A stretch of 64,000 nt of DNA, taken from the NCBI RefSeq assembly GCF_010686685.1, contig NZ_JAAGWD010000003.1:248001-312000 (forward strand), read 5' to 3'. Of this stretch, positions 1-64,000 are shown in pieces. Each line of letters begins with the position of its first letter. Position 1 is the first letter of the stretch. A model generated the notes under the pieces. It saw only the letters and a program-made list of their open reading frames with translations, was not told the DNA's origin and made no database searches. The DNA is from Pontibacter burrus. Its GTDB lineage: Bacteria; Bacteroidota; Bacteroidia; Cytophagales; Hymenobacteraceae. Position numbers and translations under genes: made by a program.

Positions 1-173
1 CGAAAGAACTGGAAGGCCGCGGCATCGCCGGCACCATGACAAAATTTGCGCTGGAACATATCCGTGCCAAGGGGTTAGCGCTAATTCCCTTATGTCCTTA
101 TATGCGCGCCTATCTCAAGAAGCATCCCGAGTATAATGACCTGGTAAGAGACGGAACTGTTAAGAATGTATAA
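1..173 (+). CDS. GNAT-type N-acetyltransferase, C-terminal part
   Basis: This is the last 56 codons of a gene whose start lies outside the window; the frame is open from base 3 to the TAA at 171-173. The visible protein has a glycine-rich acetyl-CoA loop (GRGIAGTM), then a CPYMRAYLKKHPEY stretch and a DLV ending. This pattern is typical of the short GNAT-fold family known as Acetyltransf_CG (PF14542), whose substrate is generally unknown. The stop codon lies 12 bases before the next start, so the two genes may be co-transcribed. The family call rests on the C-terminal half only. Confidence 0.75.
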   Translation, partial: KELEGRGIAGTMTKFALEHIRAKGLALIPLCPYMRAYLKKHPEYNDLVRDGTVKNV

Positions 174-185
174 ACTATACGCACT

Positions 186-1145
186 GTGCTTTACCACATA
201 GATTTTAAAGGCGAAAAAGTGGTTCCTGTCGGTGAGGGGCAGACTATATTGCAGGCATCACTGGCAGCCGGTATTCCGCACTATCATGCATGTGGAGGTA
301 AAGGACAATGCACAACTTGCCGGGTATTGGTACTGCAAGGACAGGAACAGATAACTCCGCCTACCAGCTATGAGCGTGTTATTAAAAATGTAAAGAAGTT
401 TCCGGATAACGTACGGCTAGCCTGCCAGTCTAAGGTGAATGGGGAAGGGGTAAAAGTACAGCGACTGATACGGGATGAAACTGACCGCTACATTTTTATT
501 AATGACTCAGAAGCCAGCACAACGCGGGTAATGGGCGAGCGGCGCAAGCTGGCACTTTTCTTTATCGATATCCGCAACTTTACACCGTTTATCGAAGCAA
601 ATTTACCTTTCGATGTAATACATATCATGCGCAGGATTTTTGCAATCTTCCGGAATGCAATTACCCAATATAACGGCGAAATTATAGAAACTGCCGGCGA
701 CGGACTTTATGCCGTATTCGGACTTAACAGCAAAATCAAACAGGCTACCGAGTCGGCAGTGCTGGCTGGCTTAAAAATACTTTCTGACCTGAGAATCTTT
801 AACAATACCTACATGCGCCCTTATTTTAACCACACTTTTGAGGTTGGGATAGGCGTGCATGTGGGTAAAGTAATTGTTGGTAACGTAGGCATTGGCTTAA
901 GCAATAACATGACAGTAATGGGATATCCGGTAAACGTAGCAGCCAGGCTTCAGGCAGCTACCAGAGAACTGGATAATAGTTTTGTGATCTCTGATCTGGC
1001 TTACCGACTTCTTAAAAATCCACCTTATTCTATGGGCTGTGGTTATCTTACCCTGAAAGGTGTGAGTAATGCCTACGAAGTAAAACTGATCGGTAAACCT
1101 TATGAGACAAAACAGGCAACTATAATTACAGAATCCGGCTCATAG
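186..1145 (+). CDS. [2Fe-2S] ferredoxin domain fused to class III nucleotide cyclase
   Basis: The start is a GTG 12 bases after the preceding stop. Residues 1 to about 95 form a plant-type ferredoxin domain: the cluster ligands are the cysteines of CGGKGQCTTC (from residue 36) and a later cysteine in LACQSK. Residues about 115 to 300 are a class III cyclase catalytic domain, with metal-binding aspartates in FIDIRNFT and AGDGLYAVFG and the catalytic Asn and Arg in VNVAARLQ. At the purine-specifying positions I read Glu (ETAGDG) and Thr (MTVMGY), not the Lys/Asp pair of classical adenylate cyclases. There are no membrane segments, so it should be cytosolic. By inference it makes a cyclic nucleotide in response to redox state. 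The fold is clear; the product, cAMP or cGMP, is not. Confidence 0.88.
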   Translation: MLYHIDFKGEKVVPVGEGQTILQASLAAGIPHYHACGGKGQCTTCRVLVLQGQEQITPPTSYERVIKNVKKFPDNVRLACQSKVNGEGVKVQRLIRDETDRYIFINDSEASTTRVMGERRKLALFFIDIRNFTPFIEANLPFDVIHIMRRIFAIFRNAITQYNGEIIETAGDGLYAVFGLNSKIKQATESAVLAGLKILSDLRIFNNTYMRPYFNHTFEVGIGVHVGKVIVGNVGIGLSNNMTVMGYPVNVAARLQAATRELDNSFVISDLAYRLLKNPPYSMGCGYLTLKGVSNAYEVKLIGKPYETKQATIITESGS

Positions 1146-1335
1146 TATAAGTATCGTTAAAATAATAAAGTCAGCTGTTTATAGTTTTACAGTGAGCTTT
1201 AACTTGATCAGCAACTATAGTTCAAGGTCTTAAACTATAGCTGAAATTACCAGTCTACATACAATATTATGAATTGCTTAGATGCTTAAAAACGGTTCAA
1301 AGATAGGTGTTTCGTAAATGCTATTGGGGCCTCTC

Positions 1336-1707
1336 TTACTTATTCAGAAACCTGTAAAAAATAACACCGCCTGTTGCGTAGAGCACAGCATCCAGGAAGT
1401 CACCGGTATAGCGGGGCATAAATTGGGGGAAGAAAACCTCGAATGCCAGCGAAAAATACAGCACCGTAAAAGCTACGTGATAGGAGGAGAGACGAACCCG
1501 TTGGCCGTAGAAGAACCGTAGTACAAATAAGGTGGCCGTGAGCACCAGCGGCAGGCAAAGTAAATCGTCCAGGTAGTGTTGTACCCACAAGGGCCGGGGT
1601 AAAGCCAGCCAACGCCAGCCACAATGACCCATGTACACCACAGCCAGCGCCCAGAATAGTGGACTAAGGGTGTTCCAACTTAGCCGGCCAGCAAAGCGAT
1701 CAACCAC
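1336..1707 (-). CDS. Small multi-pass membrane protein, unknown function
   Basis: The frame encodes about four hydrophobic segments, including SPLFWALAVVYMGHC, and a conserved-looking HYLDDLLCLPLVL stretch. It ends in VLYATGGVIFYRFLNK. Similar Bacteroidota proteins are sometimes annotated as magnesium-citrate secondary transporters, but I see no residues that support transport. The start is uncertain. The first ATG, at 1782, would overlap the upstream zinc-ribbon gene by 100 bases, so I use the GTG at 1707, which overlaps by 28. An internal ATG at 1635 is another option. It probably forms a two-gene operon with the upstream gene. Confidence 0.6.
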   Translation of the reverse strand: MVDRFAGRLSWNTLSPLFWALAVVYMGHCGWRWLALPRPLWVQHYLDDLLCLPLVLTATLFVLRFFYGQRVRLSSYHVAFTVLYFSLAFEVFFPQFMPRYTGDFLDAVLYATGGVIFYRFLNK

Positions 1708-1976
1708 AGAATAAAAGAGATAATGGACACAAAGGCGACCTGAAACCCCAGCCCTATTCGTTTGAAGAACTTGATAATCCAATGGTCATCAGGATTAATC
1801 TGTATGAATTCCATAGAGAAACGCCCACTATCTTCTTTACTTCGTTCTTCCCGCGCCTGCTGGCGTGCAAGAGCTACCGGATCAAGTATACTTTGGCAAT
1901 GCTCGCAGCGATCGGCCGGGTTTTGGGTCCAGCGGGACCATTGACCACAGTTAGGACATTTTCTACTAGCGTTCAT
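1680..1976 (-). CDS. Zinc-ribbon small membrane protein
   Basis: A 98-residue protein. Its N-terminus has two CxxC pairs (KCPNCGQ at residue 7 and RCEHCQS at residue 24) that should bind one zinc ion as a rubredoxin-like knuckle. A polar linker rich in Arg, Glu and Gln follows, then one C-terminal hydrophobic segment of about 25 residues (VAFVSIISFILWLIALLAG). It is therefore probably anchored in the inner membrane with the ribbon in the cytoplasm. It is transcribed away from the TetR gene and runs into the next minus-strand gene. The function is unknown. Confidence 0.7.
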   Translation of the reverse strand: MNASRKCPNCGQWSRWTQNPADRCEHCQSILDPVALARQQAREERSKEDSGRFSMEFIQINPDDHWIIKFFKRIGLGFQVAFVSIISFILWLIALLAG

Positions 1977-2072
1977 AGAGATTCAGATAAAGCTTTTCCG
2001 CCTCAGTAGTTACTGAGATTTGGGAGAAAGTCAGTAATGTATATAACTAGGATTGAAGAAATTAATTTCCTC

Positions 2073-2132
2073 GCTCAGCTGAGCTAATGCAAAGATAAGA
2101 ACTTTTTTGTAATTTAGCTCCAAAGAGCTAAA
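2073..2132. promoter_or_regulatory. Operator-like repeats upstream of the TetR gene
   Basis: Between the divergent zinc-ribbon and TetR genes lies a perfect 12-base palindrome (GCTCAGCTGAGC, 2073-2084). Further on is an 8+8 inverted repeat, TTTAGCTC (2113-2120) and GAGCTAAA (2125-2132), separated by CAAA and touching the ATG of the regulator. The heptamer GAGCTAA occurs three times in this stretch, counting both strands. TetR-family proteins bind such palindromes as dimers, so autoregulation is a reasonable inference. Confidence 0.5.
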
Positions 2133-2756
2133 ATGAAAGAAAAGATTATCAGCCAGGCAGTCGAAGTCTTTAATAGAAAAGGCATCAGCAAGACTACGCT
2201 CCGTGATATTGCCCGTGAATTAGCAATAAGCGATGGGCATTTGCGGTATTACTATAAGACCAAGGAAGATCTGGTGCTGGCTATTTTCTCCGAAATGGAG
2301 ATGGAGATTGCTGCCTTTGCAACCGGAGCCGCCAGCAACGTGATAGATGCGCAGGCACTGGCAGCACCCCTGATGGGTATTTACAGAGTCATGTACCGAT
2401 ATGTCTTCTTTTTTGTGGAGTCAGCAGCTATACTCGAGACATTTCCCAAAGTATACGCGGCATATGAAATGCTTTTTCAAAACAGAAAAGAACTGTTTCT
2501 GGCCATTTTTGAGGAATATAAACGGAACGGTGTTTTTGAAGATAGGATAGAAGCTCACTTGTTTCCGTTGTTGTTTGAACAGGTGTTTATAGTATCCGAC
2601 AGTTGGCTGAGGTATGCGCGCCTCCCGCAGAACGGGCACCTTACCCAGGAGGAACAGATACGGCATTATGTTTCGGTAACGGTAGCCTTACTTTTACCAT
2701 ATTTCAATACACGCTTACGCGATGAGGTAACCGCCTGGCTGAAGCAAAACAGCTAA
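2133..2756 (+). CDS. TetR/AcrR-family transcriptional regulator
   Basis: A 207-residue protein of usual TetR length. Residues about 5 to 50 form the helix-turn-helix: an AVEVFNRKGISKTTLRDIA helix pair, then the recognition helix region ISDGHLRYYYKTKEDLV, which is close to the family consensus. The remaining 150 residues would form the ligand-binding and dimerisation domain; they are aromatic-rich (YRYVFFFVES) but give no clue to the ligand. The start follows directly after an inverted repeat that may be its own operator. It converges on the cytochrome gene with 42 bases between the stops, so its target is more likely itself or the divergent zinc-ribbon operon. Confidence 0.88.
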   Translation: MKEKIISQAVEVFNRKGISKTTLRDIARELAISDGHLRYYYKTKEDLVLAIFSEMEMEIAAFATGAASNVIDAQALAAPLMGIYRVMYRYVFFFVESAAILETFPKVYAAYEMLFQNRKELFLAIFEEYKRNGVFEDRIEAHLFPLLFEQVFIVSDSWLRYARLPQNGHLTQEEQIRHYVSVTVALLLPYFNTRLRDEVTAWLKQNS

Positions 2757-2798
2757 AACTATAGCATGCGTAAAGTGCATAACTTTTCGTACAGCTTT

Positions 2799-4136
2799 CT
2801 ACAGTGATTTTAAGTATTCTTCCAGGTTCTGTTTTTCTGAGGTAGTTAAACGCAGCGCTAAATGGTCGTCGTAGTGGTTGATGACATCACTCAAAGTTTC
2901 AAATCTTCCATCGTGGTAATAGCCTCCTTTTGCTCTTGTAAATAAACCTCCCAAAGGCGTGGTTCGGTATTTACCGGTTGGTGAGCGCATTGCTTCAAAA
3001 TCATCAATGCCTATCTCATCAGCAGCGTGCAGCACGTTGTCGGCCAGTAGCGGCGGGGTATGGCAGGTAGCACATTTAGCTTTTGTTAGGAAGAGTGCCT
3101 TGCCTTTACCTGCTTTCATGGGATCAAAGCTGCCACGGGGAGGCTTGGGCGCATCAAGCGAATGCTGGTAAGCACGTAGCGCAGGCAATTTTGAAGTGAT
3201 CAGGTCAGGGCTATTTATCACATTGTAAAACTGGTTTTCGAAGGCTATCGGGTATTTGACCGGGTCGTTTAAGCGTGGGTCTGAAAAGTTGCCTTTTCCG
3301 TGCATTTCAAGGTTGGCTACAAAGGCATTCCAATACGTGATGTCGCCCCAACCTGTGTACGTTGTCAAATCTATACCTTTAAGTCCGAAGGCAGCAGGAA
3401 GTAAGTTGGCAGCTACTTTTCCGTCTGGGCGCAGAGCTTTGCCATCCATAAACAACACTGCCGCAAACTTGCCCGGCCCCCACATGCTTAACACCGATCG
3501 CAGTGTTCCTTCGAATACATGCAGCATGTCCGCTATTGGTTGGGCATTATCGGTCAGGGAGATAATGGTGCCCACATTCAGGTCCCTGTTAGGCCAGCCA
3601 TCCAGTCGTTTACCAATTCCTGGCGCAAAAGAGTTATCAACAGTTGAGTGACAGACTGCACAGGTAATGCCAACAGAAAGTATATTTCCGCCATCATCCA
3701 GTACTCCTTTAACGCCAACTACAACATCCAGCTTTATGAGTTCAAGGGTTGTAGCTGGATCATTAAGGTCGATTGCACCAGACTGTATGCCTGCCACTAC
3801 TGCTGAGGGCAGCACTTCAGCATCTACTTTTAAACCAACGGCCAGCGCAGTAGCAGGACTTACACCCGGACCAAAGCCCCCGTTTTTGGCACCAGCTATT
3901 GCCTTATCGATATGTAAAAGGCCACTCCAGAATTCCTCACTTCCAAAAGAGTCATACCGGAAGATATGTTTTCCTTCTTCAACCAGAGATTTGTGTTTCC
4001 CATTGCCCTTGTTTTGCTCCAGGATCTTAGCCGAAGCAGGATCCTCTTCGTCCAGGTCTTTAGAGCACTGTACAAATGTTACAACAGCAGTGAATATGAC
4101 CGAGGCCAGCATCAGCGCTCTTTTTTTGTATTTCAT
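2799..4136 (-). CDS. Di-heme cytochrome c peroxidase-like lipoprotein
   Basis: Two heme-binding CxxCH motifs are present, CAVCH in the middle and CATCH about 90 residues from the end. They are followed by the GGYYHDGRFETLSDVINHYD signature seen in di-heme cytochrome c peroxidases and the related MauG-like family. I chose the ATG at 4136 because it gives a clean signal peptide (MKYKKRALMLASVIF) with a cysteine in TFVQCSKD that could be lipidated; an upstream ATG at 4181 adds 15 unlikely residues. The length of 445 residues exceeds the roughly 330 of classical CcpA. The substrate, peroxide or other, cannot be told from sequence. No partner gene is adjacent. Confidence 0.82.
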   Translation of the reverse strand: MKYKKRALMLASVIFTAVVTFVQCSKDLDEEDPASAKILEQNKGNGKHKSLVEEGKHIFRYDSFGSEEFWSGLLHIDKAIAGAKNGGFGPGVSPATALAVGLKVDAEVLPSAVVAGIQSGAIDLNDPATTLELIKLDVVVGVKGVLDDGGNILSVGITCAVCHSTVDNSFAPGIGKRLDGWPNRDLNVGTIISLTDNAQPIADMLHVFEGTLRSVLSMWGPGKFAAVLFMDGKALRPDGKVAANLLPAAFGLKGIDLTTYTGWGDITYWNAFVANLEMHGKGNFSDPRLNDPVKYPIAFENQFYNVINSPDLITSKLPALRAYQHSLDAPKPPRGSFDPMKAGKGKALFLTKAKCATCHTPPLLADNVLHAADEIGIDDFEAMRSPTGKYRTTPLGGLFTRAKGGYYHDGRFETLSDVINHYDDHLALRLTTSEKQNLEEYLKSL

Positions 4137-4194
4137 AGATGTAGAGTTAAGTGTTTGTGATCTTGTGAAGTGGGGATGCATTGTTTGCTTGCCG

Positions 4195-4223
4195 ACAGGC
4201 CTCCAGGGCCTGTAACTATAGTT
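4195..4223. promoter_or_regulatory. GC-rich hairpin followed by AACTATAGTT
   Basis: A 7-base inverted repeat, ACAGGCC and GGCCTGT with a 5-base loop, is followed immediately by the palindromic decamer AACTATAGTT (4214-4223). It lies about 60 bases upstream of the cytochrome start, where a promoter or leader would be. Its function is unknown. Confidence 0.3.
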
Positions 4224-4659
4224 GTCTTTTCTTGCGCTTAATTCTGTATCAGTTCACTTTTTTCTCCCCATCGCATTTTACTTATATTATAGCCACATCA
4301 CGTTTTCTAATTGAAATACAATTTTTACAGATTTACTTGTGGAGGTTTAAGCTTAGATGAGCATTAATTTGAACCGTTACATTCTTTTGCAGGAAAATTT
4401 ATACAAGCTCAATTTAGTTAGAACAGATGATATTGACTGACCATCAAGGGCTATATGATTTGCCTGTGGATTGTGAGATTTTTGTAGCCGTATTGCTTAT
4501 AAAGTTGATTGTGAAAGCCCTATAATATTGATTTGGTACCGCTACTTATAGTTGATGTGACTGTAGCTGATGAAGTCATCAGAAGCGAATGACTTTATAT
4601 TTCTATAGTTTACAGAGTATTTGAAGGGAATCCAGGATTTAGCTGTCACGGCAGCAGTT
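4224..4659. other. AT-rich intergenic stretch
   Basis: Between the cytochrome leader and the lactonase remnant there is AT-rich sequence. I found no open frame that looks like a protein, no strong hairpin and no match to a known RNA. It may hold the upstream, now fully decayed, part of a former neighbour. Confidence 0.4.
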
Positions 4660-4887
4660 CTATAGTTGGTGGAATACCTTTACAAAGACTGGTTTCGGTA
4701 CCTGAACCTGAAAACCTGTAGGCGTCAATCTCCCTGTTGCCTTATCTATCCGGAAAGTAACCACGGTATCTGGATGCTGATTGACGACCAGCAGAAAATT
4801 AACTATGTTTTCTAGGTTAAATTCACGCGGCCTCACACCATCCGAAGGCACACTGCATATGGATATGGGTGAAAAGATGAGGTTTAA
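4660..4887 (-). pseudogene. Remnant of 6-phosphogluconolactonase-like gene (C-terminus)
   Basis: The minus-strand frame reads GVRPREFNLE, then FLLVVNQHPDTVVTFRID and ATGRLTPTG. This is the recognisable last blade of the seven-bladed propeller lactonase family (PF10282), where homologs read PRNF..DP.GKFLLVANQ.SDTVVVFRID. Upstream the frame stays open only to a TAG at 4890-4888, and nothing resembling the other roughly 300 residues is present. No good start codon exists. I therefore call it a truncated relic and not a small gene. Its stop codon lies inside a CTATAG hexamer. Confidence 0.75.
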
Positions 4888-4950
4888 CTAAAGTAGGATA
4901 TAGTATTGATGTAAAATATGTTGTTTTGTTATTGAATATTATAAAGATAT

Positions 4951-6342
4951 TCAATAAGCATTTTTATCATATTTAAGTAACTTCCATATAGTCAGGAAAA
5001 TTATTTTGATATCTAACAAGATGGACCAGTTCTCCAGGTACCACAAATCTGCTTTCACACGGTTTATCATAGATGAAGTTTCTTTTGTTTCACCTCTATA
5101 CCCATTAACTTGAGCCCAACCTGTTATCCCCGGTGTTAAGAAGTGCCGAACCATATAGTTATTTATTAACTCAGAGTAATCTAGGGTTTGTTTAAGCATG
5201 TGAGGTCTTGGGCCAACCACTGACATATGGCCTAACAGAACATTGATAAATTGTGGCAGCTCATCAATGCTTGTCATTCTTATAAATCTACCTACCCGTG
5301 TCACACGGTAGTCATTCTTGGTTGCTTGCTCATTCTCCAGATCAGGATTTACTTTCATACTCCTGAATTTTAAACAGAAAAAGGGTTTGTTGTTTTTGCC
5401 GGATCTCAATTGTTTAAAAAAAACAGGTCCTTTTGATTCAATCTTGATTAAGGCAGCGAGAATTGGAGTTAGCCAACTCAAAACGAATACGATTACTATA
5501 AGGGAGAATAAGATGTCAAAGATGCGCTTTACAATTTCATTGGCCTTGTTTTCTAACGGTTCTTGTCTTGGTTTCAAGACAGGTACATATCCAAACATAT
5601 CGACCATAAAATTGTGGTGAATGGAGCCCTTTAGATCTGGAACAAGTCTGAACCTGATCATATTTCTATCTGTCTCGAGCAAAAGCTTTTCAATTCTTTC
5701 ACAATCATTATTGGGCAAGGTGCAATATATTTCATTTACATTATTTTCTACGGCATAGCTTATACATTGATCAACTCTACCTAAGTAATTAATATTGGGC
5801 GGTACCCGATTTGGGTTATCGTCAAACATACCTGCTACATAACATTCTAGCTGTGGGTTAGAGCATACATAATTATATAATTCTGTGCCTGCACTGCCTG
5901 CTCCTACTATTACAATATAACTGGAGCGTAACCAAACCTTTCGTCTGTATTTTCTAAGAAGAAGGAACATGAAGCGCCATGCAAGAACCAGAGTCGGGAA
6001 AAGTGCGAAATAATATATGAAAGGAGTAGGTGGAACATAAAGGTCCGGTAGAACCAATTTGATAATGGCTGCTATAATTATGAAGATTGTTAAAGCTGCA
6101 ATGTTGCTGTTTATAATTGGCACCGAATCCCGCTTTAAGATATGGCTATAAATGTTGAAGACACTTGAACTATAGAACCAGCAAAAGTTTAATAGTAGGA
6201 GCGTTAACTTATAATCATACACATCAACCCATACTAATGGATATTCAGCTATTAAAAATGAAATGTAAAACATTCCATTTAGTAGCATATAATCCACTAT
6301 AATATTAAGCCATCTAAATAATGTAGCGTATTTGTGCACCAT
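4951..6342 (-). CDS. Undecaprenyl-phosphate sugar phosphotransferase (initiating enzyme)
   Basis: This polyisoprenyl-phosphate hexose-1-phosphate transferase should start repeat-unit synthesis on undecaprenyl phosphate at the inner membrane. Residues 1-130 hold four to five hydrophobic helices. A Rossmann-like CoA_binding_3 domain follows (VGAGSAGTE at 146-154). The C-terminal bacterial sugar transferase domain begins at about 270 (VKRIFD) with a further membrane segment, and has [14 protein letters not shown] at 308, SIDELPQ at 358 and VGPRPH at 376. Length and order match the WcaJ/WbaP class, although the sugar, glucose or galactose or other, is not decided. It faces away from the main cluster and is separated from it by a 550-base control region. 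Confidence 0.92.
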
Positions 6343-6892
6343 AGGGCATATGGTTTAATATGAAAATTAATGTAATCAAGGGTGATAGAGCAGCAAGTGT
6401 ATTGACTTGTAGCATGAAGTAATACTATAGTACTTATACTTATAGTACCTAAGCATTTACTATTACCAGACTATGTGGTTATACAGACTAATGCAGACTA
6501 CAGGATAATTATAATACAACTTTTTAGTAAGAGTGAAAAAGTTAAGGGTAGGGAGGGGCTTTTGATTATACCAATAATAATTTTTAATTTAGCAATTTTA
6601 GTTCGCTTAACTATCTTATTCAACATTGAATAGGAGTATGCACTATTTTATTAGATTCGCTGAACTCTAATATAGGTATTTAGATTAGTAGTGTTATATT
6701 ATTAATTGGTTTAATTAAAAAATCAGCTAAATATTATTCATCAAATTTCCACCTTGATTTTTTTAAGCCCGTATAGTTATAAATAAAATTAGAAGAGTCT
6801 ATTGTTTTGCTTTTAAGTATTTTAAGTTGAAGTGCTTAATATAGCTTTGCCCTTCTCTTACTTTTAAAATTATTATAATTATAGTTCAGGCT
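6343..6892. other. AT-rich divergent control region of the polysaccharide locus
   Basis: This 550-base gene-free stretch separates the divergent initiating transferase and the first plus-strand gene. It contains a 7+7 inverted repeat (TATTCAA and TTGAATA, 6617-6632), the near-repeat CTATAGTACTTATACTTATAG around 6424-6444, and long AT runs. No gene is visible. It probably holds the promoters for both directions. Confidence 0.5.
6842..6849 (+). promoter_or_regulatory. Possible Bacteroidota -7 promoter element
   Basis: TAGCTTTG matches the Bacteroidota -7 consensus TAnnTTTG and lies 43 bases before the ATG at 6893. I do not see a clear TTTG -33 box at the usual distance, so this is tentative. 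Confidence 0.3.
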
Positions 6893-8521
6893 ATGGGTTG
6901 GAGTACTGTCCATATAGTTTCTGTGCACGATCAAAAAGCTACCTTAAGCTCAAGGGGTTACTCTGCAAATAAATACAGGCTATGGATTAGTTGGATAGTA
7001 ATCCTGTTTATTCTGAATGTTGTTTTTTGGGCTACAATTGATATTGCGCCTTTTCTCCATATGGATGAAATATTGATTGTTGAATTAGGAAGGAATATAC
7101 TTAATACAGAAACGAATTGGTCAGTTGCCTGGCTACTTTCTCAAAACAAACCAGTCATAACTATATTTTACCTTGGGCCGGTATTACAGGAAGTATCTTA
7201 TCAGCTAATAGGCGAGTTAGGTCCAAGAATTTCTGCTTTCATAGGGGCAGGAGCAGCTGCTACCTTAATGCTCAACTGGCTTATTAGCAGAGGGGTAGGT
7301 GCAATAGTTGCCACCATATTAGCTCTTGTTTTTTTTCTTGACCCATTGTTTGTACAAGCCTTTACAATGGGGAGGGTTGATGGATGGGCAATGTGTTTTT
7401 GTATTGCAGCCTGTTGCGTTTTACGTAACATAGGTTCGGAGTATAGTTTTAAGTTAAAGACAATACTTGCTGGCGCCTTATCTGCTGCGGCTGTTTTTGT
7501 ATGGCCTTCTGCTTTATTTCTTTATCCTCTAATTTTCTTAGAGTTATTGTTTGTTACAGGGAAAATCAGCTCAGAAAGATTTAATAGCACTGTGCCTGTT
7601 CTAAGGTTTTTTAGTATAGGGTGTTTGGTAACAGCAGCTATCATAATACTCCCTATAATGAATGAGCTATATGAGAACCTGAATACTATAATCAAAGGAT
7701 TGCTCGTGAACACCCGGCCCGGAACCAGTTACGAGCAAGCTGAAAATCCATTCATTATCCTTCTACGCTCTCTAAAGTTTACCCCGCTACTTACATTATT
7801 TGCATTGATAGGTATACTGATCAAAAGAGATTTAAAATTAGCAATCGCAGTTGGAGTAGTTATTACATTGATGGTGCTTACAGTTGTGTACATTCACCGT
7901 GTACTTTATTTAGTCCCATACTTCATTGCTGCAGTTTCAGCACTTTATTACGGTAAAAAGAATTCTTCTGAAAAATTATTCCGAGCCCATAAAGCAATCA
8001 CTTATTGCTTAGGTGTCTTATTGATCTGGGCCTTCACTCTATCTGTACTTGCAAGACCAGCACTTGCGTTTTCTCAGTACACTGAAACTGAGAGAGTGCT
8101 GCTTCATAAGACAGCAAATGAAATAGTTGGCAAAGGCAATTATGCTGTATTAACTCCATTTGAGCTGTACTATGCAGGAAATGAGCTTGGCTGGAGTATG
8201 TACAGACCATACATAGCTGTTGGTGAGAAATTGTCTGCAGATATACTTAAAAAGCTACTGCCTAATGTAGATTATGTAATTCTAATTAATCAAGAAATTA
8301 CTGAAGAAGTTGTAAAGCTTCTGGATGACCAAGGCTTCAGAGATAAGGGTTGGTATCATGTTTATAAAGACCCTGTTTTGAAAAAGGAATATGGGAAAAC
8401 AGAAGCAGATTTAAAGTATTGGGGTAATCTCTGGAGACTTCGTACAGTATTCTCAATCTATCGGCAACCTTATGGACCCTATCGAACATATGTGCGCCAA
8501 ACTATAAACCGAAATATATAA
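6893..8521 (+). CDS. Multi-pass membrane glycosyltransferase, ArnT/GT39-like
   Basis: A 542-residue protein with about ten hydrophobic helices. An acidic pair just after the first helix (HMDEILIVELGRNIL, about residue 56) matches the place where GT-C enzymes such as ArnT, PMT and GT83 carry their catalytic Asp/Glu in the first outer loop. A soluble tail of about 150 residues follows the last helix. GT-C enzymes use lipid-phosphate-linked sugars on the outer face of the membrane. The cluster also encodes an ArnC-like lipid-sugar synthase and an ArnE/F-like small transporter, which suits this role. Identity is moderate because the family is judged by topology and one motif. Confidence 0.7.
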   Translation: MGWSTVHIVSVHDQKATLSSRGYSANKYRLWISWIVILFILNVVFWATIDIAPFLHMDEILIVELGRNILNTETNWSVAWLLSQNKPVITIFYLGPVLQEVSYQLIGELGPRISAFIGAGAAATLMLNWLISRGVGAIVATILALVFFLDPLFVQAFTMGRVDGWAMCFCIAACCVLRNIGSEYSFKLKTILAGALSAAAVFVWPSALFLYPLIFLELLFVTGKISSERFNSTVPVLRFFSIGCLVTAAIIILPIMNELYENLNTIIKGLLVNTRPGTSYEQAENPFIILLRSLKFTPLLTLFALIGILIKRDLKLAIAVGVVITLMVLTVVYIHRVLYLVPYFIAAVSALYYGKKNSSEKLFRAHKAITYCLGVLLIWAFTLSVLARPALAFSQYTETERVLLHKTANEIVGKGNYAVLTPFELYYAGNELGWSMYRPYIAVGEKLSADILKKLLPNVDYVILINQEITEEVVKLLDDQGFRDKGWYHVYKDPVLKKEYGKTEADLKYWGNLWRLRTVFSIYRQPYGPYRTYVRQTINRNI

Positions 8522-8566
8522 GGCAATTACATGATATTATAACTTCTACTTAAACATTATAAAGCT

Positions 8567-9619
8567 ATGGTAAATATCGGCATCATAGGTTATGGGTATT
8601 GGGGACCAAATCTTGTCAGAAATTTCTTTCTAGCGCAGGATTGTTGTGTGAAGGCGGTAGCTGATGCCAGATACGACCGGTTAGCTCAGTTAAGCAAAAT
8701 GTTTCCTACAATTTTAGGAGTTACTGACGCTGTAGATATTATTAATGATCCTACTATTGATGCAGTAGTTATTGCGACCCCTGTCTGTACTCATTTTACG
8801 TTGGCGCATAAGGCCTTGTCAGCTAGAAAACATGTACTGCTTGAAAAGCCAATGACAGCATCGGTGGAGGAAGCAGAGATATTAATAAATCTGGCAGAGC
8901 AGAAAGGAGTGCTGCTTATGGTAGATCATACCTTCCTGTATACAGGCGCTGTTCAGAAAATGAAACAGCTTGTAGAGGAACGGGAGTTGGGCAATATTAA
9001 ATACTTAGACTCTACCAGGATAAATCTAGGTCTTTTCCAATCAGATATAAACGTACTTTGGGATTTAGCACCACACGACATTTCTATACTTAATTATATA
9101 GTAGATGAGCGGCCTTATAGTGTAAATGCTACTGGTATTACCCACACAAAAAACAGCATAGAGAATATTGCCTACCTAACAGTAAACTATAGCTCTGGCT
9201 TTATTGCGCACTTCAACTGCTCTTGGACAAGTCCGGTTAAAGTGAGAATGATGCTGATTGGTGGGGACCAGAAAATGATTCTTTACAATGACCTTGAGCC
9301 AACTGAGAAAGTAAAGGTTTACGACACAGGATACACTTACGCCAATGACGAAGAGAAAAAGCAGGTACTAGTGGATTATAGGACTGGGGATATACATGTA
9401 CCCAAACTCGCAACAACTGAAGCACTACTTAGCATGGCTAATGACTTCATTACCTGTATACAGGAAAAAAAACAGCCTGTTTCTTCTTGTCATCTAGGGT
9501 TAGATGTTGTCAGGATATTAGAAGCATCAAGCAAATCAATTAAACACAGTGGTACAGAAATAATTCTTGAAACACCTTCTGTTCCTGTTATCAAGAAAGG
9601 TTATGAGGCACTAATTTGA
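8567..9619 (+). CDS. Gfo/Idh/MocA-family sugar-nucleotide oxidoreductase
   Basis: A 350-residue NAD(P)-dependent dehydrogenase. The Rossmann loop GYGYWGPNL is near residue 9, the conserved Lys-Pro is in LLEKPMT near residue 94, and the substrate-side motif [11 protein letters not shown] carries the catalytic-type His. It is followed, nearly overlapping, by an acetyltransferase and an aminotransferase. This order is known from WbpB-WbpD-WbpE, which make UDP-2,3-diacetamido-glucuronic acid, so oxidation at C3 of a UDP-sugar is the likely reaction. WbpA-like 6-dehydrogenase and the epimerase for that exact pathway are not in the window. Confidence 0.85.
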
Positions 9620-9624
9620 AAACT

Positions 9625-10128
9625 ATGGATACTGTTACAATCAACAATCAAAAGCAGAGCTTACAAAATGTACGGCTAGGTAAGGATGTAAAGATATTTG
9701 ATTTTGTGAATGCTTATGGCTGCTCTATAGACGATGGCTCTAAAGTAGGCACATTTGTGGAAATACAAAAAGGTGCCACAATTGGTAAAAGCTGTAAGAT
9801 TTCGAGTCATACTTTTATCTGCGAAGGTGTACATATCGCTGATAATGTATTTATAGGCCACAACGTCACTTTTATTAACGATAAATTCCCGAGAGCAACC
9901 AATAACGATGGATCGCTGCAAACAGAAGATGACTGGAAGTGTGTAGAAACGTTTGTAGATGAAGGTGCCTCCATAGGGTCGAGTGCTACAATACTTTGCG
10001 GTGTGCGCATTGGTAAAAGAGCTATAGTTGGAGCCGGTTCGGTAGTAACCAGAGATGTGCCAGATGATACTATTGTAGCGGGTAACCCTGCCAAAGTGAT
10101 CAAGAACACTAACCAAATACTTGTTTGA
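9625..10128 (+). CDS. Hexapeptide-repeat sugar N-acetyltransferase, WbpD/FdtC-like
   Basis: A left-handed beta-helix acyltransferase with repeated hexapeptides ([LIV]-G-x4), for example IGKSCKI and [11 protein letters not shown]. It ends in the conserved [14 protein letters not shown] and AGNPAKVI tail. Such enzymes transfer acetyl from acetyl-CoA to the amino group installed by a partner aminotransferase, here the next gene. I use the ATG at 9625. A TTG at 9616, overlapping the previous stop as TTGA, would add three residues and is possible in this tightly coupled operon. Confidence 0.85.
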
Positions 10129-10129
10129 T

Positions 10130-11254
10130 ATGGAAGTGTTAGCAGTTCAGGAAAAGATTCCTTGTCTGGATCTTTCTGGCCAGCACCAGCAGCTTAGAAG
10201 AGAGATTTTCGAAGCTTTTGAGAAGGTGTATGATACAACCGCTTTTTCAGGCGGAAGCTTTGTTGAAGAGTTTGAGAGAAGTTTTGCAACATTTTGCAAT
10301 ACTGAGTTTGCAGTAGGGGTAAACAACGGCACATCTGCATTACATTTAGCTATGCTCGCCTTGGGAATTGGGGCTGGAGATGAAGTTATAGTTCCGGCAA
10401 ACACCTTTATTGCAACTGCATGGGGTGTAAGCTATACAGGTGCCACACCTGTGTTTGTAGATTGTACATCTGATACCTGGCAAATAGATGCTTCAAAGAT
10501 TGAAGAAAAAATTACGAATAATACGAAAGCGATTATCGGAGTACACTTGTATGGGCAGGCATTTGATGTAGATGCGCTGAGCATACTTTGCCAGAAATAT
10601 AATCTATTTCTTATTGAAGATGCCGCTCAGGCACAAGGCGCAACTTATAAAGGAAAACATGTTGGTGGTTTTGGTCAAATGGGCTGCTTCAGTTTTTACC
10701 CAGGTAAAAACCTTGGCGCCTGCGGCGAAGCCGGTGGCATTACAACGAGTGACTTGGTATATTATAAGCACTTGCAAAGTCTAAGAAATCATGGTTCTGT
10801 CGTAAGGTACTACCATGATGAAATTGGGTTTAATATGCGAATGGGGGGGCTTGAAGCTGCATCATTAACTATTAAACTGAAATACCTGTCAGACTGGAAT
10901 AAGCGCAGAAGAGAAATTGCAGATCGATACCAGCAGGAATTAATTAATCCACAGATTAGAATGCAGACGCAGCCTGCCTGGACAGAGTCTATCTATCATT
11001 TATTTGTGATAACAACAGATGATAGAAGTAAGCTAATGCAGCATCTGAATGAGCATAATATTTTTCCTGGTCTGCATTATCCGGTTCCGTGTCATCTTCA
11101 GAAAGCATATACTCATTTGGGATATAAAGAAGGAGACTGCCCGAATGCAGAATATCTGGCGGCACATTGCCTTTCTTTACCCATGTATGCAGAATTAACT
11201 GACGAGCAAGTAACCTATGTAATAGAGGTGCTAAACAGGTACGGGCATGCTTAA
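10130..11254 (+). CDS. DegT/DnrJ/EryC1 sugar aminotransferase (first copy)
   Basis: A PLP-dependent aminotransferase of usual length (374 residues from the ATG at 10130; a TTG at 10121 overlaps the upstream stop). It has the substrate and cofactor motifs NNGTSALHLAM, DEVIVPANTFIAT and EDAAQAQGA. The Schiff-base lysine is in SFYPGKNLGACGEAGG, about residue 190. The class puts an amino group on a keto-sugar nucleotide. The sequence is closer in style to the 3-amino-sugar enzymes (WbpE, FdtB) than to ArnB, which fits the Gfo/Idh dehydrogenase and acetyltransferase just upstream. Confidence 0.88.
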   Translation: MEVLAVQEKIPCLDLSGQHQQLRREIFEAFEKVYDTTAFSGGSFVEEFERSFATFCNTEFAVGVNNGTSALHLAMLALGIGAGDEVIVPANTFIATAWGVSYTGATPVFVDCTSDTWQIDASKIEEKITNNTKAIIGVHLYGQAFDVDALSILCQKYNLFLIEDAAQAQGATYKGKHVGGFGQMGCFSFYPGKNLGACGEAGGITTSDLVYYKHLQSLRNHGSVVRYYHDEIGFNMRMGGLEAASLTIKLKYLSDWNKRRREIADRYQQELINPQIRMQTQPAWTESIYHLFVITTDDRSKLMQHLNEHNIFPGLHYPVPCHLQKAYTHLGYKEGDCPNAEYLAAHCLSLPMYAELTDEQVTYVIEVLNRYGHA

Positions 11255-11891
11255 GAAAAAACTGGTCATATTCCCATTTAATGGCAACGGTGTGGAAGCA
11301 CTGGATTGCATCAACTATGACGAGTATGAAGTAGTAGGTTTTATAGATGATGACTCTTCTAAAAAGTCTGAGGCATATGACTTATATAACAGGTCAATTT
11401 TAGAAAAGTATAAAGATCTTAAAGTTCTGGCAGTTCCCGGTAGTCCAACTACATACCTTCAGCGGATTAATATCATAGACTCTTTAGCGGTAGACTATAA
11501 CAGATTTGTAACTATAGTTCACCCGGAAGCAAAGATTGGAAGAAATGTAAAGATCGGCAACAACTGCTTGGTTATGGCAGGGGTAGTATTAACTAGCAAT
11601 GCTTGTATAGGTAATCACGTGATAATTCTACCTAATACTGTGGTACACCACGACTCGGTGTTAAAAGATTATACTTTGGTGGGAAGCAATGTAGTAGTGG
11701 CAGGGGGAACTACTATAGATACTAATTGCTACATAGGTAGTGGTGCAAATATCTCGAATGGGTTAACTATAGGTCGCTCTGTACTTGTAGGACTGGGTAG
11801 TAATATCCTGAAAAATGTACCTGACAATGCAAGAATGGTTGGCAACCCGGCCCGGAATTTAAACATGCTTATTAGTGAAAAGGTGGTTTAA
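11247..11891 (+). CDS. NeuD/PglD-family sugar O/N-acetyltransferase
   Basis: The start overlaps the aminotransferase stop by 8 bases, so translation is probably coupled. Residues 1-75 form the Rossmann-like PglD N-terminal domain (VIFPFNGNGVEALD). Residues about 85-210 are a hexapeptide beta-helix (IGRNVKIGNNC, IGNHVIILPNTVVHHD, IGSGANISNG) with the closing VPDNARMVGNPAR. The HHD of VVHHDSV is where the family's catalytic His sits. PglD acetylates a 4-amino sugar, while NeuD acts on sialic acid. The neighbouring aminotransferases favour an amino-sugar substrate, by inference. Confidence 0.85.
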   Translation: MLKKKLVIFPFNGNGVEALDCINYDEYEVVGFIDDDSSKKSEAYDLYNRSILEKYKDLKVLAVPGSPTTYLQRINIIDSLAVDYNRFVTIVHPEAKIGRNVKIGNNCLVMAGVVLTSNACIGNHVIILPNTVVHHDSVLKDYTLVGSNVVVAGGTTIDTNCYIGSGANISNGLTIGRSVLVGLGSNILKNVPDNARMVGNPARNLNMLISEKVV

Positions 11892-11902
11892 CGATTTCAA
11901 GT

Positions 11903-12883
11903 ATGGCAACAGTATCTGTTATTATTCCGGTTTATAACGAAGGAGAAGGGATTGAGAACCTGGTATACGAATTGAATACTTACTTCCGGGACGAGACAAG
12001 GTTCACGACTGAAATCATTTTCGTAAATGATGGCTCAACTGATGATACATTATCAAAACTAAAGCATGCTGAGCACATTTATTATACTTACAAGGTAATC
12101 AGTTTTTCTAGAAATTTTGGATCACATGCTGCGTTGAGAGCAGGCATATTGAATGCAAAGGGAGACTATATCACCTTTATGTATGCCGATCTGCAGGATC
12201 CACTATCGCTAGTAAGCCGACTGTTTGATGAGATTATATCAAAAGAAATAGATATAGCCTGGGCATTCAGAAAAACAACAACTGCAGGCACCTCAGAAAG
12301 ATTATTTTCAGCAGCCTATGCTACCTTAATGCGGAAGTATGCAGTATCTAATTTCCCTAAAAAAGGGTTTGATATAGTAATGTTTTCCCGTAAAGTAAAG
12401 CGCTGTCTTGATAAGAATATAGAAGCAAACTCCTCTGTTTTTATACAGATATTAAGTCTGGGCTTTAAGCAGACAGGAATTACTTATGATAAACGTATAA
12501 GGCTTGTTGGCAAATCGAAATGGACTTTGGCTAAAAAAGTAAAGTTGCTGATAGACTCTTTTGTAGCTTTTTCATTCGCACCTATCCGGCTGGTTTCATT
12601 TGTAGGTATTTCATTTTTCGTTCTGGGTGTCCTGTGGTCTGGCTATATTATTTTTAGAAAAATTGTTTTTGATGACCTGGCAAGTGGCTGGCCAGCTCTA
12701 CTATCTATTTTGATGGTGGGGTTTGGCGTGACTAACATATCGCTTGGAATAATTGCAGAATACCTCTGGCGAACACTGGATGCCAGCCGGAAGAGACCTG
12801 TGTTCGTGATAGACGAATTCATAGAAGGTGCGCTAACGCCTGTTGATAGTAATAATAGGGTGTTGTTGGATGCTAAGCTATGA
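11903..12883 (+). CDS. GT2 glycosyltransferase, polyprenyl-phosphate sugar synthase (ArnC/DPM-like)
   Basis: An N-terminal GT-A domain carries VSVIIPVYNEGEGIE, the nucleotide motif FVNDGSTDDTL and the metal site YADLQDP. The C-terminal third has two membrane helices (APIRLVSFVGISFFVLGVLW and a second after it), then a short cytoplasmic tail. This arrangement is typical of ArnC, GtrB and bacterial DPM enzymes, which transfer a sugar from a nucleotide to undecaprenyl phosphate. Its stop overlaps the start of a small ArnE/F-like transporter by 4 bases. Confidence 0.85.
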   Translation: MATVSVIIPVYNEGEGIENLVYELNTYFRDETRFTTEIIFVNDGSTDDTLSKLKHAEHIYYTYKVISFSRNFGSHAALRAGILNAKGDYITFMYADLQDPLSLVSRLFDEIISKEIDIAWAFRKTTTAGTSERLFSAAYATLMRKYAVSNFPKKGFDIVMFSRKVKRCLDKNIEANSSVFIQILSLGFKQTGITYDKRIRLVGKSKWTLAKKVKLLIDSFVAFSFAPIRLVSFVGISFFVLGVLWSGYIIFRKIVFDDLASGWPALLSILMVGFGVTNISLGIIAEYLWRTLDASRKRPVFVIDEFIEGALTPVDSNNRVLLDAKL

Positions 12884-13251
12884 TTAAAACGATACTCTAC
12901 ATTTTGATCTATGCAGCCTTTAATGTTTCAGGTGCAGCACTTATAAAGTGGCAATTGAAAGGTAAAAGTCTTGATAGCCTAGACCAGTGGCTGAAGCTAA
13001 TGCTGAACATTCCTTTTATTTTGGCTTTCTTACTGATTGTTCTGTCTGCTCTGGCATTTTTTAAAGCTCTTTCTACAAACAGTTTTTCTTTAATTATACC
13101 CATAGCCACAGGCATAAATTTTATTCTGACAATTGCTGTAGGTTACTACCTGTTTCAGGATAAGCTGTCCCTGTTATCCTTTGTAGGTTTCATTCTCATA
13201 ATAACCGGAATTATTGTTCTTAGCTTTAATAACCAGACGCAGCATGTATAG
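12880..13251 (+). CDS. Small EamA/ArnE-ArnF-like membrane transporter
   Basis: A 123-residue protein with four hydrophobic helices, the size and topology of one half of the EamA fold (as in ArnE, ArnF and SMR proteins). It overlaps the upstream ArnC-like gene as ATGA and the downstream epimerase by 8 bases. ArnE and ArnF flip undecaprenyl-phosphate-aminoarabinose. By position this protein may flip the lipid-sugar made by the previous gene for use by the GT-C enzyme at 6893. Family members with this architecture can also export small molecules. Confidence 0.75.
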   Translation: MIKTILYILIYAAFNVSGAALIKWQLKGKSLDSLDQWLKLMLNIPFILAFLLIVLSALAFFKALSTNSFSLIIPIATGINFILTIAVGYYLFQDKLSLLSFVGFILIITGIIVLSFNNQTQHV

Positions 13252-14227
13252 TAAGATCACGAATAGCAGCATTTTAGTAACTGGAGGGGCAGGCTTTATA
13301 GGTTCTTTTCTAATAGAAGAATTGCTACAACACAGCCCTGCTCGGATTATCATTCTTGATAACCTAATACGAGGAAGCCTTGACAACATCAGCAGTTTTA
13401 AAGATAACCCAACTATAGATTTTGTTGAAGGTGATATTCGGGATGCTGCTCTACTTGAAAAATGTGTGGCTGGTGTGGACTACGTATTTCATACGGCTGC
13501 TCTTCGCATTAATGCCTGTGCCGCTGATCCTGCAGCAGGCTTTGAGGTGATGCTGAAATCCACCTTTAATCTAGCTGAATTATGTGTGAAATATAAGGTT
13601 AAAAAGGTGGTCTATAGTTCCAGTGCTTCTGTTTATGGATTGGCACAGCATTTCCCTACACCCGAAACAGATAACCCATACAATAATCAAACATTTTATG
13701 GAAGCGCTAAACTATGGGGAGAACAGCTTTTCAGGAGCTATAATTTTATGTATGGTTTAGATTACGTAGCCCTCCGCTACTTTAATGTATATGGCCCGCG
13801 TATGGATACGGATGGCAAATATACAGAAGTAATGATCCGGTGGCTAGACTGTATAAAGGATGGCACTGCACCACTTATATATGGAGATGGTAGCACCACA
13901 ATGGACTTTGTGTATGTGAGAGACGTAGCGAAGGCAAACATCGCCGCCTTGGTAGCTGACGTAACAGATGAGACTTTTAATATAGGCAATGGTCGGGAAA
14001 CCAGCTTAAAGGAGCTTCTGGAAATTCTGCTGTCAGTAAACGATTCAGACCTTGTCCCTGAATTCAGAGATGAGAATACAGTAAACCCTGTTAGCCGACG
14101 GTTAGCTGATAACAGGAAAGCAGTACAGCTTTTAAAGTTTGAACCTAGTATAGCTTTAGAGAAAGGGCTGAAAGAATTAAGTGAGTGGTATTTTGAGAAA
14201 AAGAAATTAACAGCAGTTAGTATATGA
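13244..14227 (+). CDS. NAD-dependent sugar-nucleotide epimerase/dehydratase (extended SDR)
   Basis: The Rossmann fingerprint VTGGAGFIGS, the SSSASVYG serine region and the catalytic Tyr/Lys pair in YGSAKLWGE are all present. Substrate-side motifs YFNVYGPRMD and DFVYVRDVAKAN resemble UDP-glucose/GlcNAc 4-epimerases (GalE, WbpP). I use the ATG at 13244, just before YSKITNSSILVTGG; an upstream ATG at 13214 would add ten residues inside the previous gene. The stop overlaps the next start as ATGA. The exact reaction, epimerase or dehydratase, cannot be fixed from sequence alone. Confidence 0.87.
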   Translation: MYSKITNSSILVTGGAGFIGSFLIEELLQHSPARIIILDNLIRGSLDNISSFKDNPTIDFVEGDIRDAALLEKCVAGVDYVFHTAALRINACAADPAAGFEVMLKSTFNLAELCVKYKVKKVVYSSSASVYGLAQHFPTPETDNPYNNQTFYGSAKLWGEQLFRSYNFMYGLDYVALRYFNVYGPRMDTDGKYTEVMIRWLDCIKDGTAPLIYGDGSTTMDFVYVRDVAKANIAALVADVTDETFNIGNGRETSLKELLEILLSVNDSDLVPEFRDENTVNPVSRRLADNRKAVQLLKFEPSIALEKGLKELSEWYFEKKKLTAVSI

Positions 14228-15375
14228 TACCCATAGCAAAGCCTTATTTAACAGAAGATGAAGCACAGGCTGCTTATGATACAATCCTGACAGGGTGGAT
14301 TACGCAAGGGCCTAGAGTGCAGGAGTTTGAAGAGAAATTTGCAAACTATACTGGTGCAAATTATGCAGTAGCTGTGTCGAATTGTACTACAGCCCTGCAC
14401 TTGGCTATGATAGTTGCTGGAATAGGCCTCGGGGATGAAGTTATATGCCCATCGATGAGTTACATTGCTACCGCAAACTCAATTACCTACGTTGGTGCTC
14501 TACCCGTTTTTGCTGAGGTTAATCCATCATCTTACAATTTAGATCTGGTTGATGTAGAGAAGAAAATCACAAATAAAACAAAAGCCATTCTGCTAGTGCA
14601 CCAGATAGGGATGCCAGCAGATATTGATGCCTTTTCAGCACTATGTAAAAGATACAATTTAAAACTGATTGAAGATGCAGCCTGTGCTGCGGGTTCTTCT
14701 TATAAAGGCAAAAAGATAGGATCCCATTCAGAATTAGTTTGTTTTTCCTTTCATCCACGAAAAGTGATTTCAACGGGGGATGGTGGAATGATTACAACCA
14801 ATAGGAAAGATTACTATGAGCGATTGAAGTTGCTCAGGCAACATGGCATGAGTGTGAATGACCGCACACGCCATGAGTCTAATACGATCATTTTTGAAGA
14901 CCATGTAGAAGTAGGTTACAACTACCGCATGACTGATATACAGGCTGCCGTGGGAATTAAGCAGCTTGAAAAGTTAGATTGGATCGTGAATGAAAGACGT
15001 AAAATAGCCGCTATGTATCACGAAGCTCTAAAAGAAATAGACTTCATCCGTTTGCCTACTGAGCAAGAAGGCTACACGAGTAACTACCAATCCTTTAGTA
15101 TCTATCTCGGGCAAAATAGCCCTGTATCTAGGAATGAGTTTATGCAACTGCTCTTAGATAAAGGTATCGCAACCAGGAGAGGGATTATGACAACACACCG
15201 TGAGACCGCTTATAAAAACCTGAACATTAATCTACCTGTTTCAGAAGACTTGCAGGACCGTTCTGTCATCTTGCCATTGTATGTGCCTATGCCAGAGAAA
15301 GAAGTCAACTATGTATTAAATTCTATGCTAGAGATATTAAAAGTAAAGCAACGTCCGGTAGTAGTTGATGCATAA
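14224..15375 (+). CDS. DegT/DnrJ/EryC1 sugar aminotransferase (second copy)
   Basis: A second PLP aminotransferase of 383 residues, clearly different from the one at 10130. Motifs: SNCTTALHLAM, DEVICPSMSYIAT, EDAACAAGSSYKGK, and the lysine in FSFHPRKVISTGDGG (about residue 180). The HPRK context and the VGYNYRMTDIQAAVG motif resemble ArnB/PglE/PseC-type enzymes that make 4-amino sugars. It follows the epimerase with a 4-base overlap. Two different aminotransferases with two acetyltransferases suggest two different acetamido sugars, or one diamino sugar. Confidence 0.88.
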   Translation: MIPIAKPYLTEDEAQAAYDTILTGWITQGPRVQEFEEKFANYTGANYAVAVSNCTTALHLAMIVAGIGLGDEVICPSMSYIATANSITYVGALPVFAEVNPSSYNLDLVDVEKKITNKTKAILLVHQIGMPADIDAFSALCKRYNLKLIEDAACAAGSSYKGKKIGSHSELVCFSFHPRKVISTGDGGMITTNRKDYYERLKLLRQHGMSVNDRTRHESNTIIFEDHVEVGYNYRMTDIQAAVGIKQLEKLDWIVNERRKIAAMYHEALKEIDFIRLPTEQEGYTSNYQSFSIYLGQNSPVSRNEFMQLLLDKGIATRRGIMTTHRETAYKNLNINLPVSEDLQDRSVILPLYVPMPEKEVNYVLNSMLEILKVKQRPVVVDA

Positions 15376-15438
15376 CAACGACTTCACACTTTGTTAATTT
15401 AAAAAGATTCTCTCGTCTCTTAATCTCACTGTAGTATT

Positions 15439-16389
15439 ATGGATGCAATAAAAGTTTCGATAATTACTTCTCTATACAGAGGCGAAAAATATCTTGAATC
15501 CTTCCTGTATCACTTGTCTAAATTGAGCAACCCATGGGAATGTGAGTGGATTCTTGTCCATAATGACCCAACAGAAACTGAACTTATACTTCTTGAAAAC
15601 TTTAAAGAGTCAGTATCAATGATCGAAACTGTGCATTTAAAAGTCGGTAGAGAGCCTTTGTACAGTTCCTGGAATAGGGCAGTAGCTGCAGCAAGAGGAG
15701 AATACATAACTATATGGAACATCGATGACATCAGGCGTCCGGATTCTATACAGCAGCAATTGGCTGTTTTAGAGAAAGAAACTGATGCCGCTATCGTGTA
15801 CGGAAACTATAAGATTGTAAACTACTATGGCAACACAACAGGTGTAGATGTGGTAGTACCCGACTTTCACGATAAACCTGATGACTTTTTACGCCAACAC
15901 TATATAGGTCCGTTTCCTTTGTGGCGTAAAGACTTACACAAAGTAATCGGGTATTTTGATGAACAGTTTAAATTAGTTTCTGATTTAGATTTCCAAATTA
16001 GAGCTTCTAGGGTTAGCCCCTTAGTAAAAGTTAATAAAGAGTTAGGAACTTATTTAGAGGGCACAGCAGATAACTTAAGTAGTAATTACCAGTTACAAGA
16101 TTTAGAAAATACTGTGCTGCAACTCAGATACGGTAATTTTGATCTGATATACCTAACGCATTTTTTCAGTGCTATCCTAAATTATAAGATCAGAAGCTAT
16201 AAGTGGTTTGGAAATTATACTTCTATGGCGGATATCTATAATTATCAGACTCAGAATTATTGGGCAAACTTTCCACTCATCTTTTTTTCCCTACTAAAGC
16301 TTCCAAGGCACCTTGCCCGAAAGTACTTAAAACCTATAGTTAGAGCATATTTGAAGAATCAAAATAGTAAAGGGGCTTTAGTAGAGTAG
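15439..16389 (+). CDS. GT2 family glycosyltransferase
   Basis: A GT-A fold transferase starting VSIITSLYRGEKYLESF. It has a DxD-like IWNIDDIRRPDS and a YGNYKIVNYYG segment. It has no membrane helices at the N-terminus and about 100 extra residues after the catalytic domain. Its sugar and acceptor are unknown. It follows the second aminotransferase after 63 bases in the same direction and probably adds one sugar of the repeat unit on the cytoplasmic face. Confidence 0.8.
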   Translation: MDAIKVSIITSLYRGEKYLESFLYHLSKLSNPWECEWILVHNDPTETELILLENFKESVSMIETVHLKVGREPLYSSWNRAVAAARGEYITIWNIDDIRRPDSIQQQLAVLEKETDAAIVYGNYKIVNYYGNTTGVDVVVPDFHDKPDDFLRQHYIGPFPLWRKDLHKVIGYFDEQFKLVSDLDFQIRASRVSPLVKVNKELGTYLEGTADNLSSNYQLQDLENTVLQLRYGNFDLIYLTHFFSAILNYKIRSYKWFGNYTSMADIYNYQTQNYWANFPLIFFSLLKLPRHLARKYLKPIVRAYLKNQNSKGALVE

Positions 16390-16462
16390 GGTACCTATTG
16401 TAATTCCAAGTTTTGCACATTTGTTAACGGTGTAAATCGGTGTTATCCATTAAGCTATAGTT

Positions 16463-17518
16463 ATGAAAATAGTGCATTGTGTGTTCAGCTTCAATACAGG
16501 AGGTGCTGAGATGCTTATAGTTGATCTTATTAATGAACTGTGTGATGAACACGACGTGTCGCTGGTAATCGTTAATAGCAAATGGAGTGAAAGCTTAATG
16601 TTGCAGATAAACAAGCGAGCTAAAATTTACTTCATAAACAGGAAAGAAGGTAGTCGAAATCCTTTTCCTATACTACGCCTTAATTTCTTACTTAATAAAA
16701 TAGATCCTGACATCATTCATTGTCATGATGCGCAGATGGGCAATTTGATTAGGCTACCTAACGCTAAACTTGTATTTACTTTTCATACCATTGGAATTCC
16801 TGCTAATAACTTACATCGTTACGATTTACTGATAGCTATTTCAGATGCTGTGAAGAGTGATATTGCAACACGGGTGGTTCGAAATTCAAAAACCATTTAC
16901 AATGGCATTCACATAAACTCTTTCAAGCGCAGGTCTGATTATAGATTAGGTGAAGGCAACCCTTTCAGCTTGGTCCAAGTTGGCCGACTCGACCATGAAA
17001 TAAAGGGGCAGGATATATTATTAGAGGCGTTAGCTTTACTCAAAGCTGATTTATTGGTACCTGTCAGGCTTGATTTTGTAGGAGATGGACCCTCTTGTAA
17101 GTATTTAAAGGAACTAACAAAACGGTTAAATCTAGAGCAGGAAGTTCACTTTCAAGGCAATAGAGAGAAACAATGGCTATATCAACATCTATCTGATTTT
17201 AACGTCCTTGTACAGCCATCCAGAATAGAGGGCTTTGGCTTAACTGTGCTTGAAGGAGTTGCAGCGGGCTTACCAGTACTCGTATCAAGTGGGGGTGGTC
17301 CGGATGAGATATTAAGAAGGAATTATAGTGGCTTTAGTTTTGAAAATGGCCAGCCGGATAACTGTGCTAAGCAATTAAAGTTGATGTATGCTATGTATAA
17401 AGAAGGGCAAATGAATGAGTTTATGCTAAAGGGGAAACAAATTGTTGAAACAGAGTATATCATCAAGAGATGCGCTGAGCGTCATATTCAGGAATATACT
17501 GAATTGCTTACAACTTAA
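16463..17518 (+). CDS. GT4 family glycosyltransferase
   Basis: A GT-B fold retaining transferase: N-terminal FNTGGAEMLIVDLINE, the acceptor-side HCHDAQMG, then the C-terminal nucleotide-binding half (LVQVGRLDHEIKGQD). The family E-x7-E motif is in RIEGFGLTVLEGVAAGLP. The length of 351 residues is usual. A CTATAG hexamer lies a few bases before the ATG. Donor and acceptor cannot be predicted. A gap of about 270 bases follows before the export genes. Confidence 0.85.
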   Translation: MKIVHCVFSFNTGGAEMLIVDLINELCDEHDVSLVIVNSKWSESLMLQINKRAKIYFINRKEGSRNPFPILRLNFLLNKIDPDIIHCHDAQMGNLIRLPNAKLVFTFHTIGIPANNLHRYDLLIAISDAVKSDIATRVVRNSKTIYNGIHINSFKRRSDYRLGEGNPFSLVQVGRLDHEIKGQDILLEALALLKADLLVPVRLDFVGDGPSCKYLKELTKRLNLEQEVHFQGNREKQWLYQHLSDFNVLVQPSRIEGFGLTVLEGVAAGLPVLVSSGGGPDEILRRNYSGFSFENGQPDNCAKQLKLMYAMYKEGQMNEFMLKGKQIVETEYIIKRCAERHIQEYTELLTT

Positions 17519-17785
17519 TTTCAATTGATTATCCCTTCAAGTTATATAATAAGGTCTACAGTCTAGTTCTTAAACTTCCTACCATATACAAATTTGCTAA
17601 TTCAACATATCCAGCATTGAATATAATATTGCTTATAAATAATTAAACTTTTTGTAAGATATAAAGTAAAAACAGTAATATGTTGGTTTGCTTTGAATTG
17701 TAACTCAGTCTTAAGCTTTGCCAGCTATAGTTAAAGTGGGGTGTTCTAAAGAATTTAAAGAATAGGGCTTTTTTGTTCAATCTAT

Positions 17786-18571
17786 ATGACTTATTTCTAC
17801 AAACACAGCTTTCCACTATTTGTCATTCTGCTGTTTTTATGCTCATGCGGAAGTTCAAGACATGCTATTTACTTTAATAATGTGAGTGATAAAGAGTACA
17901 TAGGCACTGCAAATAGCTTGGACCCAGTTATTCAGAAAAACGACTTGCTAAGCATCTCTATCAGTAGTTTAAATCCTGAAGCTTCTCTTGTGTTTAATAT
18001 GCCCAATCTTACGGCCACGCAGGCTCCTACAGTAGCAGGTAACGTTACACAAGCGTCTGGGTATTTAGTAGACCAGGATGGCAACATACAATTTCCTTTT
18101 TTAGGTAATGTAAAAGCCGCAGGCTTAACTAAAAAAGAATTTAAAAATTACATTACCACAGAACTAGTCCGTAGAAAGCTTCTATTAGATCCTATAGTTA
18201 ATGTTCGTTACCTCAATTATAAAGTCTCCGTTCTCGGCGAGGTAGCTCACCCTTCAGTCCTGACCATACCAAACGAAAAAGTGACTCTACTAGAAGCATT
18301 AGGTTTAGCTGGTGATATGACCATTTATGCTAAAAGAGATAATGTGATGCTCATCAGAGAAGAAGATGGTAAAAAAGTAATTAGAAGAATTGACCTAACA
18401 TCGGATGTACTTTTTACATCACCTTACTACTACCTTAGGTCAAACGACATTATTTATGTTGAACCTAATAAATCGAAGATAGAAAGCACAGGTAGAGTTA
18501 ATCAGTGGCTTCCTATCATTTTTAGTGGTCTTTCCTTTGGTGCCATCGTTTTAGATCGTTTAACAAGATAG
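17786..18571 (+). CDS. Polysaccharide export outer-membrane lipoprotein (Wza/GumB-like)
   Basis: A 261-residue protein with a lipoprotein signal (LFVILLFLCSCGSS). A poly_export domain follows (DPVIQKNDLLSISISS through VDQDGNIQFPFLGNVKAAG). Next is an SLBB-type domain (KVSVLGEVAHPSVLTIPNEKV) and a C-terminal hydrophobic stretch that may be the membrane-spanning helix of Wza-type channels. It should form the outer-membrane translocon with the copolymerase encoded 11 bases downstream. It is shorter than E. coli Wza, as usual in Bacteroidota. Confidence 0.92.
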   Translation: MTYFYKHSFPLFVILLFLCSCGSSRHAIYFNNVSDKEYIGTANSLDPVIQKNDLLSISISSLNPEASLVFNMPNLTATQAPTVAGNVTQASGYLVDQDGNIQFPFLGNVKAAGLTKKEFKNYITTELVRRKLLLDPIVNVRYLNYKVSVLGEVAHPSVLTIPNEKVTLLEALGLAGDMTIYAKRDNVMLIREEDGKKVIRRIDLTSDVLFTSPYYYLRSNDIIYVEPNKSKIESTGRVNQWLPIIFSGLSFGAIVLDRLTR

Positions 18572-18582
18572 GCGCAGAGTGT

Positions 18583-20898
18583 ATGGATTTAGATAGTTTA
18601 AATAAAGAAGAGAATTTATTTCATATAATCAGGTATAAGTTCTTTCCTTATTGGCCTGTATTTGTCATTCTTCTTTCTCTTTCATTAGCAGCAGGCTGGG
18701 CTTATCTTAAGTACACAGAACCATTATATGAAGCTACCGCATCTCTGATAATTAATGACGAAAATAAAGGTGTAGATGACCCTCGGATGACGGAGTCGAT
18801 AAACATGTTTGCTTCTAAAAAAATTGTAGAAAATGAAATAGAAGTCATCCATTCCAGAGCTCTAATGTCTAAAGTTGTAACAGAACTAAACTTGTATGCC
18901 CCTGTAATGGAGCAGAAAAAGTTTAAGTCGGTTTCAGCTTACATTTCTTCACCTATCGAAGTTAAACTAAAGTACCCCGATAAGCTTACACAAGACCTCG
19001 ATAATATACCAGCTTATTTTTTTACGTATGACTCCTTAAGAAAAGAAGTTACAGTCAACCAGAAGAAGTACCCTCTTAATGAATGGGTAAGAGCACCATT
19101 TGGTGAAGTAATGTTCCTGCCAAACTCAAATTATTTAAAAAGTTCTCGGGGGCCTCTATACTTCTATTTCATACATCCTCAGATTATAACTGATGTGTTG
19201 CTTAAGGAATTATATGTTACGCCTGTTAGTAAAGTTTCAACGGTTATCAATTTACACATCAAAGATCATGTACGTGAACGGGGCGAGGACATATTAAATC
19301 AGTTAATCCATTCTTATCATCAAATTGCCATTACAGACCGTAATCTTTTGGCTGCAAACACACTGACGTTTATTGAAGACAGAATAAAGTTTGTAGAAAA
19401 AGAGCTTGGTGCGTTGGAGAATCAGGTACAGAAGTATAAGTCTGCTGAAGGAATTGTTGACTTAAGTGAACAGGGTAAGGTCTTTTTGCAGAGTGTAAGC
19501 GATAATGACCAGAAGATAGCAGATATTAATGTACAGTTAGCAGTATTGGATAAGGTAGAAAGATATATTCTAAATAAAGAATCCAATACAGGCATTGTGC
19601 CAGCAACTTTAGGCGTTGAAGACCCCGTATTAACACAACTCCTGAAGAAGTTATATGATACTGAAATTGAATATCAGAGACTTAGTAAAACTACAGCTGA
19701 GAATAATCCACTACTAACATCTGTTTCCGGAGAGATTGAGAAAATTAGACCAAGCATTTTAGAGAACATCAGAAGCCAGCGTGAGAATCTAAAGGCAATG
19801 AACCTCAGGCTAAGCTCAGCAAAGGGGAAGTATAGTTCTGCACTCCAGACGATACCTAAACAGGAACAGGAACTTCTTGAGATTAGCCGGCAGCAGGCAA
19901 TTAAAAACAGCGTTTATAGTTTCCTGCTTCAAAAAAGAGAAGAAGCAGCTTTATCATATGCCCCAACTGAAGCGGACAGTAAGGTGGTCGATATGGCGGA
20001 GTCTTCTATATGGCCTGTTAGCCCCAGTCCATTAAAAGTCTATGTTGTGGCTCTGGCTCTGGCTGTTGCACTTGGATTTGCTTTTGTTACCGGCAAAGAG
20101 TTGTTCAATAATAAAATAATGTTCAGATCCGAAATTGAAGCTTACTCTAAAGCGCCTATAGTTGGTGAGTTGTCAAAAGTTAAACTCAGGAAAGACAAGA
20201 TTTTTGTAGCGCCATCTGATGTAATCGTAATAGAACAGTTCCGTCAACTCAGGACAACAATGGGTCTTTACGGGCGCAAATTCAGCAAGAAGAAAATATT
20301 GATCACATCCAGTATACCAGGAGAGGGTAAAAGTTTTGTCAGCACTAATTTGGCTTATAGTCTGGCTTCTTCTGGTAAAAAAGTAGCGCTAATTGATTTA
20401 GACTTAAGAAATCCAAATACTTCAGTGCAGTTCAATTATTATAGATTGCCAGGTGTAATTGAATACCTGAAAGACGAAATAGGCCTGGATGAGTTAATAC
20501 ATCCAACCAGTTTCAGAAATCTATATGTTTTGCCAGCTGGGAGAAGCTTAGGAGATAATACTGAGCTACTTCTTAATGGGCGCATTGAAAAGTTATTTAG
20601 TAGCCTTGAAAATACATTTGATTACATTCTGATGGATAGCTCTCCGGCAGATTTAGTGTCAGATGCCTTTCTGCTCTCTGAGTTTTCCGATATTACATTA
20701 CTTGTTCTTCGACATGCACACACGCCAAAAAATGTACTTCAGAGCTTTAATCAAAGTAATAAGAAGATATTAAAGAACATGGCAATAGTATTTAATGGAG
20801 TAGGTGTTAGAGGCTTTGTAAAAGGTTATGGTTTTGGCTACGGGTACGGCAATATAGATATTTACAAGGACAAATATTTTAAAGCAAATGCCACATAA
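18583..20898 (+). CDS. Polysaccharide copolymerase with BY-kinase domain (Wzc-like)
   Basis: The inner-membrane chain-length regulator and tyrosine autokinase. A first membrane helix (residues about 20-40) and the Wzz domain are followed by a long coiled-coil periplasmic part (about 250-460) and a second helix (about 480-500). The C-terminal BY-kinase has Walker A PGEGKS near 583, Walker A' VALIDLDLRNPN near 602 and Walker B YILMDSS near 681. The tail is tyrosine-rich (YGFGYGYGNIDIYKDKYF), the autophosphorylation cluster expected of this class. It works with the Wza-like lipoprotein upstream and the Wzx and Wzy proteins downstream. Confidence 0.93.
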   Translation: MDLDSLNKEENLFHIIRYKFFPYWPVFVILLSLSLAAGWAYLKYTEPLYEATASLIINDENKGVDDPRMTESINMFASKKIVENEIEVIHSRALMSKVVTELNLYAPVMEQKKFKSVSAYISSPIEVKLKYPDKLTQDLDNIPAYFFTYDSLRKEVTVNQKKYPLNEWVRAPFGEVMFLPNSNYLKSSRGPLYFYFIHPQIITDVLLKELYVTPVSKVSTVINLHIKDHVRERGEDILNQLIHSYHQIAITDRNLLAANTLTFIEDRIKFVEKELGALENQVQKYKSAEGIVDLSEQGKVFLQSVSDNDQKIADINVQLAVLDKVERYILNKESNTGIVPATLGVEDPVLTQLLKKLYDTEIEYQRLSKTTAENNPLLTSVSGEIEKIRPSILENIRSQRENLKAMNLRLSSAKGKYSSALQTIPKQEQELLEISRQQAIKNSVYSFLLQKREEAALSYAPTEADSKVVDMAESSIWPVSPSPLKVYVVALALAVALGFAFVTGKELFNNKIMFRSEIEAYSKAPIVGELSKVKLRKDKIFVAPSDVIVIEQFRQLRTTMGLYGRKFSKKKILITSSIPGEGKSFVSTNLAYSLASSGKKVALIDLDLRNPNTSVQFNYYRLPGVIEYLKDEIGLDELIHPTSFRNLYVLPAGRSLGDNTELLLNGRIEKLFSSLENTFDYILMDSSPADLVSDAFLLSEFSDITLLVLRHAHTPKNVLQSFNQSNKKILKNMAIVFNGVGVRGFVKGYGFGYGYGNIDIYKDKYFKANAT

Positions 20899-21001
20899 AA
20901 GAGATTATGATAAAGGATAAGTTGTATAAGAACACAATTTACTCTGGTTCAGTAAGCTTAGATAGCGTTAATACAACATTATTGCAAAGGGAGGAAGGCC
21001 T

Positions 21002-22354
21002 GTGGCATCTATTAACAGTGTTACATCAAATAGTTCTGTACGAAAGCTTACGGGTAATCTGGTTTCTTTACTACTCATTCAAGTAGCTAATTATGCGCTG
21101 CCATTGCTAAGCATCCCTTATTTTACCAGAATAGTAGGCCCCGAGCGATTTGGCGTGATAAACTTTGTAGGAGCTTTTGTAACGTATTGTGTCATACTCA
21201 TAAACTATGGATTTGATACTACGGCAACAAGGGACGTAATCTTGGTTAAAGATGATCAGAAAGCACTACATAGGCTCTGTTCAGAGGTGTTTTATAGCAA
21301 ATCAATTTTGTTTTGTGTAACTCTTCTCATTTTTGGGGCACTAGTCTGTTTTATACCGCAACTCAATTCAGAACTCACGCTTAGCCTCTATTCCTTTCTT
21401 ATTTGTCTGGCCTATGTCATCACTCCTGTTTGGCTGTTTCAAGGCTTTCAGGACAACTATATTTTAGCATTTTATAGTTTGGGTGCCAAAGTTGTTTTTA
21501 CAATTGCTGTGCTTACCCTGATCACAACTGAAAAAGATTATATCCTTTATGCCCTTCTTCTTAGCGGCTCACAAATTTTAATAGGTATTATTGCTCTAAT
21601 CAGAACGCATTATACTTACCAGATAAAATTAGTTAAGACCACATTTCACAACTTGCTGATCAGACTTAGAAGCAGTCAGAAGGTTTTCGTTTCATTATTC
21701 ATTATCAATCTCTATACTACAGCAAATATTATCATAATCGGTTTCTTTGAGAATGATAAAAGTGTAGGATTATTAGCTGCCGCTCTTAAAATAATGGCAT
21801 TGCTTCAGGCCTGTATAAGTGTTCCTTTTTCACAGGCACTTTTCCCATTTATCGGCCAAAGATTCAAATACTCAAAACAAGAGGGTTTAAAGTGGGTGCA
21901 ATACACATTTCCAGTTGTGCTGCTGGTTGGGGCAGTTTGCTGTGTGCTATGTAGCCTGCTAGCCCCACTGTTAATTAACTTGTTGTTTGGAAAAGAATTC
22001 ACAGGTTCTGTAGCTATGCTGCGTATTCTATCCTTTATACCTTTAGTTGTTATCTATAGTCAGTTTTTAGGATTACAAGTGATGATAAATTTACAGTTGG
22101 ACAATCTGTTTCAGAAAGTAATTTTATACGGAGCATTATGCGGTTTATTTATGAACATTCTGGGAGGCTATGTTTGGGGAGCCATAGGAATTTCAATTAC
22201 CTACCTGCTGACAGAAATTCTAATAGCACTTCTCTTTACTTACTTTCTAAATAAAGAGAAGATTACCTTGACAATGTTGTTTGCTAAGGCCAACAAGCAT
22301 TCTTTTTTTGAAGTTGTACAAAAATCAAAACAGGTTTTTTTTAAGCAGCTTTGA
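21002..22354 (+). CDS. Oligosaccharide flippase (Wzx-like)
   Basis: A 450-residue MATE/MOP-superfamily membrane protein with about twelve helices. Its N-terminus (NYALPLLSIPYFTRIVGPERFGVINFVGAF) is the polysaccharide-synthesis signature. It should flip the undecaprenyl-linked repeat unit across the inner membrane. The start is GTG at 21002, preceded by an unusually good GGGAGG-type ribosome site for this region. It sits between the copolymerase and the predicted polymerase. Confidence 0.9.
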   Translation: MASINSVTSNSSVRKLTGNLVSLLLIQVANYALPLLSIPYFTRIVGPERFGVINFVGAFVTYCVILINYGFDTTATRDVILVKDDQKALHRLCSEVFYSKSILFCVTLLIFGALVCFIPQLNSELTLSLYSFLICLAYVITPVWLFQGFQDNYILAFYSLGAKVVFTIAVLTLITTEKDYILYALLLSGSQILIGIIALIRTHYTYQIKLVKTTFHNLLIRLRSSQKVFVSLFIINLYTTANIIIIGFFENDKSVGLLAAALKIMALLQACISVPFSQALFPFIGQRFKYSKQEGLKWVQYTFPVVLLVGAVCCVLCSLLAPLLINLLFGKEFTGSVAMLRILSFIPLVVIYSQFLGLQVMINLQLDNLFQKVILYGALCGLFMNILGGYVWGAIGISITYLLTEILIALLFTYFLNKEKITLTMLFAKANKHSFFEVVQKSKQVFFKQL

Positions 22355-22386
22355 AAGTAAGTATGGTTTAATTATGCAATACAAAG

Positions 22387-23748
22387 ATGATCGGATTTGG
22401 TATTATGCTTCTTGCTGTTTACCTGTACTGGGAGTCTTCCAAAAGATACCTGTCAGTTTTTCTTGTTTTTTTTATTGTAACTGGTGGGTTTCAACTAGTA
22501 CCCACCGACCTAATGGTTCTGTCAACCATAGGGATAACAAAGACATATGATTGGGCGCTCGTTTACCTGATATTACTACTTGTTGTTGAGCCACGGATCA
22601 TTTTAAATTTAACAATCTGGAAAGACCGAAATGGCATTGCGTTATACAGTGGTGTCTTATTGTTTTTATTACTTTACAATCTGCTATTTGTAGGTGTAGA
22701 GGTCCAGGTGGCCATAAGGGTGTTTCGGAACTATATATTTTTTCTGTTACTGTTCCCTTTTGTAAATCTCCCAACACCTGATTTTATAAAGGTATTCCGC
22801 TTACTAACTTATTTTACCACTTTAGCCTCGTTTCTATTTTGCCTGCAGCCTTTATTAGGGCATGGCATACTTGCCGGTGCTCCCGAGTTACTACCAGATG
22901 AAGGAGGGGGGCTAATTAGGTTTTATAACCTTCCGTATTTTCTAGTGCCTGTTACGCTAGCTCTTTTGGTCGGAAAATCTAGTTTAAATTTAAGATATCA
23001 CTACCTTGTTTTAACAATTAACTTAGTTGCTATAGTTCTATCGCAGCATCGGAATTTGATTCTCTCAATACCCATTTGCTATTTCACTTTCCTGATCATA
23101 CAGAATAAACTGAACCTCATTAAAGTTACTGCCTCAAGCGTTGCCATTGTTGTGGCATTTTTTTGCATAAATTATTTTTTTGAAGGGAGGTTTTTTAAAG
23201 GGATTGTAAAGTTATCAGAGTCTTTTAATGAAGTGACTCCCACGATTATTCAGTATGCTAACTTATCAGACATTTCAACTACCGAATTCAGGCGACTACA
23301 TTTTATGGAAAGGCTTTACTATGTTCAGGCAGATGTACTTAAATCGCTTTTTGGTATCGGCTTCTTAACTGAAGATTCAGCGTTAACAAAACAGTTGTCA
23401 TTTAATATAGGTTTGCTTACTGAATATGGTGATATCATTCAAGTAGACACATCAGATATTACCTGGTCTTTATTACTTGTACATTTTGGATTAGTAGGTA
23501 TTGCAGCTTTTTTGTATTTCTATTGGTCCTGCCTTCGCATTTGTTATTCAAACAAAGATCAGGCACTCTTTATGCTAGGCGTCCTGTATATCACAAATCT
23601 TCTCTTTATTTCCTTCTTTGGGATAGATATAGTATCTGTCCACACGATAACATTACTTGCTTTCATTTTAGGGTTTTATTATAGTTTGAAATCCCATATA
23701 AACCAAAAATCACAGCCGGAGACACAAATACAGCAATACGCTTCTTAG
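22387..23748 (+). CDS. O-antigen/EPS polymerase (Wzy-like)
   Basis: A 453-residue protein with about eleven hydrophobic helices, and a longer hydrophilic loop around residues 265-350 containing several charged residues. Wzy proteins are recognised by topology rather than sequence. The place right after a Wzx flippase and the outer loop carrying an Arg (TTEFRRLHFMERLYYV) support the call. It would polymerise repeat units on the periplasmic face. Confidence 0.78.
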   Translation: MIGFGIMLLAVYLYWESSKRYLSVFLVFFIVTGGFQLVPTDLMVLSTIGITKTYDWALVYLILLLVVEPRIILNLTIWKDRNGIALYSGVLLFLLLYNLLFVGVEVQVAIRVFRNYIFFLLLFPFVNLPTPDFIKVFRLLTYFTTLASFLFCLQPLLGHGILAGAPELLPDEGGGLIRFYNLPYFLVPVTLALLVGKSSLNLRYHYLVLTINLVAIVLSQHRNLILSIPICYFTFLIIQNKLNLIKVTASSVAIVVAFFCINYFFEGRFFKGIVKLSESFNEVTPTIIQYANLSDISTTEFRRLHFMERLYYVQADVLKSLFGIGFLTEDSALTKQLSFNIGLLTEYGDIIQVDTSDITWSLLLVHFGLVGIAAFLYFYWSCLRICYSNKDQALFMLGVLYITNLLFISFFGIDIVSVHTITLLAFILGFYYSLKSHINQKSQPETQIQQYAS

Positions 23749-24001
23749 AACTGTCTTATAGTACTCAAAGATTTGGCAATTCATGTTTATAAAATGGCTT
23801 TGAATTACCATGCTGAGTTTAAATTTGGCAGCGATTAAGCTAAATTATTCATGATATTGTTAAACTTTTTGAGCTGGGCCTAGTACATATAATCATCATA
23901 AGAGCTCAAATACAAAAGCTTTATTGAACAGCCTCAAACTATATTCTTCTATATAAACCTGGGGGTAATTTGCATTGACCTTTACCTTTACTATTTACTG
24001 T

Positions 24002-25141
24002 ATGCTACCTTTAAATGTCATAGTAATTGGCCCAAGTATAACTAAGTCTAAGGGTGGTATGGCTACAGTTATACATAGCCAAATAAATCATAGAATTTTA
24101 TGTAAACCCATCCATTACAAACATATAGTATCTCATGTAGAGGGGGGAGGGATTACCAAAGTAATAATATTTCTCAGTGCTGTATTAAAACTACTTTTCG
24201 CAGAAAAGGTAGATTTAGTTCATATTCATGTCGCCTCAGATACTAGTATTTTTAGGAAAAGTGTATTTGTATTTATTAGTCGCTTACTAAAAAAACCGAT
24301 TGTTATACACATTCATGGAGCTGATTTCGATAGTTATTACAAAAATGCTAATCATCAGGTAAAGAGCTATATTAAATATACACTCTCTAAGTGTACAAAA
24401 GTATTGGTTCTTTCAAACTATTGGAGAACCTTCTTTAAGCATCAGTTCCCTGATATCGATGTTCAGGTGCTGTTCAATGGTGTAGATACCAGTAAGTTGC
24501 TCTCAGCCGAGTTAAACATATATAACCATGATAGTTTTCTGTTCTTAGGCAGACTGTGTAAACGAAAGGGTATATATGACCTCCTCGAAGCTATTGATAT
24601 TCTGGTGAACCAACAAAATCAGCGCGAACTGATGTTTTATCTCGCGGGAGACGGAGATTTAAAAGAAGTTCAGAATATAATCCAAAGATATCATCTCGAG
24701 GACAATGTTAGTTTGTTGGGCTGGCTTAATGAGGATCAGAAATTAAAGGTTTTCAGCAAAGTAAGCACAGTTTTGCTGCCATCATATTCTGAAGGATTGC
24801 CAATAGCTTTAATTGAAGCGATGGCAGTTGGAAAAGTTATCATAAGCAGTAATGTTGGTGGAATTACTGATCTGGTTGGCGAAGCAAACGGCTTTTTAAT
24901 TGAACCAGGTGATATAGTAGGCCTATGTAAGTGTATAAACCATCTGCGCATGGAGCCGCAGCTTATTGATCAGATTTCGATTAATAATAAGATCAAGATT
25001 AAGGAGCAATTTGACCTTTCTGTAATAGCCGAGCAACTACATAGCTTATATTACAAGATCGCTGGTAATAGAGAAAGGCATTCTAATTTGATTATTGAAG
25101 AAGAGCCTACTGAAGAGGAGAATTATGTAAACATGTTATAG
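24002..25141 (+). CDS. GT4 family glycosyltransferase
   Basis: A GT-B fold enzyme with the N-terminal nucleotide-fold start VIVIGPSITKSKGGMATVI, an acceptor-side IHIHGADFD and LVLSNYWRTFF. The C-terminal half has FLGRLCKRKGIYDLLEAID and the E-x7-E motif in SEGLPIALIEAMAVGK. I choose the ATG at 24002, nine codons after a TTG at 23975, because the hydrophobic first strand starts there; a GGGGG run lies before the TTG, so the longer form is possible. The gap of about 250 bases before it suggests a separate promoter. Confidence 0.85.
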   Translation: MLPLNVIVIGPSITKSKGGMATVIHSQINHRILCKPIHYKHIVSHVEGGGITKVIIFLSAVLKLLFAEKVDLVHIHVASDTSIFRKSVFVFISRLLKKPIVIHIHGADFDSYYKNANHQVKSYIKYTLSKCTKVLVLSNYWRTFFKHQFPDIDVQVLFNGVDTSKLLSAELNIYNHDSFLFLGRLCKRKGIYDLLEAIDILVNQQNQRELMFYLAGDGDLKEVQNIIQRYHLEDNVSLLGWLNEDQKLKVFSKVSTVLLPSYSEGLPIALIEAMAVGKVIISSNVGGITDLVGEANGFLIEPGDIVGLCKCINHLRMEPQLIDQISINNKIKIKEQFDLSVIAEQLHSLYYKIAGNRERHSNLIIEEEPTEEENYVNML

Positions 25142-25142
25142 T

Positions 25143-25586
25143 ATGAGAGTATTAGCTATAGCATCTGCTGGAGGGCATTGGGTACAACTGCTACGGTTGT
25201 TGCCAGCCTTCGAAGAAAACGAAATAGTTTTTGTTTCAACACATAAAAGTTTTTCACAGACTGTAAAGAACTGTCCTTTCTATGTGATTCCTGATGCAAA
25301 CCGATGGAATAAACTGAAGTTATTAAAGGTGTGCTTTTGTGTGTTGGGGCTACTTTATATCATTAAACCTGATGTTATAATTACAACTGGCGCTGCTCCC
25401 GGACTTATGGCAGTAATAGCAGGTAGACTACTTGGTGCTAAGACAATTTGGATAGATAGTATTGCGAATGTTGAGAAGCTTTCGCTTAGTGGCCGCATTG
25501 CTTTATTATTCGCTAATAGAACGTATACACAATGGCCTGACTTAGCGACTTCAAAAATAAAGTATAAAGGAAGTGTGATAGGATGA
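25143..25586 (+). CDS. Alg14/PssD-like subunit of a split glycosyltransferase
   Basis: A 147-residue protein with the Alg14-family start VLAIASAGGHWVQLLRL, a membrane-anchoring hydrophobic segment (LLKVCFCVLGLLYII) and TTGAAPGLMAVIAGRLLGAKTIWIDS. Alg14 and PssD are the acceptor-binding, membrane-anchoring half of a GT28-type transferase (MurG fold) cut into two proteins. The other half is the next gene, whose ATG overlaps this stop. The pair typically adds a GlcA, Glc or GlcNAc residue to a lipid-linked sugar. Confidence 0.9.
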   Translation: MRVLAIASAGGHWVQLLRLLPAFEENEIVFVSTHKSFSQTVKNCPFYVIPDANRWNKLKLLKVCFCVLGLLYIIKPDVIITTGAAPGLMAVIAGRLLGAKTIWIDSIANVEKLSLSGRIALLFANRTYTQWPDLATSKIKYKGSVIG

Positions 25587-26071
25587 TATTTTTAACAACA
25601 GGTACACAAGAGCCTTTTGATCGGCTGGTAAAAGCGATGGATGATTTATGTCCTATGTTAAAAGGAAAGAACATAGTGGCACAGGTAGCCAATTCCGCTT
25701 ATAAAGTGCGGCATATGGAAACATATAATTTTTTAGAACCGGAAGATTTTAACCGGTTATTTCAGGATGCAGAACTGATAGTGGGCCATGCTGGAATGGG
25801 TACTATCATATCAGCACTAATGAACGAAAAACCTTTGTTGATTATGCCCCGGTTATCTAGATACGGAGAACACAGAAATGATCATCAGCTGGCAACTGCA
25901 AAAGCATTTGACAGATTAAAATATGTACGCGTGGCATACGAAGTAAAAGATTTGAATCTACAGCTAGAGCACATGATTAAAGGTAATTTAAGAAGTATGC
26001 ACCAGCTAAAGAATTATGCATCAGATGAATTAATTAACTCAGTACGTCATTACATCCACTCACTTATTTGA
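25583..26071 (+). CDS. Alg13/PssE-like catalytic subunit of a split glycosyltransferase
   Basis: A 162-residue protein equal to the C-terminal, UDP-sugar-binding half of a GT28 enzyme. It starts MIFLTTGTQEPFDRLVKAMD, and the donor-binding loop reads ELIVGHAGMGTIISALMNEKPLLIMPR followed by GEHRNDHQLATA. It overlaps the Alg14-like gene by 4 bases, which suits an obligate one-to-one complex. The sugar specificity is not readable. Confidence 0.9.
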   Translation: MIFLTTGTQEPFDRLVKAMDDLCPMLKGKNIVAQVANSAYKVRHMETYNFLEPEDFNRLFQDAELIVGHAGMGTIISALMNEKPLLIMPRLSRYGEHRNDHQLATAKAFDRLKYVRVAYEVKDLNLQLEHMIKGNLRSMHQLKNYASDELINSVRHYIHSLI

Positions 26072-26177
26072 AGAAGCAGGTTTGCATTCAGAATTATGCT
26101 GCTATCATAACTCAACCAAACGAAGAAACTGACCCTTGTTCTTCCTCAAAAATGCTTAATCCTTAAAATTTTAGCTT

Positions 26178-28070
26178 ATGTGCGGCATTGCTGGAAGTAT
26201 AAACTGTGCGTTAGACAGTGCAGATTTAGAAATGATTAATCATAGGGGCCCTGACGCTAAGGGTATATCAAAAATTTATTGGTGCAATAATACTGTTGTT
26301 TTAGGGCATACGCGCCTTGCTATTGTAGAGCTTTCCGAAGCTGGTAATCAGCCAATGGTTTCAGAATGTGGTAGGTATTACCTGATTTTTAACGGAGAAA
26401 TTTATAACCATCTTGAGTTAAGGAAAAAATTAGGAGGTGTAACTTTTAAAGGAAATTCAGATACTGAAACTTTACTTTATTTCCTGATTAAGTATGGCAT
26501 TACTGGAGTTAGCGACTTTAATGGTATTTTCTCTTTTGCTTACCTAGACACAGTACTTGACAAGCTTTATCTAGTCAGAGATTATTTCGGAGTAAAACCA
26601 TTATACTATTATGCTACGACTCATCAGCTTATTTTTAGTTCTGAAATAAAAGTTATAGTTAGTAATGAATGCTATTCAAAATTGATTAGCCTGCCAGCTC
26701 TTAATACTTTTCTCACCTTTAGGTATAATCCTGCGCCGCAAACACTCTTTGACGGGATTAATAAGCTCGAAGCAGCTACTTATCTTGAGTACGACTGTTC
26801 GGGAGAAATAAATATTCATAATTATTGGCCTAAAAAGCAAGTTATTAACTATAACATAAACGAACGGGATGCGATTGCTGAATATAAATACCTGTTAGAA
26901 CAAGCAGTTAATCGCCAGTTGATGAGTGATGTACCACTGGGGTTATTGCTAAGTGGTGGTTTAGACTCCGCAGTTCTGGGTCATTTTATGAGCAAGCACT
27001 CTACTTATAAGGTAAAATCCTTTACAGTAGGATTTGAAGGGAAAGGGAACTATAATGAATTAGACGATGCACGTTCAACAGCTTCTATTATTCAATCCGA
27101 ACATTATGAAGTTGTGATGAATAAAGAGCAATATCTAAACTATTTTTATAGTTCGTTTTACCATACTGAAGAGCCAATTGCTGAACCTACCATTCCGGCA
27201 TTATTACTCGTTTCACAGTTAGCTTCACGGCATGTTAAGGTAGTTTTGAGTGGGCAAGGTGCGGATGAGCCCATGGCAGGTTATAAACGGTATAAAGGCG
27301 AAAAACTCATTTCCCAATATCATAAGTTACTATCATTAATTCCTTTAACATATCTGAGTAAAATTTTACCCAATAGCAGCACAATTGATAGGGGGATTTA
27401 CTCCTCTGGCTTTAAAAATGAAATAGACAGGTTTGTCGCTATTTATACTTTATTTACTCCCGATCTAAAGAAAAAACTATATCAGGATGATTTGCTTGAT
27501 ATGATTGGACAGGATCAGAAGTTGTTTTTTGCCAATCACTATGCCCATGCAGATCCTACCGGATCTTCTTTATCAAAACTTCTTTTTATAGATACACGGA
27601 GTATGTTACCTGATAATCTGTTGTTGTTTAATGATAAATTAACAATGGCTAATTCCATCGAGAACAGGGTGCCCTATTTGGATATAGACCTTGTAAACTT
27701 TATAGAGTCATTGCCCGAAAAATTTAAACTTAACGGCCACACAGGGAAATACATTCATCGCAAAGCAGCTCAAGACTTTTTACCCACTCAAATTATAAAT
27801 AGAAAAAAAAGAGGTTTTGAGACACCAGTTCATGAATGGCTGAGATCAGAACTATCTGCCACATTATTAGATATTATTAATAGTGAAAATTCTTTTAGCA
27901 GGACATATTTTAATAGGGGTTTTATTTCAAAAATGGTGGAGCAGCACCGAAATAATAAAAAAGACTACCATAAACATCTTTTTATTCTTTTGTCTCTGGA
28001 GCTATGGTATAAAAACTTTTACCTGACCTATAACAGAGATTATAGTTATACTTCTCTTAATGTATCTTAA
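26178..28070 (+). CDS. asnB: Asparagine synthase-type glutamine amidotransferase
   Basis: A class II glutamine amidotransferase with catalytic Cys2 (MCGIAGS) and the N-terminal Ntn domain (NHRGPDA, FNGEIYNH, SDTETLL). The C-terminal synthetase domain has the ATP PP-loop SGGLDSAVLGH, and LSGQGADEPMAGYKRY. At 630 residues it is the usual length of AsnB-type enzymes. In polysaccharide clusters such enzymes (WbpS- or WbmE-like) often amidate the carboxyl group of uronic acids; placed among glycosyltransferases, that is the likely role here. True asparagine synthesis is not excluded. Confidence 0.85.
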   Translation: MCGIAGSINCALDSADLEMINHRGPDAKGISKIYWCNNTVVLGHTRLAIVELSEAGNQPMVSECGRYYLIFNGEIYNHLELRKKLGGVTFKGNSDTETLLYFLIKYGITGVSDFNGIFSFAYLDTVLDKLYLVRDYFGVKPLYYYATTHQLIFSSEIKVIVSNECYSKLISLPALNTFLTFRYNPAPQTLFDGINKLEAATYLEYDCSGEINIHNYWPKKQVINYNINERDAIAEYKYLLEQAVNRQLMSDVPLGLLLSGGLDSAVLGHFMSKHSTYKVKSFTVGFEGKGNYNELDDARSTASIIQSEHYEVVMNKEQYLNYFYSSFYHTEEPIAEPTIPALLLVSQLASRHVKVVLSGQGADEPMAGYKRYKGEKLISQYHKLLSLIPLTYLSKILPNSSTIDRGIYSSGFKNEIDRFVAIYTLFTPDLKKKLYQDDLLDMIGQDQKLFFANHYAHADPTGSSLSKLLFIDTRSMLPDNLLLFNDKLTMANSIENRVPYLDIDLVNFIESLPEKFKLNGHTGKYIHRKAAQDFLPTQIINRKKRGFETPVHEWLRSELSATLLDIINSENSFSRTYFNRGFISKMVEQHRNNKKDYHKHLFILLSLELWYKNFYLTYNRDYSYTSLNVS

Positions 28071-28072
28071 GG

Positions 28073-29209
28073 ATGAGAGTCACATACGTCACTTCATATG
28101 ACTCAATGGATGTTCTAAATTGGTCAGGTTCTGGTTACAATATTGCAAATGCGCTTAGAGCACAGAACATAGAGCTGGACTTTGTAGGAAACTTACGATA
28201 CGGCCTGTCTCCGTCATTAGAATTAAAGAAGCATATATATAAACTAATTAATAAAAGGTTTCAACCAGAAAGAAGCATGTATGTTGCTTCTAACTACGCC
28301 AGTCAGGTACAAGCATCTTTAAAATCCAATTCTGATATACTTTTTTCTCCAGGAACACTTCCTTTAGCTCTGCTGAAAACTAATAAGCCAAAGGTGTTTT
28401 ACACAGATGCAACCTTTGCAGGAATGCTGAATTATTATGATGACTTCAAAAATCTATGTACTGAAACTATAGTTCAGGGTAATCTTCTTGAACAAGAAGC
28501 TCTATCTACTTCTAGACTGGCAATTTTTGCATCTGACTGGGCCGCCAAATCAGCGACTGATCATTACTTGGTTGACCCTGGAAAGATAAAAGTGGTGCCA
28601 TTTGGAGCGAACATTGAACATAACTATAGTTTGAGCGAAATAAATCTAGCGATAACCAAAAGGTCTAAAGCTGAATGCCATCTGCTATTTATAGGCGTAG
28701 ATTGGGAGAGAAAAGGAGGGGCTTTAGCAATAAACGTTGCTGAGCGGCTTAATCAGTTAGGTTTAAAAACTACGTTGCATGTGGCGGGTATACAAAATAT
28801 ACCAGTGCGTAAACTACCTACTTTTGTTAAAAATTATGGCTTTATAAGTAAGGCTACTTGCGAAGGCAGAACTTTTTTAAATCAACTCTTACTTAAGAGT
28901 CATTTTTTAATTGTGCCATCACGGGCGGAAGCCTACGGGTTGGTTTATTGTGAAGCCAATTCGTTTGGCGTTCCAGCTATTGCCACAGCAGTTGGTGGTA
29001 TTCCAACTGTAATCAAAGATGAGGTAAATGGTAAACTTTTTCCCTTGGAAGCTTCTGATAATGCCTATGCTGAATACATACTTCAGGTTTTTACAGACAA
29101 TCGCAGATATCAGGAATTAGCGCTGTCATCATTCAACGAATATACGCAAAGACTAAACTGGAGTAGTGCAGGCCAAACTATTAAAAACCTATTAAAGGAG
29201 GTTTTATAG
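28073..29209 (+). CDS. GT4 family glycosyltransferase
   Basis: A GT-B fold transferase that starts two bases after the amidotransferase stop. The C-terminal half contains LLFIGVDWERKGGALAINVAE and the E-x7-E region SRAEAYGLVYCEANSFGVPA with GGIPTVI. The N-terminal half includes a VFYTDATFAGM segment seen in some group 1 transferases. It is the last gene of the plus-strand cluster and converges on the lyase gene with only six bases between stops. Confidence 0.85.
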   Translation: MRVTYVTSYDSMDVLNWSGSGYNIANALRAQNIELDFVGNLRYGLSPSLELKKHIYKLINKRFQPERSMYVASNYASQVQASLKSNSDILFSPGTLPLALLKTNKPKVFYTDATFAGMLNYYDDFKNLCTETIVQGNLLEQEALSTSRLAIFASDWAAKSATDHYLVDPGKIKVVPFGANIEHNYSLSEINLAITKRSKAECHLLFIGVDWERKGGALAINVAERLNQLGLKTTLHVAGIQNIPVRKLPTFVKNYGFISKATCEGRTFLNQLLLKSHFLIVPSRAEAYGLVYCEANSFGVPAIATAVGGIPTVIKDEVNGKLFPLEASDNAYAEYILQVFTDNRRYQELALSSFNEYTQRLNWSSAGQTIKNLLKEVL

Positions 29210-29215
29210 AGATGT

Positions 29216-30088
29216 TTACCCAGAAACTGGAGCGGGTTGAGTTATTTTTTTTCCGGTCATTTCTTCCAGTGTCGCAGCCGAAGTTCCCTGGCGGATGTTG
29301 TCAAAGTAGAGCACACGGGTACTTACATCTGTTTTGCCTGTACCGTTCCATGGCCACTTGTACAAACCTACCTTCCAGTACGGCAGCCTGGTATCGTTGT
29401 AGCTGTTGCCACCGCGGTGCTCGAGAATTTTAGTGCCGTTCTTCCATACTTCCACCAGGCCATCGCTGCCATAGGAGTGAATTACGTGGAAGGCAAATTG
29501 CTGCCAGGCATCTGTTGTTACCGGTCCCAGGTCGTACTGCTTCTCGCCTTCAAACGGAACTGAAGCACTTGAGATTGGCTGTGAGTTGTAGCCAATTTTC
29601 ATGATAAAGCGCCCGTTCTGAATCTGTAGTGACTTGGCCGGTGTACGCCATTCTTCGCCTGCATCAGGCACGGCGTGCCACTGCATGATCTGCTCGGCTG
29701 CCCGGTCCGGGGTGTTGTACTGAGCTGGGAAGTAGACAGCAAAGGAATACCATTGCTCCTTGTTTTGGGCATGGCCCAGGTTTAACTCAGAGCGGGTGCC
29801 TCCGGCTACTTCAGCATCGCTCTCGCGCAATTCAATGCGCAGCGACTGGCTGCCTTCATAAGCTGTGGCATTGGAGATCTGCATGGAATAGCTGTAGGCT
29901 TTTTCCAGATTAAGCCCGGAAAGGCCATCGCTTGTCTCAAACAAACGCTCGAAGAAAACATTAGCCGATGTGGCATTGGATGTGTGTACTGCGGAATTGG
30001 AAGCGTGCGTTTCTTTTGGCTTAACCCTATCACAAGAGCTAAATTGCAACAGAAATGATAAAAAAGCACAGCTAATTGATGCTTTCAT
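29216..30088 (-). CDS. Polysaccharide-lyase-like lipoprotein (heparin lyase I type), copy 1
   Basis: A 290-residue lipoprotein with signal and lipobox Cys at residue 19 (LQFSSCD). A beta-jelly-roll polysaccharide lyase domain (PF14099-like) follows: WYSFAVYFPAQY, MQWHAVPDAGEEWRTPA, WQQFAFHVIHSYGSDG, VEVWKNG and LPYWKVGLYKWPW. Residues about 32-287 come from a 768-base segment that appears identical to one in the next gene upstream, while the signal peptide and the short tail (PAPVSG) differ. It ends six bases from the GT4 gene on the other strand. The polymer cut is unknown; a uronate-containing product of this locus is an inference. Confidence 0.85.
   Translation of the reverse strand: MKASISCAFLSFLLQFSSCDRVKPKETHASNSAVHTSNATSANVFFERLFETSDGLSGLNLEKAYSYSMQISNATAYEGSQSLRIELRESDAEVAGGTRSELNLGHAQNKEQWYSFAVYFPAQYNTPDRAAEQIMQWHAVPDAGEEWRTPAKSLQIQNGRFIMKIGYNSQPISSASVPFEGEKQYDLGPVTTDAWQQFAFHVIHSYGSDGLVEVWKNGTKILEHRGGNSYNDTRLPYWKVGLYKWPWNGTGKTDVSTRVLYFDNIRQGTSAATLEEMTGKKITQPAPVSG
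29228..29995. repeat. 768-bp direct repeat, copy 1
   Basis: The bases match 30580-31347 without a difference that I could see, at a constant offset of 1352. The match covers the whole lyase domain but stops just before the signal-peptide region and at the C-terminal tail. The repeat is clearly richer in GC than its flanks. Confidence 0.9.
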
Positions 30089-30399
30089 AAAATGCTTTAA
30101 AGTTGAGATTCTTCAACTATAGTTTGATACCAGCTGTCGCAATAGCTGGTACACTAATTATCAAAAAGTGTAAAAGCTGGTTAATAAGCGTATACGGATA
30201 GAAACAGACATTTTTCTTTGAGATTACATTTTTATTAAAATTTTCTAGCGGGTGCGGTGCAGATTCTAGTAATAATAAACAAAAGCATTTTTAGATTCAT
30301 TTGATTGTAGCAAATCTACATTTAAGACATAAAAAAAGGTAGCTAGTATAACTAGCTACCTTTTCCTTATTTAAAGCTCTTAGCGTTTTAACTTATTTT
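30089..30399. other. Spacer between the two lyase genes
   Basis: AT-rich. It holds the likely promoter and leader of lyase copy 1, including AACTATAGTT at 30115-30124, and the terminator of copy 2. No reading frame of interest was seen. Confidence 0.5.
30331..30364 (-). terminator. Rho-independent terminator of lyase copy 2
   Basis: A perfect 14-base stem (AAAAGGTAGCTAGT, 30334-30347, with ACTAGCTACCTTTT, 30351-30364) and a three-base loop. On the minus strand it is followed by seven T residues. It lies 36 bases after the stop of the lyase gene. Confidence 0.85.
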
Positions 30400-31446
30400 T
30401 TAATTTTTTTTTTTGGGATGCTCCTTGTTAGGACCTTTACCATTGTTCCATTTTTTTGTTGGCGTAGGCTCTGGAGTAGGAGTTACTTCTGGCTCTGGAG
30501 TAGGAGTTACTTCTGGCTCTGGAGTAGGAGTTACTTCTGGCTCTGGAGTAGGAGTTACTTCTGGCTCTGGAGTAGGAGTTGGAGCGGGTTGAGTTATTTT
30601 TTTTCCGGTCATTTCTTCCAGTGTCGCAGCCGAAGTTCCCTGGCGGATGTTGTCAAAGTAGAGCACACGGGTACTTACATCTGTTTTGCCTGTACCGTTC
30701 CATGGCCACTTGTACAAACCTACCTTCCAGTACGGCAGCCTGGTATCGTTGTAGCTGTTGCCACCGCGGTGCTCGAGAATTTTAGTGCCGTTCTTCCATA
30801 CTTCCACCAGGCCATCGCTGCCATAGGAGTGAATTACGTGGAAGGCAAATTGCTGCCAGGCATCTGTTGTTACCGGTCCCAGGTCGTACTGCTTCTCGCC
30901 TTCAAACGGAACTGAAGCACTTGAGATTGGCTGTGAGTTGTAGCCAATTTTCATGATAAAGCGCCCGTTCTGAATCTGTAGTGACTTGGCCGGTGTACGC
31001 CATTCTTCGCCTGCATCAGGCACGGCGTGCCACTGCATGATCTGCTCGGCTGCCCGGTCCGGGGTGTTGTACTGAGCTGGGAAGTAGACAGCAAAGGAAT
31101 ACCATTGCTCCTTGTTTTGGGCATGGCCCAGGTTTAACTCAGAGCGGGTGCCTCCGGCTACTTCAGCATCGCTCTCGCGCAATTCAATGCGCAGCGACTG
31201 GCTGCCTTCATAAGCTGTGGCATTGGAGATCTGCATGGAATAGCTGTAGGCTTTTTCCAGATTAAGCCCGGAAAGGCCATCGCTTGTCTCAAACAAACGC
31301 TCGAAGAAAACATTAGCCGATGTGGCATTGGATGTGTGTACTGCGGAGGCTGTTGGTACTACCTCTTCTAAATCTTTCTTATCACAAGATGTTGAAAGAA
31401 AGCCTAGTAAAACTGGTGCTAACCAATAATGTGTTTTGAACTTCAT
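30400..31446 (-). CDS. Polysaccharide-lyase-like lipoprotein with PTPEPEV tail, copy 2
   Basis: A 348-residue lipoprotein (Cys21 in FLSTSCDKK) with the same lyase-like domain as copy 1 at residues about 34-289. It continues into a proline-rich tail of four PTPEPEVT units plus a partial one, then a basic end (KKWNNGKGPNKEHPKKKN). The tail could act as a spacer from the membrane or bind an acidic polymer; both are inference. The tail and signal regions are AT-rich and the domain core GC-rich, so the core looks inserted or converted. It has its own terminator. Confidence 0.87.
   Translation of the reverse strand: MKFKTHYWLAPVLLGFLSTSCDKKDLEEVVPTASAVHTSNATSANVFFERLFETSDGLSGLNLEKAYSYSMQISNATAYEGSQSLRIELRESDAEVAGGTRSELNLGHAQNKEQWYSFAVYFPAQYNTPDRAAEQIMQWHAVPDAGEEWRTPAKSLQIQNGRFIMKIGYNSQPISSASVPFEGEKQYDLGPVTTDAWQQFAFHVIHSYGSDGLVEVWKNGTKILEHRGGNSYNDTRLPYWKVGLYKWPWNGTGKTDVSTRVLYFDNIRQGTSAATLEEMTGKKITQPAPTPTPEPEVTPTPEPEVTPTPEPEVTPTPEPEVTPTPEPTPTKKWNNGKGPNKEHPKKKN
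30469..30580. repeat. 24-bp in-frame tandem repeat
   Basis: Four full units and about two thirds of a fifth, each beginning CTCTGGAGTAGGAG on the plus strand, code for PTPEPEVT in the lyase tail. The units look identical, and 24 is a multiple of three, so slippage would change tail length without a frameshift. Confidence 0.92.
30580..31347. repeat. 768-bp direct repeat, copy 2
   Basis: The partner of 29228-29995, in the same orientation. Recombination between the two would delete 1352 bases. It would leave one lyase gene with the copy 2 signal peptide and the copy 1 tail. Confidence 0.9.
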
Positions 31447-32111
31447 AAAATTTGGCTAAAAGTGAAAAAATTAGTTTGGTTTTATGTAGAGTTTATCCAA
31501 TAAGTAACTTGAATTGATAATAACACAAATGATGCAAAAGGTCGGGCACTTTGAGAGTGCGGATGTAGTGTCAGCAACTTTGAAATATCTAAAATGTCAA
31601 AGTTTGTGGAGTGTTGTGAATGCAAAACTATGCAATTTTATTTGCCCGCAATAGGTTTTTTTAAAATTCGTCAAAAAATCTATAAACTTATTTGAATAGT
31701 TACCGTAATGGGTTGGTTTTTTGAAGTTGATGATTGGTTGAATTTGTATTTAAATATTGGTGTAGGTTTTGGTATAGTCGATTTTTATTTGCTATATGGC
31801 TAAATTGGCTTGTTTTAAGATAGTTGTGTGAGTGTTTTGTGTTTGGGTGTTATATGTGGATTGGATTAAATGTATATGGTGATAAGACATGTAATATGTT
31901 TTTGTTTTAATCTATATATGTTAATACTTTCATTTATAATATAAAAAAGTATTGTTTTAAGGTGAGGCTTAAGTTTTGATGTAATGATTTATTTATAATC
32001 TATTGAAAGTATAGACTTGTGATGGTGCGCTAAAGTGCAATTATGTTGGTGCTCGGGTGGTCAGCTTTAAAATGAATTATTGATGAGTGACCAACTTTAT
32101 TAATGTTATAA
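31447..32111. other. Gene-free, T- and G-rich stretch
   Basis: About 665 bases lie upstream of lyase copy 2 and downstream of the glycosidase lipoprotein gene. The plus strand is markedly rich in T and G (runs such as GTGTGAGTGTTTTGTGTTTG). I see no protein-like frame and no strong hairpin. It should contain the promoter of lyase copy 2. Confidence 0.5.
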
Positions 32112-33479
32112 TCAATCTTCTACAACGTAGAAAGGAATGTTGGCTGTAGCTACCCCTTCTGTTTTATCTTTAACATAAATATAAAGCCTGTAGGGCCCTG
32201 TTTCTGATGGTGCTACAGTTTGTAGACTTATATTTTGTCTCAAATTATCTTTGGTTAAAAATAGTGATGCTGCATGGAATACCCCTTTTTTGATCACCTT
32301 ATTACTTTCTTGGTTATAGGTAGCATCAAAATGCCTTTCAGAATCATCAGCTATAATTTCCCAGAATATACTTATAGAGTCTGCTTCTACATCATGTGTT
32401 ACAATGTCTACCTTAAGACTCTCATTTGGATTCAGGTATATACTGCTGGGTTGTTCAAGCTTATTTATTGTAAGTTTATGAATAGAAGGGGCTCTGTTTA
32501 ATGGCCATTGTTTAGTCCATATAAACTGCATCCTATCTATAATATCAGTACGCTCACCTTTATCAGTAAAGAGACTAAGCCAGGTCGGAGTATATTCATT
32601 TTTCTGACCCCAATAAAATATATAAGACCCAAGGCAATTCATGCTGTCAGCCTCAATATACTGTTCGTAATACCTTTGGATAAAATCTGCTTTGTTGGTA
32701 CTTGTTAATTCAAATAGAGAATACCAATCAGTTTGTTTTTCTTCAGCCCAATAACCTAAAGCACCATATTCTGACAGTATATAAGGTCCTGTCCATCCAA
32801 GGGATCTTAATTCTTTAGAAATAGAACCTTTTTTAACATCCCTGAAAATATTGACTGATAGAATATCGATGTTTTTACAAAAGCTACTGATGTAAAAGAC
32901 CGTTATAGGGGAGATGTCCTGAAGCATGGTCGTAGTAGGGTGGTGGGGATCTAGCTCATGGATCATTTTTGCAATATCATCAATAGCCGACCAGGTATTG
33001 TTGTGCTGCAAAAAGTCGTAAGGACTTAAATGTAGCGTTGGTTCATTCCCAATACCCCACATGAGTAATGCAGGATGATCTTTATAAGTTAAAACCTCTT
33101 TTTTTAATTCTTTAAGTTGACGCTCAACTGCTTGTGGATCGTTATAGTCTAGTTCGGTTTTGGCATATGCTACCTTTAAACCGACAATCACTGTTAATCC
33201 TAATTTATGAGCTTCATCTAAGATTTGCTTTGCATTCTCTGTGCTCCAGATTCTGATAGAGTTGCCTCCAGCTGCTTTTAGAGCGTCATAATGCTGATAT
33301 CCTCCGGCTCCTTTTATAAAATAAGGTTCATTGTTTCTGTAGAGCTTGAAACTGTTATTAATGTGTTTTACTTCAATTTTTTTATTTAATGTGCCCGATG
33401 GTTCAGTTTTAGGTTTGCAACTATAACTTATTAAAAGAAACAGAAAAATAAAGAGTAATAATAGTGGATGTATTTTCAT
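32112..33479 (-). CDS. Glycosidase lipoprotein, clan GH-A (GH2/GH5-like TIM barrel)
   Basis: A 455-residue outer-membrane or periplasmic lipoprotein (lipobox Cys21, LISYSCKPK). A beta/alpha-barrel with clan GH-A hallmarks follows: the acid/base Glu in WGIGNEPTLH (E146) and the nucleophile Glu in YILSEYGALGYW (E237). The last 120 residues look like a beta-sandwich. The barrel resembles the C-terminal glycosidase domain of the giant protein encoded 28 bases upstream, so the two probably act on the same beta-glycan. It is in one operon with it. Hydrolase or transglycosidase activity cannot be told apart. Confidence 0.82.
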   Translation of the reverse strand: MKIHPLLLLFIFLFLLISYSCKPKTEPSGTLNKKIEVKHINNSFKLYRNNEPYFIKGAGGYQHYDALKAAGGNSIRIWSTENAKQILDEAHKLGLTVIVGLKVAYAKTELDYNDPQAVERQLKELKKEVLTYKDHPALLMWGIGNEPTLHLSPYDFLQHNNTWSAIDDIAKMIHELDPHHPTTTMLQDISPITVFYISSFCKNIDILSVNIFRDVKKGSISKELRSLGWTGPYILSEYGALGYWAEEKQTDWYSLFELTSTNKADFIQRYYEQYIEADSMNCLGSYIFYWGQKNEYTPTWLSLFTDKGERTDIIDRMQFIWTKQWPLNRAPSIHKLTINKLEQPSSIYLNPNESLKVDIVTHDVEADSISIFWEIIADDSERHFDATYNQESNKVIKKGVFHAASLFLTKDNLRQNISLQTVAPSETGPYRLYIYVKDKTEGVATANIPFYVVED

Positions 33480-33507
33480 ACTACTTCTATTTTGAGACCC
33501 AAAACTG

Positions 33508-36500
33508 CTAATATCTGAAGATGTTAATGGTCTTGCTGGCTGTAGTTACATTTCCGTTTTCATCATATACATATGCATATAAGCGGCAGCGATTCACCCC
33601 TTTAGGTATAGTTAGATATACTGAGCTTGAATCTTTTATTTCTTTAATATGTGCTAGCTCCTGTACATAATCATCTTTGTATAGTTTCCATTCCACCCTA
33701 AGCTTTCTGCTTGATTTAAAGTGGGCTATAAATTTGTATTCTTTACCGGGTAGTACTCTAAAGTTAGGGCCCACAATGGTAACTTTAGGAAGTGGGAAAG
33801 CTTTTGTCTGGTTTAACCATGCATTCTTCATCGCTAGTAAGGCAGGTTTTTTTCTTCCCCTGAAATCGGTTAAACCAAACCAGGTTGCCGTACCCTCATA
33901 TCTGTCTTTCCAGCTAAATGCAAAACCTCCCAGGTTATACCCTTTGTAGTTAAGAACATAGTTATGCCATTCTTTTGTATATAATTCAGCTTTCTGTATA
34001 TCGTCTTCTTCAACCAGTTCTTTGTTTTTATCTATTGTAGTATATTCCGGGTTCCAGTATCCGCTAGGGCCAAACTCTGATATAATATAAGGGCGAGATT
34101 TGTCAAATTCAGTTACTAGCGATTTTACTTTACTAATCTGCTCGTCATAGTATGAGTTTATACCTATGATATCTATAGAAGGAGCCAATTGATGATAAGA
34201 AACCAGTTCGCCTGGTAATTGCCATGAATGCTCTAAGGCTGTGATCACTGGTCTGTTAGGGTCAAGTGCATGTATGCGTTGCGCTAGTTTCTCGATCATG
34301 CTGATGTACGCCCGCCTTACAATTCCTAAGTATGGTTGGTTAAACTTCTTCTTAAGCAATCCGCTTGTTTCGTTACCCAAAGTCCAAGCCAGTACAGCCG
34401 GAGAATCTCTGAATTTAATGACTTTCTCCTCTACTAGCTCTATGTATTCCTGTACTTTTAAAGTATCTCTGTAATAGTCTACATCCGGATCAAACCAAAA
34501 TCCATATACTACTTTCAGGTCATGTTGTTCAGCTGAGGTAAGAATGTTCTTGTCATAAATGCTTGGGTGATAACGTCTGATAGTATTTCCACCCATTTCT
34601 TTAATCATCTTAAAATCGCTGTCAACCTGCTTTCTGGTTAGGGGATAATGGCCATCCCGCCAACTATGCATGGGGTTATAAGCTATACCTTTTATATAGA
34701 AGGGCTTACCCTTTACAACAAGTTGAAAATTCCCAGGCCCTCCAATAACAGATTGGTTAATTGCCACATTATGAGCAGAGGTTTGTTTTGAAAGACTTTG
34801 TAGCGTGAATACTAAATTATTTGCAGAAATCTGAGACACAGATGCAGCTATTGCTTTAGGATCTGTGATGGTCCAGTCTATAAATTGAGTCGAATCATCG
34901 GGACGCCAGTTGGTAATCCAATTTTTATCTTTGTTACTGTTGAAGAAAACGATAGACCTGACTTCTTTGTATTTATTCGCTATAGTTTGCAAAGAGGTAT
35001 TTATCCACTCTGTTTTATTACCGCCATAATCTGTAGAGCCGAACTCAGCAAGCATGACTGGCTTTTTCATTCTAAGAATATCTGACCTGAAAGGGTCATA
35101 AATTTCAGAAAAGGAACGCCATTTACCATTATCAGAAGCTTTGCCATAGTTTAAGCTCGTAATTCCTATCCAGTCTACATATTGATCCCCTGGGTAATAT
35201 TCATTAAAAGTACCTGGATCCCATGGGTTCCAGATCCAGGTTACATTATGCACTCCAAGGGCTGCAAAAGTTGAAACTACTTTTCTCCAGGCGGCTTTAT
35301 ATTCTTCAGGCGTATTCTTGCCAGTTTTAGACCAAGGGTAGGCCGGGTTATCAGGTTCGTGTGCGAATCTTATAAATACTGGCTTGTCATAAGCCCGAAT
35401 CTTCAAAGCAAATTGTTGCAGATAATCATCAAATTTCCCTTCAGAAATTGCTGCCAATCCTTTTTGTTCATACCTTAATTCAGGCCGGTCTGCACGTTCT
35501 GGGAATGAACTTACATAAGGTTCCCATGTAATCATTGGTATAGCCCCTTTTTTAGCTATTTTCGTTAATATTTCGTCTGGAAAGTTCTCTAGACTCTCAG
35601 GCCCCCAAAACTCGTATATTGATACAATATTGAATTTAGATTGTATGCTCTGCTCTATAGTTTGAAGGTGAATAAGGGAATTGTAATCTTGGATATCCGG
35701 AGAATAAAGACCGACGTAATAGCCCCCTACGTTTTTTATATTTTGTTCATTTGCTTCTATATTCTTAAAGAGGGGCAGATTACTGGCTAGATTGGCGCTA
35801 CAGCAGCAAATAAATATAAGAGGAATAAAAATAGGCGCTCCTTGTTGTAGAATGTTATAAGTGCTGGGATATATTTTATTGGTAAAATTTAGTATCGGTG
35901 TTCTGATAACACTTAAATAATTGAATCTAGTTAAGGTGCGTTTTAAACTATAAAACAGTTGATGTTGCCCAGCTAATATAAAAATGAGCAACAAAGTTGC
36001 ATTAGAAGCAGCAAAGAAAGCCATATATAAACTATAGGGGGTCCAATCGTAGGACAAACCATAATAAACAGCTCCTATACATATTATGCAGGCTATAATA
36101 TTAGGAAGACTTAATAACAAGTTATTAGTTGGTTTATCGTCTTTTGGGGTTGCGATATAGGGGACTTCTATACGGAATAAGGTATAAACGAAACCAAGGA
36201 TATGAATCCACCAAGTACCTAAAAGAGTTATACCTCCCCTTATGTGGAGCCCATTTTCATGTTTCTCAATATGCCATTTTTGAGAATACTGTCTGATGAG
36301 AATTACTGATGCTGCAAAAGGAGTTACTGAAAGCAGAAAGGTACTGAAATCAATATGAATAGGGGTAAACCCTGTAAGTAATGCAATAACAGGGATTGAA
36401 AGGTCTATTAATGTAATTATACCCGACGCGAAATGAAGCGGTAATAAAAAATAATGTAATTTTTGTCTCCAGGAAAAACTTGAGAATAGAATAGGGAACA

Positions 36501-37482
36501 CAGTCATCAGCAGCTCGAAAGTACCCCTTGACCATTTAAGCTGCTGTTTATAATAGGCAGGTAGTGTAGCAGGTACAAGTCCGTGGGTTAATATCTGGGG
36601 CACATATACCGATTCCCAACCTTCAGCATGCAATCTCATGGCAGTATGCATATCTTCTGCCAGTCCGGGAGCATGGCCACCAATTGAATCTAGTGCTTCT
36701 CTCCTAAAGGTGCAGTTTGCTCCTAATGCCTGAACCGTACCATAGCAATTCATTCCCATCATTAAGGGGCCATAGAACCCATACGTTTGTTGAGCTGCCC
36801 CTTTAGCAATAAAGCTGGCATCTGAGTTTGCATAAGCCTGTACTATTTGCACAAACCCCACTTTTTCATTTTCAAAGAAAGGCAACACAGTATCCAGAAA
36901 ATTGGGTAATGGTTGGTGATCTGGATCTAGAATTACACAAATATCACCAGTTGCTGCAGTAAATAATGCATTATTAATATTTCCTGCTTTCGCATCTTTA
37001 TTATCTTTTCTGGTAATGTAATGTATACCTAAGTCAAAACATAACCTCCGTAACCCAGGGTCGTTTCCTTCATCACACAAAAAAGAGTTATGCGGATACC
37101 TTATGTTTTTTATAGCAACTAATGTATTTCGGATCATCTCAAATGGTTCGCCCGGAACTGCTGTTGTAAGGACGTCCACAGTCCAAGTAAGAGAAGTTGC
37201 TGGGGCTTTGGTGCTACATATCGACCAGAAATGGTACCACTCAAAAAACACACGTAAAAACTTATAGCCTATTGAAATGCTGAGAAGAATAAAAAGCGGA
37301 GTGAAGCCAACTATTTCGGGATTGATGTACCATGTCAGAAAAATAACAGCACTGGCTGCTCCTAATATGATGAGAAGCCGCATAAAAGACCTCTCAAGTC
37401 TTTTATGCGGCTTAGAGACTTGTGAAATTCTCAATTTTGGAGAAGAGAATGTATGGTTATATGTAGGAGTTAATGAACTCAA
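33508..37482 (-). CDS. Cellulose-synthase-like GT2 fused to GH26-like and GH2/GH5-like domains
   Basis: A 1324-residue three-part enzyme. Residues about 35-90 hold two helices. Residues 95-330 are a processive GT2 domain with CDEGND (135-140), DPDHQP (186-191), AEDMH (275) and QQLKWSRG (313), equal to the D,D,D,Q(Q/R)xRW pattern. Five or six further helices reach residue about 565. Residues 585-880 resemble GH26 (acid/base E709 in FAHEPD, nucleophile E813 in LAEFGS). Residues 915-1225 are a GH2/GH5-like barrel (E1038 in GNETS, E1136 in SEFGPSG), and a beta-sandwich ends it. The glycosidase parts should be outside the cytoplasm. No PilZ domain is seen. The start is TTG; an ATG at 37383 with a GAGAGG site is an alternative. 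Confidence 0.88.
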   Translation of the reverse strand: MSSLTPTYNHTFSSPKLRISQVSKPHKRLERSFMRLLIILGAASAVIFLTWYINPEIVGFTPLFILLSISIGYKFLRVFFEWYHFWSICSTKAPATSLTWTVDVLTTAVPGEPFEMIRNTLVAIKNIRYPHNSFLCDEGNDPGLRRLCFDLGIHYITRKDNKDAKAGNINNALFTAATGDICVILDPDHQPLPNFLDTVLPFFENEKVGFVQIVQAYANSDASFIAKGAAQQTYGFYGPLMMGMNCYGTVQALGANCTFRREALDSIGGHAPGLAEDMHTAMRLHAEGWESVYVPQILTHGLVPATLPAYYKQQLKWSRGTFELLMTVFPILFSSFSWRQKLHYFLLPLHFASGIITLIDLSIPVIALLTGFTPIHIDFSTFLLSVTPFAASVILIRQYSQKWHIEKHENGLHIRGGITLLGTWWIHILGFVYTLFRIEVPYIATPKDDKPTNNLLLSLPNIIACIICIGAVYYGLSYDWTPYSLYMAFFAASNATLLLIFILAGQHQLFYSLKRTLTRFNYLSVIRTPILNFTNKIYPSTYNILQQGAPIFIPLIFICCCSANLASNLPLFKNIEANEQNIKNVGGYYVGLYSPDIQDYNSLIHLQTIEQSIQSKFNIVSIYEFWGPESLENFPDEILTKIAKKGAIPMITWEPYVSSFPERADRPELRYEQKGLAAISEGKFDDYLQQFALKIRAYDKPVFIRFAHEPDNPAYPWSKTGKNTPEEYKAAWRKVVSTFAALGVHNVTWIWNPWDPGTFNEYYPGDQYVDWIGITSLNYGKASDNGKWRSFSEIYDPFRSDILRMKKPVMLAEFGSTDYGGNKTEWINTSLQTIANKYKEVRSIVFFNSNKDKNWITNWRPDDSTQFIDWTITDPKAIAASVSQISANNLVFTLQSLSKQTSAHNVAINQSVIGGPGNFQLVVKGKPFYIKGIAYNPMHSWRDGHYPLTRKQVDSDFKMIKEMGGNTIRRYHPSIYDKNILTSAEQHDLKVVYGFWFDPDVDYYRDTLKVQEYIELVEEKVIKFRDSPAVLAWTLGNETSGLLKKKFNQPYLGIVRRAYISMIEKLAQRIHALDPNRPVITALEHSWQLPGELVSYHQLAPSIDIIGINSYYDEQISKVKSLVTEFDKSRPYIISEFGPSGYWNPEYTTIDKNKELVEEDDIQKAELYTKEWHNYVLNYKGYNLGGFAFSWKDRYEGTATWFGLTDFRGRKKPALLAMKNAWLNQTKAFPLPKVTIVGPNFRVLPGKEYKFIAHFKSSRKLRVEWKLYKDDYVQELAHIKEIKDSSSVYLTIPKGVNRCRLYAYVYDENGNVTTASKTINIFRY
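37375..37413. promoter_or_regulatory. 16-bp hairpin at the 5' end of the synthase-glycosidase gene
   Basis: The arms AAGCCGCATAAAAGAC (37375-37390) and GTCTTTTATGCGGCTT (37398-37413) pair perfectly around a 7-base loop. On the minus strand the second arm contains an in-frame ATG (37383-37381), and a GAGAGG ribosome-site-like sequence begins in the loop. It may control translation, or it may be chance structure in the coding sequence. Confidence 0.55.
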
Positions 37483-38052
37483 ATGCCAGGTTTACCCTCA
37501 GGTAAATAAAATAGAACATATGTGCATTGATTTATTATACATTCAAATGTTTTAAATCCAAACTCTGCATACAGTTAATGAATCCTTCTTGCCTTCTTGC
37601 CTATGGATAGTTTACACATATTGTAATAGCATACGGAAAAAAATAAATTGTGATGTTGTAATTATTAATTGTATTAATACATGTGTAATAATTGAAAATG
37701 TTAATTATTTTATATTAAATCATAGGTAAGTTTATAATTTATAGACTTACCTATGATTTAGACTTCGCTTGAGTCTAGCCGACATGTTTACACACCATTT
37801 TAACTCATTAACTATCAAACTTCACTCTTTAATCAAAATAATTAGCTTCAATCTATTATTAGTTAGTTGATATCGTACAATAAAATATAAAATAATTAAA
37901 ATAAGATAAAACTGTTAACCACTTATTAACAATGAGGAAACACCCCTCTGATTTTATCTTATTAACAACATTTAATTTAAGCTATTCTGATAGCTTCCTG
38001 ATTGATAGTCAGCTGGTTGAGATTTTTTAGTGATAATTGTTTCTGATATACT
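37483..38052. other. Divergent control region
   Basis: 570 bases, very AT-rich, between the minus-strand synthase gene and the plus-strand giant secreted protein. It holds a 16-base inverted repeat (listed separately) and a small hairpin AAGCTAT/ATAGCTT at 37979-37996 near the plus-strand start. No gene seen. Confidence 0.5.
37716..37760. promoter_or_regulatory. Perfect 16-bp inverted repeat between divergent genes
   Basis: TAAATCATAGGTAAGT (37716-37731) and its exact complement (37745-37760) flank a 13-base AT-rich loop. Both neighbouring genes point away from it, so a terminator role is unlikely; an operator or leader structure is the better guess. Confidence 0.6.
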
Positions 38053-41000
38053 ATGGGCGTGAATTTTATACTCTTGAGGATAAATAGGTACTACTTACTT
38101 TGGGTTGTATTAATCTTTCTACTTATTGGCTTTGCAGCACCACTTTTAGCTAGTAAAGTTCAGTTAGGTACTTTACATAATAGTACCTTAGTAGTGAGCC
38201 TACTATCAAGTGACTATAAAAATGGTAGTGGAAGTAACAAAAACAAGCTTCTTACATCAGTAGTTGATAATTCAGGTACGAAGTTTAGCAAAGCCTTAGC
38301 TTATAATCCAATAGTGAGCAATGGTAAATCAATATTGGTTGTTAGTGGGGCTTCTAACAAATTCAGCCAGTACTTTACAGAGATACTTTTGGCTGAAGGT
38401 TTAAATAGCTATAGTTCAACTGATATTTCTTCTGTAACACTAGATGTGCTAAGCACCTACGATATAGTAATTGTAGGTAATATTCCTCTTACAGATGCAC
38501 AAGTTTCTGTTCTTAGTACATGGGTGAACGCTGGCGGCATTTTAATTGCTTCAAAACCTGATGCAAAGCTGGGAACGCTACTTGGTATATCACCTGATGG
38601 CGGCACTCTTGCTAACAGTTACCTTCTAGTAAATACTTCTACAGGACCTGGAAAGGGGATTGTTAATCAAACTATTCAGTTTCAGGGGGTAGCAGACCTG
38701 TATAATGTGAATAATGGTACAAATAAGCTGGCTACGCTTTACTCGACAGCAAGTAATTCCACCAATTATCCGGCTGTAACGGCGCGTGCTGTAGGTAACA
38801 ATGGGGGAGTAGCAGTTTCCTTTACGTATGATCTTGCACGCTCAGTAGTATATACCCGTCAGGGAAATCCGCAATGGGCTGGCCAAAAAAGGGATGGGCA
38901 GCCTGGCCCTATCCGGTCTGATGACCAGTTTTATCCAGATTGGATAGATCTCAACAAAGTAATGATTCCACAGGCTGACGAGCAACAACGGCTCTTAGCA
39001 AATATCATTACCTTATATTTACGCAAACCAGTACCACGTTTTTGGTATTTACCTAGGGGGCTTAAAGCTGCCGTTGTTATGACGGGTGATGATCATGGCA
39101 ATGGGGGAACAAAAGCACGTTTTAACCAGTACCTTCAATTAAGCGAAGACAATAGCGAACAGGCAGTTGCCGATTGGAGAGCTATTCGCGGTACGTCTTA
39201 CATATATCCACTAACACCAATTACAGATAGTGAGGCAAAATCTTTTGAGCAGCAAGGCTTCGAAGTTGCACTACATTTAAACACTAACTGTAGTAACTAT
39301 ACTCCTACTTCCCTGGAGCAGGATTTTACTACACAATTAGCCGAATTTAAAACACGTTTTCCGAGCGTTGCAGCCCCTTCCACAAACAGAACACACTGTA
39401 TTGCCTGGAGTGATTGGAGCACACAACCTCAGGTAGAGAGACCTAAAGGGATTAGATTAGACGCGAACTATTATTACTGGCCCAGCCCTTGGGTTCAGAA
39501 CAGGCCTGGTATGTTTACAGGTTCAGGTATACCGATGCGATTTACGGATCTTCAAGGTGGTTTAATTGACGTTTACCAGCTCACAACACAGATGACTGAT
39601 GAGTCAGACCAAGTATTTCCATTCACTATTGATCAGCTTTTAAACAAAGCTTTAGGAACAGAAGGGTACTATGGAGTTTTCTGTGCAAACATGCATACAG
39701 ATGCTGCTACTTCTTCTGGGTCTGACGCTATCATTGCTTCTGCCAAAGCCAGAAATGTGCCTGTAATATCATCTAAGCAATTACTCTCCTGGTTGGATGG
39801 AAGAAACGGTTCATCGTTTAGCGAAATGAGTTGGAACGGTAATGAGCTAAGTTTTACAGTGAATGTAGCGAATGGGGCACGTAATCTGGAAGGGATGTTG
39901 CCTATGACGGAAACTACCGGAAAATTAGTAGGTCTGTCTGTTAATGGAGCAGCTGCTACATATAGGATTGAAGTAATAAAGGGAATTGAATATGCATTCT
40001 TCCCATGTAGAACTGGTAACTATGTGGCTACTTACAATACTTCAGCTCCACCAAATCAAGCACCTGTTATAACTATAACTTCACCAGCCAACAATTCTAC
40101 ATTTGACGCAGATGCTTCCATTACAATCAAAACTAATGCTTCAGATACTGATGGTTCGGTAAGCAAAGTCGAGTTTTATAATGGAACCAACAAGCTAGGG
40201 GAGGATTTGACTAGCCCATATGAGTTTGCATGGACTAAAGTAGCGGCCGGGATACATGATATTACTGCTAAGGCCACAGATGATAAAGGTGCAATTACAA
40301 CTTCAGCTATAGTTCGTGTTACAGTTAATGCAGCACCTGTTATGTGCCCATGCTCTGTTTTCCGCTCTTCTGATGCACCTACTGGTATCATGTTTAATGA
40401 TGGGCAGGGCCTTCAGTTAGGTATGAAGTTTAGGTCATCTGTTAATGGCTTTATTACGGGCGTGCGATTTTATAAACAGAGTGGAAACACTAGTACCCAT
40501 ACCGGTCAGTTATATACTAGTACAGGCATGCTAGTAGGGTCTGTTGCGTTTAATAATGAAACTGCCTCTGGCTGGCAACAAGCTGAATTCTCTACACCTG
40601 TTGCTATAACGGCCAACACTACTTACATCATCTCTTACCACAGCAGCAATGGACAGTATGCAGCTACAAATCCCTACTTTACACAGGCAATATCAAATGG
40701 ACCTTTGAGAGCCCTTGTAAATGGAGAAGATGGCCCTAATGGTGTATATAAGTATTCTTCGACCCCGGCCTTCCCGAATGATAATTACCTTTCTGCTAAC
40801 TACTGGGTAGATGTAGTTTTTACTCCGGATGGAGAGCAGGGGAATAAAGCGCCGGTAATTTCAATAACAGCTCCAGCCAATAATACCTCTTTTACAGCTC
40901 CAGCTTCTATTGCAATTTCAGCTAGTGCCACCGATACCGATGGTTTAGTGAGTAAAGTAGAATTCTATAATGGTAATACTAAACTTGGGGAAGATACCGA

Positions 41001-43110
41001 AGGTAGTAATGGCTGGAATTTTACATGGACCAATGTAACGGCTGGGAACTACACACTTACAGCAAGAGCTACTGATGACAAGGGTGCAACGACGACATCC
41101 TCAGCTGTCAATATTGCAGTAAATGCAACCGATAACCGGCCCCCGGTTTTAGTAACTCCAATTTCAGATCAGTTCGCAACTATAGGAGTTGCCTATAGTT
41201 ATACTTTTAATCAAAATACATTCTCTGATCCCGATGGAGATCCCTTGACTTATACTGTTAGTCTGGCAAATGGTGCTACGCTTCCTTCATGGCTTACATT
41301 TAACAGTTCAACACGCACCTTTAGCGGCACTCCACCTGCTGGTAGTCAGGGGCAAATTAGTATCAACCTACTGGCTAGCGATGGAAGAGGGGGAACAGCC
41401 AATGATAATTTCCTTTTAACTATAGGCCAAGCTGGTAACCAAGCTCCTGTGCTAGCATCTATCGGAAATAAAAACGTAACGGAATTAAGCTTGTTAACTT
41501 TTACAGCAAGTGCCACAGATGACGGCTTGGCTGGAAATAGCCTAAGCTATTCGGTGACTAGTTCAGTTACAGAAGCAACTATAAACCCTGTAACAGGTGT
41601 TTTCTCATGGACACCAACAGAAGCTCAAGGTCCTGGAAGCTATAACTTTACTATAAAAGTTACAGATGGAGAATTAACAGATGAAGAAACTATTGTAGTA
41701 CAAGTTACAGAAGCTAATCAGGTGCCAGTACTGGCCTTTGTTGGAAACAAGGAAATAGGAGTTGGGCAGATTCTTTCATTCAGTTTACAGGGGTCAGATG
41801 CAGATTTGCCGAAACAGACACTTACATATTCAGCGAATAAATTACCTGCAGGTGCAACCCTAAATTCCGGCACTGGTCAATTCTCTTGGGCACCAACATC
41901 AAAGCAGGTAGGTAGCCATAAAATCATTTTCCGGGTTTCAGATGGAGTTTCACAGAGTAGTGAAAGTATAGTTATAACAGTAAAATCTACACCTGTGACA
42001 ACTGCTCCTGTTATTTCAGGTTTTAGTCCCTCCAGCGGAAAAGCAGGTGACCAGGTTATAATAAGTGGTACTAATTTTAATGAAGTGAGTGCTGTCTTAT
42101 TTAATGGAGTATCAGCAGCTTTCAACATAAACGGAGCAACTTCAATTACTGCGTTTGTGCCTGCAGGCGCTACAACAGGCAAGATCAGCATTACATCACC
42201 AGGCGGCACTGCAATAAGCGACGCAGTATTTACTGTATCAGGAGGAACAGGTGCTGCACCTAGTGTAAGTATTATTTCCCCATCTAATGGCTCATCATTC
42301 AATTCCCCTGCCACTATTTCTATCATAGCTAATGCATCAGATAATGATGGAGCGGTTACTATAGTTGAATTTTTTCAGGGAAGTACGAAAATAGGAGAAG
42401 ACAGGGATGGTACAGATGGTTGGAGCTTGGCCTGGAATTCTGTATCAGCAGGCAACTATGCTTTAACATGCAGAGCAACGGATAATGACGGACTAACTGC
42501 TACTTCTGGCGTAGTTAATATATCAGTTGTTAACGCCAGTTCCGGACCACCGTCCATTACAAGCTTTAGCCCAACCAGCGGACCTGTAGGTGAGCGTGTG
42601 ATCATTATTGGGAACAATTTAGCAACTGCAAATAAGGTTACTTTCGGTCCGTCTAATGCTTTATTTACTGTTAATAGTAATGGCAGTTTAGAAGCAATAG
42701 TTCCGACTGTTAATGGCAAGCTACCAACAAGTGTTAAAATCACAGTGTCTACCCCAGGTGGCAACAGTACAACAACCAATAAATTTATTATTACACCTGG
42801 AGCAACGGCAAGCATGGTTAGCACCTTACAACAACCTGCCCTAGAACAGGATAATGAACTTGCCGTTTACCCAAATCCATTTTCAGAGAAAGCAACTATC
42901 AGCATAAAATTACAACGGGATAGCGATTATGAATTAAGGTTATATGACTATAGAGGTGCGTTAGTTTCTATATTGAAGCAAGGCGACGCAAAAGCCGGAG
43001 AGCAGTATGACATTGAAGTGAATGGCAGTCAGTTAGCCAAGGGGTTATACCTGGTGCGATTACAAACTAAAACTGGTTTTAAAACAACTAAACTGGTACT
43101 GGCTAAGTGA
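38053..43110 (+). CDS. Giant secreted protein: amidotransferase-like, NodB-like deacetylase-like, Ig, DUF4082, TIG, T9SS tail
   Basis: 1685 residues. A hydrophobic N-terminal segment (YYLLWVVLIFLLIGFAAPLL) serves for export. Residues about 90-190 look like a class I amidotransferase-fold domain (ILVVSGASNKFSQYF, VNAGGILIAS). Residues about 330-590 resemble a polysaccharide deacetylase barrel (AAVVMTGDDHG, FEVALHLNTN). Then come an Ig-like domain (668), a DUF4082-like module (763-925), Ig (931), two or three cadherin/He_PIG-like domains (1027, 1129, 1221), TIG (1316), Ig (1400), TIG (1497) and a T9SS type A sorting domain (YPNPFSE near 1603, ending LVLAK). It should be exported through T9SS to the surface. 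Catalysis is unproven. Confidence 0.85.
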   Translation: MGVNFILLRINRYYLLWVVLIFLLIGFAAPLLASKVQLGTLHNSTLVVSLLSSDYKNGSGSNKNKLLTSVVDNSGTKFSKALAYNPIVSNGKSILVVSGASNKFSQYFTEILLAEGLNSYSSTDISSVTLDVLSTYDIVIVGNIPLTDAQVSVLSTWVNAGGILIASKPDAKLGTLLGISPDGGTLANSYLLVNTSTGPGKGIVNQTIQFQGVADLYNVNNGTNKLATLYSTASNSTNYPAVTARAVGNNGGVAVSFTYDLARSVVYTRQGNPQWAGQKRDGQPGPIRSDDQFYPDWIDLNKVMIPQADEQQRLLANIITLYLRKPVPRFWYLPRGLKAAVVMTGDDHGNGGTKARFNQYLQLSEDNSEQAVADWRAIRGTSYIYPLTPITDSEAKSFEQQGFEVALHLNTNCSNYTPTSLEQDFTTQLAEFKTRFPSVAAPSTNRTHCIAWSDWSTQPQVERPKGIRLDANYYYWPSPWVQNRPGMFTGSGIPMRFTDLQGGLIDVYQLTTQMTDESDQVFPFTIDQLLNKALGTEGYYGVFCANMHTDAATSSGSDAIIASAKARNVPVISSKQLLSWLDGRNGSSFSEMSWNGNELSFTVNVANGARNLEGMLPMTETTGKLVGLSVNGAAATYRIEVIKGIEYAFFPCRTGNYVATYNTSAPPNQAPVITITSPANNSTFDADASITIKTNASDTDGSVSKVEFYNGTNKLGEDLTSPYEFAWTKVAAGIHDITAKATDDKGAITTSAIVRVTVNAAPVMCPCSVFRSSDAPTGIMFNDGQGLQLGMKFRSSVNGFITGVRFYKQSGNTSTHTGQLYTSTGMLVGSVAFNNETASGWQQAEFSTPVAITANTTYIISYHSSNGQYAATNPYFTQAISNGPLRALVNGEDGPNGVYKYSSTPAFPNDNYLSANYWVDVVFTPDGEQGNKAPVISITAPANNTSFTAPASIAISASATDTDGLVSKVEFYNGNTKLGEDTEGSNGWNFTWTNVTAGNYTLTARATDDKGATTTSSAVNIAVNATDNRPPVLVTPISDQFATIGVAYSYTFNQNTFSDPDGDPLTYTVSLANGATLPSWLTFNSSTRTFSGTPPAGSQGQISINLLASDGRGGTANDNFLLTIGQAGNQAPVLASIGNKNVTELSLLTFTASATDDGLAGNSLSYSVTSSVTEATINPVTGVFSWTPTEAQGPGSYNFTIKVTDGELTDEETIVVQVTEANQVPVLAFVGNKEIGVGQILSFSLQGSDADLPKQTLTYSANKLPAGATLNSGTGQFSWAPTSKQVGSHKIIFRVSDGVSQSSESIVITVKSTPVTTAPVISGFSPSSGKAGDQVIISGTNFNEVSAVLFNGVSAAFNINGATSITAFVPAGATTGKISITSPGGTAISDAVFTVSGGTGAAPSVSIISPSNGSSFNSPATISIIANASDNDGAVTIVEFFQGSTKIGEDRDGTDGWSLAWNSVSAGNYALTCRATDNDGLTATSGVVNISVVNASSGPPSITSFSPTSGPVGERVIIIGNNLATANKVTFGPSNALFTVNSNGSLEAIVPTVNGKLPTSVKITVSTPGGNSTTTNKFIITPGATASMVSTLQQPALEQDNELAVYPNPFSEKATISIKLQRDSDYELRLYDYRGALVSILKQGDAKAGEQYDIEVNGSQLAKGLYLVRLQTKTGFKTTKLVLAK

Positions 43111-43176
43111 TGCTGCTAACCCAAGGAATCAAATGAGTAATTGATTCAATCTAACATACTTAATAAAAATTAGACA

Positions 43177-43518
43177 ATGAGATTTCTATTGATACTACTG
43201 ATAGTTTTTATGCCGTGTGCTGCCTTTGCACAGGAATTTAGGATTAAGGTTAACGGTACAGAGTTTCCTACCGACAAGATACCAGACCATGTAACCTTCC
43301 CCCAACGTGTAACCAAACTTTCAATCAAGAAAGGAATCCCAGATGCTGTGCCAAAAACATTTATAGTTCAGATTGGCGAAGAGGAGCATAGTTTTAAGAC
43401 TGATGGAACCTATCAGGAAGTTGAATTCTCACATGATGTGAGAGAGCTAGTTGTATATATTCTAAGTGAAAAACGAGACATTCAGGGAAGACCATTTGTG
43501 TTGAATAAAGCGAGATAA
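43177..43518 (+). CDS. Small secreted protein, unknown function
   Basis: A 113-residue protein with a clear signal peptide (MRFLLILLIVFMPCAAFAQ) and a short beta-rich mature part (FRIKVNGTEFP, SIKKGIPDAVPKTFIVQIG). It has no cysteine after the signal and no sorting domain. It lies between two giant T9SS proteins, 66 bases after the first. I do not recognise the family. Confidence 0.65.
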   Translation: MRFLLILLIVFMPCAAFAQEFRIKVNGTEFPTDKIPDHVTFPQRVTKLSIKKGIPDAVPKTFIVQIGEEEHSFKTDGTYQEVEFSHDVRELVVYILSEKRDIQGRPFVLNKAR

Positions 43519-43697
43519 TTACTATACGGTATTGCCGATGTTCACAATTTCTAAATGCTTTTTAAAACACTATTAGCAATTCAAATTTAATTATTCTGAC
43601 CTGGCTATGGTCGGTAACTAGAGTTAACATCAAATTTAAGATGTTTTTGAAATGAAGATATGAGCGATATTTTTTAGCATTTTTACAAAGTAGGCTA

Positions 43698-46600
43698 ATG
43701 AAAATTTTACTTACACCTGTGCGCTTATTTCACAAGTTAGCCCAAGCTTTACAATTATCACACAAATCATTTCTAACTATATTTTTTAGAAATCCATTCT
43801 ACACACAAGTTGGCAAGTATAAATTTATAGTTGTCTTTTATGTTCTATTCTTTACAGGTATCACTGCATCTTTTGGGCAGAATAATATAGTTTCTGAAAA
43901 CTCACTTCCAGGCAATCCTGCTTCAGAATGGCAGATTACTGGAGCAGGAGATCTTACTATTCAAGGATTCGCAACTGATATAAGTTATAATATTGGCGAA
44001 ACTGCCCGTTTCAAAATCAAAACAAATGCAAGAGCTTATACCATTCGCATTTACAGACTTGGATATTACCAGGGGAATGGAGCCAGGTTCCAGGGCACAG
44101 CTACAATTTCAGCAACCTTACCACAAAGTCAGCCACTTTGCCTTACTAATTCTACTACCGGCTTATTAGATTGCGGTAACTGGGCCGAATCCGCACAATG
44201 GGTTATACCGGCAAACGCTGTTTCAGGAGTTTACATTGCAAAGCTTACCCGGACCGATACCGGTGGAGCAAGTCATATTGTGTTTATTGTCAGGAACGAT
44301 AGCAGTACATCTGACTTATTTCTTCAGACTTCTGACGCTACCTGGCAGGCTTATAATGTGTATGGAGACAACAGTAATGGCAAAAGCCTTTATACAGGTG
44401 CGGGTGGTAAAGCTTCGAAAGTAAGTTATAACCGTCCATTTATAACACGTAATGGTGGCGGTGGCGGTGGGGCCGAAGAAGACTGGTTGTTTAACGCAGA
44501 GTATCCGATGATCCGGTGGCTTGAGGCAAACGGTTATAATGTGACTTATACTACCAATGTAGATAGCGATCGCCGGGGCAACCTGATTTCAAACCATAAA
44601 GTGTTTCTCTCAGTAGGGCACGACGAATATTGGTCTGGTAGGCAAAGGAATTATGTGACTGCTGCACGAAACGCAGGTATTCATTTAGCGTTCTTTAGTG
44701 GCAATGAAGTGTACTGGAAAACACGATGGGAAAATAGTATTGCTGCGAATGGAGCTGCATACCGTACTTTAGTTTGTTATAAAGAAGGAACAAGTGGCGA
44801 AAATACTTGCAGTGGAAAATGTGACCCAAGTGCTGAATGGACTGGATTATGGCGTAGTGGGTGTGAATACGTAACCGGGAATGTAATTGGGGATGGGTGT
44901 CGTCCTGAAAATGAATTATCAGGGCAAATCAGTTGGGAAGACTCTGATGGTGCCATACAAGTGCCCAGTACTCTTAAAAATCTTAGGTTTTGGCGTAACA
45001 CAAGTGTTACATCTCTTAGCAGCGGACAAACAGCTACTTTTACGCCAGCAACTATAGGTTATGAATGGAATCCCCAACAGGATAACTATAGTTCTACTTA
45101 CCCCGCTGGTAGAGTATTGCTTTCCAGAACCGTTATAGATGGTAAACTTCATCAGTTGTCGTTATACAAACATGGTAGCGGCGCCTTGGTGTTTGGCGCT
45201 GGTTCAGTACAATATTCCTGGGGTTTAGATAGTAATCACGACAGAGGTAGTTCTGCTCCAAGTTTAGCGCTTCAGCAAGCAACGGTTAATCTGTTTGCAG
45301 ACATGGGGGTACAGCCAGGAAGTTTACGTAGTGGGCTGGTACCTGCATCCGCTTCTACTGATGTTACAGGACCAACCACAGCAATATCATCTCCAACAAA
45401 CGGAGCTAATTTAGCTATTGGTACTGTAACTACTATTAGCGGTACCGCCTCTGATGCAAATGTAGTAGCAGGCGTAGAAGTATCTACAGATGGTGGTGCT
45501 ACTTGGCGATTGGCCAATGGAACTACAAACTGGAGCTTTTCATGGACACCAGCTACTCAGGGTACAAATACAATAAGGACCCGTGCTTTTGATGATTCTG
45601 GAAACATAGGAGCGCCAGTATCAATCAATGTTAATGTAACGAACAATACTAGTTTTACCTGTCCTTGCAGTGTTTTTCTGTCCGGTCAGGCGCCCTCTGA
45701 AGCACTGGAAAACGATGGTCAGGCTTTACAATTGGGTATGAAATTTCGGTCTTCTGTGCCAGGGCAGATAACAGGTGTACGCTTCTATAAGCAGGGCGGC
45801 AACACAGGCACTCATATTGGCCAACTTTATTCAAGCAGTGGAGTACTATTAGCTCAGGCAACTTTTGTCAATGAAACTACATCAGGCTGGCAACAAGTGG
45901 CTTTTCAAACACCGGTTGCTATTTCAGCGAACACTACTTACATAATCAGTTACCACAGTAGCATCGGTTACTACTCAGCCAGTAGCACAGGCTTTAACCA
46001 ACCTGTTACCAATGGCCCGCTTACCGGACTGCAAAATGGCACAGATGGAGGCAATGGTGTTTATCTTTACACAAATACACCTGCCTTTCCAAATAATACG
46101 TACCAAGCCAGTAACTATTGGGTGGATGTTGTATTTGTGACTGATGGCGGGGGAAGCAGCAATCAGCCACCAACTGTTGCCCTCACATCTCCAACAAATA
46201 ACACAATCTATACTGCACCGGCTAATATACAGCTGTCAGCTAATGCTTCTGATTCTGATGGTTCCATTGCCAAAGTTGAATTCTATAATGGAACTACTAA
46301 GCTAGGTGAAGATACGAGCACACCTTATAGTTATAGTTGGAGTAATGTAGCAGCAGGTACATATCAATTCACGGCTCGTGCTACAGATAATAGTGGAGCA
46401 ACTACAGCGTCTGCACCAGTTACTATCACAGTGAATAGCGCGCCAACTACGACGCCAGCAATCAACTCTTTTACACCACTTTCTGGTCCTGTAGGTACCT
46501 TGGTAACTTTACAGGGCAGTAACCTGAGCGGAGCCAGCAAGGTTACATTTGGGCCTTCAACAGCCCAGATTGTATCTAATACTGCAACTGAAATAAAAGC

Positions 46601-47000
46601 TATAGTTCCTGAGACCAAAGGCAAGCTTCCTAAGAGTGTTAACATATCTGTAGTGACAGCAGCAGGTTCGATAACAGCAAGCAGCAAGTTTACAGTTACA
46701 ACTGGACAAGCTACACGGCAGCAATTAATGGCCTTTACAGAGCTTGGTCCTAATTTAATGGTCTATCCTAACCCCTTTGCTGGCAGGACTACTGTATATA
46801 TAAATTCAATGTTGAAAGTAGCATATTCGCTTACACTTTACGATGTTAAAGGCAAAAGAATAGCTTTACTTGCGCAAGGCCAAACAGAGATAGGCAAACC
46901 AATCGAAATTAATGGGGAAAAGTTACCCCCTGGGCTATACTTGTTAAAGCTAGAAACTAACCGAGGCAGTACCTCCCTACGACTACTGTTACAGCGATAA
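43698..47000 (+). CDS. Giant secreted protein with dimethylformamidase-like domain, Ig, DUF4082, TIG, T9SS tail
   Basis: 1100 residues. The signal segment lies unusually far in, about residues 45-60 (FIVVFYVLFFTGITASFGQ), so the true start may be later than this ATG. Residues about 65-550 resemble the large domain of N,N-dimethylformamidase beta subunit (YRLGYYQGNGARF, SVGHDEYWSGRQRNYV, AFFSGNEVYWKTRWE). Then Ig-like (555), a DUF4082-like module (654-815), Ig-like (821), TIG (918) and a T9SS type A tail (YPNPFAG near 1020). Except for the catalytic-looking domain the modules parallel those of the 1685-residue neighbour. The substrate is unknown. Confidence 0.85.
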   Translation: MKILLTPVRLFHKLAQALQLSHKSFLTIFFRNPFYTQVGKYKFIVVFYVLFFTGITASFGQNNIVSENSLPGNPASEWQITGAGDLTIQGFATDISYNIGETARFKIKTNARAYTIRIYRLGYYQGNGARFQGTATISATLPQSQPLCLTNSTTGLLDCGNWAESAQWVIPANAVSGVYIAKLTRTDTGGASHIVFIVRNDSSTSDLFLQTSDATWQAYNVYGDNSNGKSLYTGAGGKASKVSYNRPFITRNGGGGGGAEEDWLFNAEYPMIRWLEANGYNVTYTTNVDSDRRGNLISNHKVFLSVGHDEYWSGRQRNYVTAARNAGIHLAFFSGNEVYWKTRWENSIAANGAAYRTLVCYKEGTSGENTCSGKCDPSAEWTGLWRSGCEYVTGNVIGDGCRPENELSGQISWEDSDGAIQVPSTLKNLRFWRNTSVTSLSSGQTATFTPATIGYEWNPQQDNYSSTYPAGRVLLSRTVIDGKLHQLSLYKHGSGALVFGAGSVQYSWGLDSNHDRGSSAPSLALQQATVNLFADMGVQPGSLRSGLVPASASTDVTGPTTAISSPTNGANLAIGTVTTISGTASDANVVAGVEVSTDGGATWRLANGTTNWSFSWTPATQGTNTIRTRAFDDSGNIGAPVSINVNVTNNTSFTCPCSVFLSGQAPSEALENDGQALQLGMKFRSSVPGQITGVRFYKQGGNTGTHIGQLYSSSGVLLAQATFVNETTSGWQQVAFQTPVAISANTTYIISYHSSIGYYSASSTGFNQPVTNGPLTGLQNGTDGGNGVYLYTNTPAFPNNTYQASNYWVDVVFVTDGGGSSNQPPTVALTSPTNNTIYTAPANIQLSANASDSDGSIAKVEFYNGTTKLGEDTSTPYSYSWSNVAAGTYQFTARATDNSGATTASAPVTITVNSAPTTTPAINSFTPLSGPVGTLVTLQGSNLSGASKVTFGPSTAQIVSNTATEIKAIVPETKGKLPKSVNISVVTAAGSITASSKFTVTTGQATRQQLMAFTELGPNLMVYPNPFAGRTTVYINSMLKVAYSLTLYDVKGKRIALLAQGQTEIGKPIEINGEKLPPGLYLLKLETNRGSTSLRLLLQR

Positions 47001-47332
47001 GTTTATGAACTTCCATCTAAGGCAAAAGCGATTGCTTTTATTGCAAGATCTTATTGTTACAAAATTGATTGCCTTAGTAGTTGCATTAAATGTATGTAAT
47101 GTTCTCACATTTAGTGTTTTTAAATAGTGTAAAGCTACTGGCCTAGCGTTCTAAGTAATTTTCTCTTTCAGTTAAAAGTAAAGTATACAAATCTAATTGG
47201 TGCGACGAAACATCGTATTAAACCAAAGTGGCTTGAAATAGCTTTCGAAGCGGTTTAGCAATGGATGTATACTTAAAGGGTAAAATATGATGATAGCTAA
47301 TTTTAGTACCCGAATAATGTCTTAAGTAAATG

Positions 47333-47365
47333 AAAAGCCTATTAGAGGAACCTAATAGGCTTTTT
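47333..47365 (+). terminator. Terminator-like hairpin
   Basis: AAAAGCCTATTAG (47333-47345) pairs with CTAATAGGCTTTT (47352-47364) around a 6-base loop, with a short T run. It is 330 bases from the nearest plus-strand stop, so the transcript it ends is not obvious. Confidence 0.65.
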
Positions 47366-47381
47366 AATAGCTTAAAGCACC

Positions 47382-47413
47382 GAATTATAGAACCTTCCCA
47401 CAAGGATTTGGTG
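47382..47413. repeat. Terminator-linked box, copy A
   Basis: GAATTATAGAACC followed by ACAAGGATTTGGTG. It resembles the boxes at 51486 and 58253, and begins 17 bases after a hairpin. Confidence 0.45.
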
Positions 47414-47650
47414 ATATGGTGTACGATCCTGGAGCATGTATACTAGAATAGAAGCGTATTGCTTTTGCCTTTACTCAAAGCATTCACGTGACTTCTACGT
47501 CACTTTTCTGCTTACTTGCGCCTCCGGTTCGCGAAACTTTATGACCCTGCTCAGGGTTAACAAGACCCGAAAGACTAGTGTTCGGTACTGGTACATTCGT
47601 AGCAGTCAGTTACGGTGGTTTTAGTATCTCCTCATGCAGGTCTGTCATAT

Positions 47651-47711
47651 AAAATTGAAGCGGTACCGGGAGGCTCTGGCACCGTTTCAATTTTAAGGAT
47701 TAATCCTTTTT
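47651..47711 (-). terminator. Terminator region of the tricorn-like gene
   Basis: A perfect palindrome AAGGATTAATCCTT (47695-47708) next to T-rich sequence, then a 14-base stem with one G-T pair (47651-47664 with 47681-47694). Both lie within 80 bases of the minus-strand stop at 47732. Confidence 0.6.
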
Positions 47712-47731
47712 TATACTTCTTTAGGGATGGC

Positions 47732-50700
47732 TCATTTTTGAGCGCTTCCCTGTGCCTCTATGTCTTTGAGTAGTTCTTTCACGGCAGCTTCCAATTGCTG
47801 GTCTTTGCCTTTGCTTACCAGTTCATACTCGTTGGCCACTTTTACATCTGGCTCTGTCTGCAGGTTTTCCAGGTACTGGCCTTGAATATACTTTACACCT
47901 AGTGGCGGCACACCCCAACGCACATTGCCGTTCTGCAGCATTTCCCAGCCGGCAAAAGTGCAGGTGCCCGGCACCGGCATACCGACCAACTTCCCCAGTT
48001 TCAGGTCCGTGTAGCTGAAGGCGAAGCAGTGGCCATCGCTATAGTTGGCTTCGTTTGCCAGCGCGATGCTCGGCTTGGTCCAGCGGAACGACGGCTCGAA
48101 ACCGGCAGAACGGGTGTCTGTGGTATAATCCAGGAACTTCTTACCGCTCAGGAACATGGCCAGATCGGCAACCAGGTCGCCGCCACCGTTGTTACGGGTG
48201 TCTACGACCATGCCTTTGCGGTTGGCATATTTACCCATTACCTCTTCGTACACGGTGCGGTAGCTTGGGTCGTTCATGCCCGGTATGTGCACATAACCCA
48301 GCTGCCCGTTGCTCAAACGATCCACTTCATCTGCATTGCGGCGCACCCAGCGCTTGTAAAGTAACGCGTTTTCCTCTCCTTGCGTGATTGGCTTCACGGT
48401 GATATCTTTCCTGTTCTTCCCACTGGTGTCCGTTACAGACAGGAGCGTATTCTTGCCGGCTTTGCGGTTCAGGAACTGCGCCAGGTCTTTGTCCGGTGTG
48501 ATGGTTTCGCCATCGATCTTCTCGATAATCATACCAGCTCTCAGATCCAGACCGGCTTTGTTTAGTGGACCACCTACAATTACCTCGTCCAACTTGATGC
48601 CGTTGCCAGTGTAGGTTTGGTCGTAGAAAATGCCCAGCGAAGCAGTGGCGTCGCCGTTCGGGTCGTTTTTGCTGTAGCTGGAGCCGGAGTGCGATACGTT
48701 CAGCTCGCCCAGCAACTCGCTCAGCATTTCAGAGAACTCATACTCGTTGCTGATGTGCGGCAGGTAAGCTTCGTAGTCGGTCTTCAGTTCGTCCCACTTG
48801 GCGCCGTGGTACCCGGCGGTGTAGAAAGTCTGTTTGGTGCGGCGCCATACGTGCTCAAACATAAAGGCACGCTCAGCGGCTACGTCCAGATTCATCTCAC
48901 CATCTATCTTTACTGTTTCCTGCTTGCTTGTGGCTGGGTCCAGTTTGATAATCCTGCCATCAGTCTCCAGGAAGAGGTTCTTCTGCTCTTTGTCCCATAC
49001 CATGCGGGCACGGTTGGCGTTCAGGGTCACCAGCATTTTGGTTTCCTTAGAGCGCAGGCTCGTCGACCACAGGTTAAAGCCTTTCTCGAATCTAGCAAGG
49101 TAGTATAGCGTTTCGCCGTCTTTTGACATCAGGGCGTCGGACAAGCTGGAAGAGTGCAGCGTTAGTTTCGCCTTGCGGTTGGTGATACCATCCCAGTCAA
49201 TCTGCAGCTCTTCTTTATTAGGAGCTTCGTCTTTTTTTGCTTTTTTCTTATTCTTGTCCTGCTCTTTTTCTTTCTCCTTATCCTTGGCTACTTTTTCTTC
49301 CTGCTCTTTTACAAGTGCATAATCTTCCTTGCTTAACCGGTACTTATCAAAAGCATCCTGGGTGAAGAACAGAGCATATACGTCTGCCTGGGCGCCTCCG
49401 CTGTTGGCCTGGCTGCGCAAGCCGTCGCGGTTGCTGTGCCAGATCATTACCTTACCGTTCATCATCCATTTCGGAGCATAATCGTTATAGCCGCTTTCGG
49501 TCAGGTTGATCTTCTTGCCTTTACCATCAGCCGCGATAATTCCTACCTCGCCATTGGCAAAGCCCGGCTCCGAGTACTCAAACAGCAGCCACTTGCCATC
49601 CGGACTCCAGGTATAGTACTGGTCGTTATCGCGCATGGAGAACAGCTCGTTGGTGTTAAGGATGGTGCGTACCTGCCTGCTGGCAAGATTAAGCACTTTA
49701 AGGGTCATGCGGTTTTCCAAAAAGGCAATCTCCTTACCATCAGGCGAGTACTGCGGATCATAGTTTTCTTTGTCATTCTCGACCAAAGCTGTTTCCTTAA
49801 GAAGCGTAGAAGCATAGAAGTAAGGCTCCTCCTGTCGCACGATATCGGTCTTGTAGATCTTCCAACTCTTGCCGCGCTCGCTGGCGTAGAGCAACGATTT
49901 GCCGTCTGGCGAGAAACTCACGCTGCGCTCCTGCTCCGGTGTATTGGTAATGCGCTTGGTCACGGATCCTTCCACGGCGCTCACGAACACTTCGCCGCGG
50001 TAGATGAAGGCTACTTCTTTTCCGTTAGGAGAAACTGCCAGGTCACTGATGCCACTGCTTACTTTTAGGATGCTCTCGTTATTGTTCCTGGCATCTGTTG
50101 CAATGCGGACGTTCACTTTCTGTGCCTGTCCGCTGGTTTTTTTGATGTACAAGTCACCGTTCTGGCTAAAGCTCAGCGTGCCATCGTTTGCAGCCGTCAG
50201 AAAACGCACCGGGTGCTTCTCGAAAGAAGTAATCTGCTCGGGTTTGCTAGGTCCCTGTGCGGACATTTTGTGCACGTTAAATGTGCCGCTGGCCTCGCTC
50301 AGGAAATAGATAGTTTTATCATTGTCAGCAAAAACCGGGTTGCGGTCTTCGCCTTCATGTGTTGTGAGTTTGGTGTGTTTGCCGCTTTTGGTGTCGTATA
50401 CCCAAATGTCGCGCGTAACAGACGACACATGGTGCTTGCGCCACTGGTTCTCACCGCCTTTTTTATCCTGATAAAGCATTTTGCTGCTATCGCGGCTCAG
50501 TTTCACTTCCTCGGCCGGTGTTGTGAGCACCTGTGTTACGCGACCGCCCGTGGCAGCCACCTGGTACAATTCCGGCTGGTAGGCTGTCGGGAACTGGCGG
50601 TTACTGGCCGCGTCGAGGCGGTTGGAGCCGAAGTATACAGTCTTGTTGTCGTGGCTGAACTCGTAAGGGAATTCGTTGGCGGAGTGGTGAGTAATGCGCT

Positions 50701-51007
50701 GCGCCACTCCACCTGTGGCCGGCATTACGAAGATGTCGAAATTGCCGTAGCGGTCGCTGGCAAAGGCAATCGATTTGCCATCATGGCTCCACACCGGCAT
50801 GAAGTCGTGTGCTTCGTGCAAAGTAAGCGGGGTAGCCGTACCACCTGCTGCAGGCACGCTGTAGAGATCGCCCTTGTAGGTGAACACAATGGTTTTGCCA
50901 TCCGGAGAAATAGCCGGGTAACGCATCCAGGAGGGCGCGTCCTGCGCAGCAACAGACAAGGCTGAGCCGGCTGCCAGTAGTGCTGAAAGTGCTAAATTTT
51001 TGATCAT
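47732..51007 (-). CDS. Tricorn-like S41 peptidase
   Basis: 1091 residues with a signal peptide (LALSALLAAGSALSVAAQ), so a secreted or periplasmic protease. Two beta-propellers with repeated PDGK-type WD40-like blades fill residues about 25-560 and 600-720. An unusual Lys/Glu-rich linker (KEKEKEQDKNKKKAKKD) lies near 590. The tricorn core follows: catalytic His in LNVSHSG (about 772), a PDZ domain (about 790-870) and the S41 domain with Ser in NYSDGH (about 989). Tricorn proteins trim oligopeptides. The gene is much richer in GC than the polysaccharide locus and stands alone. Confidence 0.92.
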   Translation of the reverse strand: MIKNLALSALLAAGSALSVAAQDAPSWMRYPAISPDGKTIVFTYKGDLYSVPAAGGTATPLTLHEAHDFMPVWSHDGKSIAFASDRYGNFDIFVMPATGGVAQRITHHSANEFPYEFSHDNKTVYFGSNRLDAASNRQFPTAYQPELYQVAATGGRVTQVLTTPAEEVKLSRDSSKMLYQDKKGGENQWRKHHVSSVTRDIWVYDTKSGKHTKLTTHEGEDRNPVFADNDKTIYFLSEASGTFNVHKMSAQGPSKPEQITSFEKHPVRFLTAANDGTLSFSQNGDLYIKKTSGQAQKVNVRIATDARNNNESILKVSSGISDLAVSPNGKEVAFIYRGEVFVSAVEGSVTKRITNTPEQERSVSFSPDGKSLLYASERGKSWKIYKTDIVRQEEPYFYASTLLKETALVENDKENYDPQYSPDGKEIAFLENRMTLKVLNLASRQVRTILNTNELFSMRDNDQYYTWSPDGKWLLFEYSEPGFANGEVGIIAADGKGKKINLTESGYNDYAPKWMMNGKVMIWHSNRDGLRSQANSGGAQADVYALFFTQDAFDKYRLSKEDYALVKEQEEKVAKDKEKEKEQDKNKKKAKKDEAPNKEELQIDWDGITNRKAKLTLHSSSLSDALMSKDGETLYYLARFEKGFNLWSTSLRSKETKMLVTLNANRARMVWDKEQKNLFLETDGRIIKLDPATSKQETVKIDGEMNLDVAAERAFMFEHVWRRTKQTFYTAGYHGAKWDELKTDYEAYLPHISNEYEFSEMLSELLGELNVSHSGSSYSKNDPNGDATASLGIFYDQTYTGNGIKLDEVIVGGPLNKAGLDLRAGMIIEKIDGETITPDKDLAQFLNRKAGKNTLLSVTDTSGKNRKDITVKPITQGEENALLYKRWVRRNADEVDRLSNGQLGYVHIPGMNDPSYRTVYEEVMGKYANRKGMVVDTRNNGGGDLVADLAMFLSGKKFLDYTTDTRSAGFEPSFRWTKPSIALANEANYSDGHCFAFSYTDLKLGKLVGMPVPGTCTFAGWEMLQNGNVRWGVPPLGVKYIQGQYLENLQTEPDVKVANEYELVSKGKDQQLEAAVKELLKDIEAQGSAQK

Positions 51008-51395
51008 AGGTTTCTGCTTGTGAGCTCTAATTTAAGGAAGATGCGGGGATTTCTTAGCACTATGGGAAAAGTGTTTAAGTTTACTGGAGGGGTTCTATTG
51101 TGAGCGGGTGCGGTAACTGGTAAAGAAGCAAAAATAAGGGTAGGATACTTTCATATTGATGGGGCTAAATTCTAGATTATATGCCTGGCTACTACTGGCA
51201 CGTCATCTGTACCCTAAGAGCTCTATGGTTTAGAAGTGAACCTGAGATATGAGGGCACAGGGGGCGAAAGCTTCAGTGTAGCTGAATTGTAGTGAAACTG
51301 TTGGAATTGTAAAGGAGAGGAGTATTACTCTTTAGGAGAAGAAGACCCGGAAACAAGTCAGCGATGGTTGAGGGAGTTTATCTGTTTCTTCAAAA

Positions 51396-51431
51396 GTTTG
51401 ATAAGTTCCCCTTGAGTTTGACGTTTCGAAC
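51396..51431. repeat. GTTCGA...TTATC element, copy X (degenerate)
   Basis: Read on the minus strand this segment begins GTTCGAAACGTCAAACTC, continues through AAGGGGAACTTATC and ends AAAC. It is similar to 61870-61906 read on the plus strand. Both sit directly before an AAAAAGCCGCTC terminator hairpin. Confidence 0.4.
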
Positions 51432-51432
51432 T

Positions 51433-51468
51433 AAAAAGCCGCTCTAATTGATATGGAGCGGCTTTTTT
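51433..51468. terminator. Orphan bidirectional terminator
   Basis: AAAAAGCCGCTC (51433-51444) pairs with GAGCGGCTTTTT (51456-51467) around an 11-base loop. It lies between the starts of two divergent genes, so neither neighbouring gene needs it. Confidence 0.8.
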
Positions 51469-51485
51469 ATTGAAGTAGACCGAAA

Positions 51486-51522
51486 GATGGAATTATTGAC
51501 CCATTTTCACAGTGATCTGGTG
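51486..51522. repeat. Terminator-linked box, copy B
   Basis: GATGGAATTATTGACCC, then a TTTTCACAGTGATCTGGTG stretch. It starts 17 bases after the orphan terminator and matches copy C at most positions. Confidence 0.5.
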
Positions 51523-51932
51523 ACCTTGAGTGATTATTTGTACAAGAATAAATATAAATTAACTAAGCAAGGCTACTAAATCAGAACCTTCTTTTTTACT
51601 CTTTCAATTGCTAAGGATTTTACCTCCTTCTTACATTAATGCCTTCAATTACTTACAATCCCGCTTTATACAAATTTAATGTTAGGATTCTTAGGAAGAT
51701 CGCTTGGCTACCTGCAATAGTAGTCTATGATTTAGGATTTATAACTGGTTCATTTAGCTGTAATTAGGTTCTACTCAAGTTTGTAAATACCCAGAAGTAG
51801 GTATGTTATAATTAATGAACTTTAAATTAAATTTGTGATATTTTTTAATCAGGGCAGGGCAATATCCTGCCCCCGAATCCTTACCATCCTAAATTTCAAA
51901 TTATCGCTTTAAATTTTACACCCTTAGCATCT

Positions 51933-52577
51933 ATGCGCAATATTCTATCCAGGGCAAGGACTTTCCTGATTGCCATACTGTGTTCAACAGTGACACTTAC
52001 ATTACAGGCACAGACTACCTTGACCTTCACTGTGTCTCAGCCTCCGGCCCTGATTGTCGATGCAGGTATCAATAAAAGCATAAAATCTGGCGAACAGATT
52101 ATTTTGGGTGGGGAACCCACAGCTGCCGGTGGATCGGGAACATTTACCTACGCTTGGGTGCCAGTTACAGGTTTGAGCAACCCTTCTATAGCGAACCCAA
52201 CTGCCAGGCCAACTAGCACTACTACCTATACTCTGACCGTTTCCGATGGTACGAAATGTAGTGTAAGCTCTACAGTTCAGGTTATTGTGGATGGGATAAC
52301 GGGTATAAAAGATATGTCTGAAGAATTAGGCATAGCTGTCTACCCGAACCCAAGTAATGGAAGTTTTTTCCTGACCACAGATAAGCATCTCCTAAAGGGA
52401 CGTGTATTGGTGGAAATCTATAACCCGGTTGGTAAACTGATCCATAGTGAGGCTTTCATAGGTCATGGCGAAAAATTACATAAAGAGATCCGAATCAATA
52501 CCAACGTCAGAGGCATCTATCTTCTGCGCCTAACAGGTGAAAAATTGCATGTCATCCAGAAAATTGCCATTCAATAA
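51933..52577 (+). CDS. Secreted protein with Ig/PKD-like domain and T9SS sorting tail
   Basis: A 214-residue protein. A signal peptide (TFLIAILCSTVTLTLQAQ) is followed by one SprB/PKD-like domain (VDAGINKSIKSGEQIILGG, FTYAWVPVTGLS, TYTLTVSDGTKCS). The last 80 residues are a T9SS type A sorting domain (IAVYPNPSNGSFFL, GIYLLRL). It probably is exposed on the cell surface. It lies 22 bases before the giant fibronectin-like protein in the same direction, so the two may be partners. Confidence 0.85.
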   Translation: MRNILSRARTFLIAILCSTVTLTLQAQTTLTFTVSQPPALIVDAGINKSIKSGEQIILGGEPTAAGGSGTFTYAWVPVTGLSNPSIANPTARPTSTTTYTLTVSDGTKCSVSSTVQVIVDGITGIKDMSEELGIAVYPNPSNGSFFLTTDKHLLKGRVLVEIYNPVGKLIHSEAFIGHGEKLHKEIRINTNVRGIYLLRLTGEKLHVIQKIAIQ

Positions 52578-52599
52578 AAAGCTCTTCATCCCAACCGAT

Positions 52600-55500
52600 A
52601 TGATATTTAACTTCCAGCCTGCTAAACTAAGAGGGTTTACAGTATTTATATTTATTGTATTTTTTGTAGGGGGCTTGCCTCGCCTTTCTGCCCAGACCAT
52701 ATACCCTGGAGATTCTGTTAAATTAACCGTAAGCAATAGCTACAGAGGCCAGTTGGTTTGGCAGCAATCAGGAGATAATGTAAACTGGGTGGACGTTGCG
52801 AACGGGCGTGCTAATAATAAGTGGGTAAAACCGACGCAGACGACTAAATACCGGGCCAAGATAACAGATGGTGAATGTGGTACTGGTTACTCACCGGTTA
52901 AGCAGGTAAATGTTAGCTCAGAGTCCGGGTTGAAAGTGGAAACAACCGCGATTACCGGCCTTATGGCTACCTCGGCTACAGCTGGTGGTACCATCACACG
53001 CCTCGGGGGAAATGCCCAGGTTGTACGGCGGGGCTTTTATTTAAGTGCCTCGCCAAATCCAACCAGTAGCAGTGGAGGGATATTAAGTGGATCCGGTATT
53101 GGTGATTTTACCAGTAACATAACGGGTTTAACCAACAATACGACTTATTACATCAGAGCTTTTGCTGTTACTAGTACAGGTATAACCATCACGGGAAACG
53201 AAGTGTCTTTTACGACCCGTACCCCTTATACCCTTAGCCTGACAACAGAGGTTTATTCTTTTTATACTGCCGCTACCGGGACTAAAGTAGGAACCAACAT
53301 TAATGCAACCGGTTATGGCAATGTGGTTTTGCGTGGGATTTGCTGGAGCACCAGTCCCAACCCTACAATGAGTGATAGTAAAATTGATGATCACACGGCA
53401 ATCGGAACAGGTGTTGGACTTTTTGTTACCGATCTAAAAGGTCTGAAAGCAAATACCAAATATTACCTCCGCGCCTATGCTGTTAATAATTCCGGGATGA
53501 CCTTTTATAGCCCGGAAGTTTCTTTTACTACCCTGCCAGGCCTGGTTATTAATGTAACTACAGCCAGCATTTCCAAAATAACCGGTAGTAGCGCTACTTC
53601 AGGCGGTTCCCTTACCACATCGGGCTCTGGTACGGTCGTGGCTAAAGGTGTATGCTGGAGCACAACTCAGAACCCGACCATTGAAAATGCCAAAACTGAA
53701 AACGGTTCAGGTGCAAGTGCCTTCCTTAGCAATTTAGAAGGGTTGAGTGGTGAAACGAAGTATTTTGTAAGGGCATACGCAACCAATGATGCAGGCGCAA
53801 CTTATTACGGTAACCAGGTTACATTTACTACTCCCGAGCTAATTACTTTGGCTTTGGTCACAAAATCGGCTACTGCTGTTACTGCACAGTCGGCCACCTC
53901 CGGCGGTACTATCTCAGGACTGGGCAATGTCGCCGTTAAAGGAATTTGCTGGAGCACTAACCCAAATCCGACTATCACAGCTAATAAAACCTCAGACGGT
54001 AGCGGACCTGCAGGTTATAATAGTAATATGACAGGATTGACTGAAAACACGACCTATTATATTCGTTCTTACGCAACCACAAGCAGCGGTGTAACAGTTT
54101 ATGGAAACCAGGTAAGCCTGACCACACTCAAATCGGTGGATGTCAGTACGGCAGCTATCACGGGAATTACAACTTCAAGTGTCACCTCCGGCGGAACAGT
54201 GGTGGTAAATGGCAGTGCCACGGTGACAGCACGAGGTGTATGCTGGAGCAAAACAATTGCTCCAACTATAGCAAACAGTAAAACAACAAATGGTGCTGGA
54301 CCTGGCAGCTTTACAAGTACCCTGACAGGTCTGACGCCTGAGACAAGGTACTATTTACGAGCATATGCCACCACTCCGGCTGGTACCATCTACGGAGAAG
54401 AAATTGTTTTTGAAACACAGCCTACCTATACTTTTCACTTAAGTACCAACGATGCTTCTGCTATTACAGGTATTACAGCTACAACCGGAGGATCTGTAAG
54501 TATGACTGGTACTGATGGCACTGTAGCCGCCAGAGGTACTTGCTGGAGCACAAACCTAAATCCTACCCTTGAGGACTCAAAGACTGTTGATGGAGCTGGT
54601 GTGGGAAGCTTTACAAGCTCATTAACGGGCCTGGAGCCGTCCACTGTCTACTATTACCGCACATACGCTACGTCTGCTACAGGGAAAACCACATATGGGC
54701 AGCAAAAAACATTTACTACCCAGGTACCCTTTACAATTACCACCACACCTGCTTCAGGGGTTACCGCGGCGGCAGCTAAATCGGGTGGTGCGATCACTAT
54801 TACCGCAGCAGGATCAACGGTGAAGGCACGGGGGATCTGCATCAGTAAGCAACCAGAACCGGTAGTTGGTAAAGATGAAATAGCAGGAGGTAGCGGAGCC
54901 GGTTCCTTTGCAACTGATTTAACTGGTCTGGAGCCTAGCACTACGTATTACGCTCGTGCCTACGCAATCTCAGGAGCAGACAAGATTTATTATGGGAATC
55001 AGATTGCCTTTACTACTCAGGCACCACTGGTGATGTCTATAACAACAACTGCACCAACTAACATTACCTTAAACTCGGCCATAGGCGGGGGGAGCGTCAC
55101 GACAAGCGGACCAGGTGCAGTGATAGCAAGAGGTATCTGCTTAAGTACAGAGCCGGCACCTACCATACAAAATATTAAGATCCCGGCAGGGGAGGGTACT
55201 GGTTCATTCAGCAGTAGTCTGACAGGTTTAATCGCTGGAGAAACCTATTATGTGAGAGCCTATGCGACTTCAAATTCCGGAATTACCGCTTATGGTAATG
55301 AAATTACTTTTTCTACTCAGGACCCGGTAAAAGTACTTACACTGAATGTTGGTGAAGTATCAGCACTTGCAGCTAATTTGGAAGGTGAAACATCTTTGGT
55401 CATTAAAAATACGACCCTGGAGACACGGGGTTTTTGTTGGAGTACCAGCCCAAATCCCACTATTTATCAGAGCAAAACAACAGAAAGTGCTACTTCAGGT

Positions 55501-58017
55501 AGCTATAGCCAATCCAGGTTTGCTGGTACGCTCACAGGCCTGAGTGGGAATACTACCTATTATGTTCGGGCATACACTACTACTACTACTGGTAAAACAG
55601 TATATGGGAACGAGCTTTCTTTTAAAACTCCAGCTCCTTTTATAGCAACTGTGAAGGTTAACCCGGCTACTGCTATTACCAAAACTGCAGCTTCTGTTAC
55701 AGGCTCATTTAGCTTTTCAGGAGTTGGGAATGGGTATATTGGTCTTATTCTGAGTACTAAACCGGATCCTGCCTATGGACCTGACGCTATCGGAATCGAG
55801 ACATATGGAGGAAATTCTTTTTCTTATAATTACACCAATCTCTCTCCTAATACTACGTATTATGTGCGAGGTTACGCTGTTACCTCTTCGGGGCTGCAAT
55901 ACGGGAATACCATTTCATTCCGTACTCAAGCATATAATATCAGTATTGTTACTTCCAGCCCGCAAGAGCTAACAGCTGGCAGTGCTCGCCTGGGTTATAG
56001 TGTTAGCAATCCAGATCTTGAGCCCACTTTCTCGGCCCTATACATAAGTACAACACCGAATGCCTCTAAAGACAATCATATTACTTCTGAATTCATTGCC
56101 TGGAGAAAAGGATCTATAGTCAATACTGGTGGCAGTTGGTCTGCCATACATGAGGTGCTGTTCCCTGGTACTACCTATTATGCAAGGAGCTACACTACAG
56201 TACCAGGGGGGCATTATATATATGGAAACGAAATCGTTTTCAGGACTCCGGACGCACCTGCCTCTACTTTAAAAGTAACATCTCCTTACAGCAACAACCT
56301 GACGGCTACCAGTGTCAGTGTTTCAAGTAGCTACTCATCTACGGGTGGGATGAAAAAAATAGGCTTTTGCTTAAGCACGAATCCAAATCCAACAGTTCTG
56401 GACAAACTATCGGTGGGTGTTCATAACAATCAGGTTTCATTCATTAATGGAGTACAGTATCCTAACTTTTCCGGATCATTCTCTGAACTAGAACCTAATA
56501 CTCAGTATTATTTCCGAGCCTTCGCCACTGACGAGGCCGGAGCATTGGTATATAGCGAGGTGCGAAGCTTTACCACACCCGCATCATCCAAAGTATTTTC
56601 AATAAGCACTCCTGAAGCTACAGAAATTAAAGCTTATTCAGCCCGGTTAGGCTGGAACGTGTTTGCTACAGGCATATTGGCCAAAGACTACGAAAGGGGC
56701 GTGTGTTATAGTTTAAAACCAAACCCCACAAAAGCTGATTTTTGGGTAGCGGAGCCTACAACTTTTACAATTAACACGTGGGTAGTGGATAACCTGGTGC
56801 CAAACACGGTTTATTATGCCCGGGCATATGCCTATGATCCGGTAACGAAGCAGACTCACTACGGAAATCAGATCACCTTCTCCACACGCCCAACAATTTT
56901 AACTTCAGTTAAACTTGTAGATCCGCCAAGTGACGTAACCATGTCTTCGGCCAATTTTACGATGAATGTGTATGGAGAAACACTCTACAGTGGGGTTGCT
57001 GGTTTTTGTTATAGTACTTTACCTAATCCAACTGTTAATAATTCGACTATGTCTAATACAGTGGAGCTTCGCATTTATAAAAATGCCAGTACTTACATTG
57101 GCACGATTAATAATCTTGCTGCTGGTTCCACTTATTATGTTCGTGCTTATGCGAGGCAGATTGATGGTGAATATATTTATAGTAATGAGGTAGTTCTAAA
57201 AGTCGCTTCGGTTAAGGTAGAAACTTTGTCCGGGGGTTCACCTGGAGGCCTGGATTATACTGCCACCAGTAGGGTGACTAATTTTGGCAATGAAACAGTG
57301 GTGCAGCGCGGATTAGTGTACGCTGTTGCATCCGATTACCTTCCAACCCTTGGTACAGGAGGGTATTCTTTCGACGGGTCTGGTTTCGGCGACTTCAGCA
57401 GCAGGATTACACTGCCTAGCTATGGAACCCGCTATTTCATTCGGGCCTACGCCAAGACAAGTAGCGGAATGGTTGTGTACGGTAATGTACTCGATTACAC
57501 CACCCGTACAGATCCTAACCCACCCACTACACCACCTATCACCCAGCCACCAAGTACAGGGGGAGGCACTGGCGGTACGGCACCTGTCTATAACGGCCCG
57601 GCTTATTTAGTATTTGGCAGAGTCATTGGACCTGCAACTATTAATTGCCGGGATGGAAGCTGGGCGTTCAATGATTATAAGGGATACTCTACACAGATTC
57701 GGTACGAAGCTTATAACAGTACTACTTACGCCCAGGCCAAAAAGGAAATGGACGCGCACCTTCGTGCTCAATTCCCGGGGGAGAAGCATGAGTACATTGT
57801 AGAGTCCTCTTATAACTACAACCCTAACGCCCGTTTTGCTGTGATCATAGAATACACCAAAAAAATACCAGGGTGGGATTGCTACAGCACTCTTGTTACT
57901 ATTGGATACGGCACCTCTTACACAGATGCTTTAAATAAAGCGATAGAACGGAAAAATAATGATGTGAACGGAGCTGATAAAGCGCCCTATAAAGAGCTTA
58001 AGCGCATCAGCTGGTAA
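52600..58017 (+). CDS. Giant secreted protein with 15 fibronectin-III-like repeats
   Basis: 1805 residues from the ATG at 52600, chosen because it yields a clean signal peptide (FTVFIFIVFFVGGLPRLSAQ) and avoids overlap; an in-frame GTG at 52537 lies inside the previous gene. An Ig-like start domain is followed by 15 units of about 90-100 residues. Each has ATSGG, then GxCWSTxPNPT, then TTYYxRAYA motifs, and they become more diverged toward the C-terminus. A Pro/Gly linker (PPTTPPITQPPSTGGGTGG) leads to a C-terminal domain of about 130 residues that I do not recognise. No T9SS tail is visible. It is probably an adhesin or surface fibre, by inference. Confidence 0.85.
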   Translation: MIFNFQPAKLRGFTVFIFIVFFVGGLPRLSAQTIYPGDSVKLTVSNSYRGQLVWQQSGDNVNWVDVANGRANNKWVKPTQTTKYRAKITDGECGTGYSPVKQVNVSSESGLKVETTAITGLMATSATAGGTITRLGGNAQVVRRGFYLSASPNPTSSSGGILSGSGIGDFTSNITGLTNNTTYYIRAFAVTSTGITITGNEVSFTTRTPYTLSLTTEVYSFYTAATGTKVGTNINATGYGNVVLRGICWSTSPNPTMSDSKIDDHTAIGTGVGLFVTDLKGLKANTKYYLRAYAVNNSGMTFYSPEVSFTTLPGLVINVTTASISKITGSSATSGGSLTTSGSGTVVAKGVCWSTTQNPTIENAKTENGSGASAFLSNLEGLSGETKYFVRAYATNDAGATYYGNQVTFTTPELITLALVTKSATAVTAQSATSGGTISGLGNVAVKGICWSTNPNPTITANKTSDGSGPAGYNSNMTGLTENTTYYIRSYATTSSGVTVYGNQVSLTTLKSVDVSTAAITGITTSSVTSGGTVVVNGSATVTARGVCWSKTIAPTIANSKTTNGAGPGSFTSTLTGLTPETRYYLRAYATTPAGTIYGEEIVFETQPTYTFHLSTNDASAITGITATTGGSVSMTGTDGTVAARGTCWSTNLNPTLEDSKTVDGAGVGSFTSSLTGLEPSTVYYYRTYATSATGKTTYGQQKTFTTQVPFTITTTPASGVTAAAAKSGGAITITAAGSTVKARGICISKQPEPVVGKDEIAGGSGAGSFATDLTGLEPSTTYYARAYAISGADKIYYGNQIAFTTQAPLVMSITTTAPTNITLNSAIGGGSVTTSGPGAVIARGICLSTEPAPTIQNIKIPAGEGTGSFSSSLTGLIAGETYYVRAYATSNSGITAYGNEITFSTQDPVKVLTLNVGEVSALAANLEGETSLVIKNTTLETRGFCWSTSPNPTIYQSKTTESATSGSYSQSRFAGTLTGLSGNTTYYVRAYTTTTTGKTVYGNELSFKTPAPFIATVKVNPATAITKTAASVTGSFSFSGVGNGYIGLILSTKPDPAYGPDAIGIETYGGNSFSYNYTNLSPNTTYYVRGYAVTSSGLQYGNTISFRTQAYNISIVTSSPQELTAGSARLGYSVSNPDLEPTFSALYISTTPNASKDNHITSEFIAWRKGSIVNTGGSWSAIHEVLFPGTTYYARSYTTVPGGHYIYGNEIVFRTPDAPASTLKVTSPYSNNLTATSVSVSSSYSSTGGMKKIGFCLSTNPNPTVLDKLSVGVHNNQVSFINGVQYPNFSGSFSELEPNTQYYFRAFATDEAGALVYSEVRSFTTPASSKVFSISTPEATEIKAYSARLGWNVFATGILAKDYERGVCYSLKPNPTKADFWVAEPTTFTINTWVVDNLVPNTVYYARAYAYDPVTKQTHYGNQITFSTRPTILTSVKLVDPPSDVTMSSANFTMNVYGETLYSGVAGFCYSTLPNPTVNNSTMSNTVELRIYKNASTYIGTINNLAAGSTYYVRAYARQIDGEYIYSNEVVLKVASVKVETLSGGSPGGLDYTATSRVTNFGNETVVQRGLVYAVASDYLPTLGTGGYSFDGSGFGDFSSRITLPSYGTRYFIRAYAKTSSGMVVYGNVLDYTTRTDPNPPTTPPITQPPSTGGGTGGTAPVYNGPAYLVFGRVIGPATINCRDGSWAFNDYKGYSTQIRYEAYNSTTYAQAKKEMDAHLRAQFPGEKHEYIVESSYNYNPNARFAVIIEYTKKIPGWDCYSTLVTIGYGTSYTDALNKAIERKNNDVNGADKAPYKELKRISW

Positions 58018-58041
58018 ATTAAGTTGTTGCTTATTAATTTA

Positions 58042-58075
58042 GAAGGGTAACCCAAATTTGACGTAGTTACCCTTC
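58042..58075 (+). terminator. Terminator-like hairpin after the giant repeat protein
   Basis: GAAGGGTAAC (58042-58051) pairs with GTTACCCTTC (58066-58075) around 14 bases, 24 bases after the stop. The T run is poor. Confidence 0.5.
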
Positions 58076-58092
58076 AAAGTTAATAATTTAGT

Positions 58093-58145
58093 AAAAAGGA
58101 GCGAAAAGCAAGTTACAAGGCTTCGACCGAATCGCGCTCCTTTTT
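58093..58145. terminator. Bidirectional terminator
   Basis: AAAAAGGAGCG (58093-58103) pairs with CGCTCCTTTTT (58135-58145), with a long loop of 31 bases. It lies between the convergent repeat-protein and S41 peptidase genes. Confidence 0.6.
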
Positions 58146-58184
58146 ATCGGGAAAAGGTGAATGATCCAGTAGAGTCCTAAATGC

Positions 58185-58220
58185 ATAAAGCCTGCAAATA
58201 TTTTGATTTGCAGGCTTTAT
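58185..58220. terminator. Terminator-like hairpin
   Basis: A perfect 15-base stem ATAAAGCCTGCAAAT with its complement (58206-58220) and a 6-base loop, between convergent genes. It can serve the minus-strand peptidase gene. Confidence 0.65.
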
Positions 58221-58252
58221 ACTGTTTTGATATGATAACTTGTAGCTCAAAG

Positions 58253-58289
58253 GATGGAATTATCGAACCATTTACACAGGGATTTGGTG
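58253..58289. repeat. Terminator-linked box, copy C
   Basis: GATGGAATTATCGAACC, then a TTTACACAGGGATTTGGTG stretch, 32 bases after a hairpin. A short open frame crosses it, but it looks like a repeat rather than a gene. Confidence 0.5.
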
Positions 58290-58416
58290 GTCCTACAGGA
58301 ATATTTACGCTAATAAAAGGTAGCTTTGGAGCCTTTCGTTGTGGTTTTGTCTTTCTTGAGTATTAAATGAAAGGAGTGCAACGATTCAGTTCCGGACTAT
58401 TTGCCTGTTTAACCTT

Positions 58417-59733
58417 TTACTTTCTAAGCTCCTCAAAGATACCGCCATCACTTACAAAAAGTGTGGCCTTAGAATAGTTGCCTTTACTGTCCTTTACAAA
58501 TTCAATATGCGCATTGCCATCTAGCACGAAGCGGTTTTTAGATATATGTGCCAGTTCAGTTATGTTATCAGCGAATTTACAGAAAAGTTTATTGCCATCC
58601 CTATAGATAACTAGCGGTCCATAGGTGCCGGTAAATTGATCAAACTGATCTAAGGGAAGAGTAAGAAGATCATTGTTTACATAAAGTGCATTGATCAGGT
58701 ATTCCAGTTTTTGTTTCTCTTTCTCATTTTTGGCCATTTTTTGGCGCTCTCTGAATATAAGTTCCTGTGCTTTTAAAAGTGCTTTTGAAGCTTCAATTTT
58801 AAAATCAGGAATTACACCTGTTCCTTCCCAATCGGTTTTAGTAACAGGATTGAGTGACCGGGCAAATGGGATCGATACAACAAAGCCCTGACCTACAGTG
58901 AAGGGCATCGTTGGATGCGCACCACCACCGGTTACTTCTCCTACAATGGTTGCCCGTTTCGCCTGTTGCATCGCATAGCTAAAGTCCTCTGCAGCCGAAA
59001 AAGTCTTTTTGCTGGTTAAAATATAGATAGGCATTGATAGAGTTAAACCATCCGTTTTAGCCGGGTCAGCATAATAAAAGGTAGTGTCTTTGTTCGTGCG
59101 GTTTACCAAATCGTTCATACGAGTCTTTTCTTTAAAGAAGTAGCTTTCCACCTGGCTTACCATATCCGGCTCACCACCCCAATTGTTTTCTCTCAAATCA
59201 ATAATGATGGTACTGGTATTTGCTAAAAAACCAAGTGCTGATTCTATGATCGGTTTTGCTTCATTTATATGTTCTAAAAAACCGTTGATGGAAATATAGC
59301 CTATGTTGCCGGGCAACACTTCTACTTTCTTAAACAAATAGTTATTCTCTTTCCCGAAGATCTTTGTCTGCAAAATCTCTTCCTCTGAAGGCTCTACTTT
59401 CCCCTGGATTCGTCCCGATAAATTCGGATTATATTCAACAACCATGTGAGGATCACGGTGTATTTTGTAAATGTCGGCCTGTATTTGTTTAGCTAGCTTT
59501 TGAGGATCTTTAGAAACGGAAGTATAAGCTTTCTTTTTTGTCTGTGTTTGCAGAAACTTTGTGATCGCTTGCGCCTTCTCAGGAAAGACATAATGCTTTT
59601 CTAGGCTTAAGTTTATTGATTCAATGAGCCTGTCAACTTTGATGGCTTGATTAGTAGTGGCCTGTCCATTGCATAAGTAAGTCTTACCAAACAACAGCAA
59701 TAGACACAGAAAATAGGATGTAGGATTTTTCAT
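58417..59733 (-). CDS. S41 family peptidase (IRBP-like)
   Basis: A 438-residue protein with a signal peptide (YFLCLLLLFGKTYLCNGQ). An N-terminal helical domain (VDRLIESINLSLEKHYVFP) is typical of the interphotoreceptor-retinoid-binding-protein-like branch of S41. The peptidase domain contains GYISINGF, IIDLRENNWGG and the nucleophile Ser in KKTFSAAEDF (about residue 245), with EVTGGGAH after it. No PDZ domain is obvious. A C-terminal extension of 100 residues follows. It is divergent from the two-component operon; the substrate is unknown. Confidence 0.88.
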   Translation of the reverse strand: MKNPTSYFLCLLLLFGKTYLCNGQATTNQAIKVDRLIESINLSLEKHYVFPEKAQAITKFLQTQTKKKAYTSVSKDPQKLAKQIQADIYKIHRDPHMVVEYNPNLSGRIQGKVEPSEEEILQTKIFGKENNYLFKKVEVLPGNIGYISINGFLEHINEAKPIIESALGFLANTSTIIIDLRENNWGGEPDMVSQVESYFFKEKTRMNDLVNRTNKDTTFYYADPAKTDGLTLSMPIYILTSKKTFSAAEDFSYAMQQAKRATIVGEVTGGGAHPTMPFTVGQGFVVSIPFARSLNPVTKTDWEGTGVIPDFKIEASKALLKAQELIFRERQKMAKNEKEKQKLEYLINALYVNNDLLTLPLDQFDQFTGTYGPLVIYRDGNKLFCKFADNITELAHISKNRFVLDGNAHIEFVKDSKGNYSKATLFVSDGGIFEELRK

Positions 59734-59924
59734 TTTATATAAATTATGTGAAGAGCAGCTTCCCTGTTTTTACTATTTTTTTGCTTTTCGTTATCCAAAA
59801 GTGAAGACCTCAGTTAACTCGAGCAATTCAATTATTTTGGCGACTAGAAATACTATGTGAAGTAGTAAATCGAATGGACGAATGAAATATAAATAGCGAG
59901 ACAGGCAATTGATATAATAGAGTA

Positions 59925-61034
59925 ATGCTACCTACTTTTTTTAAATATCTTTGGCTTTGCGTATCAAGCAGCAACTCTATGATTCAGGATATTAAGAAGC
60001 TTAAGTTCAGGATTAGTTTAGAACCCTTCCTACACGTACTTGTATGGAGCGCTTTGATCTTATTTATATGGAATACCGTCAATACGATAGGCCCTTTCAG
60101 GAAACAGGACGGAAGTATATACTTTCCATTGATCTGGAGTACCAGCCTTAGTATGCTGTTGTTTTATTTGAATGGTTTGTACTTGATTCCCTTATTTATA
60201 AACACACATAGATTTAAAAAATACACCTTTTGGGTAATTCTTTTACTTGTTATCATCGTCCTTCTTAACTCAGTTTTTGACCAGATTTATAGCCTCTCCC
60301 TTTTTTCAACAGAGAAAGAATCTTTTTTGTCAGACCTCTTACTAAACACGCAGAGTAAGACAATTATACTTTCTCTTTCCATCGGCTATGGGCTGACAAG
60401 GCAGTGGTTTAAGAATCAGGAACGACAACAAAAATTAATTCAAGACGATCTTAAGACTCAGTTAAAGTATCTGAAAGCGCAGATCAATCCGCATTTTCTT
60501 TTTAATACCTTAAACATGGCCTTTGCTTCGGCAACTAAAAGCAAGGATGTAGTAACTGCCGATATTATTGAAAAGCTCTCAGGTCTCATGCGCTATGTGT
60601 TATATGAAAGCAACGAGGACAAAGTCTTCCTTGAAAAAGAGATTCAGTATATTGATAACACGATAAACCTTCAATTACAGCGCTTGTCACCTCAATTGGC
60701 AGATCAGGTAAATTACCAGGTGGAAGGGGACTGGCAAAGCCATAAAATTGCTCCTATGATTCTTATTCCGTTTATTGAAAACGTTTTTAAACATGGGATC
60801 ATCCTGAGTCAAAGAGCAGACATATCCATCTCGATATTTTTAAGAGAAAATATTTTGACACTGGAAACGAGCAACGCTAAATCCGATCATCTTGCCAAAA
60901 GAAATACTATCTCAGGCATAGGCTTGAAAAATGCCAGAGAACGGTTGCTGCTTATTTATCCAGGCAAACATAAACTGGAAATTGATGACTTGGGTTCATC
61001 TTTTTATGTAAAGCTTCAAATAGAAATCAACTAA
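59925..61034 (+). CDS. LytS/YehU-family sensor histidine kinase
   Basis: A 369-residue membrane sensor with four hydrophobic helices (residues about 30-165), a short coiled linker (KNQERQQKLIQDDLKTQ) and the His_kinase domain with the phosphorylated His in QINPHFLFNTLN (about 189). An HATPase part follows (PMILIPFIENVFKHG, GIGLKNARERL). No extracytoplasmic domain is present, so the signal is probably sensed in the membrane. An ATG at 59979 would remove 18 residues and is an equally possible start. It is followed after 6 bases by its LytTR regulator. Confidence 0.9.
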   Translation: MLPTFFKYLWLCVSSSNSMIQDIKKLKFRISLEPFLHVLVWSALILFIWNTVNTIGPFRKQDGSIYFPLIWSTSLSMLLFYLNGLYLIPLFINTHRFKKYTFWVILLLVIIVLLNSVFDQIYSLSLFSTEKESFLSDLLLNTQSKTIILSLSIGYGLTRQWFKNQERQQKLIQDDLKTQLKYLKAQINPHFLFNTLNMAFASATKSKDVVTADIIEKLSGLMRYVLYESNEDKVFLEKEIQYIDNTINLQLQRLSPQLADQVNYQVEGDWQSHKIAPMILIPFIENVFKHGIILSQRADISISIFLRENILTLETSNAKSDHLAKRNTISGIGLKNARERLLLIYPGKHKLEIDDLGSSFYVKLQIEIN

Positions 61035-61040
61035 AAAACC

Positions 61041-61748
61041 ATGAGATGTATCGCTGTTGATGATGAGCCATTTGCGCTTGAACTTATTGCCGGTTATATT
61101 CAGAAAACTCCATCATTACAGTATATTAACGGATTTACCAATCCATTCGAGGCCATGTCCTTTTTGGTCAATACCCCGGTAGACCTTGTTTTTTTGGATA
61201 TAAATATGCCTGAAATATCAGGCATGGAGTTATTGAGGTCACTGCCAGTTATGCCTAAAGTAATATTTACTACTGCTTATGCTGAATTTGGGGCTGAGAG
61301 CTATGAGTTTAATGCTGTTGATTTTCTCTTAAAGCCTGTAAAATATGACCGGTTTCTTAGAGCAGTTAACAAAGTAAATTCAAACTCTTCCATATTAAGA
61401 GAAAGCACTGTTATCAATCATACCGTAGAGCAGCACAGCGAATCCATCCTGGTTAAAAGCGGCTCCCAAATGTATCGGATAGAAACCAATGACATTTTTT
61501 ATATCGAAGGTGCAGGTAACTACATCACCTTTTATACCAAAACCGGCAAGATCATGACCCTGCTGCCAATGAACGATATACTAAAGATGCTTTCTCCTAA
61601 AACTTTTGTAAGGATCCACAAATCATATATTATTTCCTTAAAACATATCGGCGTCATAGAACGAGCCAGGGTTGTGATAAATAGGACCCTTATACCAATT
61701 GGCATTACATATCGGGAGCAGTTTTCAAAAGTCTTAAAGAATAATTAA
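61041..61748 (+). CDS. LytTR-family response regulator
   Basis: A 235-residue regulator. The receiver domain (residues 1-115) carries the DDEP acidic pocket, the phospho-acceptor Asp in LVFLDINMPE (about 53) and the conserved Lys in FLLKPVKYD. The C-terminal LytTR DNA-binding domain (about 140-235) has FYIEGAGNYITFYT and FVRIHKSYIISLKHI. It pairs with the upstream kinase. LytTR proteins bind short direct repeats; the target promoter is not evident here. Confidence 0.93.
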   Translation: MRCIAVDDEPFALELIAGYIQKTPSLQYINGFTNPFEAMSFLVNTPVDLVFLDINMPEISGMELLRSLPVMPKVIFTTAYAEFGAESYEFNAVDFLLKPVKYDRFLRAVNKVNSNSSILRESTVINHTVEQHSESILVKSGSQMYRIETNDIFYIEGAGNYITFYTKTGKIMTLLPMNDILKMLSPKTFVRIHKSYIISLKHIGVIERARVVINRTLIPIGITYREQFSKVLKNN

Positions 61749-61869
61749 CAGACTGGTGTAAAGTATAAATCAACTGTAGTAAAGACTCAAATTATTTTGA
61801 TCCCCATATAGAAGAAATACAGGGAGAGTTTAGCAGTATTTTGGAAGATTTGACGGAGTATTTTAAAAA

Positions 61870-61906
61870 GTTCGATAAACATAACCGAAGGGGAAATTTA
61901 TCGAAC
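61870..61906. repeat. GTTCGATAAA...TTTATCGAAC inverted repeat, copy Y
   Basis: A perfect 10+10 inverted repeat with a 17-base spacer, directly before the tRNA-linked terminator. A degenerate, reversed relative occurs at 51396-51431, also directly before a terminator. Confidence 0.5.
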
Positions 61907-61907
61907 C

Positions 61908-61944
61908 AAAAAAGCCGCTCCATTTGAGGAGAAGCGGCTTTTTT
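61908..61944. terminator. Bidirectional terminator of tRNA-Glu and the LytTR operon
   Basis: AAAAAAGCCGCT (61908-61919) pairs with AGCGGCTTTTTT (61933-61944). It lies 7 bases from the 3' end of the minus-strand tRNA and 160 bases after the regulator gene. Confidence 0.8.
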
Positions 61945-61951
61945 ATAGTAG

Positions 61952-62023
61952 TAGTCCGTAGGGGAATCGAACCCCTGTTGCCAGAATGAAAATCTGGAGT
62001 CCTAACCCCTAGACGAACGGACC
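61952..62023 (-). tRNA. tRNA-Glu (anticodon TTC)
   Basis: On the minus strand the sequence folds as a cloverleaf: acceptor GGTCCGT with ACGGACT, a D-arm in GTCTAGGGGTTAGGAC, an anticodon stem CCAGA/TCTGG with loop TTTTCAT (anticodon TTC), and a T-arm with loop TTCGATT. CCA is not encoded. The reading frame that overlaps it is not a gene. Confidence 0.96.
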
Positions 62024-62178
62024 ATTCTGTCGTATTGTGGTGCAAAGATAGGAGTGGGATTTTAAACTGCAAATAGGCTAATCTAAATTTTTGCGTACTA
62101 AACTATAAGCAGCTGCAAATCAGGTATAAAAAATTACCTACTTTACGATAAGTAGGTAATTTAAATCAGAAACAATAG

Positions 62179-64000
62179 TTATTCGCTTTTTAAAGATACT
62201 ACCGGATTAGCCATTGCGGCTTTTATGGCTTGGAAACTCATGGTAAGTAGTGCAATTAATAACGTCGCAATCCCAGCCAGAATGAATGGTGTGTAGCTAA
62301 GCGTAATGCGGTATGTAAAATCCTGTAGCCACAGGTTCATTAAGTAGTAGGCAATTGGTATGGCAATTACAAAAGCGACCAATACAAGTTTTACAAATTC
62401 TTTAGAGAACAATACCGTAATGCTGAAGTTTGAAGCACCTAATACTTTGCGGATACCTACTTCTTTGGTACGCTGTGCAACCATAAAGGCCACTAATCCA
62501 TACAAACCAATGCAACCAATAAAGATGGCGATCAGAGAGAATACTTTGAACAACGTATTTTGCCTGGCTTCATCCTGGTAAAATTCCGCTATCGTATCAT
62601 CCAGGTATTCATAGTTAAAAACATCATCCGGGTAAGCTATTTCCCATACTTTTTCTAAATGCTGCAAGGCTTCTTTCTGCTGGGTCATGTCAATTTTAGC
62701 TGATAAGACACTATAGGCATCCGGGTTTTTGGTCATAATCAGCGGCTCGATGGGAGATGCCAGTGATGCCTGGTGAAAATCTGCTACTACACCAACTATA
62801 GCACCTGCGTATTTTCTTTCGCCCAGCGACAAGTACTTGCCTATCGCATCTTCGGGTGTTTTAAGCCCAAGCTTGCGACGCATAGTGTCATTAATGACCA
62901 TATGGTAGATCGAGTCGCTGTCAGGGTAAGGTTTGCCAGCCAGAAACTGCATATCATATAAACCAAAGTAGTATGGGTCTACAAACTTTTTGTGTGTCTG
63001 GAAATCGGCATCTTTTGCGGCATGATTGAAGTAAAAGTTACCGTAGCTGATGTTGCCGGAAGATGGGGCATCAGAGCCAAAACTTACTCCTTTGATAGCC
63101 GGGTTATTTAACAATTCCTGGCGTAGGGGCTGTATTTTATATCCTGAGTTTCGGGGTAAAGTAATAGTAACTACAGCTTCCTTATCATAGCCCAGCGATT
63201 TGTTCCGAAAGAAATTCATTTGCTCGTTTACAAGCAGTGTACAAATAATGAGCACCTGGCAAATGGTAAACTGCATCACTACCAATACCTGACGTAACGA
63301 TACGCCGCCAAATTTCTGCAAACTCATACGGCTGCGCAACGCTGTGATGGGTTGAAAATTAGACAGCACAAAGGCAGGGTAAAATCCGGCGAAAAGAGTA
63401 ACCAACAGCGTTTGAACTACCAAAAACAGCAACAGTACCTGATCATCAAGCAAGCTGAATGTAATCTTCAGGTCGAGCAGTTCATTTAAGTAAGGTAATG
63501 CCAACTCCGTGAAAATAACAGAAAGGAAAGTAGCGCACAGTACAATTAACAGGGTTTCGCACAGAAACTGAAGTACCAATTGAGAGCGGCTACTGCCCAT
63601 TACTTTTCGTACACCAACTTCTTTTGCACGCCTGATGGCCTGTGCTGTAGCAAGGTTTATAAAGTTTATACAAGCCGTAAGCAACAGCACAATGCCAACT
63701 ATAGCCATAGCTAAAATCAGTTCTTTAGCTATAGTGGTCTGGGCAAAAGCGCCAAAAAAGCTGGTGTTATAGTGTATGTCTTTTAAAGGCTGCAATAGGT
63801 ATTTCATGGTGTGGCCCGGGCTTTCACGTGCTATGTGCTGCTTCACAAATTGGTTAACCGATGCTTCAGCTGTAGTTACAGGCATTTTATCGGGTAGCAC
63901 CACAAATGTCTGGTGGTCGCTTGATAGGTTGCCCCAATCTGTTGGCAGTGTTTTACGGATTGTCTCATATGAGATCAGCATAACAAACGGGAACTCGGTA
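62179..64000 (-). CDS. ABC transporter permease, MacB/FtsX type (N-terminus beyond window)
   Basis: The frame is open to the window edge; the ATG at 63981 is internal, because in-frame codons for EFPFV precede it, so the 5' part is missing. The visible part has a periplasmic MacB_PCD-like domain, the FtsX permease region (LTACINFINLATAQAIRRAKEVGVRKVMG) and a second copy of the same motif near the end (AQRTKEVGIRKVLGAS). It ends with the last helix and the PVVSLKSE tail typical of Bacteroidota duplicated permeases. These export or signal through an ATPase partner not seen here. The substrate is unknown. Confidence 0.92.
   Translation of the reverse strand, partial: TEFPFVMLISYETIRKTLPTDWGNLSSDHQTFVVLPDKMPVTTAEASVNQFVKQHIARESPGHTMKYLLQPLKDIHYNTSFFGAFAQTTIAKELILAMAIVGIVLLLTACINFINLATAQAIRRAKEVGVRKVMGSSRSQLVLQFLCETLLIVLCATFLSVIFTELALPYLNELLDLKITFSLLDDQVLLLFLVVQTLLVTLFAGFYPAFVLSNFQPITALRSRMSLQKFGGVSLRQVLVVMQFTICQVLIICTLLVNEQMNFFRNKSLGYDKEAVVTITLPRNSGYKIQPLRQELLNNPAIKGVSFGSDAPSSGNISYGNFYFNHAAKDADFQTHKKFVDPYYFGLYDMQFLAGKPYPDSDSIYHMVINDTMRRKLGLKTPEDAIGKYLSLGERKYAGAIVGVVADFHQASLASPIEPLIMTKNPDAYSVLSAKIDMTQQKEALQHLEKVWEIAYPDDVFNYEYLDDTIAEFYQDEARQNTLFKVFSLIAIFIGCIGLYGLVAFMVAQRTKEVGIRKVLGASNFSITVLFSKEFVKLVLVAFVIAIPIAYYLMNLWLQDFTYRITLSYTPFILAGIATLLIALLTMSFQAIKAAMANPVVSLKSE

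Follow-up and report, generated by a model that had tools for sequence, protein, structure and literature searches.

The window analysed here, a stretch of 64,000 nucleotides from Pontibacter burrus, contains on its reverse strand an open reading frame (ORF) in which a GT2 synthase domain is followed by two glycosidase barrels, one of GH26 and one of GH158 type. The fusion described in the initial annotation is real, and the arrangement is not unique to the P. burrus genome. From sequence and modelled structure we infer the product, location and activity of the protein, which with a probability of roughly 55 % is an inner-membrane synthase that makes a beta-glucan processively and edits its own product, cutting or transglycosylating the chain in the periplasm. 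The features are as follows.

33508..37482, reverse strand: GT2-GH26-GH158 fusion synthase, 1324 amino acids (open frame, domains, relatives of the same architecture)
37228..37413, reverse strand: two N-terminal transmembrane helices, approximately residues 24-85 (hydropathy; modelled helices 24-52 and 61-85)
36493..37200, reverse strand: GT2 catalytic domain, residues 95-330 (Pfam/NCBIfam, BcsA sequence match, model)
35767..36450, reverse strand: transmembrane region, residues 345-572 (hydropathy, model)
34843..35730, reverse strand: GH26 barrel, residues 585-880, acid/base E709, nucleophile E813 (Pfam, CtLic26A match, fold)
33523..34749, reverse strand: GH158-like barrel and C-terminal strand-rich (Ig-like) part, residues 912-1320 (9oro/6pal, fold, secondary structure of the model)
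32112..33479, reverse strand: separate GH158 lipoprotein, 455 amino acids, E146/E237 (9oro, E 1e-67)
30400..31446, reverse strand: PF14099 (PL20-like) lyase, neighbour only (Pfam and closer search)
29216..30088, reverse strand: PF14099 (PL20-like) lyase, neighbour only (Pfam and closer search)

The fusion ORF corresponds to 1324 codons with a TTG start and no internal stops. The start codon is uncertain, and the matches of relatives begin at approximately residues 13-35 of the query. Relatives encoded in a single frame span approximately residues 21-35 to 1318-1321 in families f1, f5, f15, f19 and f20 of the order, and also in named genomes. A survey for the same fusion, as proposed in the initial annotation, found single ORFs with all three domains across several Bacteroidota classes as well as in Balneolota; other architectures among the relatives were GT2 alone, GT2 with GH26 and GT2 with GH158. 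When the named genomes were scanned with the single protein, 13 stretches matched and no relatives were obtained; the scan with alignment A1 gave 488 relatives in 526 stretches, and the best 80, a set biased to full-length fusions, were studied. The 141 distinct GT2 ORFs include fragments (L003, two of L034 and one of L038). The tree, a quick search with long reference branches, leaves out these four fragments as well as L072. L058, which ends at a contig edge, was counted as GT2 only.

All four GT2 signatures claimed earlier were located in the sequence, namely D137 (CDEG), D186 and D188 (LDPDH), D277 (AEDM) and QQLKW at residues 313-317, the last having lysine where the classical motif QxxRW has arginine. 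Pfam GT2 models match within residues 115-366, the sequence is similar to BcsA (E about 4e-33) and the modelled domain matches the BcsA structure 4p00 (E 9e-25). The protein shares its GT2 fold and transmembrane layout with BcsA, for which the cellulase BcsZ is a separate protein. Unlike BcsA, it has QQLKW, its glycosidases are fused and no PilZ domain is found among its Pfam matches at E 0.01, an absence already pointed out in the initial annotation; moreover, bcsB, bcsC and bcsZ are found neither among the annotated neighbours in the window nor in the three neighbour clusters that occur in at least eight of the 80 named loci. A cellulose synthase proper was considered and rejected, the NCBIfam model TIGR03030 scoring 168 bits against a cut-off of 699 and PilZ not being matched. 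The nearest annotated plasmid GT2 proteins are distant, with 25.8-30.5 % identity among the matches listed (40 of 509) that cover more than half of the query. The linkage formed cannot be read from a GT2 sequence.

By sequence and model, the chain has a BcsA-like GT2 core and a transmembrane region, followed by the two barrels. The last helix of the transmembrane region (approximately residues 549-566) leads into the GH26 barrel. The loop of residues 505-548 contains five Lys or Arg and no Asp or Glu, and is predicted by the positive-inside rule to be cytosolic; the GT2 catalytic domain is probably also cytosolic. Because the final transmembrane helix comes after this positively charged loop, both barrels would be periplasmic. 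This placement draws on charge, hydropathy and the helices of the model; the pTM is 0.64 for the model of residues 1-900.

The first barrel belongs to GH26, a family of retaining glycosidases within which mannanases and xylanases also fall. PF02156 matches residues 699-798 (E 6e-12, 45.9 bits against a cut-off of 20.2), and the best match in both sequence and fold is the lichenase CtLic26A (Endoglucanase H; E 3e-32, approximately 28 % identity). E709 and E813 align with the catalytic Glu residues of CtLic26A, in agreement with the GH26-like barrel and conserved Glu pair first proposed. Among solved structures the barrel is closest to CtLic26A and far from the mannanases, and a 28-row profile of residues 575-1324 found CtLic26A at about 1e-39; of the other GH26 entries a beta-1,3-xylanase came next at 4e-11, and the rest were at 7e-10 or weaker. 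CtLic26A differs from the P. burrus barrel in not being fused to a synthase.

The second barrel, initially annotated as GH2/GH5-like, is reassigned to GH158 on the basis of sequence and fold matches, and the lipoprotein is assigned to GH158 by sequence. PF02836 (GH2_C) matches residues 920-1180 (E 1e-9), and the solved GH158 structures 9oro and 6pal match at 2.6e-24 and 1.1e-23, respectively. For the model of residues 575-1324 (pLDDT 89) the top Foldseek match is BuGH158 (6pal; E 6e-31, TMt 0.77), and the model contains a barrel with a C-terminal Ig-like domain, as in the solved GH158 enzymes. The acid/base E1038, preceded by N1037, and the nucleophile E1136 are kept, as had been noted. BuGH158 is an endo-beta-1,3-glucanase that retains the anomeric configuration and needs N136, E137 and E220 for activity (PMC7157763). 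The P. burrus barrel resembles BuGH158 and GH158(Pro) in its Ig-like domain and in its Asn-Glu and Glu catalytic positions (PMC7157763), whereas those two are separate enzymes and P. burrus has one copy fused to the synthase and one alongside.

The copy alongside is the glycosidase lipoprotein already recognised in the initial annotation as related, and its family is that of the second barrel. Its gene sits 28 bases downstream of the fusion gene and codes for a lipobox-like leader (...ISYSC). Similar leaders occur in 67 of 132 separate GH158 ORFs, 59 of the 67 having none or one acidic residue among the next five, a crude look that is not decisive. Of the 80 named loci, 75 have a separate GH158 gene in the examined flank, and in the genus 26 of the 27 unfused GT2 genes have one within 1.5 kb (the exception is L010). 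GT2 and GH158 thus remain neighbours irrespective of whether they are fused. GH26 is found as a separate ORF beside GT2 in eight genomes of the order sample (G127, G266, G325, G322, G358, G271, G265 and G390).

In the mechanism that we favour, the GT2 domain would elongate a glucan from UDP-glucose and extrude it, and the GH26 and GH158 barrels would meet the emerging chain on the periplasmic side. As both families retain the anomeric configuration, the barrels could either hydrolyse the chain, setting its length and releasing it, or transglycosylate it, so that it is re-joined, branched or cyclised. The GH158 lipoprotein would then trim or recycle the released glucan.

The coupling of making and cutting in one chain, as originally suggested, is plausible for the P. 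burrus protein, all four Glu residues of its two barrels being intact, but most of its relatives differ in the fused GH158: both barrels are intact in only 21 of 95 triple-domain ORFs, the P. burrus protein among them, while in 61 of the 95 the fused GH158 lacks its Glu pair and GH26 keeps its own. The 61 include L116 and L153, which count as broken in GH158 because their contigs end there. In total, the GH158 pair is missing from 64 of the 95 triples, the GH26 pair from 13 and both from three (L051, L056 and L057). The GH26 pair is also scored as broken in 10 of 11 GT2+GH26 ORFs, among them a fragment of the G040 gene; one of the L034 fragments is counted in this class. The GH158 pair is scored as broken in both GT2+GH158 ORFs, so that 66 of 97 fused GH158 barrels lack it. 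Degeneration of the fused barrels is thus frequent enough that fused activity is not needed everywhere, and across the family the fused GH158 may serve to bind or guide the glycan. If this held for both barrels, they would be mainly pseudo-glycosidases that bind, guide and hold the emerging chain, the real cutting being left to the separate GH158 lipoprotein. The separate GH158 ORFs fit such a division of labour, the two Glu residues being kept in 129 and 130, respectively, of 132 distinct ORFs (fragments, two of L171 and one of L170, included), as does the fused GH6 of tunicate CesA, which has also lost its catalytic Asp (PMC7464555). We nevertheless consider it unlikely, given the four Glu residues kept in P. 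burrus and at least one intact barrel in each of the 81 GT2 ORFs from the named loci, although these sequences are related to one another and were selected in favour of the best full-length matches. In addition, the sequences scored as broken include 11 in which the nucleophile is present and the acid/base Glu is replaced by Asp.

Since the second barrel and the lipoprotein belong to GH158, a beta-1,3-glucanase family, a beta-glucan is a likelier product of the proposed self-editing synthase than a generic polymer, and GH26 and GH158 together suggest that this glucan contains beta-1,3 links. If GH26 acts like CtLic26A, the product would be a mixed-linkage beta-(1,3;1,4)-glucan; if GH158 is the better guide, the links would be entirely or mostly beta-1,3. 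The probability given above applies to a beta-glucan of either type. Laminarin is strongly preferred by the GH158 enzymes characterised so far, activity on mixed-linkage glucan being approximately 100-fold lower for BuGH158 and very poor for BfGH158 (PMC7157763). This makes mixed-linkage glucan less likely as a substrate shared by both barrels, although GH158(Pro) was crystallised with a mixed-linkage oligosaccharide (9p2f).

It is doubtful that the polymer is something other than a beta-glucan, such as a mannan or a xylan-like or arabinose-containing polysaccharide, for which the specificities of GH26 and GH158 would have to be shifted. A GT2 gene and a GH26 gene are also kept together on pSymB of Sinorhizobium meliloti (L174), in a run with UDP-GlcA decarboxylase and galE genes that we take to be the cluster for an arabinose-containing polysaccharide. 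The S. meliloti GH26 has 28 % identity with that of P. burrus over 223 columns, and the GT2 sequence does not reveal the linkage. However, the S. meliloti GH26 has no match to CtLic26A at E 0.001, and in P. burrus two independent glycosidase families indicate beta-1,3- or beta-1,3/1,4-glucan. The S. meliloti cluster also differs in having separate genes, nucleotide-sugar genes and no GH158 in the stretch examined.

Exopolysaccharide (EPS)-type genes lie at approximately 8.5-29 kb of the window, raising the possibility, to which we give little credence, that the synthase serves this neighbouring Wzx/Wzc-type cluster and makes a polymer that is secreted to form a capsule or biofilm matrix. Wza-like cluster members were found in nine and Wzc-like members in seven of the 80 named loci, as raw counts over the examined flank, with one member profile-tested; except for L153, these loci have fusions of the intact-GH158 type. 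Against a role in this cluster, its genes in the window are on the strand opposite to the fusion with the two lyases intervening, and the examined flank of 71 of the 80 loci has no Wza-like cluster member. The presence of Wza/Wzc-type genes near some loci would be more in keeping with a secreted product than with one kept in the periplasm. The two lyases, mentioned in the initial annotation as adjacent, both match the polysaccharide lyase family PF14099, and their nearest solved structure is glucuronan lyase A (about 1e-6). They are not counted in the unit because they do not belong to any of the three neighbour clusters that recur in eight or more of the 80 named loci.

The last alternative, an artefact of joined genes or of a non-catalytic C-terminus, is already refuted, as no point in its favour was found and a frameshift or assembly error is ruled out by the unbroken ORF and by the recurrence of the architecture in a single frame across several families and named genomes, together with the confident model and the conserved catalytic residues.

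Synthase-glycosidase fusions as such are already known (GH17-GT2, PMC10237404; tunicate GT2-GH6, PMC7464555), and the P. burrus protein differs in its GH families and, relative to GH17-GT2, in the reversed domain order. The pseudomonad 'Orphan' and NdvB GH17-GT2 proteins are proposed cyclic beta-1,3-glucan synthases and, like the P. burrus protein, combine a BcsA-like GT2 on the cytosolic side and a membrane-spanning region with a glycosidase barrel, for which editing of the glucan in the periplasm has been proposed (PMC10237404). Unlike them, with their single GH17 placed first, P. burrus has GH26 and GH158 following GT2, has a separate GH158 lipoprotein and is from another phylum; Pfam matched no GH17 domain in the fusion protein, which would thus resemble the proposed GH17-GT2 glucan synthases in its mode of action but is not a member of their family. 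Tunicate CesA has a GT2 with a fused GH6 lacking a catalytic residue, and a further GH6 is encoded by a gene of its own (PMC7464555). The separate same-family gene is common to both systems, and the catalytic loss matches that of the fused GH158 in most triples counted; in contrast to the animal GH6 protein, P. burrus has GH26 and GH158, keeps the catalytic residues in both fused barrels and has no GH6 domain matched by Pfam. No description of a GT2-GH26 or GT2-GH158 synthase was found in the literature searched, which covered few subscription papers.

More tentatively, and at somewhat less than even odds, the family may represent a widespread Bacteroidota/Balneolota pathway for beta-1,3- or beta-(1,3;1,4)-glucan, with a self-editing GT2 whose GH26 and GH158 barrels lie in the periplasm, and a free GH158 in addition. 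One barrel would be catalytic in most lineages and the other a pseudoenzyme guiding the chain. The product would be a periplasmic glucan that is cut, cyclised or decorated with phospho groups, a counterpart of the osmoregulated periplasmic glucans that evolved independently of them. If so, many soil, marine and plant-associated Bacteroidota would make beta-glucan by a route without description in the literature searched, and synthesis and editing would be coupled within one polypeptide. The family offers a natural series on the role of a fused glycosidase, with barrels absent, separate, or fused with or without catalytic residues, and such enzymes might be used for glucans of defined length or linkage.

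Two polytopic PF00884-type proteins were profile-tested, and LtaS and phosphoglycerol transferases are among their matches, which would be in line with decoration of the glucan in the periplasm; they score equally with arylsulfatase models, all scores being far below the curated cut-offs. Such a protein occurs near the fusion in eight of the 80 named loci, in six of them on the same strand and directly after it or within approximately 0.6 kb.

The open reading frame at window positions 33508-37482 on the minus strand, hereafter called the window fusion, runs through 1324 amino acids with zero internal stops, neither frameshifted nor split. The initial annotation had described it as a GT2 synthase lacking PilZ, joined to GH26-like and GH2/GH5-like glycosidases. 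Its N-terminal part matched Pfam GT2 models (PF13632 at 3e-23 among them), its nearest solved structure was BcsA (4e-33), and no PilZ match was found in the Pfam search; the NCBIfam cellulose-synthase model matched at 2e-49, far below its cut-off. The first barrel was likewise confirmed as GH26 (PF02156, 6e-12), with 'Endoglucanase H' (CtLic26A) as nearest solved structure (3e-32 for the barrel searched by itself, 3-5e-31 when the whole protein was the query). With a 28-member family profile, the gap widened between CtLic26A, the top GH26 match at about 1e-39, and the other GH26 entries (beta-1,3-xylanase at 4e-11, others at 7e-10 or weaker). The second barrel matched a GH2-type barrel in Pfam (PF02836, 1e-9), but its nearest solved structures were GH158 enzymes (9oro 2.6e-24, 6pal 1.1e-23), and on these matches it is assigned to GH158 rather than GH2/GH5. 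The earlier impression is explained by GH158 belonging to clan GH-A, its structure being compared with GH2 and GH5 in PMC7157763.

The surrounding features are as follows.

8567-29209: exopolysaccharide-type cluster (oxidoreductase, two DegT aminotransferases, several GTs, epimerase, flippase-type protein (PF01943), asparagine synthase)
17786-18571: putative Wza-like protein (our reading)
18583-20898: putative Wzc-like protein (our reading)
29216-31446: pair of adjacent PF14099 lyases, closest to glucuronan lyase A among solved structures (about 1e-6)
32112-33479, minus strand: separate GH158 lipoprotein
33508-37482, minus strand: window fusion
38053-47000: two large proteins that combine Por secretion tails with DUF4082 and Ig-type domains; DMFA2_C in one

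The longer lyase carries an unusual tail (about residues 286-329) matching repeat-type models. The lipoprotein, correctly recognized earlier as a related glycosidase, is GH158 over its entire length (1e-67).

Both fused barrels keep their glutamate pairs, as had been claimed: E709 (acid/base) and E813 (nucleophile) in alignment with CtLic26A, and E1038 (preceded by N1037) and E1136 in alignment with GH158 members. The lipoprotein has E146 and E237. In BuGH158, alanine substitution at N136, E137 or E220 abolished activity (PMC7157763).

A confident model of residues 575-1324 (pLDDT 89, pTM 0.89) gave BuGH158 6pal as top Foldseek match (E 6e-31) and CtLic26A 2vi0 as best GH26 match (E 5e-19), while a model of residues 1-900 (pLDDT 86, pTM 0.64) matched BcsA 4p00 (E 9e-25) and CtLic26A (4e-18). 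Two helices precede the GT2 domain and several follow it; the 44-residue stretch 505-548 after them contains 5 K/R and 0 D/E, and the last helix (549-566) separates it from GH26. With GT2 and this stretch in the cytosol, both barrels would be periplasmic.

Besides the fusion, the own genome encodes another GT2 that is unfused (55 % identical) and accompanied by a divergent GH158 gene. Some match was found in 48 of the 59 genomes that were searched as relatives, own included. Unfused GT2s of about 600 amino acids occurred in 26 of 36 same-genus genomes, and in 26 of 27 loci (these and the own) a GH158 ORF lay within 1.5 kb, always on the opposite strand, the sole exception being L010, with none at that distance. 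Pontibacter vulgaris and the same-genus genome G345 carry identical fusions. Matches at 1e-30 were found in 81 of 390 genomes of the order sample, a few through GH158 alone, and at 1e-40 in 33 of 395 of the phylum sample, 16 of them better than 1e-80. A named scan gave 488 relatives among 526 pattern stretches; the best 80 of the 488 (the named loci) comprise 77 from Bacteroidota and 3 from Balneolota (Cytophagia 23, Chitinophagia 16, Flavobacteriia 14, Sphingobacteriia 9, Bacteroidia 6, Balneolia 3, unassigned 9).

Domain scans, a survey the initial annotation had proposed, showed that the one-ORF GT2+GH26+GH158 form recurs (about 1160-1360 amino acids if complete), alongside GT2 alone (about 600), GT2+GH26 (about 820-915) and GT2+GH158 (984 and 995); coordinates placed separate GT2 and GH26 ORFs adjacently in 8 genomes of the order sample. 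One relative (L038:7487-11489, in G040, a one-contig 9 Mb genome) is apparently split over several reading frames.

A separate GH158 gene is present in 75 of the 80 named loci: on the same strand, 5' and within 400 bases in 49, divergent within 400 bases in 19, and otherwise arranged in 7 (beyond 400 bases in 4 of the 7). None was found in L096, L098, L110, L116 and L125, the flanks of L110 and L116 being short. Among the other 605 ORFs of 180 amino acids or more in these loci only three clusters reached at least 8 loci (11, 9 and 8) and none was as constant; the recurrent unit is therefore two genes, GT2 synthase and separate GH158. In Chitinophaga japonensis (L128:1704-11987) the pair of fusion and separate GH158 is present twice, in tandem.

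The fused barrels are less conserved than the separate enzyme. Among 95 distinct triple ORFs, both barrels have the canonical glutamate pair (intact) in 21, including the window fusion, only GH158 is broken in 61, only GH26 in 10 and both in 3 (L051, L056, L057), L116 and L153 being scored GH158-broken solely through contig ends. Of the 11 GT2+GH26 forms, 10 have a broken GH26 (one of the 10, L034, a fragment), and GH158 is broken in both GT2+GH158 forms. Within the named loci, the 81 GT2 ORFs divide into 19 with both intact, 51 with GH158 broken, 10 with GH26 broken, 0 with both broken, and one GT2+GH26 with intact GH26. The two glutamates were kept in 129 and 130 of 132 separate GH158 ORFs, which marks these as the constant enzyme; the fused barrel is often retained as a fold without catalytic residues.

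In a GT2 tree, made by a quick method and with long reference branches, most broken-GH158 forms fell in one clade of 62 rows (SH-aLRT 100), containing 58 of the 60 GH26-intact/GH158-broken rows, both GT2+GH158 rows and 2 of 3 both-broken rows; L006, L116 and L051 lay outside. The window fusion grouped with L039 (same family) and L116 (a Chitinophagaceae MAG; support 97). All four references (E. coli BcsA, Agrobacterium cellulose synthase, a Bradyrhizobium GT2 beside an HlyD gene and the S. meliloti pSymB GT2) were outside the family (support 97).

The glycosidase modules are the sole pointer to the product. A lichenase-like GH26 with a beta-1,3-glucanase-like GH158 suggests a polymer with beta-1,3 links, beta-1,4 links being optional, although the two do not fully agree, since BuGH158 and BfGH158 acted poorly on mixed-linkage glucan (PMC7157763). 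Moreover, S. meliloti pSymB (L174:3971-7938) has a run of GT2, GH26 and two DUF995 genes beside UDP-glucuronic acid decarboxylase and galE, so GH26 pairing alone does not imply glucan. Most likely, the fusion makes a beta-glucan, which would be extruded and edited in place, the linkage, location and activity being predicted.

A close functional precedent is provided by the pseudomonad Orphan/NdvB GH17-GT2 proteins, proposed in PMC10237404 to make and cyclise beta-1,3-glucan, to which an MdoB-like enzyme is proposed to add phosphoglycerol. GT2-glycosidase fusions are known in two other forms, this GH17-GT2 and tunicate GT2-GH6 (PMC7464555), and a literature search largely confined to papers outside subscription found no GT2-GH26 or GT2-GH158 synthase. 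The fusion is less startling as a widespread family than as a single odd gene, and the family merits attention for its wide distribution, its modularity and its testability.

A possible parallel to the MdoB-like step is a PF00884-type neighbour in 8 of the 80 named loci (L100, L101, L111, L125, L142, L146, L152, L169), of 813-843 amino acids with a run of transmembrane helices, split into two ORFs in L101. In 6 of the 8 the two genes share a strand, with the neighbour immediately following the fusion or no more than about 0.6 kb from it. The L100 member matched PF00884 at 4e-43; in NCBIfam the L100 and L111 members matched LtaS (2e-23 and 2e-22), arylsulfatase (3e-23 and 5e-24), phosphoglycerol transferase I (about 1e-13 and 1e-12) and OPG glycerophosphotransferase (about 1e-6), every score far under the curated cut-off, so that sulfatase activity is as possible as phosphoglycerol transfer. 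No such gene is among those annotated near the window fusion, and elsewhere the own genome has distant matches only (best 9e-28, in the PF00884 part). A region of about 150 residues precedes the helices of these neighbours.

A further protein, of 568-602 amino acids with one N-terminal hydrophobic helix, lies near the fusion in L130 (5837-7591) and ten other named loci; the one member examined matched neither Pfam at 1e-6 nor NCBIfam at 1e-3, and two weak matches to the GH26 profile were obtained.
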